Shown here one piece after another: positions 1-64,000 of a stretch of DNA of 64,000 nt. The stretch spans positions 25,832,293-25,896,292 of the forward strand of contig NC_079514.1 of assembly GCF_000801105.2 (NCBI RefSeq), given 5' to 3'. A program made the translations under genes and the position numbers. The DNA is from Raphanus sativus (lineage: Eukaryota; Streptophyta; Magnoliopsida; Brassicales; Brassicaceae). The notes beneath the pieces are model-generated. The model saw only the letters and a list, made by a program, of their open reading frames with translations. It searched no databases and was not told where the DNA came from. How positions within the stretch are numbered: the stretch's first letter is position 1; each line of letters starts with the position of its first letter.

Positions 1-605
1 GTTTTTGCTTTGATTTACTGGTGACGAGAAGGGGAAGAATCCATGATGCATGCAACTGGGGAAGTTGAGAAAGTGATGGTGGTTTCAGTGAAGTGTTCTG
101 AAGGGGAAGTTGAATCGCGCAGAGCAGTCCTATGATCGATCTATCGGAGAGCAGTCCGATCAGTAGAGATGAGTAAGGACTGTGGACCTCAATGGAGCCG
201 TCCTCTCACGACCATTTTGTGCGATATCCTGCATACGCTCTTGGTAAACCCTAAACACTCTCGAACTCCACCATAAAAGTTAACCTGTTCTATACCTAGC
301 CCGTTCTCTCTGAATAGAGCATGTGACAAGAAGCTCACGCTGATCTTAATTGAACATAAGGAGTTTTGCCTCGAAACTGTTGCCTTTTCAGGTTAAGATG
401 TAGAGTAAGGAGCCGATCCTCGAACAGCGATCAGGGGGTTCTCAGTAAGTGTGTGTGGTCCTAATCTACAGCTTGTATGGTTCAGAGATTTGTGGTAAGA
501 GTATGGTTGCTGAGAATAAGCGAGTTCCCACGCTTTCAAACCTTTCTCCCTGTTCTTGGTACTTGCCTTGTTCGAGGACAAACAAGGATCTAAGTCTGGG
601 GGAAT
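1..605 (+). mobile_element. Z1, 3' end of Athila-type internal region
   Basis: This is the untranslated 3' end of a plus-strand Athila-type element whose body lies outside the window. No convincing coding region is visible. The diagnostic part is the end: a purine-rich tract, AAGTCTGGGGGAAT (about 592-605), directly before an LTR starting TGATATATGG. That is the expected polypurine-tract/LTR junction, and the A/B/C elements in this window have a closely related tract. Short ORFs here are not supported by any recognisable domain. Confidence 0.8.
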
Positions 606-1757
606 TGATATATGGTGTTTTTCATATCATTGTATATAGGTTTTCATTTGTTTCAAGTCACTAATTCGTGTCAGTCTAGTCCTTTTTGACCTTTTACAGG
701 TCTGGAGTTAGTAGAAGAGAGAAGAGAAGGTGCCTGATGAAAAGATGTCCTTTTCGAGCAATCCTGCGGAGAACACTCAAGTAGAACAGTCCCGAGACTG
801 TTCTCTCTCAAGCGGAACAAGCAGACGGAGTGATCCGGAGATTGTTCCCGACGAATATGGAAACTCTTTATTTCGGGAATTAAAGCCCTGTTGCCCTAAT
901 CTCTTTTCTTCTGATTGGCGCCTCCATATAAAACGACATCTATCTTTTTACTATTTTCTTACGCTAGTTTTTACAAGAGAACACTGTGATTTGCGATCTG
1001 CAACTTGTAAGGGAGAAGAATCCATCCTCTCATAGAGAAGATCATCTGAACCCTATTGTTTTCTACTCTGTTCTTATGCAATTTTATTCAGGATTTATGT
1101 CTTTGATTCTTTGCATCATGATCGAGTAGTAGCCTTGCTCGCCTAGGGTTTTTAGGGTGTTGAGACATGAGCTAAACATAGATAAGCAGTCCATAACTGT
1201 TCTTCATTCATACTGTTCTTACTGCTTTCATTAACCTGATCACTTGATGTTAGATCACTAGTTCATCACCTAGTTAACCGCTTAGGAGATAACTTGACAT
1301 GTATTGAATGAGCTTAGTATCCCTAATCAGCGAAAGTAGATATTAGGGTGGTAAGTGAACTGATCGGACCTGTTCTCTAAAGTTTGCAATCGATCCTCAT
1401 CCCAACGACAGTTAGGTAGTGAGATCGATCTGCAAAGTGATCACTGCCACGACAGTGGAGTGTTCCAGCTGAGTGATCCGAGTTCTAGAAAGCACTTCAT
1501 CGCGCTTGAATAATTGTTTGGCTCCAATTCAACACCCAATGAAATACCCTAGGCTAGCTCTTGTTTAATTTAATCAATCTCGTGTTTTATTTGCTTGTTA
1601 ACTATCGTCACTTTATAACCAAATCCATATCTTCATCTTAGCTTGATTTCGAAACTTATAGAACTAGAGTGTAGACTGGTCCTCTGGATTTGAATCTCAA
1701 GTACTACAATTGCAACTGTTAACTTGGCAATAGCAAGGATTCATTTTTAGAGTATCA
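606..1757 (+). repeat. Z1 3' LTR (Athila-type)
   Basis: A 1152-bp LTR bounded by TGATATATGG and AGAGTATCA. It follows a polypurine tract, and a closely similar LTR at 61913-63059 is followed by a primer-binding site, which fixes the boundaries. A TATA-like box (TATAAAA, 927-933) fits the U3 promoter. A perfect 9-bp inverted repeat lies at 783-804. The next five bases (ACCCC, 1758-1762) would be the right-hand target duplication; the left copy is outside the window. Z1 and Z2 are separate insertions, because one shows a 3' LTR and the other a 5' LTR. Confidence 0.9.
927..933 (+). promoter_or_regulatory. TATA box of Z1 LTR
   Basis: TATAAAA within CCATATAAAACG, preceded by a GATTGG CAAT-like motif at about 913. 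The same arrangement is kept in the Z2 LTR at about 62231. It is the likely U3 core promoter. Confidence 0.55.
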
Positions 1758-2055
1758 ACCCCGAAGGACTTCCAATGGACCGATAAATGTGAGCAAGCCC
1801 TATCCGATCTCAAGGCCTATCTCACTACTCCACCTCTCCTCTCAAAACCCTTGGAAGGGGAAGTCATATTGTTTTATTTGGCGGTATCAGAGCATGCAGT
1901 CAGCGCGGTCCAGGTAAGGGAAGAAGGAAGGAAACAACATCCTATGTACTACGTGAGCAAATCATTGGTAGACGCGGAGACCCGCTATATTCAACTTGAG
2001 AAGCTGTCCCTCGCCTTAGTTAATGCGGCTCGAAAGCTACGCCCCTACTTCCAGG
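1758..2055 (+). pseudogene. G, RNase H fragment of Tat-type pol
   Basis: An open plus-strand frame from 1758 encodes the RT-connection/RNase H region of a Ty3/gypsy polymerase: a DFQWTDKCEQAL segment, then EGEV.LFYLAVSEHAVSAV and YYVSKSLVDAETRY, ending in RKLRPYFQ. It is cut on the left by the Z1 LTR and on the right by an F-type LTR, leaving about 99 residues. The peptide closely resembles the minus-strand RNase H of H (12692-13690), so both come from the same or sister families in opposite orientation. No function is expected. Confidence 0.85.
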
Positions 2056-2495
2056 TGTTGGGGAAAAATATCCAGACATGAGTTTTCTCCATCTTCTGGC
2101 TAGCTCCTCGACTTCTGGACCCTTGCTCAAGGAGATACCAGGGATCTACCCCTGCCTTAGGTCCGACTCCTAGATCGGACCGACCCCTTGAAACAAAATA
2201 GAAGTTTTCTACCTAAGGGGAAACTTCCGTTTTCCGATTATGGAAGAGTTCTATTACTTGAAGCCGACATCTACAACTATAAAAGGGGAGGCCAAACCCT
2301 AGAATAAGGGATCGACACTTCGAGACATAGAGATTAGAGTTTAGGCGGCTAGAACTAGGGTTCATACACCACAAAACTTTGTAGTCCCGATCAATAACTC
2401 AATATCATCTCTTTGCCCTCGATTTACAACTCTTTCATACAAGTTCTCTAGTGTTCCGTAGTACTAAAACGATCCTACACAAAAATACCGTAACA
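2056..2495 (+). repeat. F1 LTR (Tat-type, 440 bp)
   Basis: This LTR runs from TGTTGGGGAAAAATATCC to CCGTAACA and is followed at once by GTTTGGCGCTAGAAGG, a primer-binding site like those of T1 and D. That makes it a 5' LTR. It interrupts the G RNase H frame directly after the LRPYFQ codons. A second, partial copy is at 61583-61912. Its TATA-like stretch is ACTATAAAAGG (about 2276-2286). Confidence 0.85.
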
Positions 2496-2807
2496 GTTTG
2501 GCGCTAGAAGGAGGGGAGTGATCCAACTACGCGACAATGGCATTAGAGGACGACGCTAACAAGACGGAGATGACTCCGAGAGAGATCGACACACTAGAAG
2601 GAGGGGAGTGATCCAACTACGCGACAACTGCACTCTACCTTTCTGCAAAAAAAGGTCACACTCAGACTTATGGTGTTCTGGCGTGGGCCTGCCCCGCAGA
2701 GCGACTTCACACCAGACACACTACTTTCCACGTCTGGATAAGTATTAAATTTTTGGTGCTAACCGGTTTTTTTGCACATTTGCTCCCTGCATATCAAACG
2801 CCAGCAT
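2496..2807 (+). mobile_element. F1 primer-binding site, leader and gag stub
   Basis: The primer-binding site starts at 2496. A leader follows, with an ATG at 2537 that opens 24 codons and then stops at 2609-2611. The stop arises because a 34-bp block (2504-2537) recurs as a direct repeat at 2594-2627, which also duplicates the leader. No gag domain follows. AGCAT (2803-2807) is the left target duplication of T1, which is inserted here. The rest of F1's body is not recognisable downstream of T1. Confidence 0.65.
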
Positions 2808-3046
2808 TGTTGGGGTCAAAATCGGTCAAGACGAAATCGATGTCTGAAAGTCTCGGAAAAACATGAAAAATGTTAGAGCAACCTCGAGAGACTAATTGTT
2901 AATCGAGAAACCTCGGGAAATATTAAGTTCGAGATTAATCATCTCGAAATCAACTGCTAGAAACATTTTCTACACAAGGAAAAACCTACGGAAAACTAAA
3001 AACGCAAAAAACACGCACACACCGAAGGAACCGAGCAGCCAACTCC

Positions 3047-3535
3047 GGACGTGGCCGTGGCCGCCGGGCGGCTAGCCCCGTGCTGGCCGTGGCCGCCGGC
3101 GGCTAGCGCCCGTGCTGGCCGTGCCCGCCGGGCGGCAAGCCCCGTGCTGGCCGTGGCCGCCGCCGGCTAGCGCCCGTGCTGGCCGTGGCCGCCGGGCGGC
3201 TAGCCCCGTGCTGGCCGTGGCCGCCGGCGGCTAGCGCCCGTGCGGCCGTGGCCGCCGGCGGCTAGCGCCCGTGCTGGCCGTGGCCGCTGGGCGGCTAGCC
3301 CCGTGCTGGCCGTGGCCGCTGGGCGGCTAGCCCCGTGCTGGCCGTGGCCGCCGGCGGCTAGCGCCCGTGCTGGCCGTGGCCGCCGGGCGGCTAGCCCCGT
3401 GCTGGCCGTGGCCGCCGGCGGCTAGCGCCCGTGCTGGCCGTGGCCGCCAGGCGGCTAGCCCCGTGCTGGCCGTCGCCGCCGGCGGCTAGCGCCCGTGCTG
3501 GCCGTGGTCGCCGGGCGGCTAGACCCGTGCTGGCT
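3047..3535 (+). repeat. GC-rich minisatellite in T1 5' LTR, about 15 units
   Basis: About fifteen imperfect units of 31-32 bp, each built on GTGCTGGCCGTGGCCGCC followed by a GGCTAGC core. Two unit types tend to alternate, one ending GGCTAGCCCC and one GGCTAGCGCCC, giving a higher-order period near 63 bp. Three units remain in the T1 3' LTR, ten in D's 5' LTR and twelve in D's 3' LTR. ORFs here (Ala/Arg/Pro/Trp-rich) are by-products of composition. Confidence 0.9.
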
Positions 3536-4065
3536 CGAGTCATCGGACGGCTAGTCTTCGTGCGTAAGTTCTAGGCCTCCGGGGCGCCAGAAATCCGTGT
3601 TTTGCGACTTTCCGAGATCCCGCAAACAAAACTCGTTTTCCTGCTCCAAGATTCCAAAGAACCCGTAAGACGTCAACGGACATGAAGACTTCGTATAAAA
3701 CGGCGATGGTTATCTTAAAACACCATGTGCCTCAGCAATGGATCGAAGATCTTCCGAAAGACTCGACATCCAAGTAGGAGCATTCTTTCAAAGAAAATCG
3801 TAGAAAACAGCGGAAGACCGGAAGACGGCCCGAAAGGGACCAAACCCGATCGAACAACCCGTTTACGATTTTCTAAAAGAATAGATACGACGGTTTACAA
3901 TTATCTTCGCATGACAAGATAAATGTTAAACTTCCGAAAAGATAAATGTCAACTTTCCGAAAAGATAAATGTCAACTTTCCCGATAAACGCGAAAGCCGA
4001 CGAAAATGGAAAAAGTCCAGCCCGCGGCGGACTCAGCCCATCAAGGATAAACCGTCATATGGGAG

Positions 4066-4073
4066 TATATAAG
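4066..4073 (+). promoter_or_regulatory. TATA box of T1 5' LTR
   Basis: TATATAAG within GGGAGTATATAAGC, repeated in the 3' LTR at 10701-10708 and with a counterpart at 48589-48596 in D's 5' LTR. It lies about 380 bp before the LTR end, suitable for the U3/R boundary. Confidence 0.65.
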
Positions 4074-4453
4074 CAAAGCTAGGAGCAGAGGAAGGGGGAT
4101 CCGAAATCAGAAGAAAGAAACCACTCCAGAGCAACTTAGAACTTAGGCGCTTATTTCCTTTTTTAGCGAGCTGCGACTCAACTAGGTTAGATCTAGGTTT
4201 TGAGACTAGCGACGATCGACAGCTCTTGCGGCCGAGATCTCGACCTGTTGTCCAACGCTCTCCGCAGATTCGGAAATAAGATTCTTTATTTTTGCTCTCT
4301 TTATTTTACGCATTTATTCCCAAACTAGACTCGTATTAACTGTGTCGTGCGTGGCCCAGCAGATAGCCGGGATCCTCGGGGAAAACTAGGTCAACTTAGT
4401 TTTCCTACGTTTTAACTTAACTAAAATCGACAGTGCGAATTTCGGTTCCCACA

Positions 4454-4475
4454 GTTTGGCGCTAGAAGGAGGGGG
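4454..4475 (+). other. T1 primer-binding site
   Basis: GTTTGGCGCTAGAAGGAGGG directly follows the LTR terminus CCCACA. The same sequence follows the F1 LTR (2496) and, with one T fewer, the D LTR (48972). The tRNA partner was not assigned from memory. Confidence 0.8.
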
Positions 4476-4520
4476 ATTCACGGCTTTATCTTTCTCGCAA
4501 CTACGCACGCCCAGTTAAGC

Positions 4521-7076
4521 ATGTCTGTTGACGCGGAAAAAGACAAGCAAACACACGACGGACCAGCCGTCGATGTCAACGCTGAGAAGACTCCTGATGG
4601 AAACGTATCGACGGTCACTGCCGAGGCAAACACCGCGATGCTGGACCAGGTGAAGGAACTGTTCGCCACCGCCCAGAAACGGTCGGAAGAACAAGAGAAA
4701 CTAATGGCTTCACTCGCTAAACAGGTCAATACCTTAACAGCGAAAAGCAAACTCCCGCGCGGATCCACCAAGGTGAGGCGTGTCAGGAGGCTCGACTTCG
4801 GAACTTCCGGAGACCAAGAAAAAGATGCCCCGAGAAAATCCCCGGAACTCATCCCTGACGATACCACTCCGACGGGGCAGAAGAAAACGACGGGCAACCT
4901 TCCACCTCCTGCAAGGGACAACGAAGGAGACGACGTCGAAAGAATCAATCTGGATGTCAGCGATCAAACGGATCCGTCCGACGAAGACGCCGACATCCAC
5001 CACAGAAGGACCCGAAGTCAGTCAGCTCGACTGGCGGCAGCCTTCGAAAACCCCATGACAGAAGAGGAAGAAGACCTCTACTGGTCAGAGCAAGAAAGGT
5101 TGGCTGAGGACCAGACTCGGGCCTATCGCCGCCAGCGTAGACAGAGGAGCGCGAACGGCGCCAACGAGATCCACGATTTGCGCGAGTACATCGCCAAAAC
5201 TGCAGCCGAGGTGAAAGCGGTAAAATCGCAGATTCACCACGCGACCAGCACTGCCCCCGAGATCGACCTGCTCCTCGAGGAGTCGAGAAAAACTCCGTTC
5301 ACCTCTCGAATCACGGAGACACGAGTCTCAGATCCTGGGAAAATAAAGCTTCCCACCTACGATGGAACCACAGACCCAAAGGCACATCTGCAGTCTTTCC
5401 AGATTGCGATGGCAAGGTCTAAACTTCCGGAGCGGGAAAAGGACGTCGGCTGCTGTCTCCTATTCGTCGAGAACCTCAGAGGTGCTGCGCTCGAGTGGTT
5501 CTCACACTTGAAAAGAAACTCCATCGGAAGTTTCCGCCAGCTTGCTTCAGCTTTTCTGAAGCAATTCTCCATGTTCATGGACAGGGAAACTTCCGACGTA
5601 GACCTTTGGAGTCTAATTCAAAAGGAAGACGAACCGCTCCGCGACTACATAAGAAGGTTCAAACTCGTGATGTCCAGGGTAACAGGCCTCAGCGACAGAG
5701 TCGCCATCGACGCCCTGAGGAAAAACCTCTGGTACAAATCGAAATTCCGAAAGTGGATTTCTCTGGAAAGGCCACGCACCATCCAGGACACTCTCCACAA
5801 GGCGACGGATTTCATCATCATGGAAGAAGAGATGAAAATCCTAGCGCAAAAGCATGGACCGCCGAAAGCGTCCGGCAAGAAGAAAACCTCTCGTAACGAC
5901 AAGTACGTCCATCACGAAGGGGAAGACATCCAAGGCGAACATAACTACGCCGTTAATTCCGAACAAGGAAGGACCGCCGGAAACACCTGGACGCGGAACT
6001 CGTACAAGGACAATTCCAGCTGCGAGTTCCATCAGACGAGAGGTCACTCCACCGCCAACTGCAAAGTCCTCGGCGCTAGACTCATTATGAAGCTGCTCGA
6101 CGGCAAACTAGCAACGGTCAAGAGCATGAAAGACCTGATCCTAGATTCTGACCGTCCGCCGAAGACCGACGGAGCCAATCCCGAGAATAACGCTCCTGGA
6201 ACTCAATCGGGCGAAAAACGCGAACGGAGACAAGACGGCGAAGGAAACAACAACAACCGCCAAAGGATCAACATGGTCATCGGAGGATCGCATTTTTACC
6301 AGGACTCCGTTTCGTCGATCAAAGCCTACGGACGGAAGGCCGAGACAAGCCCCGAATGGTGTCCAGAGGACGACGTTCCCAGTCACGCAATCACCTTCGA
6401 GGAACAGGATACGACCGGACTCGATAAACCTCACTACGATCCTCTGGTCATCGACTTGGTGATTCAGGATCTCGAAGTCGGCCGCATCCTCATCGATACA
6501 GGGAGCACGGTCAACATCATGTTCCGCGACACTCTGCAGAGGATGAACATACCCCTCGGAGAAGTCATCCCAGAACCGAGACCATTAACTGGATTCTCGG
6601 GCGTCACATCCATGACCCTCGGAAAAATCAGACTCCCGGTCATGGCTAAAGAAGTCACGAAGATCGTCGAATTCGCAGTAGTGGATAACCCGGCTATCTA
6701 TAACGCCATAATGGGAACTCCTTGGATAAATGCCATGAAGGCAGTCCCGTCCACTTACCATCTCGGCGTCAAGTTTCCAACACCAACTGGAACAGCGGTA
6801 ATCTGGGGAAGCCAAAAACAGTCGCGGCTCTGCTTCCTAGCCGAACATAAACTTCGCAGCAATCGGAACGCCCCAGTAGCTAACCCGAAGCGAACCAAGA
6901 AGAACCTGAGTACCTCCGAGAACTCAGCAAAAAACAACTCGGATTTGACCAAGCAGGCCACAACTCAGGATAGTGAGAAAATCCTCGAGTCCGTCGCCGA
7001 AAAAACGGATAACCCAACTCCCGACGCGACCGCCGACTTAGCTGAAACAGTCAAGGCGCCGGAAATCGTGGAGTAA
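4521..7076 (+). CDS. T1 gag-protease polyprotein (851 aa)
   Basis: One uninterrupted ORF starting at ATG 4521, the first ATG after the leader. The N-terminal third is charged and low complexity. Around residues 255-440 is the capsid-like gag domain ([18 protein letters not shown], then a WF.HL motif, then a RRFKL segment). Near residue 501 is a zinc-knuckle variant, [14 protein letters not shown], spaced C-x2-H-x4-H-x4-C. Around residues 640-760 is a retropepsin-like protease: [10 protein letters not shown] has its catalytic Asp at residue 659, and an AIMGTPW flap-distal motif follows. The ORF stops at TAA 7074 with no RT. The protein should form the virus-like particle and process itself in the cytoplasm. 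Intactness suggests recent function. Confidence 0.92.
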
Positions 7077-8077
7077 TAGCAACCGTGATAGAAACAGAAC
7101 TACGAGATGGCTTGATCCTCGCAAGAGGTACGTAGGCAGCTCGTCGCAACCCGACGAGTTCAGCTATCCCCCTCACCAAAAAGGGGGGGGGAGGAAGATG
7201 GGGACAGACATCCTTGTACTCCCGCAAAAACACTTTTCATGTAATCTACATTATAAATTATAAATTCTTTTGAATCAAATGCTTACTCAACGCGTAAACA
7301 TTAAGGAAAACGAAAATCATATCTTTGAGGAACGCGAGACGTCGTTAGTTCCCGAAAAGTCTTGATTCTCCATTCTCCTCCAAACAGTCCATCCGCGACT
7401 CTAAAAACTCCACCAAACAGTCCATCCGCGACTCTAAATTCGCTTCCGTCGATTGACCCCGACGGAAAAATATAGAAACGTTTCACTCAATCAAATTCGT
7501 AGTCCGGCTTCTAACGGAGTCCTTTTGCATCCGACAAGGATATCATAGCGCGCTATACAAAAAATCCAAATTTTGGTTAGCTCTTCGTAAAGGAAGTAGC
7601 TCGACCCGTATCCAAACGAATCATATAAGCCGATAAGCAATTCGCAGATTCTAGAACGGTACGAGTCAGGTCGAAATCGCAAACAAGCAAAACGAAAGTC
7701 GATTTGTCATCGCACAGCTTCAGTCCGAAAATAGACCTAGGTCTTGCCCTAAACCCGGCCTTGCTGGTATCTAAGACATCTCATAGGCATAAGTATCCAG
7801 AATACGAGATCCCAAAATTTGCCTCTTATCGCTTACAAACCTAACGTTCGCTACAAAGTGACCTACGGACCTAGCAACAAAAAAAAAGAGATTGAATGCG
7901 AAGTGACTACACGTATTCAAACCCTCTACACTTGACGAAAGTATAAATCAAAACGCATAATTCATAAAAAACATTTATAACAGGGATTCGAAAGCCACCA
8001 ACGGCCGATCCCGAAAAACACAAAGTCACACGACCTCCTAAGGGTCGCAACACATACATACGGCCACACTTGGCCTA
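7077..8077 (+). other. T1 non-coding region where pol is missing
   Basis: About 1 kb without a supported gene. The first part contains ACAGAACTACGAGATGGC and GGTACGTAGGCA, the same blocks that follow the integrase stop in D (52937 onward). A later block (about 7525-7790) is again shared with D (about 53375-53645). This collinearity shows that the 3' untranslated region is kept and pol alone is lost. A G-run lies at 7183-7192. Confidence 0.8.
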
Positions 8078-9906
8078 TCACAAGTTATAATCAAATGCAT
8101 AACAGTCGGTTAGAGATATTCCGAACGAAGAGTCGGGCTGGTCAACCTCTTCACCCCCGTCGCCTGCATTTGAACCCTCGCCTACATCCGCCGTATCCTC
8201 CGAGACCTGGATAGGATTCCACAGTTCTCGAATTCTCCCTTCGATCGGAGGTACAAAGGATTCGGCGTTGGCACATATTCTCATCGAGCCATCCATCGTG
8301 GCAAGTTCGCTGGAAAGAGAGAAGTCCTCACGCTGCATCTTGTTAAGAGTACCGACCGAACCACGGCACTCGCGAAAATCACCTACAAAGTCCTGAGCCT
8401 CTTTGTACGCTTCGAACTCGGTAGAAAAAATTTCGGCCCTTCGGTTCAGCTCGGCGGCAGCTCTTCTCCGTCCGCTCCTTTCCGCACGAACGAGGGCTCG
8501 AGCCTGGACCTTGGCTTGCCGGCGATTTTTCTCCTCCACCTCCAACCGATACTTAGCAAATTCCCTTTCCGTTTCGTCCGCTTTGAAACGGGCCAGCCGG
8601 GCAGTGCGGAAACTCCCATCGATCGATGAATTCCAAACTCTCACGGCCTGCAAAGAAGCCGAGGTCAAATAAAAAGAAAAGAGGAGTTACTCAAGTTTCA
8701 AAAACAAACCTCGTTGACCAAGCGAGCACCCTCCGCAGTCACCTTGTCCCTCTCCTCGTTGTCCAAAGACTCGTCACGGGAAAACGCCGGAGGGAGTTCG
8801 TCAAAGAAGTCACCCGGGAGAGGAACATCCCGATTCTCTGAGGTAAAGCTAGGATCATATCTCGGCGGCGCGCCATCTCCCGACGAAGTCTCGAAAGCGA
8901 TCCCTTTATCCTTACGAGGTCTCCGCCTCTTCCTTAAAGGGGCAAAAACGTAGGATCTATCATTGACGCAGGGCCGCGTACCACCTCGCGATCGGTGAAG
9001 CGCGACCGCCCCTCGAATCCGGTCGAGAGTGAAGGAGTTCCAGGAACAAGGCCTCGACCTAAAGATGTCCCTCTTGACCGAAAGATCGGAAGGAACATGC
9101 GCGAGACACCTGTTCTCTAAAAAAAAAAAAAAAAAAAAAAAACAAACGCACGTTCAGTACTCGCCTTTCGGATTCTAAGAGAGGGGATGCGGCAATCTTA
9201 CCTCGCTGGTACAACCAGTCCGTCGGAAATAGGTGGAGAAAGCCTTCCTCGACAGACTCTCCATCTATCCTCACAAAAAGAAACGATCAACATGATCCTT
9301 GGCGTGCGAGGTAACTCCACGGATGACCGAAAAATTGGTCCTCGCCTTCATGGAGTATACTCCATTGATGCTTGTCGCCTTGGAGTTCCATAACCCTTCG
9401 AAATCGGCAGGGCTAAGGTCTATCCCTAACTCGTAACTCAAAATCATAACTCCAAGCCAGCTCTCCAAAGCTGACACGTTCAGCTGGCTGATGGCGATTC
9501 CGAACCGGTCGAGGGCCTGAACGATGATTCCAGGGATTGGGAACCACAGTCGGCATTGCGTCAAGAACGCCTCGTAACAAGTAAAGTAACCTTCCGGAAG
9601 GATGCTCCGAACTCTCATTCCCACGGGGAATGCGAAACACGACTCCCTTCGGAACCTCATAAAACTATCGAAGAATTCCGAGATATTCGGGGATACTTCG
9701 CTCGGTGAGTCAATTTCCTTACGCATCCTCAGAGGTCGCCGGGGAATCGGAATCACGGGAAGAGGAGCATCAGAACCAAAGACAGCGTCGCAGTACGCGT
9801 TCCTGTTGATCTCTGAAACCTCGGGCTTCGGAACTTCTTCCTCGGCGTGAAAACTATCCGAAGACGAGTGAGATTGCCTCCTCGAAGATTTTGATCTTGA
9901 AGTCAT
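8078..9906 (-). CDS. T1 antisense gene, three predicted exons, with gypsy-associated domain
   Basis: A minus-strand gene opposite to gag. Exon 1 runs 9906-9202, exon 2 9116-8710, exon 3 8647-8078. Introns are GT-AG: 9201-9117 (donor GAG/GTAAGA, acceptor after a T-run of more than 20) and 8709-8648 (donor GAG/GTTTGT, acceptor TTTGCAG). Reading phase is kept across both, and exon 2 is open for all of about 136 codons. Exon 1 residues about 80-210 (ILPEGYFTCYEAFL, LWFPIPGIIVQALDRFGI) resemble the Pfam family described as putative gypsy type transposon (PF04195), from memory. Exon 3 is charged and probably coiled-coil (residues EREFAKYRLEVEEKNRRQAK). One single-base frame break in a T-run near 9275 puts a TGA at 9271-9273. 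A TATA box lies upstream. Function is unknown; extra antisense ORFs in this position are known for Tat-lineage elements. Confidence 0.75.
8648..8709 (-). other. Predicted intron 2 of T1 antisense gene
   Basis: 62 bp on the minus strand, from GTTTGTTTTTG to TTCTTTGCAG, T-rich before the acceptor. Both flanking exons are in phase 0, and removal keeps the frame. Confidence 0.7.
9117..9201 (-). other. Predicted intron 1 of T1 antisense gene
   Basis: 85 bp on the minus strand, starting GTAAGATTGCC and ending in a T-run of more than 20 followed by AG. Exon 1 ends in phase 1, and exon 2 from 9116 continues in the matching phase without stops. Alternative AGs lie at 9116-9115 and 9111-9110. Confidence 0.65.
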
Positions 9907-9996
9907 TCTTTTCTTAAAAGCAGAGAGAGAATTTGCAAGAGAGAGATTAACTTGAGATTCTTGGGTGAAGTAAGAATGGTAAAAGATTCATAAGTC

Positions 9997-10002
9997 TTTA
10001 TA
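9997..10002 (-). promoter_or_regulatory. TATA box for T1 antisense gene
   Basis: Minus-strand TATAAA in CCTATAAAGA, about 90 bases before the ATG at 9906. The intervening leader is CT-rich (CTCTCTCTTGC, CTCTCTCTGC), like many plant 5' UTRs. D has a TATA-like box in the equivalent place (55196-55203). Confidence 0.55.
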
Positions 10003-10124
10003 GGCAAAGATTTTACTATTCACCCCGACCTTCGACACGATTTCGTCTCCATACTTTCCTCGCGAACCATACCGCAAGCTAGGACCTACGAACCCTACGG
10101 CTCCTAGCTAGCTAGAGGGCTAAC

Positions 10125-11088
10125 TGTTGGGGTCAAAATCGGTCAAGACGAAATCGATGTCCGAAAGTCTCGGAAAAACATGAAAAATGTTAGAGCAACC
10201 TCGAGAGACTAATTGTTAATCGAGAAACCTCGGGAAAATATTAAGTTCGAGATTAATCATCTCGAAATCAACTGCTAGAAACATTTTCTACACAAGGAAA
10301 AACCTACGGAAAACTAAAAACGCAAAAAACACGCACACGCCGAAGGAACTGAGCAGCCAACTCCGGACGTGGCCGTGGCCGCCGGGCGGCTAGCCCCGTG
10401 CTGGCCGTGGCCGCCGGCGGCTAGCGCACGTGCTGGCCTTGGCCGCCGGCGGCTAGCGCCCGTGCTGAAAGGGACCAAACCCGATCGAACAACCCGTTTA
10501 CGATTTTCTAAAAGAATAGATACGACGGTTTACAATTATCTTTGCATGACAAGATAAATGTTAAACTTCCGAAAAGATAAACGTCAACTTTCCGAAAAGA
10601 TAAATGTCAACTTTCCCGATAAACGCGAAAGCCGACGAAAATGGAAAAAGTCCAGCCCGCGGCGGACTCAGCCCATCAAGGATAGACCGTCATATGGGAG
10701 TATATAAGCAAAGCTAGGAGCAGAGGAAGGGGGATCCGAAATCAGAAGAAAGAAACCACTCCAGAGCAACTTAGAACTTAGGCGCTTATTTCCTTTTTTA
10801 GCGAGCTGCGACTCAACTAGGTTAGATCTAGGTTTTGAGACTAGCGACGATCGACAGCTCTTGCGGCCGATATCTCGACCTGTTGTCCAATGCTCTCCGC
10901 AGATTCGGAAATAAGATTCTTTCTTTTTGCTCTCTTTATTTTACGCATTTATTCCCAAACTAGACTCGTATTAACTTTGTCGTGCGTGGCCCAGCAGATA
11001 GCCGGGATCCTCGGGGAAAACTAGGTCAACTTAGTTTTCCTACGTTTTAACTTAACTAAAATCGACAGTGCGAATTTCGGTTCCCACA
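10125..11088 (+). repeat. T1 3' LTR (964 bp)
   Basis: Starts TGTTGGGGTC after the tract AGAGGGCTAAC and ends GGTTCCCACA before AGCAT. It has only three minisatellite units (about 10370-10466) and jumps from the array straight to GAAAGGGACC, lacking about 300 bp present in the 5' LTR. Its TATA box is at 10701-10708 and the U5 stem at 11015-11023/11032-11040. Confidence 0.92.
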
Positions 11089-11093
11089 AGCAT

Positions 11094-11530
11094 CTGACTA
11101 CAGTACTTTGCAGTTGTACGTCATGCCCCCTTGATGTATTTAGCTCGTAGCGTCTTTAATGCAGGATTTGGGTAGCACTAGTACGGTGGTCCCCAAGTAA
11201 CTTTTGATCTTATAGCCTTTATGCAGGGCCCGAGGTGCAGACAATGTGATAGGGTTGATCATACCTGTTCCTTATATGTCGTACACCCATGTGAGTAGTC
11301 TCACTAGTATATGGGGTTTGCTAAGATCTAAGGTCCCTTAGGGCCTGACCTAGCCCGTATGCCCCTTTAAGTACATTGGAGTTCCTATAACCCATTTAGC
11401 CGTAACTAATAATGTATTTTATAAACTTAGTCCGGAGACGTTATCGCATACATAGGAGTAGGAAACCATAGTACTTAAATATATAATATTAATAGTAATT
11501 ATATATAAAGCTTGATCTGGGGACCTTACT
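11094..11530. other. Non-coding sequence beyond H integrase
   Basis: 437 bp between the T1 target duplication and the minus-strand integrase stop of H. It should hold H's 3' untranslated region in reverse and possibly the far side of the F1 locus. The last part is AT-rich. No ORF or LTR boundary was recognised. Confidence 0.5.
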
Positions 11531-14437
11531 TTAGAAGTGATAGAATTTGAGGTGCAAGGCGTTCCAGCAGTTGGGTTGGACCTTACCGTCGCTGTCTTCC
11601 AGCTTATAGGCTCCGGCCCCCTGCACCTCTATTCCCTTATAGGGTCCTTCCCATCCATGAGCGAGTTTTCCGGCTGATTTGTCCCTTGTGTGGTCACAGA
11701 CTCGCCTTAGGACCCAGTCCCCTTTCTGGAAGGTTCTGGATCTGACCTTTTTGTTATAGCTCCTGGCTACTTTCAACTGGTAGGACGCGTTTCTAAGGCG
11801 GGCCGCCTCTCTCTTTTCATCGAGTAGGTCTAGACTCAGGGATATTAGCTCATTGTTCTCTTCCTGGGAGAGGAATCCAGAGACTGTGGTCCTTACGTTC
11901 ACCTCCGTGGGTAATACTGCAGCAGCACGTGGACGAGTGAGAAAGGAGTCTCCTGGGTGGCCGTTTTCGGAGTGGTCCGGTAGGCCCAGAGTACTCTGTG
12001 TAGCTCTTCTGCCCATCGCCGATGAGCGTCTTCTAGGCGTTTCTTGAGCATATTCACCACCGTCTTGTTAGTGGACTCGGCTTGACCGTTTGATTGGGGA
12101 TGTCGTGGTGCTGAATAGGAGAGTTTGATGTTCCAGTCTTTGCAAAACTTTCGAAAGTTGTAGCTCGCGAACTGGGATCCGTTGTCTGTGACGATTTCAT
12201 GAGGGGTCCCGAAGCGTGTGATCACGTTGGTCCATAGGAACTTCCTGATCTGGAGATCTGTTATCTTGGCTAGGGCTTCAACTTCCACCCATTTTGTGAA
12301 GTAGTCGGTCACGACTAGGAGGAAGACCTTTTACCCCGGTGCCATGGGAAATTTCCCTACGATGTCCATGCCCCACTTTCGGAAGGGCCAAGGAGAGCTT
12401 AGAGATTTGAGGTTCTCCGGTGGAAGATTGGAGACTAGCGCGTGCTTCTGGCATTGGCTACAAAGTTTAGCTTGTTTGAGGGAGTGCCTTGCCATGGTTG
12501 GCCAGTAGTACCCAGCTCTTCTGGCTCTGAGCACTAAGCTTCGACCACTGGAATGAGAACCACACTCTCCTTCGTGAAGTTCCTCTAGTATCCTGGCGGC
12601 TTCTCTAGGGGTGAGACATCGCAGGTCAGGCCCCGAGAAAGATCTTCGGTATAGTTTCCTTCGGAAAAGCAGTACCTGGCGGCTTCTCTCTTTATCTTCC
12701 TATTTTCTCTAAATCTGCAGGCAAGATGTCGTATCTCAGGTAGTTAATGATGGGAGTCATCCAGGTCTCCTCTTCATCTACTATGGATACTTCCTCAGGC
12801 TCCGCCTCTTTTTCTGTCGCGGGCCATTGAAATACCAGCAGTGGGATGCTCATATGACTCGTGGTTTCTAGGGCGGACCCTAGATTAGCTAGAGCATCGG
12901 CTTGGGAATTATGCTCCCTAGGGATCTGAGTGAGCTTACAGTTTTGGAACCTTTCGAGCATTCGTTTAGCCACTGATAGGTACCTGACCATACTCGGATA
13001 TTTTGCCTGGTAATCTCCTTGGACCTGGCTTATGATTAATTGTAAGTCGCTGAAGACCTGGATATCTTCTACTCCCATCTGTTTTGCGAGTGACAGCCCT
13101 GCTATTAGAGCTTCGTATTCAGCCTCGTTGTTGGTTGCTTTGAAGTTGCATCGTACGGCCCTTGAGGCTGATTTCCCCGTAGAGGATGTTAGGACTAGTC
13201 CCACGCATGCGCCCCTTACGTTACTGGACCCGTCTACGTATAGCGTCCATTCGCATTTCTCCCCTTCGCTATCGCAAAGCTTTACTTCTTGTTCCAGGAC
13301 TGGAAGCATGGCAGGAGAGAATGGCTGGAAGTATGCCAGGACTTGTGACTTGATGGCCGTTGCAGGTCGGAAGATCACATCGTCCTCTCCCAGCTCTATG
13401 GCCCATTTTGCTAGTCGTCCAGACACTTCCGGCTTGTGAAGGACCGCTTTGATTAGGAAAGAGGTGACAACCACGATCTGATGAGCCTGTAAGTATGGGC
13501 GTAGCTTTCGGGCTACATTAACTAAGGCGAGGGCTAGCTTCTCAAGGTGGCTATAGCGGGTCTCCGCTTCCAGCAGCCATTTGCTCACGTAGTAGATAGG
13601 ATGTTGTTTCCTTCCTTCTTCCCTTACCAGGACCGCACTAACCGCATGCTCTGATACTGCCAAGTAGAGCAATAGGACTTCCCCTTCCAAGGGCTTCGAG
13701 AGGAGAGGTGGAGTAGTGAGATAGGCCTTCAGATCGAATAGGGCTTGCTCACATTTATCGGTCTATTGGAAGTCCTTGGGGTCTTTCAAGGTCTCGAAGA
13801 AGGCGTGCGACTTGTCGGACAGCCTGGAAATGAACCTACTCAGGGCGGCCATCCTTCCTGTCAGTCTTTGAACCTCGACGTTACGAGGGGAATGTATCAC
13901 TTGTATTTCTCTTACCTGCTCTGGGTTGGCTTCGATGCCCCTGTGGGTGACTATATACCCCAGGAACTTCCCAGAGCTTACTCCGAACGAGTACTTTGAA
14001 GGGTTGAGTTTCATATTGTACCTCCTGAGAGTGGTGAATGCCTGTTGAAGGTGTGAGATAAGATCCTCAGCGTCCAGGGATTTCACCAGCATATCATCAA
14101 TATAAACCTCCATGGTCTGCCCTATCTGGTCGGCGAACATCATGTTGACAAGTCTTTGATAGGTTGAACCAGCATTCTTTAATCCGAAAGGCATGACCTT
14201 GTAGCAGTAGATTCACCGGGAGGTCATAAATGAGGTCTTCTCTTGATCGTCGGGATGCATTAGGATTAGGTTATATCCGGAAAATGCATCCATGAAACTC
14301 ATCAGTTGATGACCAGCAGTTGCATCGACTAGCTTGTCGATATGAGGCAAGGGGAAAGGGTGTTTAGGACAGGATTTGTTGAGGTCCCTGAAGTCGATAC
14401 AGACTCTCCACTTCCCATTTTTCTTCCTAACGACCAC
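11531..14437 (-). pseudogene. H pol part 1: RT, RNase H, integrase (minus strand, broken)
   Basis: Reading right to left on the minus strand: RT core (14437-14213, KKNGKWRVCIDFRDLNK), RT palm with the YIDD active site (MEVYIDDMLVKS, in 14194-13763), RNase H and a second RNase-H-like domain (13690-12692; [28 protein letters not shown]), integrase zinc-binding region and core (12534-11899; DIVGKF, IVTDNGSQF, NGQAESTNK), and integrase C-terminus (12016-11531, ending NALHLKFYHF). At least five frame changes or stops separate the pieces. In the second RNase H the usual DSQL appears as DLQL. Sequence upstream of RT is at 61053-61582, displaced by A. The order RT-RH-IN and the doubled RNase H place H in the Tat-type Ty3/gypsy group. 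Confidence 0.9.
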
Positions 14438-15770
14438 TGATAGTGCTCAAATTACCCAGTAGAGCTTACTCTCTCAAATAAGAGGTACAGCTGTAGTACT
14501 TAGGGATCGAATCACGAGGAGCTAGGGAACCAATTAAATAAAATCTACTAATCAATCCTAGGAGAAGTTGGTTTTAATGATGGAAATAAAAATAGCAATT
14601 CCTAAAATGAGCAAGGTGGTTGCTCTAACTAACAATATGATGGGTTGTTTAAATGTGATAAAGAGTGCTAGACATAGGGCTTTTATTCAAGAATGGAGAT
14701 TATAATCTATATAAATGCTTTAACAAGTTGCTTGCATGATACTATAGATCTCATCCGCTTAACTCAAGTGATGTATTACTGGTTAAATAATCTAGATCTC
14801 TGGCCTCAACTGTCGTAATGTTGACACAGAAAAAGAGTCGATCGATATCCTTTTGAGATATCGATCGATACACCTTTCGCAGCGCCGATCGATTCACCTG
14901 TCGCGATATCGATCGACGGCTTCTAGATATGCCTAGGCGCGAGCTGATAATGAACACTAGGTCTCAAGGAGGAGCTGTCGCTCTTCTCAACGGGAGACAA
15001 GCTAGCTCAAATGGATAATTCAATATAATCAAAGATCCTAGTGATCTATATTCTAGTTAGCTAATCTATAACAAGCATAGGGTGCAATCCATTTGATTAG
15101 TACCACAACATAGCAATTATAGTTTGGGGCTAATCCCACAAACCTATTTAAACCTTAGATCTAACAAGTAGACTACTCAGACATAGCTAAGCAATTCATG
15201 ACAATGGATAGATGAGAGAATTGCATAGATAGAAATAAGTAGAAATACAAAAGGAGATGAGAAATCTCTCCAATCTCTCAAAACAATATAAAACTCTAGT
15301 CTCTTGAGTTGTCAAAAGCTTGCTTCTTTCGAAGGTTGCCGTCAAAAAACACTTATCAGGAATATTTAAGCATTTCCATTAGGTTAAAAACTCGTCAGGG
15401 GCAATCTCGTAATTTTGTGAAGTCTTGGTGAAGTAGTCGGCTAAACCATTTCGTCCTCAATATCGATCGACAACACTGATGTGTATCGATCGATTATAAT
15501 CTTCTAGTACGCGGATCTTCTCAGCTACATCGATCGACAACGCAGGATGAGTATCAATCGATTCTTATCGTAATGTTGACTTCCGACTTGGTCTTGAATG
15601 GTCAACTCGGGTGTATCATCTCTTGTACTCCAAAATGCTCTAAAAACATCACTTTCTCACAAAATGCTCCTGAACCTGAAAACATACCTAACAGACTAGA
15701 AAACAGATTAAATATATAATAAAATACTAGTATACCATGGTTAAAAACGGGTAAAATCCATGGTATATCA
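14438..15770 (-). repeat. A 3' LTR (LTR1, 1333 bp)
   Basis: Bounded by TGATAGTGCT and CCATGGTATATCA. Next to it at 15771 is ATTCCCCCAGACTTACTCC, the reverse of a polypurine tract, so it is the 3' LTR of a minus-strand element. It contains six perfect TCGATCGA octamers and a 10-bp terminal inverted repeat (15731-15740 with 15758-15767). Confidence 0.9.
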
Positions 15771-16228
15771 ATTCCCCCAGACTTACTCCTTTGCTTGTTC
15801 TCAAGCAAAAACAGTAGTCTTTGGAAAATGTTTGAAAACAGCAGGGACTCAAAGATTCAAAATATTGAAGTCATAACTCTATGGGTTTGCAATTCATGTC
15901 TAGACATCCTAATCACTAAAGTTCATTATGCCTTATCTTAGCTTAGCAACCAAACTCATCTAGTCAACAACTTAGCAAATCTCATCTCGCATTCCTCTCT
16001 ACTAAACTTATTTCTTAACATAAAATAAAAGTGCAGGCTTTACCTTGGGAGTATCGATCAAAAGACACATGGATTCAACTCAAACAAGTATCTGAACACA
16101 CAGGTAGTCTTCTCTGATCCCTTTCTCCCCTCATCTCTCTTCTCTGAATCTCTTATTAGTTTTAATTTCAACAGGTTTCGATGCCACATAGGTCATCTAG
16201 TCCATCTCATTGACATTTGCATTGTAAT
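15771..16228 (-). other. A 3' UTR stub with polypurine tract
   Basis: The last 458 bp of A's internal region, reversed. It begins with ATTCCCCCAGACTT (polypurine tract on minus) and ends GTAAT at the B insertion point. No ORF is supported. The same stub follows LTRs 2-5. Confidence 0.8.
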
Positions 16229-17578
16229 TGATAGTGCTCAAATTACCCAGTAGAGCTTACTCTCTCAAATAAGAAGTACAGCTGTAGTACTTAGGGATCG
16301 AATCACGAGGAGCTAGGGAACCAATTAAATAAAATCTACTAATCAATCCTAGGCAAGTTTGGTTTATATGATAGAAATAAAAATAACAATTCCTAAAATG
16401 AGCAAGGTAGTTGCTCTAACTAACAATATGATGGGTTGTTTAAATGTGATAAAGTGTGCTAGACATAGGGTTTCTATTCAGGAATGGAGATTATAATCTC
16501 TATAAATGCTTTAAAGAGTTGCTTGCATGATACTATGGATCTCAGCCGCTTAACTCAAGTGAAGTGTCACTGGTTAAAATATCTAGATCTCTGGCCACAC
16601 CTTTCGCATGATGACACAGAAAAAGAGTCGGTCGATATCCTTTTGAGATATCGAGCGATACACCTTTCGCAGCGCCGATCGATCACCTGTCGGGATATCG
16701 ATCGATGGCTTCTAGATCTGCCTAGGCGCGAGCCGAATATGACCACAAGGTCTCAAGGAGGAACTGTCGTTCTTCTCAACGGGAGACAGGCAAGCTCAAA
16801 TGGATAATTCAAGATAATCAAAGATCCTAGTGATCTATGTTCTAGTTAGCTAATCTAAAACAAGCATAGGGTGCAATCCATTTGATGAGTATCACAACTT
16901 AGCAATTATAGTTTGGGGCTAATCCCACAAACCTATTTGAACCCTAGATCTAACAAGTAGACTACTCAGACATAGCTAAGCAATTCATAATAATAGATAG
17001 ATGAAAATATTGCATAGATAGAATAAAGTAGAAATACAAAAGGAGACGAGAAATCTCTCCAATCTCTCAAACAAATAAAACTCTAGTCTCTCTCTCACAC
17101 TCTCTGCTTTGAGGGTTGTTAAAAGGTTGCTTCTTTCGAAGGTTGCCGTCAAAAGACACTTAGCAGGAATATTTAAGCATTTTCATTAGGTTAAAAACTC
17201 GTCAGGGACAATCTCGTAATTTGGTGAAGTCTTGGTGAAGTAGTCGGCTAAACCATTTCGTCCTCGATATCGATCGACAACACTGGATGTGTATCGATCG
17301 ATTATAATCTTCTAATACGCGGATCTTCTCAGCTACATCGATCGACAACTCAGGATGAGTATCGATCGATTATAATCACAATGTTGACTTCCGACTTAGT
17401 CTTGTATGGTCAATTCGGGTGTATCATCTCCTGCACTCCAAAATGCTCTAAAAACATCACTTTCTCACAAAATGCTCCTGAACCTGAAAACATACCTAAC
17501 TGACTAGAAAACAGATTAAATATATAATAAAATACTAGTATACCATGGTTAAAAACGGGTAAAATCCATGGTATATCA
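16229..17578 (-). repeat. LTR2 of the array
   Basis: 1350 bp, TGATAGTGCT to GGTATATCA. It is preceded by GTAAT, a one-base variant of the GTAAC junction. It carries the palindromic octamers and terminal hairpin typical of this family. Confidence 0.88.
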
Positions 17579-18035
17579 ACTCCCCCAGACTTACTCCTTT
17601 GCTTGTCCTCAAGCAAAAACAATAGTCTTTGGAAAATGTTTGAAAACAGCAGGAACTCAAAGATTCAAAATATTGAAGTCATCACTCTATTGGTTTGCAA
17701 TTCATGTCTAAACATCCTAATCACTGAAGTTCATTATGCCTTATCTTAGCTTAGCAACCAAACTCATCTAGTCAACAACTTAGCAAATCTCATCTTGCAT
17801 TCCCCTCTACTAAACTTATTTCTTAACATAAAATAAAAGTGCAGGATTTACCTTGGGAGTATCGATCAAAAGACACATGGATTCAACCCAAACAAGTATC
17901 TGAACACACAGGTAGTCTTCTCTGATCCCTTTCTCCCCTCATCTTCTTCTCTGAATCTCTTATTAGTTTCAATTTCAACAAGTTTCGATGCCACATAGGT
18001 CATGTAGTCTATCTCATTGACATTTGCATTGTAAC

Positions 18036-19386
18036 TGATAGTGCTCAAATTACCCAGTAGAGCTTACTCTCTCAAATAAGAGGTACAACTGTAGTACTTA
18101 GGGATCGAATCACGAGGAGCTAGGGAACCAATTAAATAAAATCTACTAATCAATCCTAGGCAAGTTTGGTTTATATGATAGAAATAAAAATAACAATTCC
18201 TAAAATGAGCAAGGTAGTTGCTCTAACTAACAATATGATGGGTTGTTTAAATGTGATAAAGAGTGCTAGACATAGGGTTTCTATTCAGGAATGGAAATTA
18301 TAATCTCTATAAATGCTTTAACAAGTTGCTTGCATGATACTATAGATCTCAGCCGCTTAACTCAAGTCAAGTGTCACTGGTTAAAATATCTAGATCTCTG
18401 GCCACACCTTTCGCATGATGACACAGAAAAAGAGTCGGTCGATATCCTTTTGAGATATCGAGCAATACACCTTTCGCAGCGCCGATCGATTCACCAGTCG
18501 GGATATCGATCGATGGCTTCTAGATCTGCCTAGGCGCGAGCCGAATATGACCACAAGGTCTCAATGAGGAATTGTCGTTCTTCTCAACGGGAGACAGGCA
18601 AGCTCAAATGGATAATTCAAGATAATCAAAGATCCTAGTGATCTATGTTCTAGTTAGCTAATCTCAAACAAGCATAGGGTGCAATCCATTTGATGAGTAT
18701 CACAACTTAGCAATTATAGTTTGGGGCTAATCCCACAAACCTATTTGAACCCTAGATCTAACAAGTAGACTACTCAGACATAGCTAAGCAATTCATAACA
18801 ATAGATAGATGAAAATATTGCATAGATAGAATAAAGTAGAAATACAAAAGGAGACGAGAAATCTCTCCAATCTCTCAAACAAATAAAACTCTAGTCTCTC
18901 TCTCACACTCTCTGCTTTGAGGGTTGTTAAAAGCTTGCTTCTTTCGAAGGTTGCCGTCAAAAGACACTTAGCAGGAATATTTAATCATTTCCATTAGGTT
19001 AAAAACTCGTCAGGGGCAATTTCGTAATTTGGTGAAGTCTTGGTGAAGTAGTCGGCTAAACCATTTCGTCCTCGATATCGATCGACAACACTAGATGTGT
19101 ATCGATCGATTATAATCTTCTAGTACGCGGATCTTCTCAGCTACATCGATCGACAACTCATGATGAGTATCGATCGATTATAATCGCAATGTTGACTTCC
19201 GACTTAGTCTTGAATGGTCAATTCAGGTGTATCATCTCCTGCACTCCAAAATGCTCTAAAAACATCACTTTCTAACAAAATGCTCCTGAACCTGAAAACA
19301 TACCTAACAGACTAGAAAACAGATTAAATATAAAATAAAATACTAGTATACCATGGTTAAAAACGGGTAAAATCCATGGTATATCA
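18036..19386 (-). repeat. LTR3 of the array
   Basis: 1351 bp with the same termini. It matches LTR4 at all but about six positions by eye, including shared private changes (AGCAATACACC, CACCAGTCGGG, CAATGAGGAATTG). It marks the most recent duplication in the array. Confidence 0.9.
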
Positions 19387-19843
19387 ACTCCCCCAGACTT
19401 ACTCCTTTGCTTGTCCTCAAGCAAAAACAGTAGTCTTTGGAAAATGTTTGAAAACAGCAGGAACTCAAAGATTCAAAATATTGAAGTCATCACTCTATTG
19501 GTTTGCAATTCATGTCTAAACATCCTAATCAATGAAGTTCATTATGCCTTATCTTAGCTTAGCAACCAAACTCATCTAGTCAACAACTTAGCAAATCTCA
19601 TCTTGCATTCCCCTCTACTAAACTTATTTCTTAACATAAAATAAAACTGCAGGATTTACCTTGGGAGTATCGATCAAAAGACACATGGATTCAACCCAAA
19701 CAAGTATCTGAACACACAGGTAGTCTTCTCTGATCCCTTTCTCCCCTCATCTTCTTCTCTGAATCTCTTATTAGTTTCAATTTCAACAAGTTTCGATGCC
19801 ACATAGGTCATGTAGTCTATCTCATTGACATTTGCATTGTAAC

Positions 19844-21194
19844 TGATAGTGCTCAAATTACCCAGTAGAGCTTACTCTCTCAAATAAGAGGTACAACTGT
19901 AGTACTTAGGGATCGAATCACGAGGAGCTAGGGAACCAATTAAATAAAATCTACTAATCAATCCTAGGCAAGTTTGGTTTATATGATAGAAATAAAAATA
20001 ACAATTCCTAAAATGAGCAAGGTAGTTGCTCTAACTAACAATATGATGGGTTGTTTAAATGTGATAAAGAGTGCTAGACATAGGGTTTCTATTCAGGAAT
20101 GGAAATTATAATCTCTATAAATGCTTTAACAAGTTGCTTGCATGATACTATAGATCTCAGCCGCTTAACTCAAGTCAAGTGTCACTGGTTAAAATATCTA
20201 GATCTCTGGCCACACCTTTCGCATGATGACACAGAAAAAGAGTCGGTCGATTTCCTTTTGAGATATCGAGCAATACACCTTTCGCAGCGCCGATCGATTC
20301 ACCAGTCGGGATATCGATCGATGGCTTCTAGATCTGCCTAGGCGCGAGCCGAATATGACCACAAGGTCTCAATGAGGAATTGTCGTTCTTCTCAACGGGA
20401 GACAGGCAAGCTCAAATGGATAATTCAAGATAATCAAAGATCCTAGTGATCTATGTTCTAGTTAGCTAATCTCAAACAAGCATAGGGTGCAATCCATTTG
20501 ATGAGTATCACAACTTAGCAATTATAGTTTGGGGCTAATCCCACAAACCTATTTGAACCCTAGATCTAACAAGTAGACTACTCAGACATAGCTAAGCAAT
20601 TCATAACAATAGATAGATGAAAATATTGCATAGATAGAATAAAGTAGAAATACAAAAGGAGACGAGAAATCTCTCCAATCTCTCAAACAAATAAAACTCT
20701 AGTCTCTCTCTCACACTCTCTGCTTTGAGGGTTGTTAAAAGCTTGCTTCTTTCGAAGGTTGCCGTCAAAAGACACTTAGCAGGAATATTTAAGCATTTCC
20801 ATTAGGTTAAAAACTCGTCAGGGGCAATCTCGTAATTTGGTGAAGTCTTGGTGAAGTAGTCGGCTAAACCATTTCGTCCTCGATATCGATCGACAACACT
20901 AGATGTGTATCGATCGATTATAATCTTCTAGTACGCGGATCTTCTCAGCTACATCGATCGACAACTCATGATGAGTATCGATCGATTATAATCGCAATGT
21001 TGACTTCCGACTTAGTCTTGAATGGTCAATTCAGGTGTATCATCTCCTGCACTCCAAAATGCTCTAAAAACATCACTTTCTCACAAAATGCTCCTGAACC
21101 TGAAAACATACATAACAGACTAGAAAACAGATTAAATATATAATAAAATACTAGTATACCATGGTTAAAAACGGGTAAAATCCATGGTATATCA
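19844..21194 (-). repeat. LTR4 of the array
   Basis: 1351 bp, near-identical to LTR3. The flanking stubs before LTR3 and LTR4 also encode an identical 60-codon minus-strand frame (17866-18048 and 19674-19856), which is spurious but shows how recent the copy is. Confidence 0.9.
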
Positions 21195-21652
21195 ACTCCC
21201 CCAGACTTACTCCTTTGCTTGTCCTCAAGCAAAAACAGTAGTCTTTGGAAAATGTTTGAAAACAGCAGGAACTCAAAGATTCAAAATATTGAAGTCATCA
21301 CTCTATGGGTTTTGCAATTCATGTCTAAACATCCTAATCACTGAAGTTCATTATGCCTTATCTTAGCTTAGCAACCAAACTCATCTAGTCAACAACTTAG
21401 CAAATCTCATCTCGCATTCCCTCTACTAAACTTATTTCTTAACATAAAATAAAAGTGCATGCTTTACCTTGGGAGTATCGATCAAAAGACACATGGATTC
21501 AACTCAAACAAGTATCTGAACACACAGGTAGTCTTCTCTGATCCCTTTCTCCCCTCATCTCTCTTCTCTGAATCTCTTATTAGTTTCAATTTCAACAGGT
21601 TTCGATGCCACATAGGTCATGTAGTCCATCTCATTGACATTTGCATTGTACC

Positions 21653-22999
21653 TGATAGTGGTCAAATTACCCAGTAGAGCTTACTCTCTCAAATAAGAGG
21701 TACAGCTGTAGTACTTAGGGATCGAATCACGAGGAGCTAGGGAACCAATTAAATAAAATCTACTAATCAATCCTAGGCAAGTTTGGTTTATATGATAGAA
21801 ATAAAATAACAATTCCTAAAATGAGCAAGGTAGTTGCTCTAACTAACAATATGATGGGTTGTTTAAATGTGATAAAGAGTGCTAGACATAGGGTTTCTAT
21901 TCAGGAATGGAGATTATAATCTATATAAATGCTTTAACAAGTTGCTTGCATGATACTATAGATCTCAGCCGCTTAACTCAAGTGAAGTATCACTGGTTAA
22001 AATATCTAGATCTCTGGCCACACCTTTTGCATGATGACACAGAAAAAGAGTCGGTCGATATCCTTTTGAGATATCGAGCAATACACCTTTCGCAGCGCCG
22101 ATCGATTCACCTGTCGGGATATCGATCGATGGCTTCTAGATCTGCCTAGGCGCGAGCCGAATATGACCACAAGGTCTCAAGGGAAATGTCGTTCTTCTCA
22201 ACGGAAGACATGCAAGGTCAAATGGATAATTCAAGATAATCAAAGATCCTAGTGGTCTATGTTCTTGTTAGCTAATCTAAAACAAGCATAGGGTGCAATC
22301 CATTTGATGAGTATCACAACTTAGCAATTATAGTTTGGGGCTAATCCCACAAACCTATTTGAACCCTAGATCTAACAAGTAGACTACTCAGACATAGCTA
22401 AGCAATTCATAACAATAGATAGATGAAAATATTGCATAGATAGAATAAAGTAGAAATACAAAAGGAGACGAGAAATTTCTCCAATCTTTCAAACATATAA
22501 AACTCTAGTCTCTCTCTCACACTCTCTGCTTTGAGGGTTGTTAAAAGCTTGCTTCTTTCAAAGGTTGCCGTCAAAAGACACTTAGCAGGAATATTTAAGC
22601 ATTTCCATTAGGTTAAAACTGGTCAGGGGCAATCTCGTAATTTGGTGAAGTCTTGGTGAAGTAGTCGGCTAAACCATTTCGTCCTCGATATCGATCGACA
22701 ACACTGGATGTGTATCGATCGATTATAATCTTCTAGTACGCGGATCTTCTCAGCTACATCGATCGACAACTCAGGATGAGTATCGATCGATTATAATCGC
22801 AATGTTGACTTCCGACTTAGTCTTGAATGGTCAATTCGGGTGTATCATCTCTTGCACTTCAAAATGCTCCAAAAACATCACTTTCTCACAAAATGCTCCT
22901 GAACCTGAAAACATACCTAACATGCTAGAAAACAGATTAAATATATAATAAAATACTAGTATACCATGGTTAAAAACGGGTAAAATCCATGGTATATCA
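21653..22999 (-). repeat. LTR5, B 3' LTR
   Basis: 1347 bp. It starts TGATAGTGGTCAAATT and is followed by a stub (ACTCCCCAAGACTT) that continues without a break into the B body. It is therefore the LTR directly attached to B's 3' end. Its polypurine tract carries an A>T type change on the minus strand relative to the others. Confidence 0.88.
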
Positions 23000-24393
23000 A
23001 CTCCCCAAGACTTACTCCTTTGCTTGTCCTCAAGCAAAAATAGTAGTCTTTGGAAAAGGTTTTAAAATAGTAGGAACTCAAAGATTCAATATATTGAAGT
23101 CATCACTCTATGGGTTTGCAATTCATGTCTAAACATCCTAATCACAGAAGTTCATCATGCCTTATCCTAGCTTAGCAACCAAACTCATCTAGTCAACAAC
23201 TTAGCCATTCTCATCCGACATTCCCCTCTACTAACATCACTTCTTAACATAAAATAAAAGTGCAGGCTTTACCTTGGGAGTATCGATCAAAGGACACATG
23301 GATTCAACTCAAACAAGTATCTGAACACACAGGTAGTCTTCTCTGATCCCTTTCTCCCCTCTTCTCTCTTCTCTGAATCTCTTATTAGTTTCAATTTCAA
23401 CAGGTTTCGATGCCACATAGGTCATCTAGTCCATCTCATTGACATTTGCATTGTAACTCATACATTTTTGGCAAAGTGTAGCGAATAATGGGGTTCGGTA
23501 CTCAACCTATCCCTCGTTTCCACAATGTGTGATCATCCTTGAGATTTAGAATACTGGGGTCGCAGGAAACACTCTTACCCCTCTGCCTCTCAAGAAATCA
23601 TTTCAATCTTTTATAACATAAACTTAGATCTCGAGATGCCGAAGAGAGAGAAGGAAGGGAACCAGAAACGCACAGACTTTTTACCTTCCAGACTTGTAGG
23701 AGGATTCCGATCCAGTGATTTCCAAGCCCCAAGACAAGCAAATAAGTCAGTATTAGTGTTGGAGGTCAGCTTTGGTTCCTTCAAACAATCTTAGCTAGTG
23801 AATATAGGTGACCGGTTGATCCACTTTAGCATCTTTAGTACTATCTGCAATCAGTAATCTAAAATGGTGCTAACGAGTGGTCAGACAATCAAATATAAAT
23901 CCATATCAATGTTCCTATTTAATACTTATAGGAAAAATTATTTTGAAAAACAATTTGAATAAAAACCATAATAAAAAACACATATTAGTAACCCAGACTT
24001 AAATTACACTGTCCCAGTGTAACACAGCCAGTGGTGAGGTAAATAAAATAAAACATAATAAATAAATATAACAAGTTAGAATGAATAAACCTGATCGACA
24101 AGATGTCGATTGATTCGTAGTGGTATACATCGATCGCTATTAATGGTCGTGTGGTGTCGAGCGATATGAATGGTGAGTGTCGGTCGATGGAATTATCATT
24201 CTACTTGGATCTAATAAAACTGTAAAATAAATCCAAAAAAATAAAAGCAAAAATGAAAAATAAAATAAAATAAAGAAAAATAAAAGAAAACCTAATAGTG
24301 GGTTGCCTCCCACTCAGCGTTTTGTTATAGTCATTTAGCTTGACTGTGGTAGGTGAGTGACTCTGGGGTGCAGAAACTGCTGATTGCAGGACA
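23000..24393 (-). other. B 3' untranslated region
   Basis: About 1.4 kb between B's third ORF and its 3' LTR: the 458-bp stub, then AT-rich sequence with poly-A/T runs around 24230-24300. The block 23457-24100 recurs in A at 30999-31640 and reversed in C at about 57780-58410. No ORF is supported. Confidence 0.75.
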
Positions 24394-25674
24394 TCAATCA
24401 TTAATCTTGTGTCTCCTACTATTGAACCATGTGGCGACGAAGCTTCTTGTTGCATCATCCGCTTGTAGTTGTTTCTTATCTATCTGGAGGACTGTATCCT
24501 GAAGTTTCCTCACAGAATTCTCAATGTATTCGATGTTGTCAACCTTCCTGTCGATGATCTGGTAGGTATGTACGGACAATAATTTCAGCTCACTCTGTAA
24601 TGCATCGATCCTGTCAAGAATAAACTGATATCGGTCTGCTAAAGACTCGGTGTCGATCGATGCGACGAGATGCGCGTCGGTCATTTCGCTGAGGGGTCTG
24701 TCAGTCGACTTAGAATCCACTGTGTCGATCGACTGTGAGCATTGTCCTTGGTACTGCAGAGCACGTATATTGCCCTTCATATGTCGAGTAATTCTGCAGA
24801 GGCTGTTAACTCGTTCGTTAACAGTGTAGTCAATGGTATCACAAGTCCCGGTGAGTCTCCTCTCCATAGCATCCATAGCCTCGTACAGCTCATCTTTAAG
24901 CTCATCAACTTCTGCTGTAGTGCATGCTTTTCTAGCTGGTGGTGGCTCGCTGTCGATCGATATTGGTATAGGCCTGTCAATCGATGAAAAAGTAGCATTC
25001 TTAGCTTGGTCATTCTGGCGAATTGTGTCCAACTCTTTCTGTAGAAGATCGATCCTCTTGCTTAACCATTCGACATTGTTGTTGAGAGGGCTGTATACGT
25101 CTCCAATCCGTGTATTGATGTAAGCAACCTCCCATTCATCTTTCTTAGGTGATGAACATTCTGGTCGGTCCATGGATGCAGTCTTGCCGATGTCGATCGA
25201 TGGTACTCGTACTCTGCCGGTCGATACTGGTGGCGTAGCCTCTTTCTCAAGCATGGTCAATATGTTTCCAAGCTCCACTCTTATCTCAGCCATATCATTC
25301 TGGAAGTCCTTGTAACTGACATCCAAAGGCTGGATAGTGTCTTCCACCAATGTGTTCATGTTTGCCTCAAGGTGTGCCTGAGCTCTCCATACATCAGTCA
25401 CCATATCATCTATCTCCTCTCTACTGTAGGGTACTGGTGGTGGTGTGTATGCATGGTAAGGGCGTGTGTATATTGGAAGGCGTAAGCAACCTCTGTGAAA
25501 AAGGGATGCTCTATCCAGAATTCTCTTTACTTGCTCCTTGGTAACATGGATGATCTCACCATCAACTCCTCTAGCATAGCCAAACTCATCTCTGTAGACA
25601 CCATATTCATCCTTAGCTTCCCACTTGAATCTCCTGGATTCATCAGTATTGAAGGCACGTCGCTCAAACTCCAA
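24394..25674 (-). CDS. B third ORF: SID-rich, coiled-coil extension of the polyprotein (426 aa)
   Basis: No RT, integrase or other enzyme domain is visible. Residues 22-57 hold a module, EYGVYRDEFGYARGVDGEII followed by a HVTKEQVKRIL helix, also present at the C-terminus of the upstream ORF (its residues 722-754). After it come Ser-Ile-Asp repeats and long charged helices with coiled-coil character. In A the corresponding frame (33694-33158) joins the module pair in one ORF, so this is probably the C-terminal part of one long gag-protease polyprotein, separated in B by a frame break near 25700-25770. Function unknown. Confidence 0.7.
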   Translation of the reverse strand: MEFERRAFNTDESRRFKWEAKDEYGVYRDEFGYARGVDGEIIHVTKEQVKRILDRASLFHRGCLRLPIYTRPYHAYTPPPVPYSREEIDDMVTDVWRAQAHLEANMNTLVEDTIQPLDVSYKDFQNDMAEIRVELGNILTMLEKEATPPVSTGRVRVPSIDIGKTASMDRPECSSPKKDEWEVAYINTRIGDVYSPLNNNVEWLSKRIDLLQKELDTIRQNDQAKNATFSSIDRPIPISIDSEPPPARKACTTAEVDELKDELYEAMDAMERRLTGTCDTIDYTVNERVNSLCRITRHMKGNIRALQYQGQCSQSIDTVDSKSTDRPLSEMTDAHLVASIDTESLADRYQFILDRIDALQSELKLLSVHTYQIIDRKVDNIEYIENSVRKLQDTVLQIDKKQLQADDATRSFVATWFNSRRHKIND

Positions 25675-25771
25675 TCGTTTGTCGGGCGATCTGACTCTTG
25701 GTCTGTCGATCGATCCGGGTTATCCGCCGTCGATCGATGGTGTTGAACCGATGTCGATCGATGGTGAATGT

Positions 25772-28156
25772 CTAGGTTGACCGAAATGTTGAGGAACTGT
25801 ATCCTCCCTTGGTGTTGTGGTTGTCCTGGACGTGAGCTAGGATGTCTGGATGGCTACGTTGCTGTGTGAACAGGTTTTCTGGTCCGTTAGCAACTTGGAG
25901 GATGTCTGCAATGTCCTCTCTGGTTATGTGCAGAACTCTTCCATCCATAGCTCTTGCATAGCCATCTGTGTTCCTGAAAATTCCAAATTCATCAGGTGTT
26001 AGTGAAACGTTCCTGATATCGTAAGGTTCATGAGATCGAGGTTGAGCTCTGTTGAAGGTGTCGATCGATGGGGATGTGGTGGTGGCGATCGATGGTGCAC
26101 GTCTAGCTGCACGGTTGGATCGATTGTACATGTTGTTGCAGTCCTCCATTGATAGGTTTCTGAATGCTGGAAGCTGCTGGGTAGAAGGTGAAAAGTTTTG
26201 AATTTTCGTGGCTTGAGTTGTCAACCTTTTATACCCATGTATTCCCCTAATCGGTGAAATTCTGATTTTGTCCTTCAAGTCGTCCGGGTTAATATCGATC
26301 GACGTGATACTAGCGATGTCGATCGATTGACGATTTCGTTTTGCTGGATGAAGTAGATAATCGATCGATGGTGGGCGTCTGATGTCGATCAATTTTGGGA
26401 ATCGAATTGCAAATCTGTCATTCTCCAAGTAATTTTTCCAAGCTCTCTCTTCCCAATAGTCTGCATCATGTTCTTCACTGTGGTCTCCATTGTGTGAAGA
26501 GGTGGCTATGTCTACTGCAAAACTCTCATGAAATCCGCTATTTGCCCAACTCCTTACTGAGTAATCATCTTCCTTTCGGCTGGGTGGGATGGCGAAATTT
26601 GGGTAGCAATGATCTGGTAGATTGAGTTCATCATCTGGTGGGTCTCTGTCGATCGATGATCCATATTTGTTGCCTATCTCCTCTGACTTGCAAGTGTCGA
26701 TCGATGATGTTAAAGTACTGTCGATCGATCCCGAGTACTCTGTCTCGTACTCGACTTCACAATGACAAACTGCGATGATACCAGTATCATCTTCCTTTAC
26801 CACTGATTTGGCTGGTGGTTTGTCAAGCTTGACATGGTCGTAGTGGATCTCTGGATCTATCATAGTCAAGCACATCATGTTGGTGTTCATGTCACATATG
26901 GCTCCTACTGTAGCCATAAATGCTCTTCCAAGTAAAAGGGAAGAGTTCCAATTTAGCTTGATGTCTAGGACATGAAAATCCACAGGGACGATAGCATCAC
27001 CAATATGTACCTCCAGGTCTCTGATGAAGCCTCCAGAATTTATCTGAGAGTAATCCACGAAAGTAAAGATCTCTGGTGAAGGCTCTACTTGCAGGCCTAG
27101 ATGGTCTGCCATGACCTTTGGTAAGATGCTGACTGATGAACCAGTGTCACATAGTGCATAAGGAAATTCAATCTTTTGTACCACACAGGGTATTGCACAC
27201 TTCCCAGGATCACTCTTCTTTGGCAAAGTAATCCTTTTCCTCATATCTTCTCTGACATTGTCAAACCTTCTCCTAATGTCAGTTTCAGTCTCCCTTGTTT
27301 CTCTGAAGAACATCCACAATCTGCTTGTGAAATAAACCTCCTCAAAAGGTTTCTCTGGTGGGATTCCGATAACTCTCTTAGTGAAACCATCAATCTCCTT
27401 TGCATTAGCTTCCCTCTTAAGGTTCTTAGAAATCTTCTCCTTCCTACTCCTTAACCTTCTTCCTTCAGTTCCCTCTGATGTAGGTGTAGTGTCTGAAGGG
27501 TTACCAGTGATTTCGGTAGGGTTAGCCTGTGGTTTCGGTGTGGGTCTGAGTGCATTGATTCGGTTGCTGTCTATAGATGGTAGTTGCACTCGGTATGTGA
27601 GAGGTATGTGTCGATCGATAGTTGGAGAAAAGGGTCGATCGATACGGTTCTCGTCTTTGTGTCGATCGATGAGTGGCTCGTCTCGTCGTTCGATATCTTC
27701 GTAGGTGTGGGTGGGTGGGTATGGATGAGAAGCCGTGAATTCAGCATGTGTCAATATCCTAACCGCGTTGCAATCTGCAATCGTATCCGGGAATGACATC
27801 GTCGATGTCGATCGATGTGGACTAGTTGGTGTCGATCGACACCATTGTGATCCACCGAGACTTAGTGAACTTTCCACTTCAAAGTCTCCTTCTTGTAGCT
27901 TCTCTTGTTTCACCACTTGCCAGAAGTCCTCATCTATGATAGCATTGACGTGGTGTTTCCTATTACCTTCCCCTACTTCCTTAGAAGTTCCAATCCTCCT
28001 GATAGAGTCTTCAGTCTGGAAGATCTGTGTCTCAAGTTTCTTGACTTGAGTGCAAATGGTGTCTATCCTAGTAGTGAGATTGTTGAAGACAGAATCAGTC
28101 TTCCCATTGAAGTCTACTGTAAGCTTCTGCTGACCTTTTAGAACTCTATCAATCAT
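25772..28156 (-). CDS. B protease-containing polyprotein segment (794 aa)
   Basis: A long minus-strand ORF continuing from gag after a break at 28157-28265. Residues about 110-250 are Ser/Pro/Thr-rich with many SID motifs. Residues about 320-430 form a retropepsin-like domain: FPYALCDTGSSVSILPK with catalytic Asp at residue 337, followed by LLLGRAFMATVGA. Beyond it are acidic and SID-rich stretches, and then residues 722-754 carry the DEFGIFR..DGYARAMDG module. RT does not follow. The protein would release gag products. It may once have been continuous with 28266-29531 and 24394-25674. Confidence 0.82.
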   Translation of the reverse strand: MIDRVLKGQQKLTVDFNGKTDSVFNNLTTRIDTICTQVKKLETQIFQTEDSIRRIGTSKEVGEGNRKHHVNAIIDEDFWQVVKQEKLQEGDFEVESSLSLGGSQWCRSTPTSPHRSTSTMSFPDTIADCNAVRILTHAEFTASHPYPPTHTYEDIERRDEPLIDRHKDENRIDRPFSPTIDRHIPLTYRVQLPSIDSNRINALRPTPKPQANPTEITGNPSDTTPTSEGTEGRRLRSRKEKISKNLKREANAKEIDGFTKRVIGIPPEKPFEEVYFTSRLWMFFRETRETETDIRRRFDNVREDMRKRITLPKKSDPGKCAIPCVVQKIEFPYALCDTGSSVSILPKVMADHLGLQVEPSPEIFTFVDYSQINSGGFIRDLEVHIGDAIVPVDFHVLDIKLNWNSSLLLGRAFMATVGAICDMNTNMMCLTMIDPEIHYDHVKLDKPPAKSVVKEDDTGIIAVCHCEVEYETEYSGSIDSTLTSSIDTCKSEEIGNKYGSSIDRDPPDDELNLPDHCYPNFAIPPSRKEDDYSVRSWANSGFHESFAVDIATSSHNGDHSEEHDADYWEERAWKNYLENDRFAIRFPKLIDIRRPPSIDYLLHPAKRNRQSIDIASITSIDINPDDLKDKIRISPIRGIHGYKRLTTQATKIQNFSPSTQQLPAFRNLSMEDCNNMYNRSNRAARRAPSIATTTSPSIDTFNRAQPRSHEPYDIRNVSLTPDEFGIFRNTDGYARAMDGRVLHITREDIADILQVANGPENLFTQQRSHPDILAHVQDNHNTKGGYSSSTFRST

Positions 28157-28265
28157 GGCATCAAACTTACTCTCCTGGGTGGGTGGCGGTGGGTTTTGGT
28201 AAGCTGAGTTGCCGTAGTTCCTTGTGTTGGTGAAGGGTTTCTGATACTGTGACCTCTAGTTGTAG

Positions 28266-29531
28266 TTACTCTTCTGACCACTGCCAAAAAAAGTTTATGT
28301 TTCCACTTTGGTTTCCATATCTCTGAAATCCAGTACCTTCAATGTAGTTCACATCTTCCTCTGTATCATCCTCTCTAGCCTCTCCTTCTTCAGCTGAGCA
28401 GACTGGCTGCCCCAAAAATGCATGTAAAGCATCTATCTTGGCTCTGACTTCATTCATCTGGTCTTCCCCGATGGCTGCAACCGATTTCTTCTTGTCAGAG
28501 TCAGTGTTCTTGGTGCTGCTGCTGTTGGCTAGGTTCTCAATAAGTCTCACAGCCTCTATTGGATTCCTAGTGTTGAAGTTCCCCTCACTAGCAGTATCAA
28601 GAGCAATCTGATACCTTAAGGCGATACCTCTGTAGAAAGTGCTTAGCAGCTGCACTTCATTGTATCCATGGTGTGGACAGTCTCGCTGGAAGAACTTGAA
28701 TCTGATCCACGTGTCTTTAAAAGCCTCACTAGGCTTTTGCGCGAAAGTGGCGATTTTGCTTCTTAAGTCTTCAGCGCGTGCCTCATCAAAGAAATTACGC
28801 ACGAAGGCGTTTTTGATGTCGGTCCAGGATGTCAGTGATCTTGTAGGTAGCTGCTTGAGCCAGTGCGAAGCTTCTCCAATCACTGAGTATTTGAAGAGCT
28901 TGCAGAGTAGGTAGTCCTCAGAGACTCCATCCATACGAATAGCAGTGATAAGATCCTCGAACCTCTCCAGATGGTCCATAGGATGCTCGTGTGATAGCCC
29001 ATAATAAGGTATCTGAGACACGAGAGAGTAGTACTGAGGCTTGAGCTCGAAGTTCGGCTTCTGAATTTCTGGAAGTCGAATAGCTGATCTGTTGGTGTAG
29101 TACTCGTCTGGACGGTTATAGTCTGCCAACGATCGTGTTTGAGCTTCTCCTAGAGCCTCAGCTTCAGGTTCAGGGATTATGTTTCCCTGTGCATCTAGCT
29201 TCTGACCTGTTGCATTACGCAGATGATCATCTTGGTCATACAGGTTTCCATTCTCGCCCTGCGTGAGAATAACAATCGCTACCATGCTTCGCGGAGTAGT
29301 GTCGATCGATATACGGTTAGAAGTATCGAACGATGTGGATCGGCGAACGGTATCGGTCGACGGTGTTGTCTGAGTGTCGGTCGACTGTTGAACGTGAGTA
29401 TCAGTCGGCGGTAATGCGGTTCTGTCGATCGATGCGGGGCGTAGGTCTTTGCGGATTGAACGTTCAAAGTGTGCAGGATCTTCTGAGAATAATAGTTGAT
29501 TTCCCCTGTTGCTTCTGGTACTGCTGGGCAT
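28266..29531 (-). CDS. B gag, Athila-type (about 421 aa)
   Basis: The start is taken at the ATG at 29531 (MPSSTRSNRG) because the same start is kept in A (37259). The frame stays open upstream to 29618 without similarity. Residues 1-110 are Ser/Thr/Arg-rich with SID/STD motifs. Residues about 140-330 are the gag capsid-like domain: FELKPQYYSLVSQIPY, HPMDHLERFEDL, GEASHWLKQLP, FFDEARAEDLRSKIATF, FQRDCPHHGY. A run of seven A's on the plus strand near 28286, six in A, shifts the frame, so the ORF stops early at 28266 before joining the protease segment. Z2 has the same domain order. Confidence 0.85.
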   Translation of the reverse strand: MPSSTRSNRGNQLLFSEDPAHFERSIRKDLRPASIDRTALPPTDTHVQQSTDTQTTPSTDTVRRSTSFDTSNRISIDTTPRSMVAIVILTQGENGNLYDQDDHLRNATGQKLDAQGNIIPEPEAEALGEAQTRSLADYNRPDEYYTNRSAIRLPEIQKPNFELKPQYYSLVSQIPYYGLSHEHPMDHLERFEDLITAIRMDGVSEDYLLCKLFKYSVIGEASHWLKQLPTRSLTSWTDIKNAFVRNFFDEARAEDLRSKIATFAQKPSEAFKDTWIRFKFFQRDCPHHGYNEVQLLSTFYRGIALRYQIALDTASEGNFNTRNPIEAVRLIENLANSSSTKNTDSDKKKSVAAIGEDQMNEVRAKIDALHAFLGQPVCSAEEGEAREDDTEEDVNYIEGTGFQRYGNQSGNINFFWQWSEE

Positions 29532-29623
29532 GTACCTGAAAAGACAAGAAAAATTTAAATCAGAAAGGGGGTAAAAGAATAACCTAAGATTAATAAGATT
29601 AAATCTAATGGCGATCAAAGCTC

Positions 29624-29643
29624 TCCGGCAACGGCGCCAAATT
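29624..29643 (-). other. B primer-binding site
   Basis: Minus strand AATTTGGCGCCGTTGCCGGA, immediately inside the LTR end at 29644. The same block borders A's LTR (37352-37371) and, diverged, Z2's LTR (63060). Confidence 0.85.
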
Positions 29644-30994
29644 TGATAGTGCTCAAATTACCCAGTAGAGCTTACTCTCTCAAATAAGAGGTACATCTAT
29701 AGTACTTCGGGATCGAATCACGAGGAGCTAGGGAATCAATTAAATAAAATCTACTAATCAATCCTAGGCAAGGTTGGTTTATATGATAGAAATAAAAATA
29801 ACAATTCCTAAAATGAGCAAGGTAGTTGCTCTAACTAACAATATGATGGGTTGTTTAAATTTGATAAAGAGTGCTAGACATAGGGTTTCTATTCAGGAAT
29901 GGAGATTATAATATCTATAAATGCTTTAACAAGTTGCTTGCATGATACTATAGATCTCAGCCGCTTAACTCAAGTGAAGTGTCACTGCTTAAAATATCTA
30001 GATCTCTGGCCACACATTTCGCATGATGACACAGAAAAAGAGTCGGTCGATATCTTTTTGAGATATCGAGCGATACACCTTTCGCAGCGCCGATCGATTC
30101 ACCTGTCGGGATATCGATCGACGGCTTCTATATCTGCCTAGGCGCGAGCCGAATATGACCACAAGGTCTCAAGGAGGAACTGTCGTTCTTCTCAACAGGA
30201 GACAGGCAAGCTCAAATGGATAATTCAAGATAATCAAAGATCCTAGTGATCTATGTTCTAGTTAGCTAATCTAAAACAAGCATAGGGTGCAATCCATTTG
30301 ATGAGTATCACAACTTAGCAATTATAGTTTGGGGCTAATCCCACAAACCTATTTGAACCCTAGATCTAACAAGTAGACTACTCAGACATAGCTAAGCAAT
30401 TCATAACAATAGATAGATGAAAGAATTGCATATATAGAATAAGTAGAAATATAAAAGGAGACGAGAAATCTCTCCAATCTCTCAAACAAATAAAACTCTA
30501 GTCTCTCTCTCACACTCTCTGCTTTGAAGGTTGTTAAAAGCTTGCTTCTTTCGAAGGTTGCCGTCAAAAGACACTTAGCAGGAATATTTAAGCATTTCCA
30601 TTAGGTTAAAAACTCGTCAGGGGCAATCTCGTAATTTTGTGAAGTCTTGGTGAAGTAGTCGGCTAAACCATTTCGTCCTCGATATCGATCGACAACACTG
30701 GATGTGTATCGATCGATTATAACTTCTAGTACGCGGATCTTCTCAGCTACATCGATCGACAACTCAGGATGAGTATCGATCGATTATAATCGCAATATTG
30801 ACTTCCGACTTAGTCTTGAATGGTCAATTCAGGTGTATCATCTCTTGCACTCCAAAATGCTCCAAAAACATCACTTTTCTCACAAAATGCTCCTGAACCT
30901 GAAAAACATACCTAACAGGCTAGAAAACAGATTAAATATATAATAAAATACTAGTATACCATGGTTAAAAACGGGTAAAATCCATGGTATATCA
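29644..30994 (-). repeat. LTR6, B 5' LTR
   Basis: 1351 bp. One side is the primer-binding site, the other GTAACTCATACAATTTTGG, which is A's 3' UTR resuming exactly at the GTAAC target. It carries the same octamers and the 10-bp terminal hairpin as the array LTRs. Confidence 0.9.
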
Positions 30995-31747
30995 GTAACT
31001 CATACAATTTTGGCAAAGTGTAGCGAATAATGGGGTTTGGTACTCAACATATCCTCGTTTCCATAATGTGTGATCATCCTTGAGATTTAGAATACTGGGG
31101 TCGCATGAGACACTCCTACCCTCTGCCTCTCAAGAAATCATTTCAATCTTTTATAACATAAACTTAGATCTTGAGACGCTGAAGAGACAGGAGGAAGGGA
31201 ACCAGAAACACACAGACTTTTTACCTTCCAGACTTGTAAGAGGATTCCGATCCAGTGATTTCCAAGCCCCAAGACAAGCAAATAAGTCAGTATTAGTGTT
31301 GGAGGTCAGCTTTGGTTCTTCAAACAATCTTAGCTAGTGAATATAGATGACAGGTTGATCTACTTTAGCATCTTTAGTACTATCTGCAATCAGTAATCTA
31401 GAATGGTGCTAAAGAGTGGTCAGACAATCAAATATAAATCTATATCAATGTTCCTATTTAATACTTATGCGAAAAATAATTTTGAAAAACAATTTGAATA
31501 AAAACCAAAATAAAAAAACACATATTAGTAAACTCCCCCCCAGACTTAAATTACACTGTCCCAATGTAACACAGCCGGTGGTGAGGTAAATAAAATAAAT
31601 CATAATTAATAAATATAACAAGTTAGAATGAATAAACATGATCGACAAGGTGTCGATCGATTCTTAGTGGTATACGTTGATCGTTAGTAATGGTCGTGTG
31701 GTGTCGAGCCATATGAATGGTAAATGTCGGTCGACGGAGTCATCATT
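30995..31747 (-). other. A 3' UTR resuming beyond B
   Basis: Begins with the target duplication GTAAC and continues collinearly with B's 23452-24200. AT-rich with long A/T runs; no supported ORF. A C-run (31534-31540) precedes CAGACTTAAATT, a purine-rich motif on the minus strand that resembles but is not the terminal polypurine tract. Confidence 0.75.
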
Positions 31748-33694
31748 CTACTCGGATCTTATAAAAAACTGCAAAATAAATCCGAAAAATAAAAGCAAAA
31801 ATGAAAAATAAATAAAATAAAGAAAAATAAAAGAAAACCTAATAGTGGGTTGTCTCCCACTCAGCGCTTTGTTATAGTCATTTAGCTTGACTGTGGTAGG
31901 TGAGTGACTCATGGGGTGCAGTGGGGGTTGTTGTTTGCCGGTGGGCAAACATTTCCCTCATCTTTGGACTCAGCAGCAGTGAAGCTTCTTGTGGCATCAT
32001 CTGAGCCTGTTCTTCTAGGATATATCTTTGCTAAATCTGCTTTGATGACTTGCAATCTTCTGTCCAAATTCTCCATGTCTAACTGATGCTGATAGAAATC
32101 AAATCTTGAATGCTCAGGTAGTTCTTCATGTTGTTCGTTTTCGTGCTGGTCTTGAATCTGTTGATCTTGATCTGCCAAGGATTATGTATCGATTGATGCT
32201 ACAACTTGGGCGTCGGTCGTTTCGCTGGGAGTTCTGTCGGTCGACTCAGTATCAACCGTGTCGATCGATTCTGAACGTAGGCCTTGGTACTCAAGATTTC
32301 TCTGCATGCTGCGTATCTCATTCTTCAATAGACCAGTAGCTCTGCAAAGGTTGGCCACTCTTTCGTTGAGAGTGTCGTCAATGTCATCACTTCTTTCGTT
32401 GAGTCTTTCCTCCATAGAATTCATAGCTTCGTACAGCTCATCTTTGATCTCATCAACTTCTGCTGTAGTGCATGCTCTCTTCGCTGGTGGTGGCTCGATG
32501 TCGATCGATATTGGTCTAGGTCTATCGATCAATGTTGCGTTTCTGTCACGAAGACCAAGATGATCTTGAACTATGCTCATGTCTTGTTGTAGCTTGTTCA
32601 GCTACTGTGATAGTGTGTCTTGGAATCGCAGGATAGGTGAACTGAAATTTTCATGCTTCTTCACGTATGCTTTCATCCTATCTTCCAGTGCTGCGAACCT
32701 TGTGTCGATCGACGGTGAAGATTGTGTGTCGATCGATGAAAAAGTAGCATTCTTGGCTTGATCTTTCTTGCGAATTGATGCTAGCTCTTTCTGTAGAAGA
32801 TCGATCCTCTTGCTTAACCATTCGACATTGTTGTTGAGAGGGCTGTAGACGTCTCCAATCCGTAGCAATCTCCCATTCATCTTTCTTAGGTGATGAACAT
32901 TCTGGTCGGTCCTTGGATGTAGTCTTGCCGATGTCGATCGATGGTGAAGGTACTCTGTCGGTCGATACTGGTGGCGTAGCATCCTTCTCAAACATGGTTA
33001 GTATGTTTTCAAGCTCTACTCTTATCTCAGCAATATCATTCTGGAAATCCTTGTAGCTGACATCCAAAGGCTGGAAAGTGTCTTTCACCAATGTGTGCAT
33101 GTTTGCCTCAAGGTGTGCCTGAGCTCTCCATACATCAGTCACCATATCATCTATCTCCTATCTACTGTAGGGTAATGGTGGTGGTATGTATGCATGGTAA
33201 GGGTGTGTGTGTACTGGAAGGCGTAAGCAACCTCTGTGAAAAAGAGATGCTCTATCCAGAATTCTCTTTACTTGCTCCTTGGTAACATGGATGATTTCAC
33301 CATCAAATCCTCTAGCATAGCCAAACTCATCTCTGTAGACACCATATTCATCCTTTGCTTCCCATTTGAATCTCCTGGATCCACCAGTATTGAAGGCACG
33401 TCGTCCAAACTCCAATCGTCTGTCGGACGATCTGACTCTTGGTCTGTCGATCGATCCGGGATATCCGCCGTCGATCGATGGTGATGAAACGATGTCGATC
33501 GATGGTGAACTCCTGGGTTGACCGAAGTGTTGAGGAACTGTATCCTCCCTTGTGTTGACCTGGTGGTTATCCTGGACGTGAGCTAGGATGTCTGGATGGC
33601 CATGTTCCTGTGTGAACAGGTTTTCTGGTCCATTAGCTACTTGGAGGATGCATGCTATGTCTTCTCTGGTTATGTGTAGAACTCTTTCATCCAT
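31748..33694 (-). pseudogene. A polyprotein C-terminal region, broken
   Basis: Minus-strand fragments (33694-33158, 33145-32678, 32991-32602, 32580-32182, 32178-31909, 31948-31748) corresponding to B's third ORF and the end of its second. The first fragment carries both the end of one ITRED-type helix and the complete EYGVYRDEFGYARGFDG module, showing that the two were once in one frame. SID motifs and coiled-coil-like stretches follow. Several frame breaks and one divergent end (ESKDEG in place of the B terminus) are present. No enzyme domain. Confidence 0.78.
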
Positions 33695-33865
33695 TGCTCT
33701 TGCATAGCCATATGTGTCCCTGAAAATTCGAAATTCATCAGGTTTTAGTGAAACGTTCCTGATATCATAAGGTTCATGAAATCGAGATTGAGCTCTGTTG
33801 AAGGCGTCGATCGATGGTGATGTGGTGGTGGCGATCGATGGTGCATGTCTAGCTGCATGGTTGGA

Positions 33866-35487
33866 TCAATTGTTCATGGTGTTGCAATCCTTCATTGATA
33901 AGTTTCTGAATGCTGGAAGCTGCTGGGTAGAAGGTGTAGAGGTTTGAATTTTCGTGGCTGGAGTTGTCAACCTTTTATACCCATGTGTTGCCCTAATCGG
34001 TGAAATTCCGATTTTGTCGTCTAAGTCGTCCGGGTTAATATCGATCAATGTAATACTGGCGATGTCGATCGATGGACGATGTCGTTTTGCTGGATGAAGT
34101 AGATAATCGATCGATGGTGGGCGCTTAATGTCGATCGACTGTGGGAATCGATTGCAAATCTATCATTCTCCAAGTAATTTTCCCAACCTCTCTCTTCCCA
34201 GTAGTTTGCATCATGTTCTTCACTGTGGGAAGAGGTGGCTATGTCTACTGCAAAACTCTCATGAAATCCGTTATCTGCCCAACTTCTTACTGAGTAATCA
34301 TCTTCCTTTCGGCTGGGTGGGATGGCGAAATTCGGGTAGCAATGATCTGGTAGATCGAGTTCATCATCTGGTGGGTCTCTGTCGATCGATGATCGATGTT
34401 TGTTGTCGATCTCCTCTGACTTGCGAGTGTCGATCGATGATGTTAAGGTGCTGTCGATCGATCCCGAGTACTCTGTCTCGTACTCGACTTCACAATGACA
34501 AACTGCAATGGTACCAATATCATCTACCTTTACCACTGATTTGGCTGGTGGTTTCCCAAGCTTAACAGGGTCGTAGTGGACGTCTGGATCTATCAGAGTC
34601 AAGCACATCCTGTTGGTGTTCATGTCACATATGGCTCCTACTGTAGCCATAAATGCTCTTCCAAGTAAGAGGGAAGAGTTCCAATTTAGCTTGATGTCTA
34701 GGACATGAAAAATCCACAGGGACGATAGCATTACCAATATGTACTTTCAGGTGTCTGATGAAGCCTCCATAGTTTTTCTGAGTGTAATCCACAAATGTAA
34801 AGATCTCTGGTGAAGGCTCTACTTGCAGGCCCAGATGGTCTGCCATGACCTTTGGTAAGATGCTGACTGATGAACCAGTGTCACATAGTGCATGAGGAAA
34901 TTCAATCCCTTGTACTACACAGGGTATTGCAAACTTCCCAGGATCACTCTTCTTCTTCAAAGTAATCTTTTTCCTCATATCTTCTCTGACATTGTTAAAC
35001 CTTCTTCTAATGTCATTTTCAGTCTTCCTTGTTTCTCTGAAGAACATCCACAATCTGCTTGTGAAGTAAACCTCCTCAAAAGATTTCTCTGGTGGGATTC
35101 TGATAACTCTCTTAGTGAAACCATCAATCTCTTTTTCATTAGCTTCCCTCTTAAGGTTCTTGGGAATCTTCTCCTTCTACTCCTTAACCTTCTTCCTTCA
35201 GTTCCCTCTGATGTAGGTGTAGTGTCTGAAGAGTTACCAGTAATCTCTGTAGGGTTAGCTTGTGGTTTCGGCGTGGGTCTGAGTGCATTGATTCGGTTGC
35301 TGTCTATCGATGGTAGTTGCACTCGGTATGTGAGAGGTGCGTGTCGATCGATAGGTGGAGTAAAGGGGCGATCGATACGTTTCTCATCTTTGTGTCGATC
35401 GATGAGTGGCTCGTCTCGTCGGTCGATATCTTCGTAGGTGTGGGTGGGTGGGTATGGATGAGAAGCCGTGAATTCAGCATGTGTCAA
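33866..35487 (-). pseudogene. A protease region, broken
   Basis: Collinear with B's 794-aa ORF. The protease motif (LCDTGSSVSILPK) is in 35053-34625 and LLLGRAFMATVGA in 34737-34045, so the domain is split by a frame change near 34700. SID-rich sequence lies upstream (35487-34975) and downstream. A 395-bp interval to gag (35488-35882) holds the same sequence as B's ORF2 start but with breaks. Confidence 0.8.
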
Positions 35488-35882
35488 TATCCTAACCGCG
35501 TTGCAATCTGCAGTCGTATCCGGAAATGCATCATTGATGTCGATCGATGTGGACTAGTCGGTGTCGATCGACACCATTGTGATCAACCGAAACTTAGTGA
35601 ACTTTCCACTTCAAAGTCTCCTTCTTGTAGCTTCTCCTGTTTCACCACTTGCCAGAAATCATCATCTATAATGGCATTCACGTGGTGTTTCCTATTTCCT
35701 TCCCTACTTCCTTAGAAGTTCCAGTTCTCCTGATAGAGTCTTTAGTCTGGACAATCTGTGTCTCAAGTTTCTTAACTTGAGTGCAAATGGTGTCTATCCT
35801 TGTGGTCAGATTTTTAAAGACAGAGTCAATCTTCCATTAAAGTCTACTGTAAGCTTCTGCTGACCTTCCAGAACTCTATCAA

Positions 35883-37259
35883 TCATGGCATCAAAATTAC
35901 TCTCCTGGGTGGTGGTGGTGGGTTTTGGTAAGCTGAGTTGCCGTAGTTCCTTGTGTTGGTGAAAGGTTTCTGATACTGTGAACTATGGTTGTAGTTACTC
36001 TTCTGACCACTGCCAAAAAAGTTTTTGTTTCCACTCTGGTTTCCATATCTCTGAAATCCAGTACCTCCGATGTAGTTCACATATTCCTCTATATCATCTT
36101 CTCTAGCCTCTCCTTCTTCAGCTGAGCAGACTGGCTGCCCTAGAAATGCATGTAAAGCATCTATCTTGGCTCTGACTTCATTCATCTGGTCTTCTCCGAT
36201 GGCTGCAACCGATTTCTTCTTGTCAGAGTCAGTGTTTTTGGTGCTGCTGCTGTTGGCTAGGTTCTCAATAAGTCTCACAGCCTCTATTGGATTCCTAGTG
36301 TTGAAGTTCCCCTCACTAGCAGTATTAAGAGCCATCTGATACCTTAAGGCGATACCTCTGTAGAAAGTGCTTCGCAGCTGCACTTCATTGAATCCATGGT
36401 GTGGACAGTCTCGCTGGAAGAACTTAAATCTGATCCACGCGTCTTTAAAAGTCTCACTTAGCTTTTGCGCGATAGTGGCGATTTTGCTCCTTAAGTCTTC
36501 AGCGCGTGCCTCATCAAAGAAATTACGCAGGAAGGCGTTTTTGATGTCGGCCCAGGATGTCAGTGATCCTGTAGGTAGTTGCTTGAGCCAGTGCGAAGCT
36601 TCTCCAATCAGTGAATATTTGAAGAGCTTGCAGAGTAGGTAATCCTCAGGGACTCCATCCATATGAATAGCAGCGATAAGATCCTCGAACTTCTCTAGAT
36701 GGTCCATAGGATGCTCGTGTGATTGCCCAGAATAAGGTATTTGAGACACGAGAGAGTAGTACTGAGGCTTGAGCTCGAAGTTCGGCTTCTGAATCTCTGG
36801 AAGTCGAATAGCTGATCTGTTGGTGTAGTACTCGTCTAGACGGTTATAGTCTGCCAACGATTGTGTTTGAGCTTCTCATGTAGCCTCAGCTTCAGGCTCA
36901 CGGATTATGTTTCCCTGTGCATCTAGCTTCTGACCTGTTGCATTACGCAGATAACCATCTTGGTCATACAGGTTTCCATTCTCGCCCTGCGTGAGAATAA
37001 CAATTGCGACCATGCTTCGCGGAGTAGTGTCGATCGATACACTGTTAGTAGTATCGAACGATGTGGATCGGCGAACGGTATCGGTCGACGGTGCTGTCTG
37101 AGTGTCGGTCGACTGTTGAACATGAGTATCAGTCGACGGTAATGCGGTCCTGTCGATCGATGCAGAGCGTAGGTTTTTGCGGATTGAGCGTTCCAAGTGT
37201 GCAGGATCTTCTGAGAATAATAGTTGATTTCCCCTGTTGCTTTTGGTACTGCTGGGCAT
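35883..37259 (-). pseudogene. A gag, one break
   Basis: Two minus-strand frames: 37259-36876 (start MPSSTKSNRG, Ser/Thr-rich N-terminus) and 36857-35883 (capsid-like domain, FELKPQYYSLVSQIPYSG through NFFGSGQKSNYNH). They are separated by a frame change near 36876. Unlike B, the second frame runs past the A-run at about 36014 into a Pro-rich tail, so it shows where gag and protease segments were joined. Very similar to B's gag. Confidence 0.82.
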
Positions 37260-37351
37260 GTACCTAAAAAGACAAGAAAATGTTAATCAGAAAGGGGGTA
37301 AAAAGAAAAACCTAAGATTAATAAGATTAAATCTAATGGCGATCAAAGCTC

Positions 37352-37371
37352 CCCGGCAACGGCGCCAAATT
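37352..37371 (-). other. A primer-binding site
   Basis: Minus strand AATTTGGCGCCGTTGCCGGG, next to the LTR start at 37372. It identifies the adjoining LTR as A's 5' LTR. Confidence 0.85.
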
Positions 37372-37448
37372 TGATAGTGCTCAAATTACCCAGTAGAGCT
37401 TACTCTCTCAAATAAGAGGTACAACTGTAGTACTTAGGGATCGAATCA
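37372..37448 (-). repeat. A 5' LTR, first fragment
   Basis: 77 bp from TGATAGTGCT to GGGATCGAATCA, then cut by C. The remainder resumes at 59768 with AATCACGAGGAG. AATCA occurs on both sides (37444-37448, 59768-59772), a candidate target duplication for C. Confidence 0.82.
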
Positions 37449-38105
37449 TGATATACCATGGATTTTACCCGTTTTTAACCATGGTATACTAGTATTTTAT
37501 TAAATATTTAATCTGTTTTCTAGCCTGTTAGGTATGTTTTTCAGGTTCATGAGCATTTTGTGAGAAAGTGATGTTTTTGGAGCATTTTGGAGTGCAAGAG
37601 ATGATACACCCGAATTGACCATTCAAGACTAAGTCGGAAGTCAACATTGCGATTATAATCGATCGATACTCATCCTGAGTTGTCGATCGATGTAGCTTAG
37701 AAGATCCGCGTACTAGAATATTATAATCGATCGATACACATCCAGTGTTGTCGATCGATATCGAGGACAAAATGGTTTAGCCGACTACTTCACCAAGACT
37801 TCACCAAATTACGAGATTGCCCCTGACGAGTTTTTAACCTAATGGAAATGCTTAAATATTCCTGCTAAGTGTCTTTTGACGGCAACCTTCGGAAGAAGCA
37901 AGCTTTTAACAACCCTCAAAGCAGAGAGTGTGAGAGAGAGACTAGAGTTTTATATGTTTGAGAGATTGGAGAGATTTCCCATCTCCTTTTGTATTTCTAC
38001 TTTATTCTATCTATGCAATTCTTTCATCTATCTATTGTTATGAATTGCTTAGCTATGTCTGAGTAGTCTACTTGTTAGATCTAGGGTTCAAATAGGTTTG
38101 TGGGA
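37449..38105 (+). repeat. C LTR, left part
   Basis: Starts TGATATACCATGG, the forward orientation of the A/B LTR, and runs to AATAGGTTTGTGGGA, where D is inserted. The 10-bp terminal inverted repeat (CCATGG core) and the TCGATCGA octamers are present. Confidence 0.88.
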
Positions 38106-38305
38106 TGTTGGGGTCAAAAACGGTTATCTCGAAATCAACGGCTAAGTCTATTTGTCATACGAAAAACCTTCCGAAAAACGAACACGAACACCCGTAAACC
38201 GAAGGAACCGAGCAGCCGACCCCGGCCTTGGCCGTAGCCGCCGGGCGGCTAGCCCCGTGCTGGTCGTGGCCGGCGGCGGCTAGCACCCGTGCTGGCCGTG
38301 GCCGC
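38106..38305 (+). repeat. D 5' LTR, first part
   Basis: 200 bp from TGTTGGGGTC into the second minisatellite unit. GCCGC (38301-38305) is E's left target duplication. Confidence 0.9.
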
Positions 38306-38865
38306 TGTTGGGCCCAAATATGACCCCCTAGCTAGTAATAGACAATAAGAAATGATAACGGGCCGCGAAAGGCCCATCATGAATTCAATCTTCAAAAACA
38401 GCTAAGTCAGATCTGGAGGCTGTGAGCTGCAGATGTTCATCAGAGAGGTCAAGGAAAAGAGGCAGCTCAATGACAAGTAAACAGGCGCAGGACCCGGTCA
38501 AAGAGGTGGACAAATAAATAGGCGCAGGACCCGGTCAAAGGGGAGCTGTTACAAATCCCTCAAATCACGGAGAGGATCTCGGGAACCTGTTGGTAGCAAC
38601 TGACGGAACCTGGGGCTATTTAAAGAGAAAATCAATCAAGAAAAAGGGATTGGAATCCATTTTACATACAAGCTCTCAAGCAGTTATTTCTTTCTTTGTA
38701 AACATTATAAACATCTCTTGTAAACATTTCTTACCAAAAATCATCAATAAAATCATCATTCATTCTACAAGTTCTTACGGGATTCAGCCCACGATTATCT
38801 TTCCCTAATCCTTTTCTAAACTATAAACCTGACCTAAAATCATGAGGTGAGTTTAATCCCTCACA
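38306..38865 (+). repeat. E 5' LTR (560 bp)
   Basis: TGTTGGGCCCAAATATG to TTTAATCCCTCACA. TATA-like CTATTTAAAG at 38616-38625 and AATAAA at 38746-38751 give plausible U3 and polyadenylation signals. Confidence 0.93.
38616..38625 (+). promoter_or_regulatory. TATA-like box of E LTR
   Basis: CTATTTAAAG, kept identically in the 3' LTR at 47566-47575. It lies 240 bp before the LTR end, upstream of an AATAAA. Confidence 0.5.
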
Positions 38866-38886
38866 ATTGGCGCCGTCTGTGGGGAA
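38866..38886 (+). other. E primer-binding site
   Basis: ATTGGCGCCGTCTGTGGGG directly after CCCTCACA. It differs from the T1/D/F site, so E is a different Tat-type family. Confidence 0.82.
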
Positions 38887-38970
38887 GAAACAATGGAATC
38901 CCTTACTCCAACTTAAGGATGAATCCAGTCGATCAGACAACAAATTCATCTAACCACTGAATAGTGTCAC

Positions 38971-39253
38971 GATGAACATTATCCCGATGAACAGTACTCG
39001 GATGAACAGTATTGGAAGAACAGTAACTCGGTGAACAGTATCCCGATGAACAGTATCCCGATGAACAGTATCCCGATGAACAGTACTCGGATGAACAGTA
39101 CTGGAAGAACAGTATCTCGGTGAACAGTATCTCGGTGAACAGTATCCTGGTGAACAGCATCCCGATGAACAGTATCCCGATGAACAGTACTCGGATGAAC
39201 AGTATCTCGATGTACAGTATCTCGATGAACAGTATCTCGATGAACAGTGCTGG
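38971..39253 (+). repeat. 15-bp minisatellite at the start of E gag
   Basis: About nineteen units of the type GATGAACAGTATCCC, with variants ending ACTCG, ATTGG or ATCTC. Two units are 14 bp long and change the frame. In the gag frame the last units read Asp-Glu-Gln-Tyr-Leu, so the array probably encodes the N-terminal repeats of gag. Overlapping ORFs on both strands (MNSIS or FIGIL repeats) are by-products. Confidence 0.85.
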
Positions 39254-41063
39254 AGCAGCCAACACGAGAACCTCCAGTGGGACGATCCAGGGCTCCCAGC
39301 CCTTGTTACCCCTCAGCACCAACCTGTTCCGAACCAGACGGAGGCTCAGCTCTCTGAGATCCGTCGCATGATGATGCAGGTGGTAGAAAAAGCTCAAGAA
39401 GGTGAGCGTACAATGCAACTGCTAGCCGCTCGGCAGCAACGAGTCGAAGAGGTCACTAGATCTCTAACCGCAACAACCCAACCACCGCAACGTCAGGGCT
39501 CGGGAGTGACATTCCGAGATCAAATAACTGACCCCTCGTTCCCTCGAGGACGTCTCGACTTTTCCCTTGATAACACTGGATCGGGAGAACAGGGACCAGC
39601 TTCCCAAACGCCTCATGCTAGGACAGCTCCCGTGTTCAGTCCACCCCTCACCAGTGCTATGGGAAGCAACATAGAATCGACTAGCTCTATTCCCGATCAG
39701 GTTACTGGTCAGAGCGCTCGATTACCTCCTCCACCACCTATTCTTAGGGCAGGAGAAGGAGTATCCGACCCGTCCGGGGGCAGAATGTCAGCTCCGATGT
39801 TTCGGGTCAGAAACCTAAACACGAATCCGGGCGAACATCAAAGGACGGATGCTGATCCTACAGCTCGCCCCACTAACCTAACTCGTCAAAATAACCCAAT
39901 AGCCAGTGAGCAAATCAGCCCACCGAGCACTTGGAAAAATGATCGAACACGATTCCATCAGGGACCTGTTCGCCAGGTACATGTTCGTCAGGTACCTAAC
40001 GATGACCCGACTGTCCTTCCTCTAGAGGGACCTGAGGCTATTCGTAGATATATGGAGCGGACTCACGCAGCTCTCCAAAAACTGGGTGCTCAAGTCCACA
40101 AGGCAATGAGCTCAGCTCCCGAAATCGAGAGCTTGATTGAGGATACCTGTGGAACTCCATTCACTGACAGAATTGCCAGCTCTTACGTAAGAGATACCCG
40201 AAAAATTAAGATCCCCAAATACAACGGGACCTCAGACCCGAAGGCCTACCTAAGAGCCTTCCGGCTAGCTATCGTGAAGGCTCACTTCACGAAAGAAGAA
40301 TGCGATGCAGGTTACTGCAGGACATTCGCCGAAAACCTTGTCGGAACAGCCCTCGAATGGTTCTCTGGTCTTGAACCAAATTCGATAGACAGTTTCGACC
40401 AGTTAAGTAATGCCTTCATGAAGCAATACTCAACTCACATCCTAAAAGCAAGCATCCGAGGCTGACCTCTGGAAAATTAAACAAGGAGTGGGAGACTCGC
40501 TACGAGCCTACATCGAAAAATTCAGAGCAGTGAAACTAAGCTCTCGAATCCCAATGATCTAGTTACCATCGAGGCTCTCAGGAGAGGTCTCTGGTATAAA
40601 TCAGAACTTTGGTCGGAGCTAACGCTCAATCCTCCCCCAACTATCGACAATGCTCTTCATAGAGCCTCCAGATATGTTAACCTGGAAGAGGAAAAAGCTG
40701 CACTGGATAAACTCCACAAAAAATCCCAGAGTCATTCGAAAAACGAAACCTCAGAAGCAAGAGGACCTCATAAAAAAGGGGAACCCTCGAAATAATCAGA
40801 CCCAGGGGGAACACTCCTATGCAATCGAGGAAGATAAAGAAGGAAAACCTGTCGCCGCAGCAAATAAAACCCCTTGGTCAAAAGGACGTGATGAGAACAA
40901 ACATTGCTCTTACCATGATCGGAAATGGCACGCACCCAAGGAATGTTGGGACCTCCAACGACAACTGGCAGTTAAATTTGCTGCCGGAGAAATAAAGGGC
41001 TTAGACCTCAAGAAACCACAGCCCTACCAAAAAAGAGGTCCCAGAGATACCTCACCGAAATGA
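39254..41063 (+). pseudogene. E gag, broken
   Basis: The frame is open from within the minisatellite. The longest piece is 39368-40465, which holds a Gln/Arg-rich helix, a Pro-rich linker, and the capsid-like domain (IKIPKYNGTSDPKAYLRAFR, ALEWFSGLEPNSIDSFDQL). It is interrupted at about 40463. The downstream frame (40650-41063) has basic sequence and the knuckle CSYHDRKWHAPKEC, spaced C-x2-H-x4-H-x4-C as in T1. A true start codon cannot be chosen: ATGs at 38884 and 38972 run into stops. Confidence 0.82.
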
Positions 41064-41398
41064 GAAAGGCCTCGTGAAAAAGAGACCGATTCACCACCCC
41101 CAGCTCCTAAGAAAAGAGTCGACATGATCCTCGGGAAGCTCCCCCAAGGAAAAAGCCTACAAGTTGAGGCCCTCCTGAGCAAACCGCTACCTCAATCGAG
41201 CCCCAGCTCAAAGGTAGACTACATCCTCGGAGGATCCGATATGTGTCAAGACTCCGTTAATTCTATTAAAACTCATGTACGGAAGGCTGTGTCTAACACT
41301 CAATCCAAGCCTCCTAAACCCGAGTCGAACACTAAGATTTCCTTTTAGGAAAGTGAGACGTCAAACCTTGACAGACCTCACGACGATGTCCCGTCACC

Positions 41399-41689
41399 TT
41401 GAACATCGTAGGGTACGAAGTACCCAAGCTCATGGTAGACACCGGGAGCTCCGTCGACCTCATTTTCTATAACGCCCTAAAGGGGATGGAAATAGATGAG
41501 TACGAAATCATCGACCAGAAAGCTAGCCTCATAGGCTTTTCCCGAGAAACAACTACCTCATTGGGAACTATTAAGCTCCCAATTATAGCTGGTGGAATCA
41601 TGAAAATGATGAATTTCGTAGTCATCGACAGACCTTCCCCGTTTCACGCGATCCTAGGAAGACCTTGGATCCATAAGATGAAACAGTAG
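41399..41689 (+). pseudogene. E protease
   Basis: Retropepsin-like domain in its own frame: LMVDTGSSVDLIFYNAL (catalytic Asp in the DTG), then FVVIDRPSPFHAILGRPWIH. It is separated from gag by stops near 41064 and 41349 and from RT by stops near 41690. A short frame between them (41124-41348) carries the PR-proximal VDYILGGSDMCQDSVNSIK region that T1 also has before its protease. Confidence 0.82.
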
Positions 41690-41921
41690 CTTCAACTTAT
41701 CACCAATGTGTGAAATTCCCGACACCTGAAGGGAGATCTACCGTGCATGGTAACCAAAAGATCTCCAGGATCTGTTACCTGGGAGGATTCGAAATTCTCA
41801 AAGAATCACCCCAATAGCAATTACAGATCCAGGAGGGTCGTGAGATACAACAGAATATTCGAGGTCCCCCTAAGAACCTCACCGAGCAAGTTAGTATCGA
41901 CGACTCAAATCCTAAAAGCAA

Positions 41922-44900
41922 GTGAGTATCGGATTCGAGCTACCTCTCGAGACTAAGAAGGAGCTCATCGACTTTCTAAAAAGCAATGTCGGAACCTTTG
42001 CATGGACCACCAGTGACATGAAGGGTATAAACGCCGACGTCACTACTCACAAGCTTAATGTAGACCCCACTTTCAAACCGATCAAACAAAAGCGTCGCAA
42101 GCTAGGCCTAGAAAAGGCTCAAGCTGTTAACGACGAGGTTGACCGACTTACGAAAGCTTGGTCCATTCGTGAGGTCCATTACCCAGACTGGCTAGCTAAT
42201 CCAGTAGTTGTAAAAAAGAAGAACGGGAAATGGAGAATCTGCGTAGATTTCACCGACCTAAATAAAGCTTGTCCCAAAGACAGCTTCCCGTTACCTCACA
42301 TCGATCGTTTGGTCGAGGCCACTGCTGGCCACCAGCTCCTGTCCTTCATGGATGTCTTTTCAGGGTACAATCAAATCATGATGGATCCCGACGATCAAGA
42401 GAAAACCGCATTCATAACTGAATGAGGGACCTATTGCTATAAGGTCATGCCATTCGATTTAAAAAATGCAGGAGCTACCTATCAAAGGCTAGTGAATAAA
42501 ATGTTCGCTGGCCAGCTCGGGAAAACCATGGAGGTCTATATTGATGATATGCTAGTCAAATCCTCAATTGGAGAAAACCACATTTCCCACCTAAGGAATG
42601 CTTCGATATCCTCAACAAATACGATATGAAGCTCAACCCTGCTAAGTGCACCTTCGGGGTACTTTCAAGCGAGTTTCTCGGCTACCTCGTAACCGAAAGA
42701 GGCATCGAAGCCAACCCGAAACAGATAGCTACCTTTCTGTAAATGCCGTCACCTAAGACAACCAGAGAGGTACAGAGATTGACTGGACGAATCGCAGCAT
42801 TAAATCGATTCATATCCAGGTCCACCGATAAGTGCCTCCCATTCTATGAACTTCTAAAAAATAATAAGAAGTTCTTATGGGACGAAAAGTGCGAGGAAGC
42901 CTTTAAACAATTGAAAGCTTACTTCTCCGAACCTCCGATCCTGGCTAAACCAGTATGGGAGAACCGCTATATCTTTACCTCGCCGTATCAACCGCTGCAG
43001 TTAGTGGTGTGCTGGTACGAGAAGAGCAAAACGAACAAAGACCTGTCTATTATACCAGCAAGAGTCTGATAGACGCCGAAACTAGATACCCTACTATGGA
43101 AAAACTAGCTCTAGCTGTCGTAACAGCTGCCAGAAAATTGTGACCTTATTTCCAATCGCACTCAATCGTCGTAATGACTTCACAACCATTGCGAACAATT
43201 TTGCACAGCCCTAGCCAATCATGACGATTAGCTAAATGGGCAATAGAGCTCAGTGAATACGATATCGAGAATAGACCTCGAGCAGCAGCAAAAGCTCAGG
43301 TCCTTGCCGATTTCATAATCGAGCTAGCTTCCGAACAACTAGACTTGGAAACGGAAGCTCCGAAGTGGAGTCTGTACATTGACGAGCCTCGCCAAGACAA
43401 GGTTCCGGCATCGGTCTAAGGCTGACCTCCTCAGCTGGAGAAACCATCCGAACAATCCTACAGGCTCGGATTCAGCACTTCTAATAACGAGGCTGAATAC
43501 GAAGCATTAATTGCAGGATTAAAACTCGCCCTAAGCCTCGGAATTCGAGAGCTGAACGCTTATAGTGATTCACAGCTAGTAGCTAGCCAATTCCACGGCG
43601 AGTATGAAACAAGGGACGAAAGAATGGGGGCATACCTAGAAGTTGTCCGGAACCTCACTAAGCAGTTCAATAGATTTGAACTAACGAGGATCCCACGAGG
43701 AGAGAACTCCTCAGCAGACGCGCTGGCTGCTCTAGCGTCAACATCAGATCCCCTCGTAAAACGGATCATTCCCGTAGAGGGAATCGAAAAGCCAAGTATC
43801 GACATAGCTACCAAAGCTGAGATCGATAGCAAGCCGAAAGAGCAAACGGAAGGTAGCTACCCCCAGACGGTAGCAACCCAAGTTCTTACAACGTACTGGT
43901 TCCCAAAAACCAGAATTCGTAGCTTTAAAAAGCATACCTCCGGGGGCAAGATCCAGACCTCGGATTCACCTGTCTACGCAGCCAGGACCAGGAGTCGTTC
44001 TGCTTTTGAAAGCGCATCCGAAGAAATGACCTAGACTCCGGAGAACAACACCAGAACTGGAGATATTCCTCAGAATTCAGACTCCTTCGAGCCTAATCCG
44101 ACCAATATCTCCGGGGGCAATAAGACATCAGGTCACGACACTCAGGGACCTGAACAAGACACATCAGGTCACGACACTCAGGGACCTGAACAAGAACCGC
44201 CCTCATCTCTTCATGACAAAATCATTGGGAGAGAGGATTGGAGAATACCAATCATGCAGTACATCTTGGAGGGTAAGATCCCCCCCCCCAATAAGTGGGA
44301 GGCCCGAAAACTCAAAGCATTAAGCGCAAGATTTGCATAATCGAGTCAGCCCTCCATAAACGAAGCATTTCCGGACCTTACCTAAAATGCGTCCATGGCC
44401 TCGATGCTATCAATCTTATGAAAGAAATGCACGACGGCTCCTGTGGAAACCACTCTGGGGGCAGAGCTCTAGCTATCCGAATCAAAAGACATGGCTATTT
44501 CTGGCCCACCATGATCGCTGACTGCGAGGTTTACTCCTCTTCATGTGATAAATGCCAAAGGCATGCACCGATTATACATCAGCATGCGGAAAAACTATCC
44601 TCAATATCTGCTCCGTTCATGAGGTGGTCCATGGACATCGTAGGACCACTCATACGTCAGGAAGGGGAAGGCAGAACCTACGCTTCCTCTTGGTCTTGAC
44701 AGACTACTTCACAAAGTGGATAGAGGCTGAAGCTTTCCAACAGATAACTAGATTCGAAGTCGAAGGATTTGTGTGGAAAGACATTGTCTGCCGCCACGAC
44801 GTCCCGTATGAGATCGTAACCGACAACGGAGGACAGTTCATTTCTCGCGACTTCAAAGCATTTTGCGACAACTGGAATATCCGCCTTACCTTCTCAACAC

Positions 44901-45487
44901 CTCGACGACCTCAAGGTAACGGTCAGGTGGAGGCTGCTAATAAGTCAATATTAGCAAACCTCAAGAAATGCCTCAGAACCAACAAGAAAACCTGGTCTGA
45001 AAAGATACATGAAGTACTTTGGGCATGTCGAATCACCCCGAAAAAGGCTACAGAGGAAACCCCTTTCTCTTTAGCCTACGGAATGGAAGCTGTCGTTCCG
45101 GCGGAAACCTCCACTGGGAGCCTCCGTCGAGAGCTCTGTACGTCTGATCCCGATGCTAATGACCAGCTCTTATCAGACAGCCTCGATTTAATCGAGGAAC
45201 GACGAGACCGAGCTTTGCTTCGGATTTAAAACTATCAGCAGGCAATGGCTCGACATTATAATTCCAAAGTCAGGCCTCGACAATTTGTTGTAGGTGACCT
45301 GGTACTTAAGAAGGTTTTCGAAGGAACCAAGGAACCAGATGCTGGGAAGTTAGGAACCAATTGGGAAGGTCCTTACCGGATTATCCACGTGGTACGACCT
45401 GGCGTCTATAAGCTCCTGAAGGTGCGAACCGGAGTACCTGAAATCAGATTGTGGAATGCCACAAATCTGAAGAAATACTATCATTAG
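41922..45487 (+). pseudogene. E pol: RT, RNase H, integrase (broken)
   Basis: RT spans 41922-43069: KKNGKWRICVDFTDLNKACP, FMDVFSGYNQI, then an in-frame stop at 42423, then MEVYIDDMLVKS with the YIDD motif. RNase H pieces are at 42955-43143 and, for the second RNase-H-like domain, about 43370-43760 ([26 protein letters not shown]). Its first catalytic segment reads LYIDEP instead of the usual VDGSS. Integrase runs 44295-45229 (HSGGRALAIRIKRHGYFWP, CDKCQRH; IVTDNGGQF; NGQVEAANKS). The C-terminus is 45245-45487 (GDLVLKKVF to LWNATNLKKYYH). At least six stops or frame changes. Not functional as read. Confidence 0.88.
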
Positions 45488-46840
45488 GTACTTAAATTCC
45501 TCGAATTACGTTAGGCTTGACCTCTTGACTGGGTACGTAGGCAATTGTGTTATGAGTGCAACCCCAATCTCATTTTAACACTATTTACACCATGGCGAAA
45601 GGGGGCATATGTTTGAGAACATATAGCCCAAACATCGATTGTATGATTATTGTGATACCATGTATCCTATTATCAATAAAGCAATTATCTTCGATACCTT
45701 GACTTTTTAACAAATTCAGGTCTCTACGAACCTGAACCTAAGGTCTTAAAATCCTTCGAACAAACTCAGGTCTCTACGAACCTGAACCTAAGGTCTTAAA
45801 ATCCTTCGAATAAATTCAGGTCTCAATGAACCTGAACCTAAGGTCTTAAAATCCTTCAAACAAAATCAGATCTCCACAGATCTGAACCCAAGGTCTTAAA
45901 ATCCTTCAAACAAATTCAGGTTCCCCAAAGTCGGGACCTAAGCTCATCAAAAACTCCAAACGAACTCAGGATCCCGGAATCCTGAAACTAAGGTCTTAAA
46001 ATCCTTAACAAAAACTAAGGTCTTAAAATCCTTAGCAACCTCAAAGGTCTTAAAATCCTTATCAAAAACCTAAGGTCTTAAAATCCATAGTAACCTCAAA
46101 GGTCTTAAAATCCTTATTAAAAATCTAAGGTCTTAAAATCCATAGTAACCTCAAAGGTCTTAAAATCCTTATTAAAAATCTAAGGTCTTAAAATCCTTAG
46201 TAACCTCAAAGGTCTGAAAATCCTTATCAAAAACCTAAGGTCTTAAAATCCTTAGTAACCTCAAAAGTCTTAAAATCCTTATCAAAAACCTAAGGTCTTA
46301 AAATCCTTAGTAACCTAAAGGTCTTAAAATCCTTATCAAGTTTCAAAAGGTCTTAAAATCCTAAGCGAAACTTCAATGGGTCTTAAAATCCCACAAACGA
46401 ATTCAGGTTCCCGTGGAACCACTCCTAAGGTCTACAGAGCAGCTCAGGTTCCTAAGGATCCAAAGCTAAGCTCAACGTATCAGGAACTCCTTCTAAGAAT
46501 CCTCGTAATCGAATACACTCAAAATCTTCGAGACCTGATAAGTCATTGGACATTGTATCTGATAATCACGATACATGTCCTAACCGAAACTACCACTTGA
46601 CAAAAGTCAATCTCATCCAAGAAACGATCAAACCAAGTCAAATGACTTTATACGATAAACAAAACCAAAATTTGAATAAAAGGGTTTAAAAGCCTCCCCA
46701 GGCTAACGAGGGTTCAGAAGACCCTAAAACAAGTCAAGGTTTATAAAAGCCTCCTCAGGCTATAAGTCTGAAACATAAACAAAGCCCATTGGGCAAAAGT
46801 CATGAAAAGCAACATTACAATTCAAAAAGAGCCACAGCTC
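45488..46840 (+). repeat. E 3' region with AGGTCTTAAAATCC tandem repeats
   Basis: After the pol stop come GGGTACGTAGGCAATTG, a block shared with T1 and D, and then a long array from about 45714 to 46395. The first four units are near 60 bp (AGGTCTCTACGAACCTGAAC plus AGGTCTTAAAATCC). They then degrade to units of about 30 bp that all keep AGGTCTTAAAATCC. No coding capacity. The remainder to 46840 is unique and AT-rich. Confidence 0.82.
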
Positions 46841-47131
46841 TTAGACATCATTATCACGGGAGCTCATCCCGACATCCTTGTCTCCCTCGACTGGATCACT
46901 TTCTTTGGCTGGATCTCCCTCATCTGCCTCCTTGTCATCGCCCATCTTGGACGTCTCGACTGGAGCTGAATCAGGGCACACCAAACCTAAGTTAGAACCA
47001 TACTCTCTGGAAAAGGATAGATTAAACATGTTAGTCTCGAAAGTACCTGAACTCTCTGAGAATTGAGGAATGGAAAGCTTGCTGGCCGAGAAGTCGGATA
47101 CTTGCTCCTTTTCATACGCAATCGTAGCCAT
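46841..47131 (-). CDS. E candidate antisense ORF (96 aa)
   Basis: A minus-strand ORF from ATG 47131, just inside the 3' LTR (47258). It encodes a small acidic protein (MATIAYEKEQVSDF, then an acidic Asp/Glu-rich tail). It occupies the same place as the antisense genes of T1 and D but shows no recognisable domain or intron. It may be a remnant of the same gene type or chance. Confidence 0.35.
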   Translation of the reverse strand: MATIAYEKEQVSDFSASKLSIPQFSESSGTFETNMFNLSFSREYGSNLGLVCPDSAPVETSKMGDDKEADEGDPAKESDPVEGDKDVGMSSRDNDV

Positions 47132-47257
47132 CAGATTAAGCAAAGGAAATCTTCAATAAAGTTAACTGTTGCTCGAGATCTCAACAAAAAGATTGATGCT
47201 CGGCGGCTAGGTCTAGCTTCCGAGATAAGGAATCTTATCTCGAAAGCTGGGGGCAAC

Positions 47258-47815
47258 TGTTGGGCCCAAATATGACCCCCTAGCTAGTAATAGACTAAGA
47301 AATGATAACAGGCCGCGAAAGGCCCATCATGAATTCAATCTTCAAAAACAGCTAAGTCAGATCCGGAGGCTGTGAGCTGGAGATGTTCATCAGAGAGGTC
47401 AAGGAAAAGAGGCAGCTCGTTGACAAGTAAACAGGCGCAGGACCCGGTCAAAGAGGTGGACAAATAAATAGGCGCAGGACCCGGTCAAAGGGGAGCTGTT
47501 ACAAATCCCTCAAATCACGGAGAGGATCTCGGGAACCTGTTGGTAGCAACTGACGGAACCTGGAGCTATTTAAAGAGAAAATCAATCAAGAAAAAGGGAT
47601 TGGAATCCATTTTACATACAAGCTCTCAAGCAGTTATTTCTTTCTTTGTAAACATTATAAACATCTCTTGTAAACATTTCTTACCAAAAATCATCAATAA
47701 AATCATCATTCATTCTACAAGTTCTTACGGGATTCAGCCCACGATTATCTTTCCCTAATCCTTTTCTAAACTATAAACCTGACCTAAAATCATGAGGTGA
47801 GTTTAATCCCTCACA
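47258..47815 (+). repeat. E 3' LTR (558 bp)
   Basis: Starts TGTTGGGCCC after GCTGGGGGCAAC and ends CCCTCACA before GCCGC. It is nearly identical to the 5' LTR. Confidence 0.93.
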
Positions 47816-47820
47816 GCCGC

Positions 47821-48971
47821 CGGGTGGCTAGCCCCGTGCTGGCCGTGGCCGCCGGCGGCTAGCGCCCGTGCTGGCCGTGGCCGCCGGGCGGCTAGCCCCG
47901 TGCTGGCCGTGGCCGCCGGCGGCTAGCGCCCGTGCCGGCCGTGGCCGCCGGGCGGCTAGCCTCGTGCTGGCCGTGGCCGCCGGGCGGCTAACCCCGTGCT
48001 GGCCGTGGCCGCCGGCGGCTAGCGCCCGTGCTGGCCGTGATCGCCGGGCGGCTGGCCCCGTGCTGGCTCGGGACTTCGGATAACGATCTTCGGTACACGA
48101 ATCCCAATCCCCGACAATCTGAAGTCTGTACTTCGAGTCTTTCAGGACGAATCATCGAGATTCCGTGTACGAAGCTCCGCTTCTTACTCCAACCTAGGAC
48201 CGTCGGAAAACTTCGGAAACTCGTAAGATATCGACGGGAAGGAAGATCTCAAATTCTTCGTACGAAACAGCGATGGTTATCTTAAGACACCACTCGTCTT
48301 AACTCTACAAGCGAATGAAGAACTTCCGAAGAAATCGTAGAAAACAACGGAAGTCCTGGAAACGCCCCGAAAGGGACCAAACACGATCGGACAGTACATT
48401 TACGATTATCTGAGATGGATACGACGATTTACGTTTATCTTTACATAGCAAGATAAATGCTAAATTGCCGAAAGGACAAATGTCAAGTTTCCCGAAGATA
48501 AATGTCAAGTTTCCCGATGGAAGCCGACGAAAATGGAAAGAAGCCCGCCCTGCGGCCCAGAAGGAGAATAGACCGTCATAAGAAGGAGTATATAAAGGAG
48601 CTTTGGGAGAGGAAGAAAGGCAGAGCAAAAATCTGAGAGAGAGAGAGAGCAAATCCAAAACTTAGGGACTTAGAGAATTCCTGCTAGCTTAGGACTTAGG
48701 AGTTAGACTAGAAGAGCAAAGCTTAGAACGTTTTGTCTCCTTTATTTCCGTTGTTTTTCGCTTCAGCGTTTCTCTACTTCCCTTTTTCGGAAGAATATTG
48801 TACCACCTATTCAATAAAACGCCTTAGTGCAATTTTTCCGCTACGTTGCTTTATTCTATCAATTTCGTTTGGTTATCGCAGAGAATCCGAGCCTTCAGGG
48901 AAAACTAGGTTTACTTAGTTTTCCTTCGATTAACTTAACTAAAATCGACAGTGCGAATTTCGGTTCCCACA
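47821..48971 (+). repeat. D 5' LTR, second part
   Basis: Resumes in the GC-rich minisatellite (about eight more units to 48075) and ends GGTTCCCACA. It contains the TATA box TATATAAA (48589-48596), a polyadenylation-like AATAAA near 48813, and the 9-bp stem 48899-48907/48916-48924. Confidence 0.9.
48589..48596 (+). promoter_or_regulatory. TATA box of D 5' LTR
   Basis: TATATAAA in GGAGTATATAAAGG, homologous in position to T1's box. The D 3' LTR lacks this box because of a deletion of about 108 bp. Confidence 0.65.
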
Positions 48972-48993
48972 GTTGGCGCTAGAAGGAGGGGGG
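48972..48993 (+). other. D primer-binding site and leader
   Basis: GTTGGCGCTAGAAGGAGGG after CCCACA, lengthened by a G-run. Only 67 bp separate the LTR end from the protease ATG, so almost the whole leader and gag are missing. Confidence 0.82.
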
Positions 48994-49038
48994 GGGTCGG
49001 ATTCTCTTACTCAAAAACCTACGATTGGTAACAACAGC

Positions 49039-49542
49039 ATGGCCACATCACCTGTCCGCAACATCGTGTCATTCGGGGACAGAGCAACGGCTGATCAAGC
49101 CAAACCTCATGACGAACTCCTCGTTATCAGACTGACGATCCAGGACATCGACGTAGCGAGAATATTGTTCGACACCGGATGCTCGACAAATAGTATATAT
49201 AAAAACACCCTCGAGAGGATGGGAATCGACCTAAACGCTATCACGGACGATCCCAATCCGATAATCGGACTCTCAGGAAACATCACAATGACCCTCGGCT
49301 CGGTCGACCTTTCGGTCAGAGCCGGGAGCGTCACAAAGACGGCAGAATTTTTGGTAGTCGACGGTCCAGCAGCATATAATGCGATCGTCGGGACTCCGTG
49401 GTTAAATTCCATGCGAGCGATCCCCTCGACTTTCCATCTGTGCCTCAAATTTCCGACCCTCTCCGGAGTGGAAACAATACCAGGAGATCGTAAAGCGCCG
49501 CAATTCTGCTTGGCCGCTGGGTTAAAACGGAAAAACTCTTGA
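49039..49542 (+). CDS. D protease segment (167 aa)
   Basis: ATG at 49039 opens directly into the region preceding the protease. ARILFDTGCSTNSIY has the DTG active site (catalytic Asp at about residue 44), and YNAIVGTPWLNSMRAIPSTF follows. The domain matches residues about 630-790 of T1's polyprotein, so the N-terminal gag is absent. It ends at a TGA (49540-49542) where the reading frame shifts to the RT linker. The enzyme would process gag-pol products, here possibly of other elements. Confidence 0.82.
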   Translation: MATSPVRNIVSFGDRATADQAKPHDELLVIRLTIQDIDVARILFDTGCSTNSIYKNTLERMGIDLNAITDDPNPIIGLSGNITMTLGSVDLSVRAGSVTKTAEFLVVDGPAAYNAIVGTPWLNSMRAIPSTFHLCLKFPTLSGVETIPGDRKAPQFCLAAGLKRKNS

Positions 49543-49544
49543 GC

Positions 49545-52500
49545 CCGAAACTAAACCAAAAAAGCAAGCAACCCATGAACCAGTATCGCAGGACCCTCCA
49601 GAAATCTTCTGGCAATCGCAAAGAGCTGAGGTCCTGGAAGGGAAACGTGAGCCCACTTGCGAACCTGTAATTTCGGTCTGCCTCGACGAGACTAACCCAG
49701 AGCGGTGCGTAGAGATTGGAGCCAATCTTCGCGATCCGTTGAAAGCAGAACTCATCGCATGTCTCAAGAAGAACATTAACACGTTCGCTTGGGCTGCGGA
49801 AGATATGCCGGGAATCGACATTAACATAACATGTCACGAACTCAACATTGATCCAACTCATAAACCCGTAAAACAAAAGAGGCGAAAGCTAGGCCCGAAC
49901 GGGCGACTGCGGTTAATGAGGAAGTCGAAAGACTCCTCAAAGTTGGATCAATAACAGAAGTAAGATATCCCGACTGGCTCGCCAATCCCGTCGTCGTCAA
50001 GAAAAAGAACGGGAAATGGCGAGTATGCGTCGACTTTACCGATCTCAACAAAGCGTGCCCGAAGGATTGTTTTCCGCTTCCGCACATCGACCGTCTGGTC
50101 GAGGCGACCGCTGGAAACAAACTCCTATCGTTCATGGACGCGTTCTCCGGTTACAATCAAATCATGATGAATCCCGAAGACCGCGAGAAGACAGCATTCA
50201 TTACCGACCGAGGAACCTATTGCTACAAAGTAATGCCTTTCGGTCTTAAGAACGCCGGCGCCACGTATCAGCGACTCGTCAATTGGATGTTTGCCGAGCA
50301 ACTCGGAAAACCCTGGAGGTGTATATCGACGATATGTTGGTAAAATCTCTTGACGAACGCGATCACGTAGTCCACCTAGAGGAATGCTTTGAGAGATTGA
50401 ACCAGCACAACATGAAACTCAATCCAGCAAAATGCAGATTCGCCGTGGCGTCGGGAGAATTTCTCGGTTACCTCGTAACATTCCGCGGAATAGAGGCCAA
50501 TCCGAAACAAATCAACGCACTGATAGAAATGGCTTCCCCGAGAACCAAGCGGGAAGTCCAGAGGCTGACCGGACGAGTCGCGGCCTTAAACCGATTCATC
50601 TCGCGCTCCACGGATAAGTGTCTCCCTTTCTACGAAACCTTAAAGGGGAACAAAAAGTTCGAGTGGTCAGAGGATTGCGAGAAAGCTTTCCAACAGCTGA
50701 AGCAGTATCTGGCCACCCCTCCTATCCTCGGAGAGCCCTTGTTCCTCTACATCGCAGTATCCGCATCAGCAGTCAGTGGCGTCCTGATTCAAGAAGAATT
50801 CGGAGAACAGAAACCGGTCTTCTACATTAGTAAAACATTACTAGATGCCGAAACTCGGTACCCGCTGATGGAAAAATTGGCACTCGCTGTCATAACTTCG
50901 GCGAGAAAACTTAGACCGTATTTCCAATCTCATACCATCGTGGTGCTTACCACCTTTCCGTTACGGACGATTCTACACAGTCCAAGCCAGTCTGGTAGAC
51001 TCGCGAAGTGGGCGATTGAACTAAGCGAGTACGATATCGAATATCGTCCGAAGACCTGCACGAAATCGCAGGTACTCGCGGACTTCTTGGTAGAATTACC
51101 CACGACGGATTTAACTAACGAGGATCCTGGGTCAACATGGGATCTCCATGTCGATGGATCTTCGACCAAGCAAGGATCTGGAATCGGGATCCGGCTCACT
51201 TCGCCGACAGGAGAAATCCTCGAGCAATCATTCCGCTTGGATTTTCATGCATCGAACAACGAAGCAGAATATGAGGCGCTAATTGCGGGCCTACGACTGG
51301 CCCAGGGGCTGAAGATTCGAAACATTCACGCTTACTGCGATTCTCAGTTAGTCGCAAACCAGTTCAGCGGAGAATACGAAGCAAGGGATGAAAGGATGAA
51401 CGCATATCTGAAGGTCGTCCAAGACTTGGCCCACGATTTTCAGCAATTTGCGCTAACCAGGATTCCCCGCTCGGAAAACGTCCAAGCTGACGCTTTAGCC
51501 GCTCTCGCCTCAAGCTCGGATCCAGGGCTTAAGAGAATAATTCCCGTCGAATTCATAGAGCATCCAAGCATCGGACCGCCGGTGATCGCCAACCTGATCA
51601 GAACACAGATCGAAGGCGCGGAAGAAAACGAAGATCAACCGGAAGACGACGCAGACCAAACAGACTATGGCTGCGACGCTCCCTGGTTAGAACCTATCAA
51701 AGCCTACATCGTAGATGGTACCCTACCCACGGAGAAATGGGCTGCCCGGAAAATAAAAATCCAGGCAGCGCGATACGTAACCGTGGAAGGCGAAATCTAC
51801 AAATGGCGATTCTCCGGACCTCTCATGACTTGTGCGGAAGGAGAAAAGGCGAGAAAAATCATGGAAGAGGTTCATTCCGGATCGTGCGGAAACCACTCCG
51901 GCGGAAGGTCTCTCGCAACAAAAATAAAACGCCACGGATTCTACTGGCCAACTATGGTAAAAGATTGCGAGAAGTTCGCTCGGAAATGCGAGAAGTGTCA
52001 GCGGCACGCCCCGACAATTCATCAGCCCGCCGAAATCCTCTCTTCTATCTCGTCTCCGTACCCTTTCATGCGATGGTCGATGGACATCGTCGGACCAATG
52101 CACAAATCAAAACAAAAACGTTTCCTGCTGGTCCTCACAGATTTCTTTTCAAAATGGGTGGAAGCAGAATCCTACGCAAGTATCAAAGACGTGCAAGTCG
52201 AGAACTTCGTTTGGAAAAACATCATAACCAGACACGGTGTCCCATACGAAATCGTAACGGACAACGGGTCCCAGTTTATTTCCACTCGATTCGAGGCATT
52301 CTGCGAAAAATGGAAAATACGACTTAACAAGTCTACTCCCAGATACCCGCAGTGCAACGGACAGGCTGAAACCATAAACAAAACCGTCCTAGACGGATTG
52401 AAAAAACGCTTGGAAGCCAAAAAGGGACGATGGGCAGAAGAACTCGAAGGAGTCCTTTGGTCTCATCGAACCACTCCAAGACGAGCAACGGGGGAAACTC

Positions 52501-52922
52501 CATTCGCTCTCGTTTACGGAGCAGAATGCATGATTCCGGCGGAAGTAGAATTCCCCGGCGTACGGGGGAGATTTATTCCCGAACGGGAAGACCTGAACAA
52601 TGCCATGCTGCTGGATAATCTTGACCTCGTCAACGAACGTTGCGACCAAGCCCTCATTCGAATTCAAAATTACCAGCAGGCCGCCGCAAAATACTACAAC
52701 GCGAACGTACGTCATCGAAGATTCAAAGAGGGTGATCTGGTCTTGCGAAAAGTCTTCCAAAACACTGCCGAACGAAACGCAGGAAAACTGGGAGCGAACT
52801 GGGAAGGACCATACAAAATCATAAAAGTCGTCCGACCAGGTTCGTATCAAATCGCGAACATGCAAGACGTAAAAATCCCGAGAACTTGGAATGCGATGCA
52901 TCTCAAGAAATACTACCACTAG
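49545..52922 (+). pseudogene. D pol: RT, dual RNase H, integrase, nearly intact
   Basis: Three frames in order. About 49545-49954 is the linker and RT start. The RT core follows to about 50310 (KKNGKWRVCVDFTDLNKACP, FMDAFSGYNQIMMNPED). A long ORF to 52922 (50283-52922) starts at the YIDD active site and continues through RNase H, a second RNase-H-like domain ([34 protein letters not shown], all four acidic positions present) and integrase (CGNHSGGRSLATKIKRHGFY and CEKCQ zinc site; DIVGPM, IVTDNGSQF, NGQAETINK giving the D-D-E set; C-terminal GDLVLRKVF, NAMHLKKYYH). The frame changes lie near 49540, 49900 and 50310, each a single-base indel. This is the best-preserved polymerase in the window. 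The additional RNase H is characteristic of Tat-lineage elements. Confidence 0.9.
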
Positions 52923-53994
52923 ATCGTAAACGTGGACAACAGAACTACGAGATGGCTTGATCCTCGAAAGAGGTACGTAGGCAACTCGCCAACCGGTGGG
53001 TTCAGCTATCCCCCCCGATTTAAAAGGGGGGAGTGGGGTGCGTACACCCGCACGCTCCCACAATTTTCGAAAAAAACTGAACTTTCGAAAACTTTCCGCA
53101 AATCAATTCGCCTAACGGCCTCAACAATGGATCCAGTATCCACCAAATAAATCATGAACTATCGCCCGGAAACGTTCCGCGATTTCTAAAAGCCCATAGT
53201 CCTTTATGGCATAAGAAAAACAAACTTCAAAGCACTGCGAGACGTCGCTTCGTGCCTGAACATTCGTTTTCGATTAAAACCTTCATACGCCTTCTAAACG
53301 GCATCATATCGTTGTTGCTGATCACAACAAACGAACTCTAACGTCCTAAACAGACAAGCCACCTAAGGGTAGGCTCTCTTGCATCCGACAAGGATCCCAT
53401 AGCGCGCTATACAAAAACTCCAAATTTGGTTCAGCACTTCGTAAAGGAAGTAGCTCGATTCGTGCCCATACAAATCATATAAGCCGATACCACTTCGCGG
53501 ATTTTAAGACGGTACGAATCAGGTTAAAATCACAAACAGGCAAAACGAAAGCCGATTTGTCATCGCACAGCCTCAGTCTGAGAGTAAACCTAGGTCTTGC
53601 CCTAAACCCAGCCTTGCTGGTATCTTAAACATCTCATAGGCAAAGCGTCAACGACGCGAGATCCCAAAACTTGTCTCTTCACTCAAGTCTGTACGTTTCC
53701 ACGAATTTTCGCGTAAATCGTAAACCGCAGGAAAATCTCGCTTTGTACAAACTACGGATACGGTGATCGTCAGGGAGGCAGGAATGAGACGACAACTCAC
53801 ACCCTGCCCCTCTAACTTCGACAAACAGAAGTTCTAAACGCAAATATTTTATAAACGCGTACCGCGAATTCAACACAACGCCCTAAAAAGGGCAGGGATT
53901 CAAAGCCACCAACGGCCAGTCCCGAAATCGTACATGATGGCCAACCAACGGCCGAAATACAATCAAAATAAAAATCCCCTCGGGATTGATCAAC
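52923..53994 (+). other. D 3' non-coding region
   Basis: 1.07 kb without a supported gene. It starts with ACAGAACTACGAGATGGC and GGTACGTAGGCA and ends at the antisense gene's stop. The first and the 53375-53645 parts are shared with T1. No repeat array. Confidence 0.75.
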
Positions 53995-55136
53995 CTAGGC
54001 GTCCTCCGGGACACCGCCTTCATCCTCCGACTCACCCAAAGCAGGAACAGCCTCGCCATCGCCCTCGCCGACTTCCTCACCACCCTTGTCCGCAACAATT
54101 CCAGCATCCTGGACCTCTGGAATTTCCAAGCCCGGGACCAGGGTACCCGAGGATGACGGGCCGGCAAGCTCCGCCGCAGTGCAAGTTCCCATCTCCTCAA
54201 AGCGCTGAATCCGCCTCTTAAGACGACGAACTTCCGAGGACTTGCTCTTCTTCTCCTCCTTCGCCTTGAGCAGCGAGCTCACAGTCTTTCCCAGATCACG
54301 CTCGAGATCACTGATCCTAGCTTCGAGCGTCGACGTCTGGGCAGCATGAGTGCTCTCAATCGATTGAAGCACAGCCTCGGTACGCTTCAGAGTTTCCCGC
54401 GACGAATCCAGCTCCTTGGACAAACGTGTAACCTCCAGTCCGCAATCACCAAGCATCCCGTCGATCAACGACACAAACTGATCACACGAGAGAATGTGAG
54501 AATTAAGGGGATAGCAAAGGGAAGAAGGTTTTCACGAAGTACCTTGGAGCGATGCTGCGATAGTCTCGCCGAAGCCTCGCCTTCCTCACTCCTAGTACAC
54601 CTTTTCCTCTTCGCTGATCCGGCAGCCCCAGCTCTTGAACGTCCTCTCGATGGTGGAACAGCGTTGGACGCGGGAAGTCCCAAGACGATCTCCCTCTTCT
54701 TTTCTGGAGGAGGAGGCATGACTTTTGCTGCATCCTCCGAAACCACTATCGGTGCGAAAGGGGAACCCTCCGGACGAGCCTGGACATCGGGTGCTTGCTC
54801 CGGAACAACAATCTCTCCAGCAGACAAAGAGACATCGGGTCCAGAGGCTGGAAGTGTGGAGATCGGGACTGGAGTAACATCGGGTCCAAGAACCAAGGCT
54901 GCGGGATCCGGAGTTAAAGTGACATCGGATCCGAGAGTCGGAGCCACGGAAGTAGCACTAGGACCTGCCACGCTAGACTCCATCTCAGCACGGCGTCGCT
55001 CCATCTTGTCCTGAAAAGAACTGAACCCCTCGACGAATGTCTGCGTAAGAGCAGGAACATCCTGCACCGGCGAGGCTTGGTTAGCTTCACTCATTTCGAC
55101 ATCGGAATCCTTCTTTTCATTTGGAGAGGAAGCCAT
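53995..55136 (-). CDS. D antisense gene, two predicted exons (about 358 aa)
   Basis: Minus strand, exon 1 55136-54543 and exon 2 54477-53995. The intron is GT-AG with donor CCAAG/GTACTT and acceptor GTGATCAG. Both exons are in phase 0 and neither has an internal stop. Exon 1 encodes an acidic Ser/Pro/Ala-rich region (MASSPNEKKDSDVEMSEANQ), repeated GPDV-type motifs, and a basic patch (KRKRCTR). Exon 2 begins a long coiled coil (LSKELDSSRETLKRTEAVLQ) ending in an acidic tail. The domain at the N-terminus of T1's antisense protein is absent, but the coiled-coil half and the position match. No frame break was found, unlike D's pol. A TATA-like box lies about 60 bases upstream. Function unknown. 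Confidence 0.75.
54478..54542 (-). other. Predicted intron of D antisense gene
   Basis: 65 bp, minus strand GTACTTCGTG to GTGTGATCAG, pyrimidine-rich in the middle. Without splicing the first ORF would end at 54465 after about 26 unrelated codons. Confidence 0.7.
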
Positions 55137-55195
55137 GTTTTCTGAAATTTGAGAAAAGGAGAGTGAGTGAAAAATGAGAGGGAGATGGGGTGCTA

Positions 55196-55203
55196 CTTAT
55201 AAG
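55196..55203 (-). promoter_or_regulatory. TATA box for D antisense gene
   Basis: The palindrome CTTATAAG gives a minus-strand TATAAG about 60 bases before the ATG at 55136. The leader between them is CT-rich (CATCTCCCTCTC, CTCACTCTCC). It corresponds in place to the T1 box at 9997-10002. Confidence 0.5.
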
Positions 55204-55315
55204 AAATCAAAGGTGGTAGAGTTTTTCGGAATAAAATATTCCTAGCCGAAAATTTCGATTTTCAAATCTTTCGCACGCAAAATCGCTCCCGCATCTTGCA
55301 TGCTGGGGGGCTAAC

Positions 55316-56621
55316 TGTTGGGGTCAAAAACAGTTATCTCGAAATCAACGGCTAAGTCTATTTGTCATACGAAAAACCTTCCGAAAAACGAACACGAACA
55401 CCCGTAAACCGAAGGAACCGAGCAGCCGACCCCGGCCTTGGCCGTAGCCGCCGGGCGGCTAGCCCCGTGCTGGCCGTGGCCGCCAGCGGCTAGCACCCGT
55501 GCTGGCCGTGGCCGCCGGCCGGCTAGCCCCGTGCTGGCCGTGGCCGCCGGCGGCTAGCGCCCGTGCCGGCCGTGGCCGCCGGGCGGCTAGCCCCGTGCTG
55601 GCCGTGGCCGGCGGCGGCTAGCGCCCGTGCTGGCCGTGGCCGCCGGGCGGCTAGCCCCGTGCTTGCCGTGGCCGCCGGCGGCTAGCACCCGTGCTGGCCG
55701 TGGCCGCCGGCGGCTAGCGCCCGTGCTGGCCGTGGCCGCCGGGCGGCTAGCCCCGTGCTGGCCGTGGCCGCCGGCGGCTAGCGCCCGTGATGGCCGTGAT
55801 CGCCGGGCGGCTAGCCCCGTGCTGGCTCGGGACTTCGGATAACGATCTTCGATACACGAATCCCAATCCCCGGCAATCTGAAGTCTGTACTTCGAGTCTT
55901 TCAGGACGAATCATCGAGATTCCGTGTACGAAGCTCCGCTTCTTACTCCAACCTAGGACCGTCGGAAAAACTTCGGAAACTCGTAAGATATCGACGGGAA
56001 GGAAGATCTCAAATTCTTCGTACGAAACAGCGATGGTTATCTTAAGACACCACTCGTCTTAACTCTACAAGCGAATGAAGAACTTCCGAAGAAATCGTAG
56101 AAAACAACGGAAGTCCTGGAAACGCCCCGAAAGGGACCAAACACGATCGGACAGTCCATTTACGATTATCTGAGATGGATACGACGATTTACGTTTATCT
56201 TTACATAGCAAGATAAATGCTAAATTGCCGAAAGGACAAATGTCAAAAGAAGCTTTGGGAGAGGAAGAAAGGCAGAGCAAAAATCTGAGAGAGAAAGAGC
56301 AAATCCGAAACTTAGGGACTTAGAGAATTCCTGCTAGCTTAGGACTTAGGAGTTAGACTAGCGGAGCAAAGCTTAGAACGTTTTGTCTCCTTTATTTCCG
56401 TTGTTTTTCGCTTCAGCGTTTCTCTACTTCCCTTTTTCGGAAGAATATTGTACCACCTATTCAATAAAACGCCTTAGTGCAATTTTTCCGCTACGTTGCT
56501 TTATTCTATCAATTTCGTTTGGTTATCGCAGAGAATCCGAGCCTTCAGGGAAAACTAGGTTTACTTAGTTTTCCTTCGATTAACTTAACTAAAATCGACA
56601 GTGCGAATTTCGGTTCCCACA
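55316..56621 (+). repeat. D 3' LTR (1306 bp)
   Basis: Starts after GCTGGGGGGCTAAC. It has twelve minisatellite units (about 55440-55830). Relative to the 5' LTR it lacks about 108 bp after 56246, including the TATA box, but is otherwise almost the same. The U5 stem is at 56549-56557/56566-56574. Confidence 0.92.
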
Positions 56622-57261
56622 TGAGATTAGCCCCAAACTATAATTGCTAAGTTGTGATACTCATCAAATGGATTGCACCCTATGCTTGTTTTAGATTAGC
56701 TAACTAGAACATAGATCACTAGGATCTTTGATTATCTTGAATTATCCATTTGAGCTTGCCTGTCTCCCGTTGAGAAGAACGACAGTTCCTCCTTGAGACC
56801 TTGTATATTCGGCTCGCGCCTAGGCAGATCTAGAAGCCGTCGATCGATATCCCGACAGGTGAATCGATCGGCGATGCGAAAGGTGTATCGCTCGATATCT
56901 CAAAAGGATATTTTAACCAGTGACACTTCACTTGAGTTAAGCGGCTGAGATCTATAGTATCATGCAAGCAACTTGTTAAAGCATTTATAGAGATTATAAT
57001 CTCCATTCCTGAATAGAAACCCTATGTCTAGTACTCTTTATCACATTTAAACAACATATCATATTGTTAGTTAGAGCAACTACCTTGCTCATTTTAGGAA
57101 TTGTTATTTTTATTTCTATCATATAAACCAACATTGCCTAGGATTGATTAGTAGATTTTATTTAATTGGTTCCCTAGCTCCTCGTGATTTGATCCCTAAG
57201 TACTATAGCTGTACCTCTTATTTGAGAGAGTAAGCTCTACTGGGTAATTTGAGCACTATCA
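56622..57261 (+). repeat. C LTR, right part
   Basis: Resumes with TGAGATTAGCCCC (target duplication of D) and ends GAGCACTATCA. It completes the plus-oriented C LTR. A short internal stretch present in other copies (from GGATATCTTTTTC-type sequence to GGCCAGAG) is missing around 56910. Confidence 0.85.
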
Positions 57262-58871
57262 ATTACAGAATGAGCTGAGGGACTTGTCAGTATAAACCCA
57301 CCAGACCATTGACAGGAAGGTTGGCAACATCGAATACATTGAGAATTCCTTGAGGAAGCTTCAAGATACAGTCCTCAAGATAGATAAGAAACAGCTAAGA
57401 TCAGATGATGCCACAAGAAGCTTCACTGCCACATGGTTCAACAGTAGGAGACACAAAATTGATGATTGTTGTCCAATGATCAGCAAATTCTGCACCCCTG
57501 AGTCACACACCTACCACAGTCAAGCTAAATGACTATAACAAAGCGCTGAGTGGGAAACAACCCACTATTAGGTTTTCTTTTATTTTCTTTTTCAGTTATT
57601 TTTCATTTTTGCTTTTATTTTTTCGGATTTATTTTGCAGTTTATATAAGATCCGAGTAGAATGATGATTCCGTCGACCGACACGTACCATTCATATCGCT
57701 AGACACCACACGACCATTACTAACGATCGACGTACACCTCTACGAATCGATCGACACCTTGTCGATCAGGTTTAATCGTTCTCTCTTGTTATATTTATTT
57801 ATTATGATTTATTTTATTTACCTCACTCCGGCTGTGTTACACTGGGACAGTGTAATTTAAGTCTTGGGGAGAGTTTACTAATATGTGTTTTTATTTTGGT
57901 TTTTATTTAAAATGTTTTTCAAAATTATTTTTCACATAAATATTAAATAGGAACATTGATATAGATTTATATTTGATTGTCTCACCATTGTTTAGCACCA
58001 TTCTAGATTTACTGATTGCAGATAGTACTAAAGATGCTAAAGTGGATCAACCTGTCATCTATATACACTAGCTGAGATTGTTTGAAGGAACCAAAGCTGA
58101 CCTCCAACACTAATACTGACTTATTTGCTTGTCTCGGGGTTTGAAAATTACTGGATCGGAATCCTCTTACAAGTCTGGAAGGTAAAAAGCCTGTGTGTTT
58201 CTGGTTCCCTTCCTTCTCTCTCTTCGGCATCTCAAAGATCTAAGTTTATGTCATAAAAGATTGAAATGATTTCTTGAGAGACAGAGGGGTAGGAGCGTCT
58301 CCTGCGACCCCAGTATTCTAAATCTCAAGGATGATCACACATTGTGGAAATGAGGGATAGGTAAATTACCAAAGATCCCATTATTCGCTACACTTTGTCA
58401 AAAATGTATGAGTTACAATGCATATGTCAATGAGATAGACTAGATGACCTTTGTGGCATCGAAACCTGTTGAAATTGAAACTAATAAGAGATTCAGAGAA
58501 GAGAGATGAGGGGAGAAAGGGATCAGAGAAGACTACTTGTGTGTTCAAATACTTGTTTGAGTTGAATCCATGTGTCCTTTGATCGATACTCCCAAGGTAA
58601 AGCCTGCACTTTTATTTTATGTCAAGAAATGAGGTTAGTAGAGGGGAATGTCAGATGAGATTTGCTAAGTTGTTGACTAGATGAAATTGTTTGCTAAGCT
58701 AGGATAAGGCATAATGAACTTCTGTGATTAGGATGTTTAGATATGAATTGCAAACCCATAGAGTGATGACTTCAATATTTTGAATCTTTGAGTTCCTACT
58801 GTTTTCAAACCTTTTCCAAAGATTACTGTTTTTGCTTGAGGATAAGCAAATGAGTAAGTCTGGGGGAGTTG
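57262..58871 (+). pseudogene. C internal remnant: end of third ORF and 3' UTR
   Basis: The first 275 bp are the plus-strand equivalent of the last residues of B's third ORF (57350-57532: RKLQDTVLKIDKKQL, DDATRSF.ATWFNSRRHKI), with a stop just upstream. The rest is the 3' UTR and ends with the polypurine tract AGTCTGGGGGAGTTG at 58857-58871. Gag, protease and primer-binding site are deleted. Confidence 0.8.
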
Positions 58872-59767
58872 TGATAGTGCCCAAATTACCCAGTAGAGCT
58901 TACTCTCTCAAATAAGAGGTACAGCTGTAGTACTTATGGATCGAATCACGAGGAGCTATGGAACCAATTAAATAAAATCTACTAATCAATCCTAGGCAAG
59001 GTTGGTTTATATGATAGAAATGAAAATAACAATTCCTAAAATGAGCAAGGTAGTTGCTCTAACTAACAATATGATGGGTTGTTTAAATGTGATAAAGAGT
59101 GCTAGATATAGGGTTTCTATTCAGGAATGGAGACTATAATCTCTATAAATTCTTTAACAAGTTGCTTGCATGATACCATAGATCTCAGCCGCTTAACTCA
59201 AGTGAAGTATCACTGGTTAAAATATCTAGATCTCTGGCCACACCTTTCGCATGATGACACAAAAGAAGAGTCGGTCGATATCCTTTTGAGATATCGAGCG
59301 ATACACCTTTCGCAGCGCCGATCGATTCACCTGTCGGTATATCGATCGACGGCTTCTAGATCTGCCTAGGCGCGAGCCGAATATGACCACAAGGTCTCAA
59401 GGAGGAACTGTCGTTCTTCTCAACGGGAGACATGCAAGCTCAAATGGATAATTCAAGATAATCAAAGATCCTAGTGATCTATGTTCTAGTTAGCTAATCT
59501 AAAACAAGCATAGGGTGCAATCCATTTGATGAGTATCACAACTTAGCAATTATAGTTTGGGGCTAATCCCAAAAACCTATTTAAACCCTAGATCTATCAA
59601 GTAGACTACTCAGACATAGCTAACAATTCTTAACAATAGATAGATGAAAGAATTGCATAGATAGAATAAAGTAGAAATACAAAAGGAGATGAGAAATCTC
59701 TCCAATCTCTCTCAAACAAATAAAACTCTAGTCTCTCTCTCACACTCTCTGCTTTGAGGGTTGATAA
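58872..59767 (-). repeat. LTR8, inverted and truncated LTR ending C
   Basis: Starts TGATAGTGCCC, the minus orientation, directly after a plus-strand polypurine tract, where a plus-oriented LTR is expected. It breaks off at TTTGAGGGTTGATAA, losing the last roughly 430 bp. It joins the remaining A 5' LTR at AATCACGAGG. Confidence 0.8.
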
Positions 59768-61052
59768 AATCACGAGGAGTAAGGGAACCAATTAAATAAA
59801 ATCTACTAACCAATCCTAGGAGAAGTTGGTTTTAACGATGGAAATAAAAATAGCAATTCCTAAAATGAGCAAGGTAGTTGCTCTAGCTAACAATATGATG
59901 GGTTGTTTAAATGTGATAAAGAGTGCTAGACATAGGGCTTTTATTCAGGAATGAAGATTATAATCTCTATAAATACTTTAACAAGTTGCTTGCATGATAC
60001 TATAGATCTCAGCCGCTTAACTCAAGTGATGTATCACTGGTTAAATAATCTAGATCTCTGGCCTCAACTGTCGTATTGTTGACACAGAAAAAGAGTCGAT
60101 CGATATCCTTTTGAGATATCGATCGATACACCTTTCGCAGCGCCGATCGATTCACCTGTCGGGATATCGATCGACGGCTTCTAGATATGCCTAAGGGCGA
60201 GCCGATAATGAACACTAGGTCTCAAGGAGGAGCTGTCGCTCTTCTCAATGGGAGACAAGCTAGCTCAAATGGATAATTCAAGATAATCAAATATCCTAGT
60301 GATCTATATTCTAGTTAGCTAATCTAGAACAAGCATAGGGTGCAATCCATTTGATGAGTACCACAACTTAGCAATTATAGTTTGGGGCTAATCCCACAAA
60401 CCTATTTAAACCCTAGATCTAACAAGTAGACTACTCAGACATAGCTAAGCAATTCATGACAATGGATAGATGAAAGAATTGCATAGATAGAAATAAGTAG
60501 AAATACAAAAGGAGATGAGAAATCTCTCCAATCTCTCAAAAACAATAAAACTCTAGTCTCTCTCTCACACTCTCTGCTTTTTCTCTTGAGTTGTCAAAAG
60601 CTTGCTTCTTTCGAAGGTTGCCGTCAAAAAACACTTAGCAGGAATATTTAAGCATTTCCATTAGGTTAAAAACTCGTCAGGGGCAATCTCGTAATTTTAT
60701 GAAGTCTTGGTGAAGTAGTCGGCTAAACCATTTCGTCCTCGATATCGGTCGACAACACTGATGTGTATCGATCGATTATAATCTTCTAGTACGCGGATCT
60801 TCTCAGCTACATCGATCGACAACTCATGATGAGTATCGATCGATTCTTATCGTAATGTTGACTTCCGACTTGGTCTTGAATGTTCAACTCGGGTGTATCA
60901 TCTCTTGTACTCCAAAATGCTCCAAAAACATCACTTTCTCACAAAATGCTCCTGAACCTGAAAACATACCTAACAGGCTAGAAAACAGATTAAATATATA
61001 ATAAAATACTAGTATACCATGGTTAAAAACGGGTAAAATCCATGGTATATCA
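59768..61052 (-). repeat. A 5' LTR, second fragment
   Basis: Continues the 37372-37448 fragment from AATCACGAGGAG to GGTATATCA. It shares A-specific variants with LTR1 (GGCCTCAACTGTCGTA, GATATGCCTA, GAGGAGCTGTCGCTC), confirming the pair. It is followed by the ACCAC target duplication. Confidence 0.88.
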
Positions 61053-61582
61053 ACCACCACATTAGCTAGCCATTCCGGGTATTGTACCTCTCGTATGAAT
61101 CTGGCATCCAGTAGATTCTTAACCTCTTCGTTGATTATTTCATCCCTTTCAGGGGCGAACTTCCTCCTCTTCTATCTGACAAGGGGATGCATTGGATCCA
61201 CTTGAAGTTAATGCATGATGACGTCGAGATCAATTCCAGGCATGTCCTCATGGGACAAGGCAAAGCAGTCGGAGTTGGACCTCAAGAAGTCGACCAATCT
61301 CCTTCTTAGCCCTTCTGGGAGCTTGGAGCCTATCTTCAAGTTTCGACCCAAGTTCCCTTCCACGAGTGGAACCTCATCCATCTCCTCCACTTCCGGCTCT
61401 TCGGTATGCGGGGTCAGAAGCTTCTTCTGTAATTGCTATAAGACCTGATTCTTTCCCTTTAGGGTAGTCTGATAGCAGGACCTGGCATTTTCCTGATCTC
61501 CCTTGACCGCCTTAATGCCCCAGGGAGTTGGAACTTGACCAGTTGATGCAGAGTCGAAGGTACGGTTCCATGTCGTGGATCT
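61053..61582 (-). pseudogene. H pol part 2: protease end and RT start
   Basis: Minus-strand sequence that continues 14437 once A is removed: a PEWLANVVV segment at 61080-61058 precedes the VVRKKNGKWR at 14437. Upstream is the linker (61390-61208: LPEGLRRRLVDFLRSN, ALSHEDMPGIDLDV) and the C-terminal part of the protease region (61684-61436 frame, [17 protein letters not shown]). It is cut at 61583 by an F-type LTR. Frame changes are present near 61200 and 61430. Confidence 0.85.
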
Positions 61583-61912
61583 TGTTGGGGAAAATATCCA
61601 GACATAAGTTTTCTCCAGCTTCCAGATAGGTCCTCGACTTTCGGACCCTTGCTCAAGAAGAAACCAGGGTCCAACCCCTGCCATAGGTCCGAGATCCTTG
61701 ATTGGATCGACCCTTGAAGCAAAATAAAAGTTTTCCGCCTAAAGGGAAACTTCCATTTTTCCGATTATGGAAGAGTTCCATTACTTGAAGCCGACGTCTA
61801 CACTTATAAAAGGAGAGCCCAAACCCTAGAACGAGGGATCGACTTTTCTAGACTAAGAGATTAGGGTTAGGCGGCTAGAACTAAGGTTCATACACCATCA
61901 AACGTTGTAGTC
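61583..61912 (+). repeat. F2 LTR fragment (330 bp)
   Basis: TGTTGGGGAAAATATCC through to CATACACCATCAAACGTTGTAGTC, matching 2056 to about 2393 of the F1 LTR. It interrupts H's protease region and is itself interrupted by Z2. It may be a solo LTR or a 5' LTR; the missing part is outside the window. Confidence 0.85.
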
Positions 61913-63059
61913 TGATATATGGTGTTTTTCACATCATTATATATATGTTTTCATTTGTTTCATGTCACTAATTCGTGTCAGTCTAGTCCTTTTGACCTTT
62001 TACAGGTCTGGAGTTGGTAGAAGAGAGAAGAGAAGGTGCATGAAGAAAAGATGTCCTTTTGGAGCAATCCTGCGGAGAACATTCAAGTAGAACAGTCCCG
62101 AGACTGTTCTATCTCAAGCGGAACAAGCAGACGGAGTGATCCGGAGATTGTTCCCGACGAATATGGAAACTCCTATTTCGGGAATTAAAGCCCTGTTGCC
62201 CTAATCTCTTTTCTTCTCATTGGCACCTCCATATAAAACGCCATTTATCATTTTATTATTTTCTTACGCTAGTTTTTACAAGAGAACACTGTGATTTGCG
62301 ATCTGCAACTTGTAAGGGAGAAGAATCCATCCTCTCATAGAGAAGATCATCTGAACTCTATTGTTTCATACTCTGTTCTTATGCAATTTTATTCAGGATT
62401 TATGTCTTTGATTCTCTGCATCATGATCGAGTAGTAGCCTTGCTCGCCTAGGTTTTTAGGGTGTTGAGACATGAGCTAAACATAGATAAGCGATTCCATA
62501 ACTGTTCTTCATTCATACTGTTCTTACTGCTTTCATTAATCTGATCACTTGATGTTAGATCACTAGTTCATCACCTAGTTAACCGCTTAGGAGATAACTT
62601 GACATGTATTGAATGAGCTTAGTATCCCTAATCAGCGAAAGTAGATATTAGGGTGGTAAGTGAACTGATCGGACCTGTTCTCTAAAGCTTGCAATCGATT
62701 CTCATCCCAACAACAGTTAGTTGGTGAGATCGATATGCAAAGCGATCACTGCCACGACAGTGGAGTGTTCCAGCTGAGTGATCCGAGTTCTAGAAAGCAC
62801 TTCATCGCGCTTGAATAATTGTTTGGCTCCAATTCAACACCCAATGAAATACCCTAGGCTAGCTCCTTGTTAAATTGAATCAATCTCGTGTTTTACTTGT
62901 TAACTATTGTTTCTTTAAAACCAAAATCATATCTTCTTCTTAGCTTGAATTCGAAACTCATAGAACTAGAGTGTAGACTGGTCCTCTGGAATTGAATCTC
63001 AAATACTACAATTGCAACTGTTAACTTGGCAGTAGCAAGGATTCATTTTTAGTGTATCA
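61913..63059 (+). repeat. Z2 5' LTR (1147 bp)
   Basis: TGATATATGG to TAGTGTATCA, followed by a primer-binding site. TATA-like ATATAAAA at 62231-62238. The 9-bp inverted repeat of Z1 is conserved at 62089-62110. Confidence 0.92.
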
Positions 63060-63080
63060 AGTTTTGGCGCCGTTGTCGGG
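63060..63080 (+). other. Z2 primer-binding site
   Basis: AGTTTTGGCGCCGTTGTCGG directly after the LTR. Same type as A and B, with GTC for GCC. Confidence 0.82.
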
Positions 63081-63174
63081 GACCAGATTTTTTACCTCTA
63101 ATTTTCGGTTTCATATCTAGTGTAAGATATCTAACTCGTGTTTATTTCTTTGTTTCAGCTGATGATCCAGGTGC

Positions 63175-64000
63175 ATGACCAGTAGGCATACTCGGAGCAA
63201 CGCACAAGGACCATTGCATCAGCTTACCAACGAAGAACTAGCGAGATTAGAACGACATAACCGTCAACAGCCGAGATCTATGAACACCAACATGGGTGAT
63301 CACCAGAATGATCTCACTGCTGCGTTTTCACTCATGCAACAACAGATGCAGCAAACGATCCAAGCGCAGCAAGCTGCTGCCGAGCAAGCTGCCTCTGAAT
63401 GCTGCGAATCAGCAGAACCAACCGGAGGAGGTTGTTCAGATCGGCCAGAGAAACTTACTGCGTGATCTGCCTGCTACGCGATCTGCCATCAACCCTCCAC
63501 CGTGCACTAGGCAAGACTTTGAGATCAAGCCAGCCTTGATAAGTCTAGTGCAAAGGAAGATCTTCAATGGACTTCCTGCTGAGATACCGATGGACCACAT
63601 CGAGCACTTTGACAAGATGTGTGGTTTCATTAAAGCGAATGGAGTACCACCCGATTACATCAAGTGTACTCTGTTCCCTTCTCTATTGATGGGAAAGCTT
63701 CTCACTGGCTAGATTCCCTACCTACTGGATCACTCACGACTTGGGAACAAGTCCGATCTGCTTTCTTGAGTCACTTCTACACGAAATCAAAGACGGCAGC
63801 TCTGAAACAGAAGATCGCGACCTTCGAACAGCTAGTAGACGAGCCGTTCTGTGATGCATGGGAGCGATTCAATGTCTACCGCAGAGAGTGCCCACATCAC
63901 GGTTTTGAGGAAGACTACCTGCTGGGAGTGTTCTACGATGGAGTAGGCTGGGAGTACAAGAACGCTTTGAACTCAGCCAGTAATGGAGATTTCATGGCCC
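63175..64000 (+). pseudogene. Z2 gag, partial and frame-shifted
   Basis: Starts at ATG 63175 (MTSRHTRSNAQGPLHQLTNE). It has a Gln/Ala-rich helix and then shifts frame near 63395 into the capsid-like domain (DFEIKPALISLVQRKIFNGL, EIPMDHIEHFDKMC). It shifts again near 63690 before a GKASHWLDSLPTG-type segment that runs to the window end (ECPHHGFEEDYLLGVFYDG). The domain order equals that of B's gag. The gene continues beyond 64000. Confidence 0.82.

What the first reader, a model, noticed from the sequence alone, without database searches (positions are those of the whole stretch)
8078..9906. Spliced antisense gene inside a retrotransposon (T1)
Two GT-AG introns (9201-9117, 8709-8648) join three minus-strand exons in phase. 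The middle exon is open for about 136 codons yet contains no plausible start of its own. Splice sites are strong (GAG/GTAAGA; long T-run then AG). The protein joins a domain resembling the Pfam 'putative gypsy type transposon' family to a coiled-coil half. Antisense extra ORFs are known in Tat-type elements, but the intron structure and two-part design deserve study.
Basis: partly seen in the sequence, partly recalled or inferred. Interest (0 to 1): 0.8.

Follow-up and report, generated by a model that had tools for sequence, protein, structure and literature searches.

The report
Spliced antisense gene in radish retrotransposon
A family of radish jumping elements that lacks the copying enzymes still keeps, on the opposite strand, a three-exon gene whose protein is protected by natural selection; the copy in this window is a recently broken one.

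Summary
The two-intron antisense gene is real at family level, but the copy in this window (T1) is broken. The genome is radish. T1 was compared with 53 other copies: exon lengths are almost fixed (706/407/570 nt), intron 1 varies freely (69-92 nt), GT-AG is kept in 54 of 54 (intron 1) and 53 of 54 (intron 2). 31 of 54 copies read as an intact 560-aa spliced gene; among them dN/dS is 0.16, 0.17 and 0.10 for exons 1-3, third codon positions diverge as fast as intron 1, and every other frame on both strands is closed. Brassicaceae proteins join at the same points (94 of 120; 90 of 148). A TATA box lies 95-97 nt before the ATG in 33 of 33 copies. T1's exon 1 has three nearly private frameshifts and a stop. 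The protein joins a domain distantly related to Transposase_28 to a long coiled coil. The elements encode Gag-protease but leave no room for pol (6 of 6 others checked), yet this gene is as constrained as gag. Antisense Transposase_28 ORFs are known in Retand elements; the multi-exon form in a pol-less family was not found in my literature searches. No RNA data; function inferred.

The parts
9202..9906 (-). Exon 1 of the antisense gene, from ATG (9906) to the donor; frameshifted in this copy
   Evidence: 706 nt and open in the 31 intact copies
9380..9560 (-). Approximate stretch related to Transposase_28 (PF04195), placed by hand through the alignment with relative P0033
   Evidence: T1 itself has no PF04195 hit
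9117..9201 (-). Intron 1 (phase 1), GTAAGA...TTTTAG, 85 nt, variable T-run
   Evidence: GT-AG in 54 of 54 copies
8710..9116 (-). Exon 2, 135 full codons
8902..8934 (-). Basic cluster in exon 2, possible nuclear localisation signal
   Evidence: sequence; a basic cluster in 31 of 31 intact copies; NLS function is inference
8648..8709 (-). Intron 2 (phase 0), GTTTGT...TTGCAG, 62 nt
   Evidence: GT-AG in 53 of 54 copies
8078..8647 (-). Exon 3: coiled coil, acidic tail, stop codon
   Evidence: one helix at residues 360-479 in the low-confidence model of relative P0153
9997..10002 (-). TATA box (TATAAA) 96 nt before the ATG, in the internal region outside the 3' LTR
   Evidence: present at -95 to -97 in 33 of 33 copies with enough flank
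4425..7073 (+). Gag-protease ORF of the host element (883 codons, stop to stop)
   Evidence: Pfam Retrotrans_gag E 2.1e-18; protease hits below cut-off
7077..8077 (+). About 1 kb spacer between gag-protease and the antisense gene; no room for pol
   Evidence: same plan in 6 of 6 other copies, by BLAST of T1 pieces
2808..4453 (+). 5' LTR with a long 32-bp tandem array
10125..11088 (+). 3' LTR with a short 32-bp array

Best explanation
T1 belongs to a non-autonomous Ty3/gypsy (Tat/Retand-type) radish family: LTR, Gag-protease, spacer, antisense gene, LTR. The antisense gene has its own TATA box just inside the 3' LTR and three exons; after splicing it encodes a 560-aa protein (N-terminal domain related to Transposase_28, basic patch, long coiled coil, acidic tail). 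Shown: conserved exon-intron structure, purifying selection on all three exons, intact copies, no room for pol in the copies checked. Inferred: transcription and splicing. Inferred: introns survive retrotransposition because the genomic RNA is made from the other strand, where their splice signals cannot be read, so the spliced antisense mRNA is not the template for new copies. Inferred, about 0.45: the protein is a nuclear, self-associating accessory regulator acting on the element's own chromatin, transcript or pre-integration complex, as HBZ does in HTLV-1 and as proposed for maize Grande GENE23. Its retention without pol suggests that it favours the copy or subfamily that carries it. T1 itself is dead for this gene.
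For: 36 full-length or nearly full-length copies (T1 included) at 93-98% identity. Exon lengths nearly fixed, intron 1 variable. 31 of 54 copies intact; dN/dS 0.163/0.174/0.104; third-position divergence 0.085-0.096 against 0.093 for intron 1. All other frames closed. N/S against neutral expectation is 0.23 for variants in three or more copies and 0.51 for singletons, as expected if selection acts while copies spread and relaxes after insertion. tblastn matches to the Brassica protein P0153 break repeatedly at residues 239/240 and 376/377. Brassicaceae protein junctions exact in 94 of 120 and 90 of 148. TATA in 33 of 33. gag-PR dN/dS 0.159 in six close copies, so similar constraint. No room for pol in 6 of 6 other copies.
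Against: No RNA evidence of any kind was available. The Brassicaceae proteins are mostly gene predictions, made with splice rules; 26 of 120 and 58 of 148 do not show the exact junction, and their genomic context was not seen. Intron 2 diverges less (0.062) than intron 1 and than third positions, so it is not clearly neutral. Singletons are not fully neutral (0.51). 23 of 54 copies are broken, T1 included. Copies were the best-scoring ones, so the intact fraction is not unbiased. The regulatory role rests on analogy; structure models were of low confidence and matched no solved fold clearly.
Confidence: 0.72

Rival explanations
1. The protein is a structural or transport factor rather than a regulator: it binds element cDNA or Gag particles through its N-terminal domain and brings the pre-integration complex into the nucleus or recruits pol supplied in trans.
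For: It is kept beside Gag-protease in elements without room for pol and is about as constrained as gag; basic patch in 31 of 31 intact copies.
Against: It has its own antisense TATA box rather than being co-expressed with Gag; no clear fold match of any kind was found, which is weak evidence because the models are poor.
Confidence: 0.25
2. The antisense transcript acts as RNA (dsRNA or siRNA control) and the ORF is incidental.
For: Antisense transcripts are discussed as RNA regulators in PMC7264820 (passages).
Against: dN/dS 0.10-0.17, one open frame per exon, nearly fixed exon and free intron-1 lengths.
Confidence: 0.04
3. A recently captured host gene, carried as a passenger with its introns.
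For: A gene with introns and its own TATA box looks like a cellular gene; ancient capture from a host gene or DNA transposon remains possible as origin.
Against: Relatives are many and varied in Brassica, Raphanus, Eruca and Sinapis, and the same plan exists in a copy whose gag differs from T1's at dS 0.86; constraint continues during spread.
Confidence: 0.08
4. No intron: the family uses separate ORFs or ribosomal frameshifting.
For: Exons 1, 2 and 3 lie in different frames in T1; no RNA seen.
Against: Intron 1 length varies between copies without regard to frame (12 of 31 a multiple of 3) and retained intron 2 carries an in-frame stop in 31 of 31 intact copies (for intron 1 only 18 of 31 do); GT-AG kept in 54 and 53 of 54; exon 2 of T1 has no Met.
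Confidence: 0.03

Closest known systems
Antisense TRP28 (Transposase_28) ORFs of Retand elements (Vicient 2025, PMC11963269; abstract and passages seen)
   Same: Antisense gene on the pol-3'LTR side; related N-terminal domain; suggested regulatory role
   Different: There listed as single ORFs, in elements found through an uninterrupted RT domain; the word intron does not occur in the held main text. Here three exons, an element without RT, and selection measured.
Maize Grande GENE23 (through PMC7264820; passages; original paper not read)
   Same: Antisense accessory gene with its own promoter; protein reported nuclear
   Different: Splicing of gene23 is not mentioned in the passages seen; no sequence comparison made here
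HTLV-1 HBZ / HTLV-2 APH-2 (Romerio 2023, PMC10186651; passages)
   Same: Antisense, spliced, protein-coding accessory gene of an LTR retroelement; HBZ is a bZIP (coiled-coil) regulator
   Different: No sequence relation sought or claimed; those promoters are in the 3' LTR, whereas here the TATA box lies in the internal region
Ogre and EVADE spliced retrotransposons (PMC12786077, PMC6317226; passages)
   Same: Plant LTR elements with functional introns
   Different: As described there, splicing yields subgenomic or polyprotein mRNA of the element's own gag/pol transcript, not of an antisense gene

Membership tests
Pfam PF04195 Transposase_28 | Whole-protein score above the curated cut-off (26.2 bits) | tested here: not met
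   No PF04195 hit for the T1 exon pieces nor for P0153 or P0070. Relative P0210 scores 26.9; P0033 19.5, P0195 19.3 and others below cut-off. So related through intermediates, not a member by score.
Retand lineage (Ty3/gypsy, Tat) | RT phylogeny and additional RNase H between RH and integrase | not testable with these tools
   T1 and the 6 other copies checked have no room for pol. Neighbour T3 has RVT_3 between RNase H and integrase.
Retand lineage (Ty3/gypsy, Tat) | Antisense coding region between the gag-pol side and the 3' LTR, usually with TRP28 | tested here: met
   Position and strand met; the domain relation is distant.
[quoted passage not shown]
   T1's 32-bp array lies inside the LTRs.
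Spliced antisense accessory gene (works like HBZ) | Antisense coding gene with introns under protein-level selection | tested here: met
   (genomic evidence only)
Spliced antisense accessory gene (works like HBZ) | Spliced RNA and nuclear protein observed | not testable with these tools

The most novel reading that the evidence does not exclude
The window holds two halves of a two-part retrotransposon. T1-type elements supply Gag-protease and no pol; T3-type elements (about 47.7-56.6 kb) supply protease and pol and no Gag. They share LTR ends and neighbouring sequence, and each carries its own, different, spliced antisense coiled-coil gene. The antisense proteins would then be the kept control layer of the partnership, present in both halves although each half dropped a different set of core genes.
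Probability: 0.35. Interest if true: 0.85.

Novelty: new variant of a known kind. Interest (0 to 1): 0.68.

Why it matters
In the papers seen, the roles of antisense genes in plant LTR elements are called unknown, and it is open whether they are spliced. Here many copies give sequence-level evidence: three exons under selection, intron 1 free to drift, in an element without pol that kept this gene. Introns on the antisense strand are also a natural strand lock: they should survive retrotransposition only because the replicating RNA is the opposite strand. Surveys that start from RT, or that list single ORFs, would miss such genes. The radish family is a testable system for what these proteins do.

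Full report
What was claimed.

The sequence. The introns are at the stated places with the stated signals. Exon 2 is open for 135 codons without a Met, and exon 2 joins exon 3 in phase. Exon 1 as drawn does not reach its donor in frame: it has two stops in the ATG frame, and the last ~26 codons that fit the junction are in another frame. An inner stretch that matches Brassica relatives is also in a shifted frame and contains a stop.

The element. Repeats place LTRs at about 2808-4453 and 10125-11088. Outside the array they differ by 7 mismatches in 622 aligned bases and by 7 mismatches and 3 gaps in 344, so the insertion is fairly recent. The sense strand codes for Gag with protease hits below cut-off. 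The 1 kb between that ORF and the antisense gene leaves no room for RT, RNase H and integrase. Six other copies have the same plan by BLAST with T1 pieces: gag-PR follows the LTR region and the spacer leads straight to the antisense gene (they were not scanned with RT profiles). One of them, L071, has a gag that differs from T1's at dS 0.86. The genome is taken to be radish because window contig C4 has the same length, 52,202,202, as the contig of Raphanus sativus protein P0032.

Relatives as proteins. Searches gave 56, 160 (one listed) and 625 (one listed) relatives; the listed ones whose organism is shown are from Brassicaceae (Brassica, Raphanus, Eruca, Sinapis). Of the first 175 held, 32 contain all five T1 pieces. 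Of 268 held, 120 could be tested for the first junction and 94 agree exactly; 148 for the second and 90 agree exactly. Most are gene predictions, so this is support, not proof, of splicing. Some predicted ORFs (for example P0005, P0055) appear, by my reading, to run from exon 1 straight into intron 1 at the same place.

Relatives as DNA. The DNA search gave 36 full-length or nearly full-length copies including T1 and 4 partial ones (40 of 318 candidates scored); a protein search gave 165 exon matches from 76 scored of 1542 candidates, breaking at residues 239/240 and 376/377. T1 plus 53 non-duplicate loci were aligned. Intact, with start, splice sites, phases and one terminal stop: 31 of 54; 21 of the 36 DNA-search copies. 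All 31 have exons of 706, 407 and 570 nt; intron 1 runs from 69 to 91 nt in these, intron 2 is 62. Canonical dinucleotides: 54 of 54 and 53 of 54; the exception, L037, is a diverged copy where the alignment may be off. The diverged copy L038 has exons of 721, 413 and 570 nt, changed by multiples of three, with the same phases, but with a stop in exon 1 and in exon 2.

Selection. Pairwise among the 31: dN/dS 0.163, 0.174, 0.104; third positions 0.089, 0.096, 0.085; intron 1 without donor and T-run 0.093; intron 2 interior 0.062; 60 nt before ATG 0.026; about 60 nt after the stop 0.054. Choosing intact copies could lower dN/dS slightly. The count over copies with standard exon lengths (39, 42 and 42), intact elsewhere or not, gives N/S over neutral expectation of 0.51 for singletons, 0.38 for pairs and 0.23 for variants in three or more copies. 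A selected sense ORF cannot explain the pattern, as every sense frame of every exon has stops in all 31. gag-PR in six close copies has dN/dS 0.159.

The T1 copy. Its three exon-1 frameshifts are shared by 1, 0 and 0 of 50 copies, fitting decay after insertion.

Expression signals. TATAA(A/G) lies 95-97 nt before the ATG in 33 of 33 copies with enough flank, outside the LTR. The 560-aa product has a basic cluster in 31 of 31; in the one copy profiled for charge its last 40 residues carry net charge -11. The model of P0153 has an N-terminal mixed domain and one helix of about 120 residues; confidence is low and no clear fold match was found.

What it is like. The domain link to Transposase_28 is real but distant: P0210 passes the cut-off, T1 and its nearest relatives scanned do not. 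Antisense TRP28 ORFs occur in 97% of Retand clusters (PMC11963269, abstract), in elements found through uninterrupted RT domains; a pol-less family would be missed. Vicient and Casacuberta (PMC7264820, passages) asked that antisense and spliced transcripts be looked for. HBZ is the closest working parallel (PMC10186651, passages).

How it probably works (inference). Antisense Pol II transcription from the internal TATA box, splicing, a nuclear coiled-coil protein. The genomic RNA from the 5' LTR carries the introns as their complement, so they are not removed and pass to new copies. Since the gene stays constrained in elements that lack pol, its benefit should fall on the carrier copy or subfamily.

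T3. A second element in the window has protease, RT, RNase H and integrase ORFs (the RT split over two frames) but no Gag hit in the ORFs scanned and only a protease-region match to T1's Gag-PR. It has LTR parts and edges like T1's, and an antisense gene that reads as 358 aa after removal of a 65-nt GT-AG intron. Its copies could not be examined.

Noticed in passing
window about 47744-56622 (T3): Element with protease and RT/RNase H/integrase ORFs (RT split over two frames) but no Gag hit, complementary to pol-less T1; LTR edges and parts of the leader and spacer match T1.
   Followed up: partly
window 53996-55136, minus strand: T3's own antisense gene: 594-nt exon, 65-nt GT-AG intron (about 54542-54478), coiled-coil exon; 358 aa, no Transposase_28 hit in its pieces.
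   Followed up: partly
window 14438-23525, also near 29644-30999 and 58872-61059: Unit of about 1,808 bp repeated head to tail, about five times, with further copies elsewhere, some inverted.
   Followed up: no
window 2988-3598 and 10247-10467: 32-bp tandem array inside the LTRs, much longer in T1's 5' LTR (1,646 bp) than in its 3' LTR (964 bp), although the rest is about 97-99% identical.
   Followed up: no
window 10107-10166: Low divergence between copies around the 3' LTR edge (0.000-0.009 over 60 nt), fitting constraint on polypurine tract and LTR end.
   Followed up: no
L037, L038, L039: Diverged relatives (matched exon parts 67-71% identical) with introns at about the same places; a possible older subfamily, all three with lesions.
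   Followed up: partly
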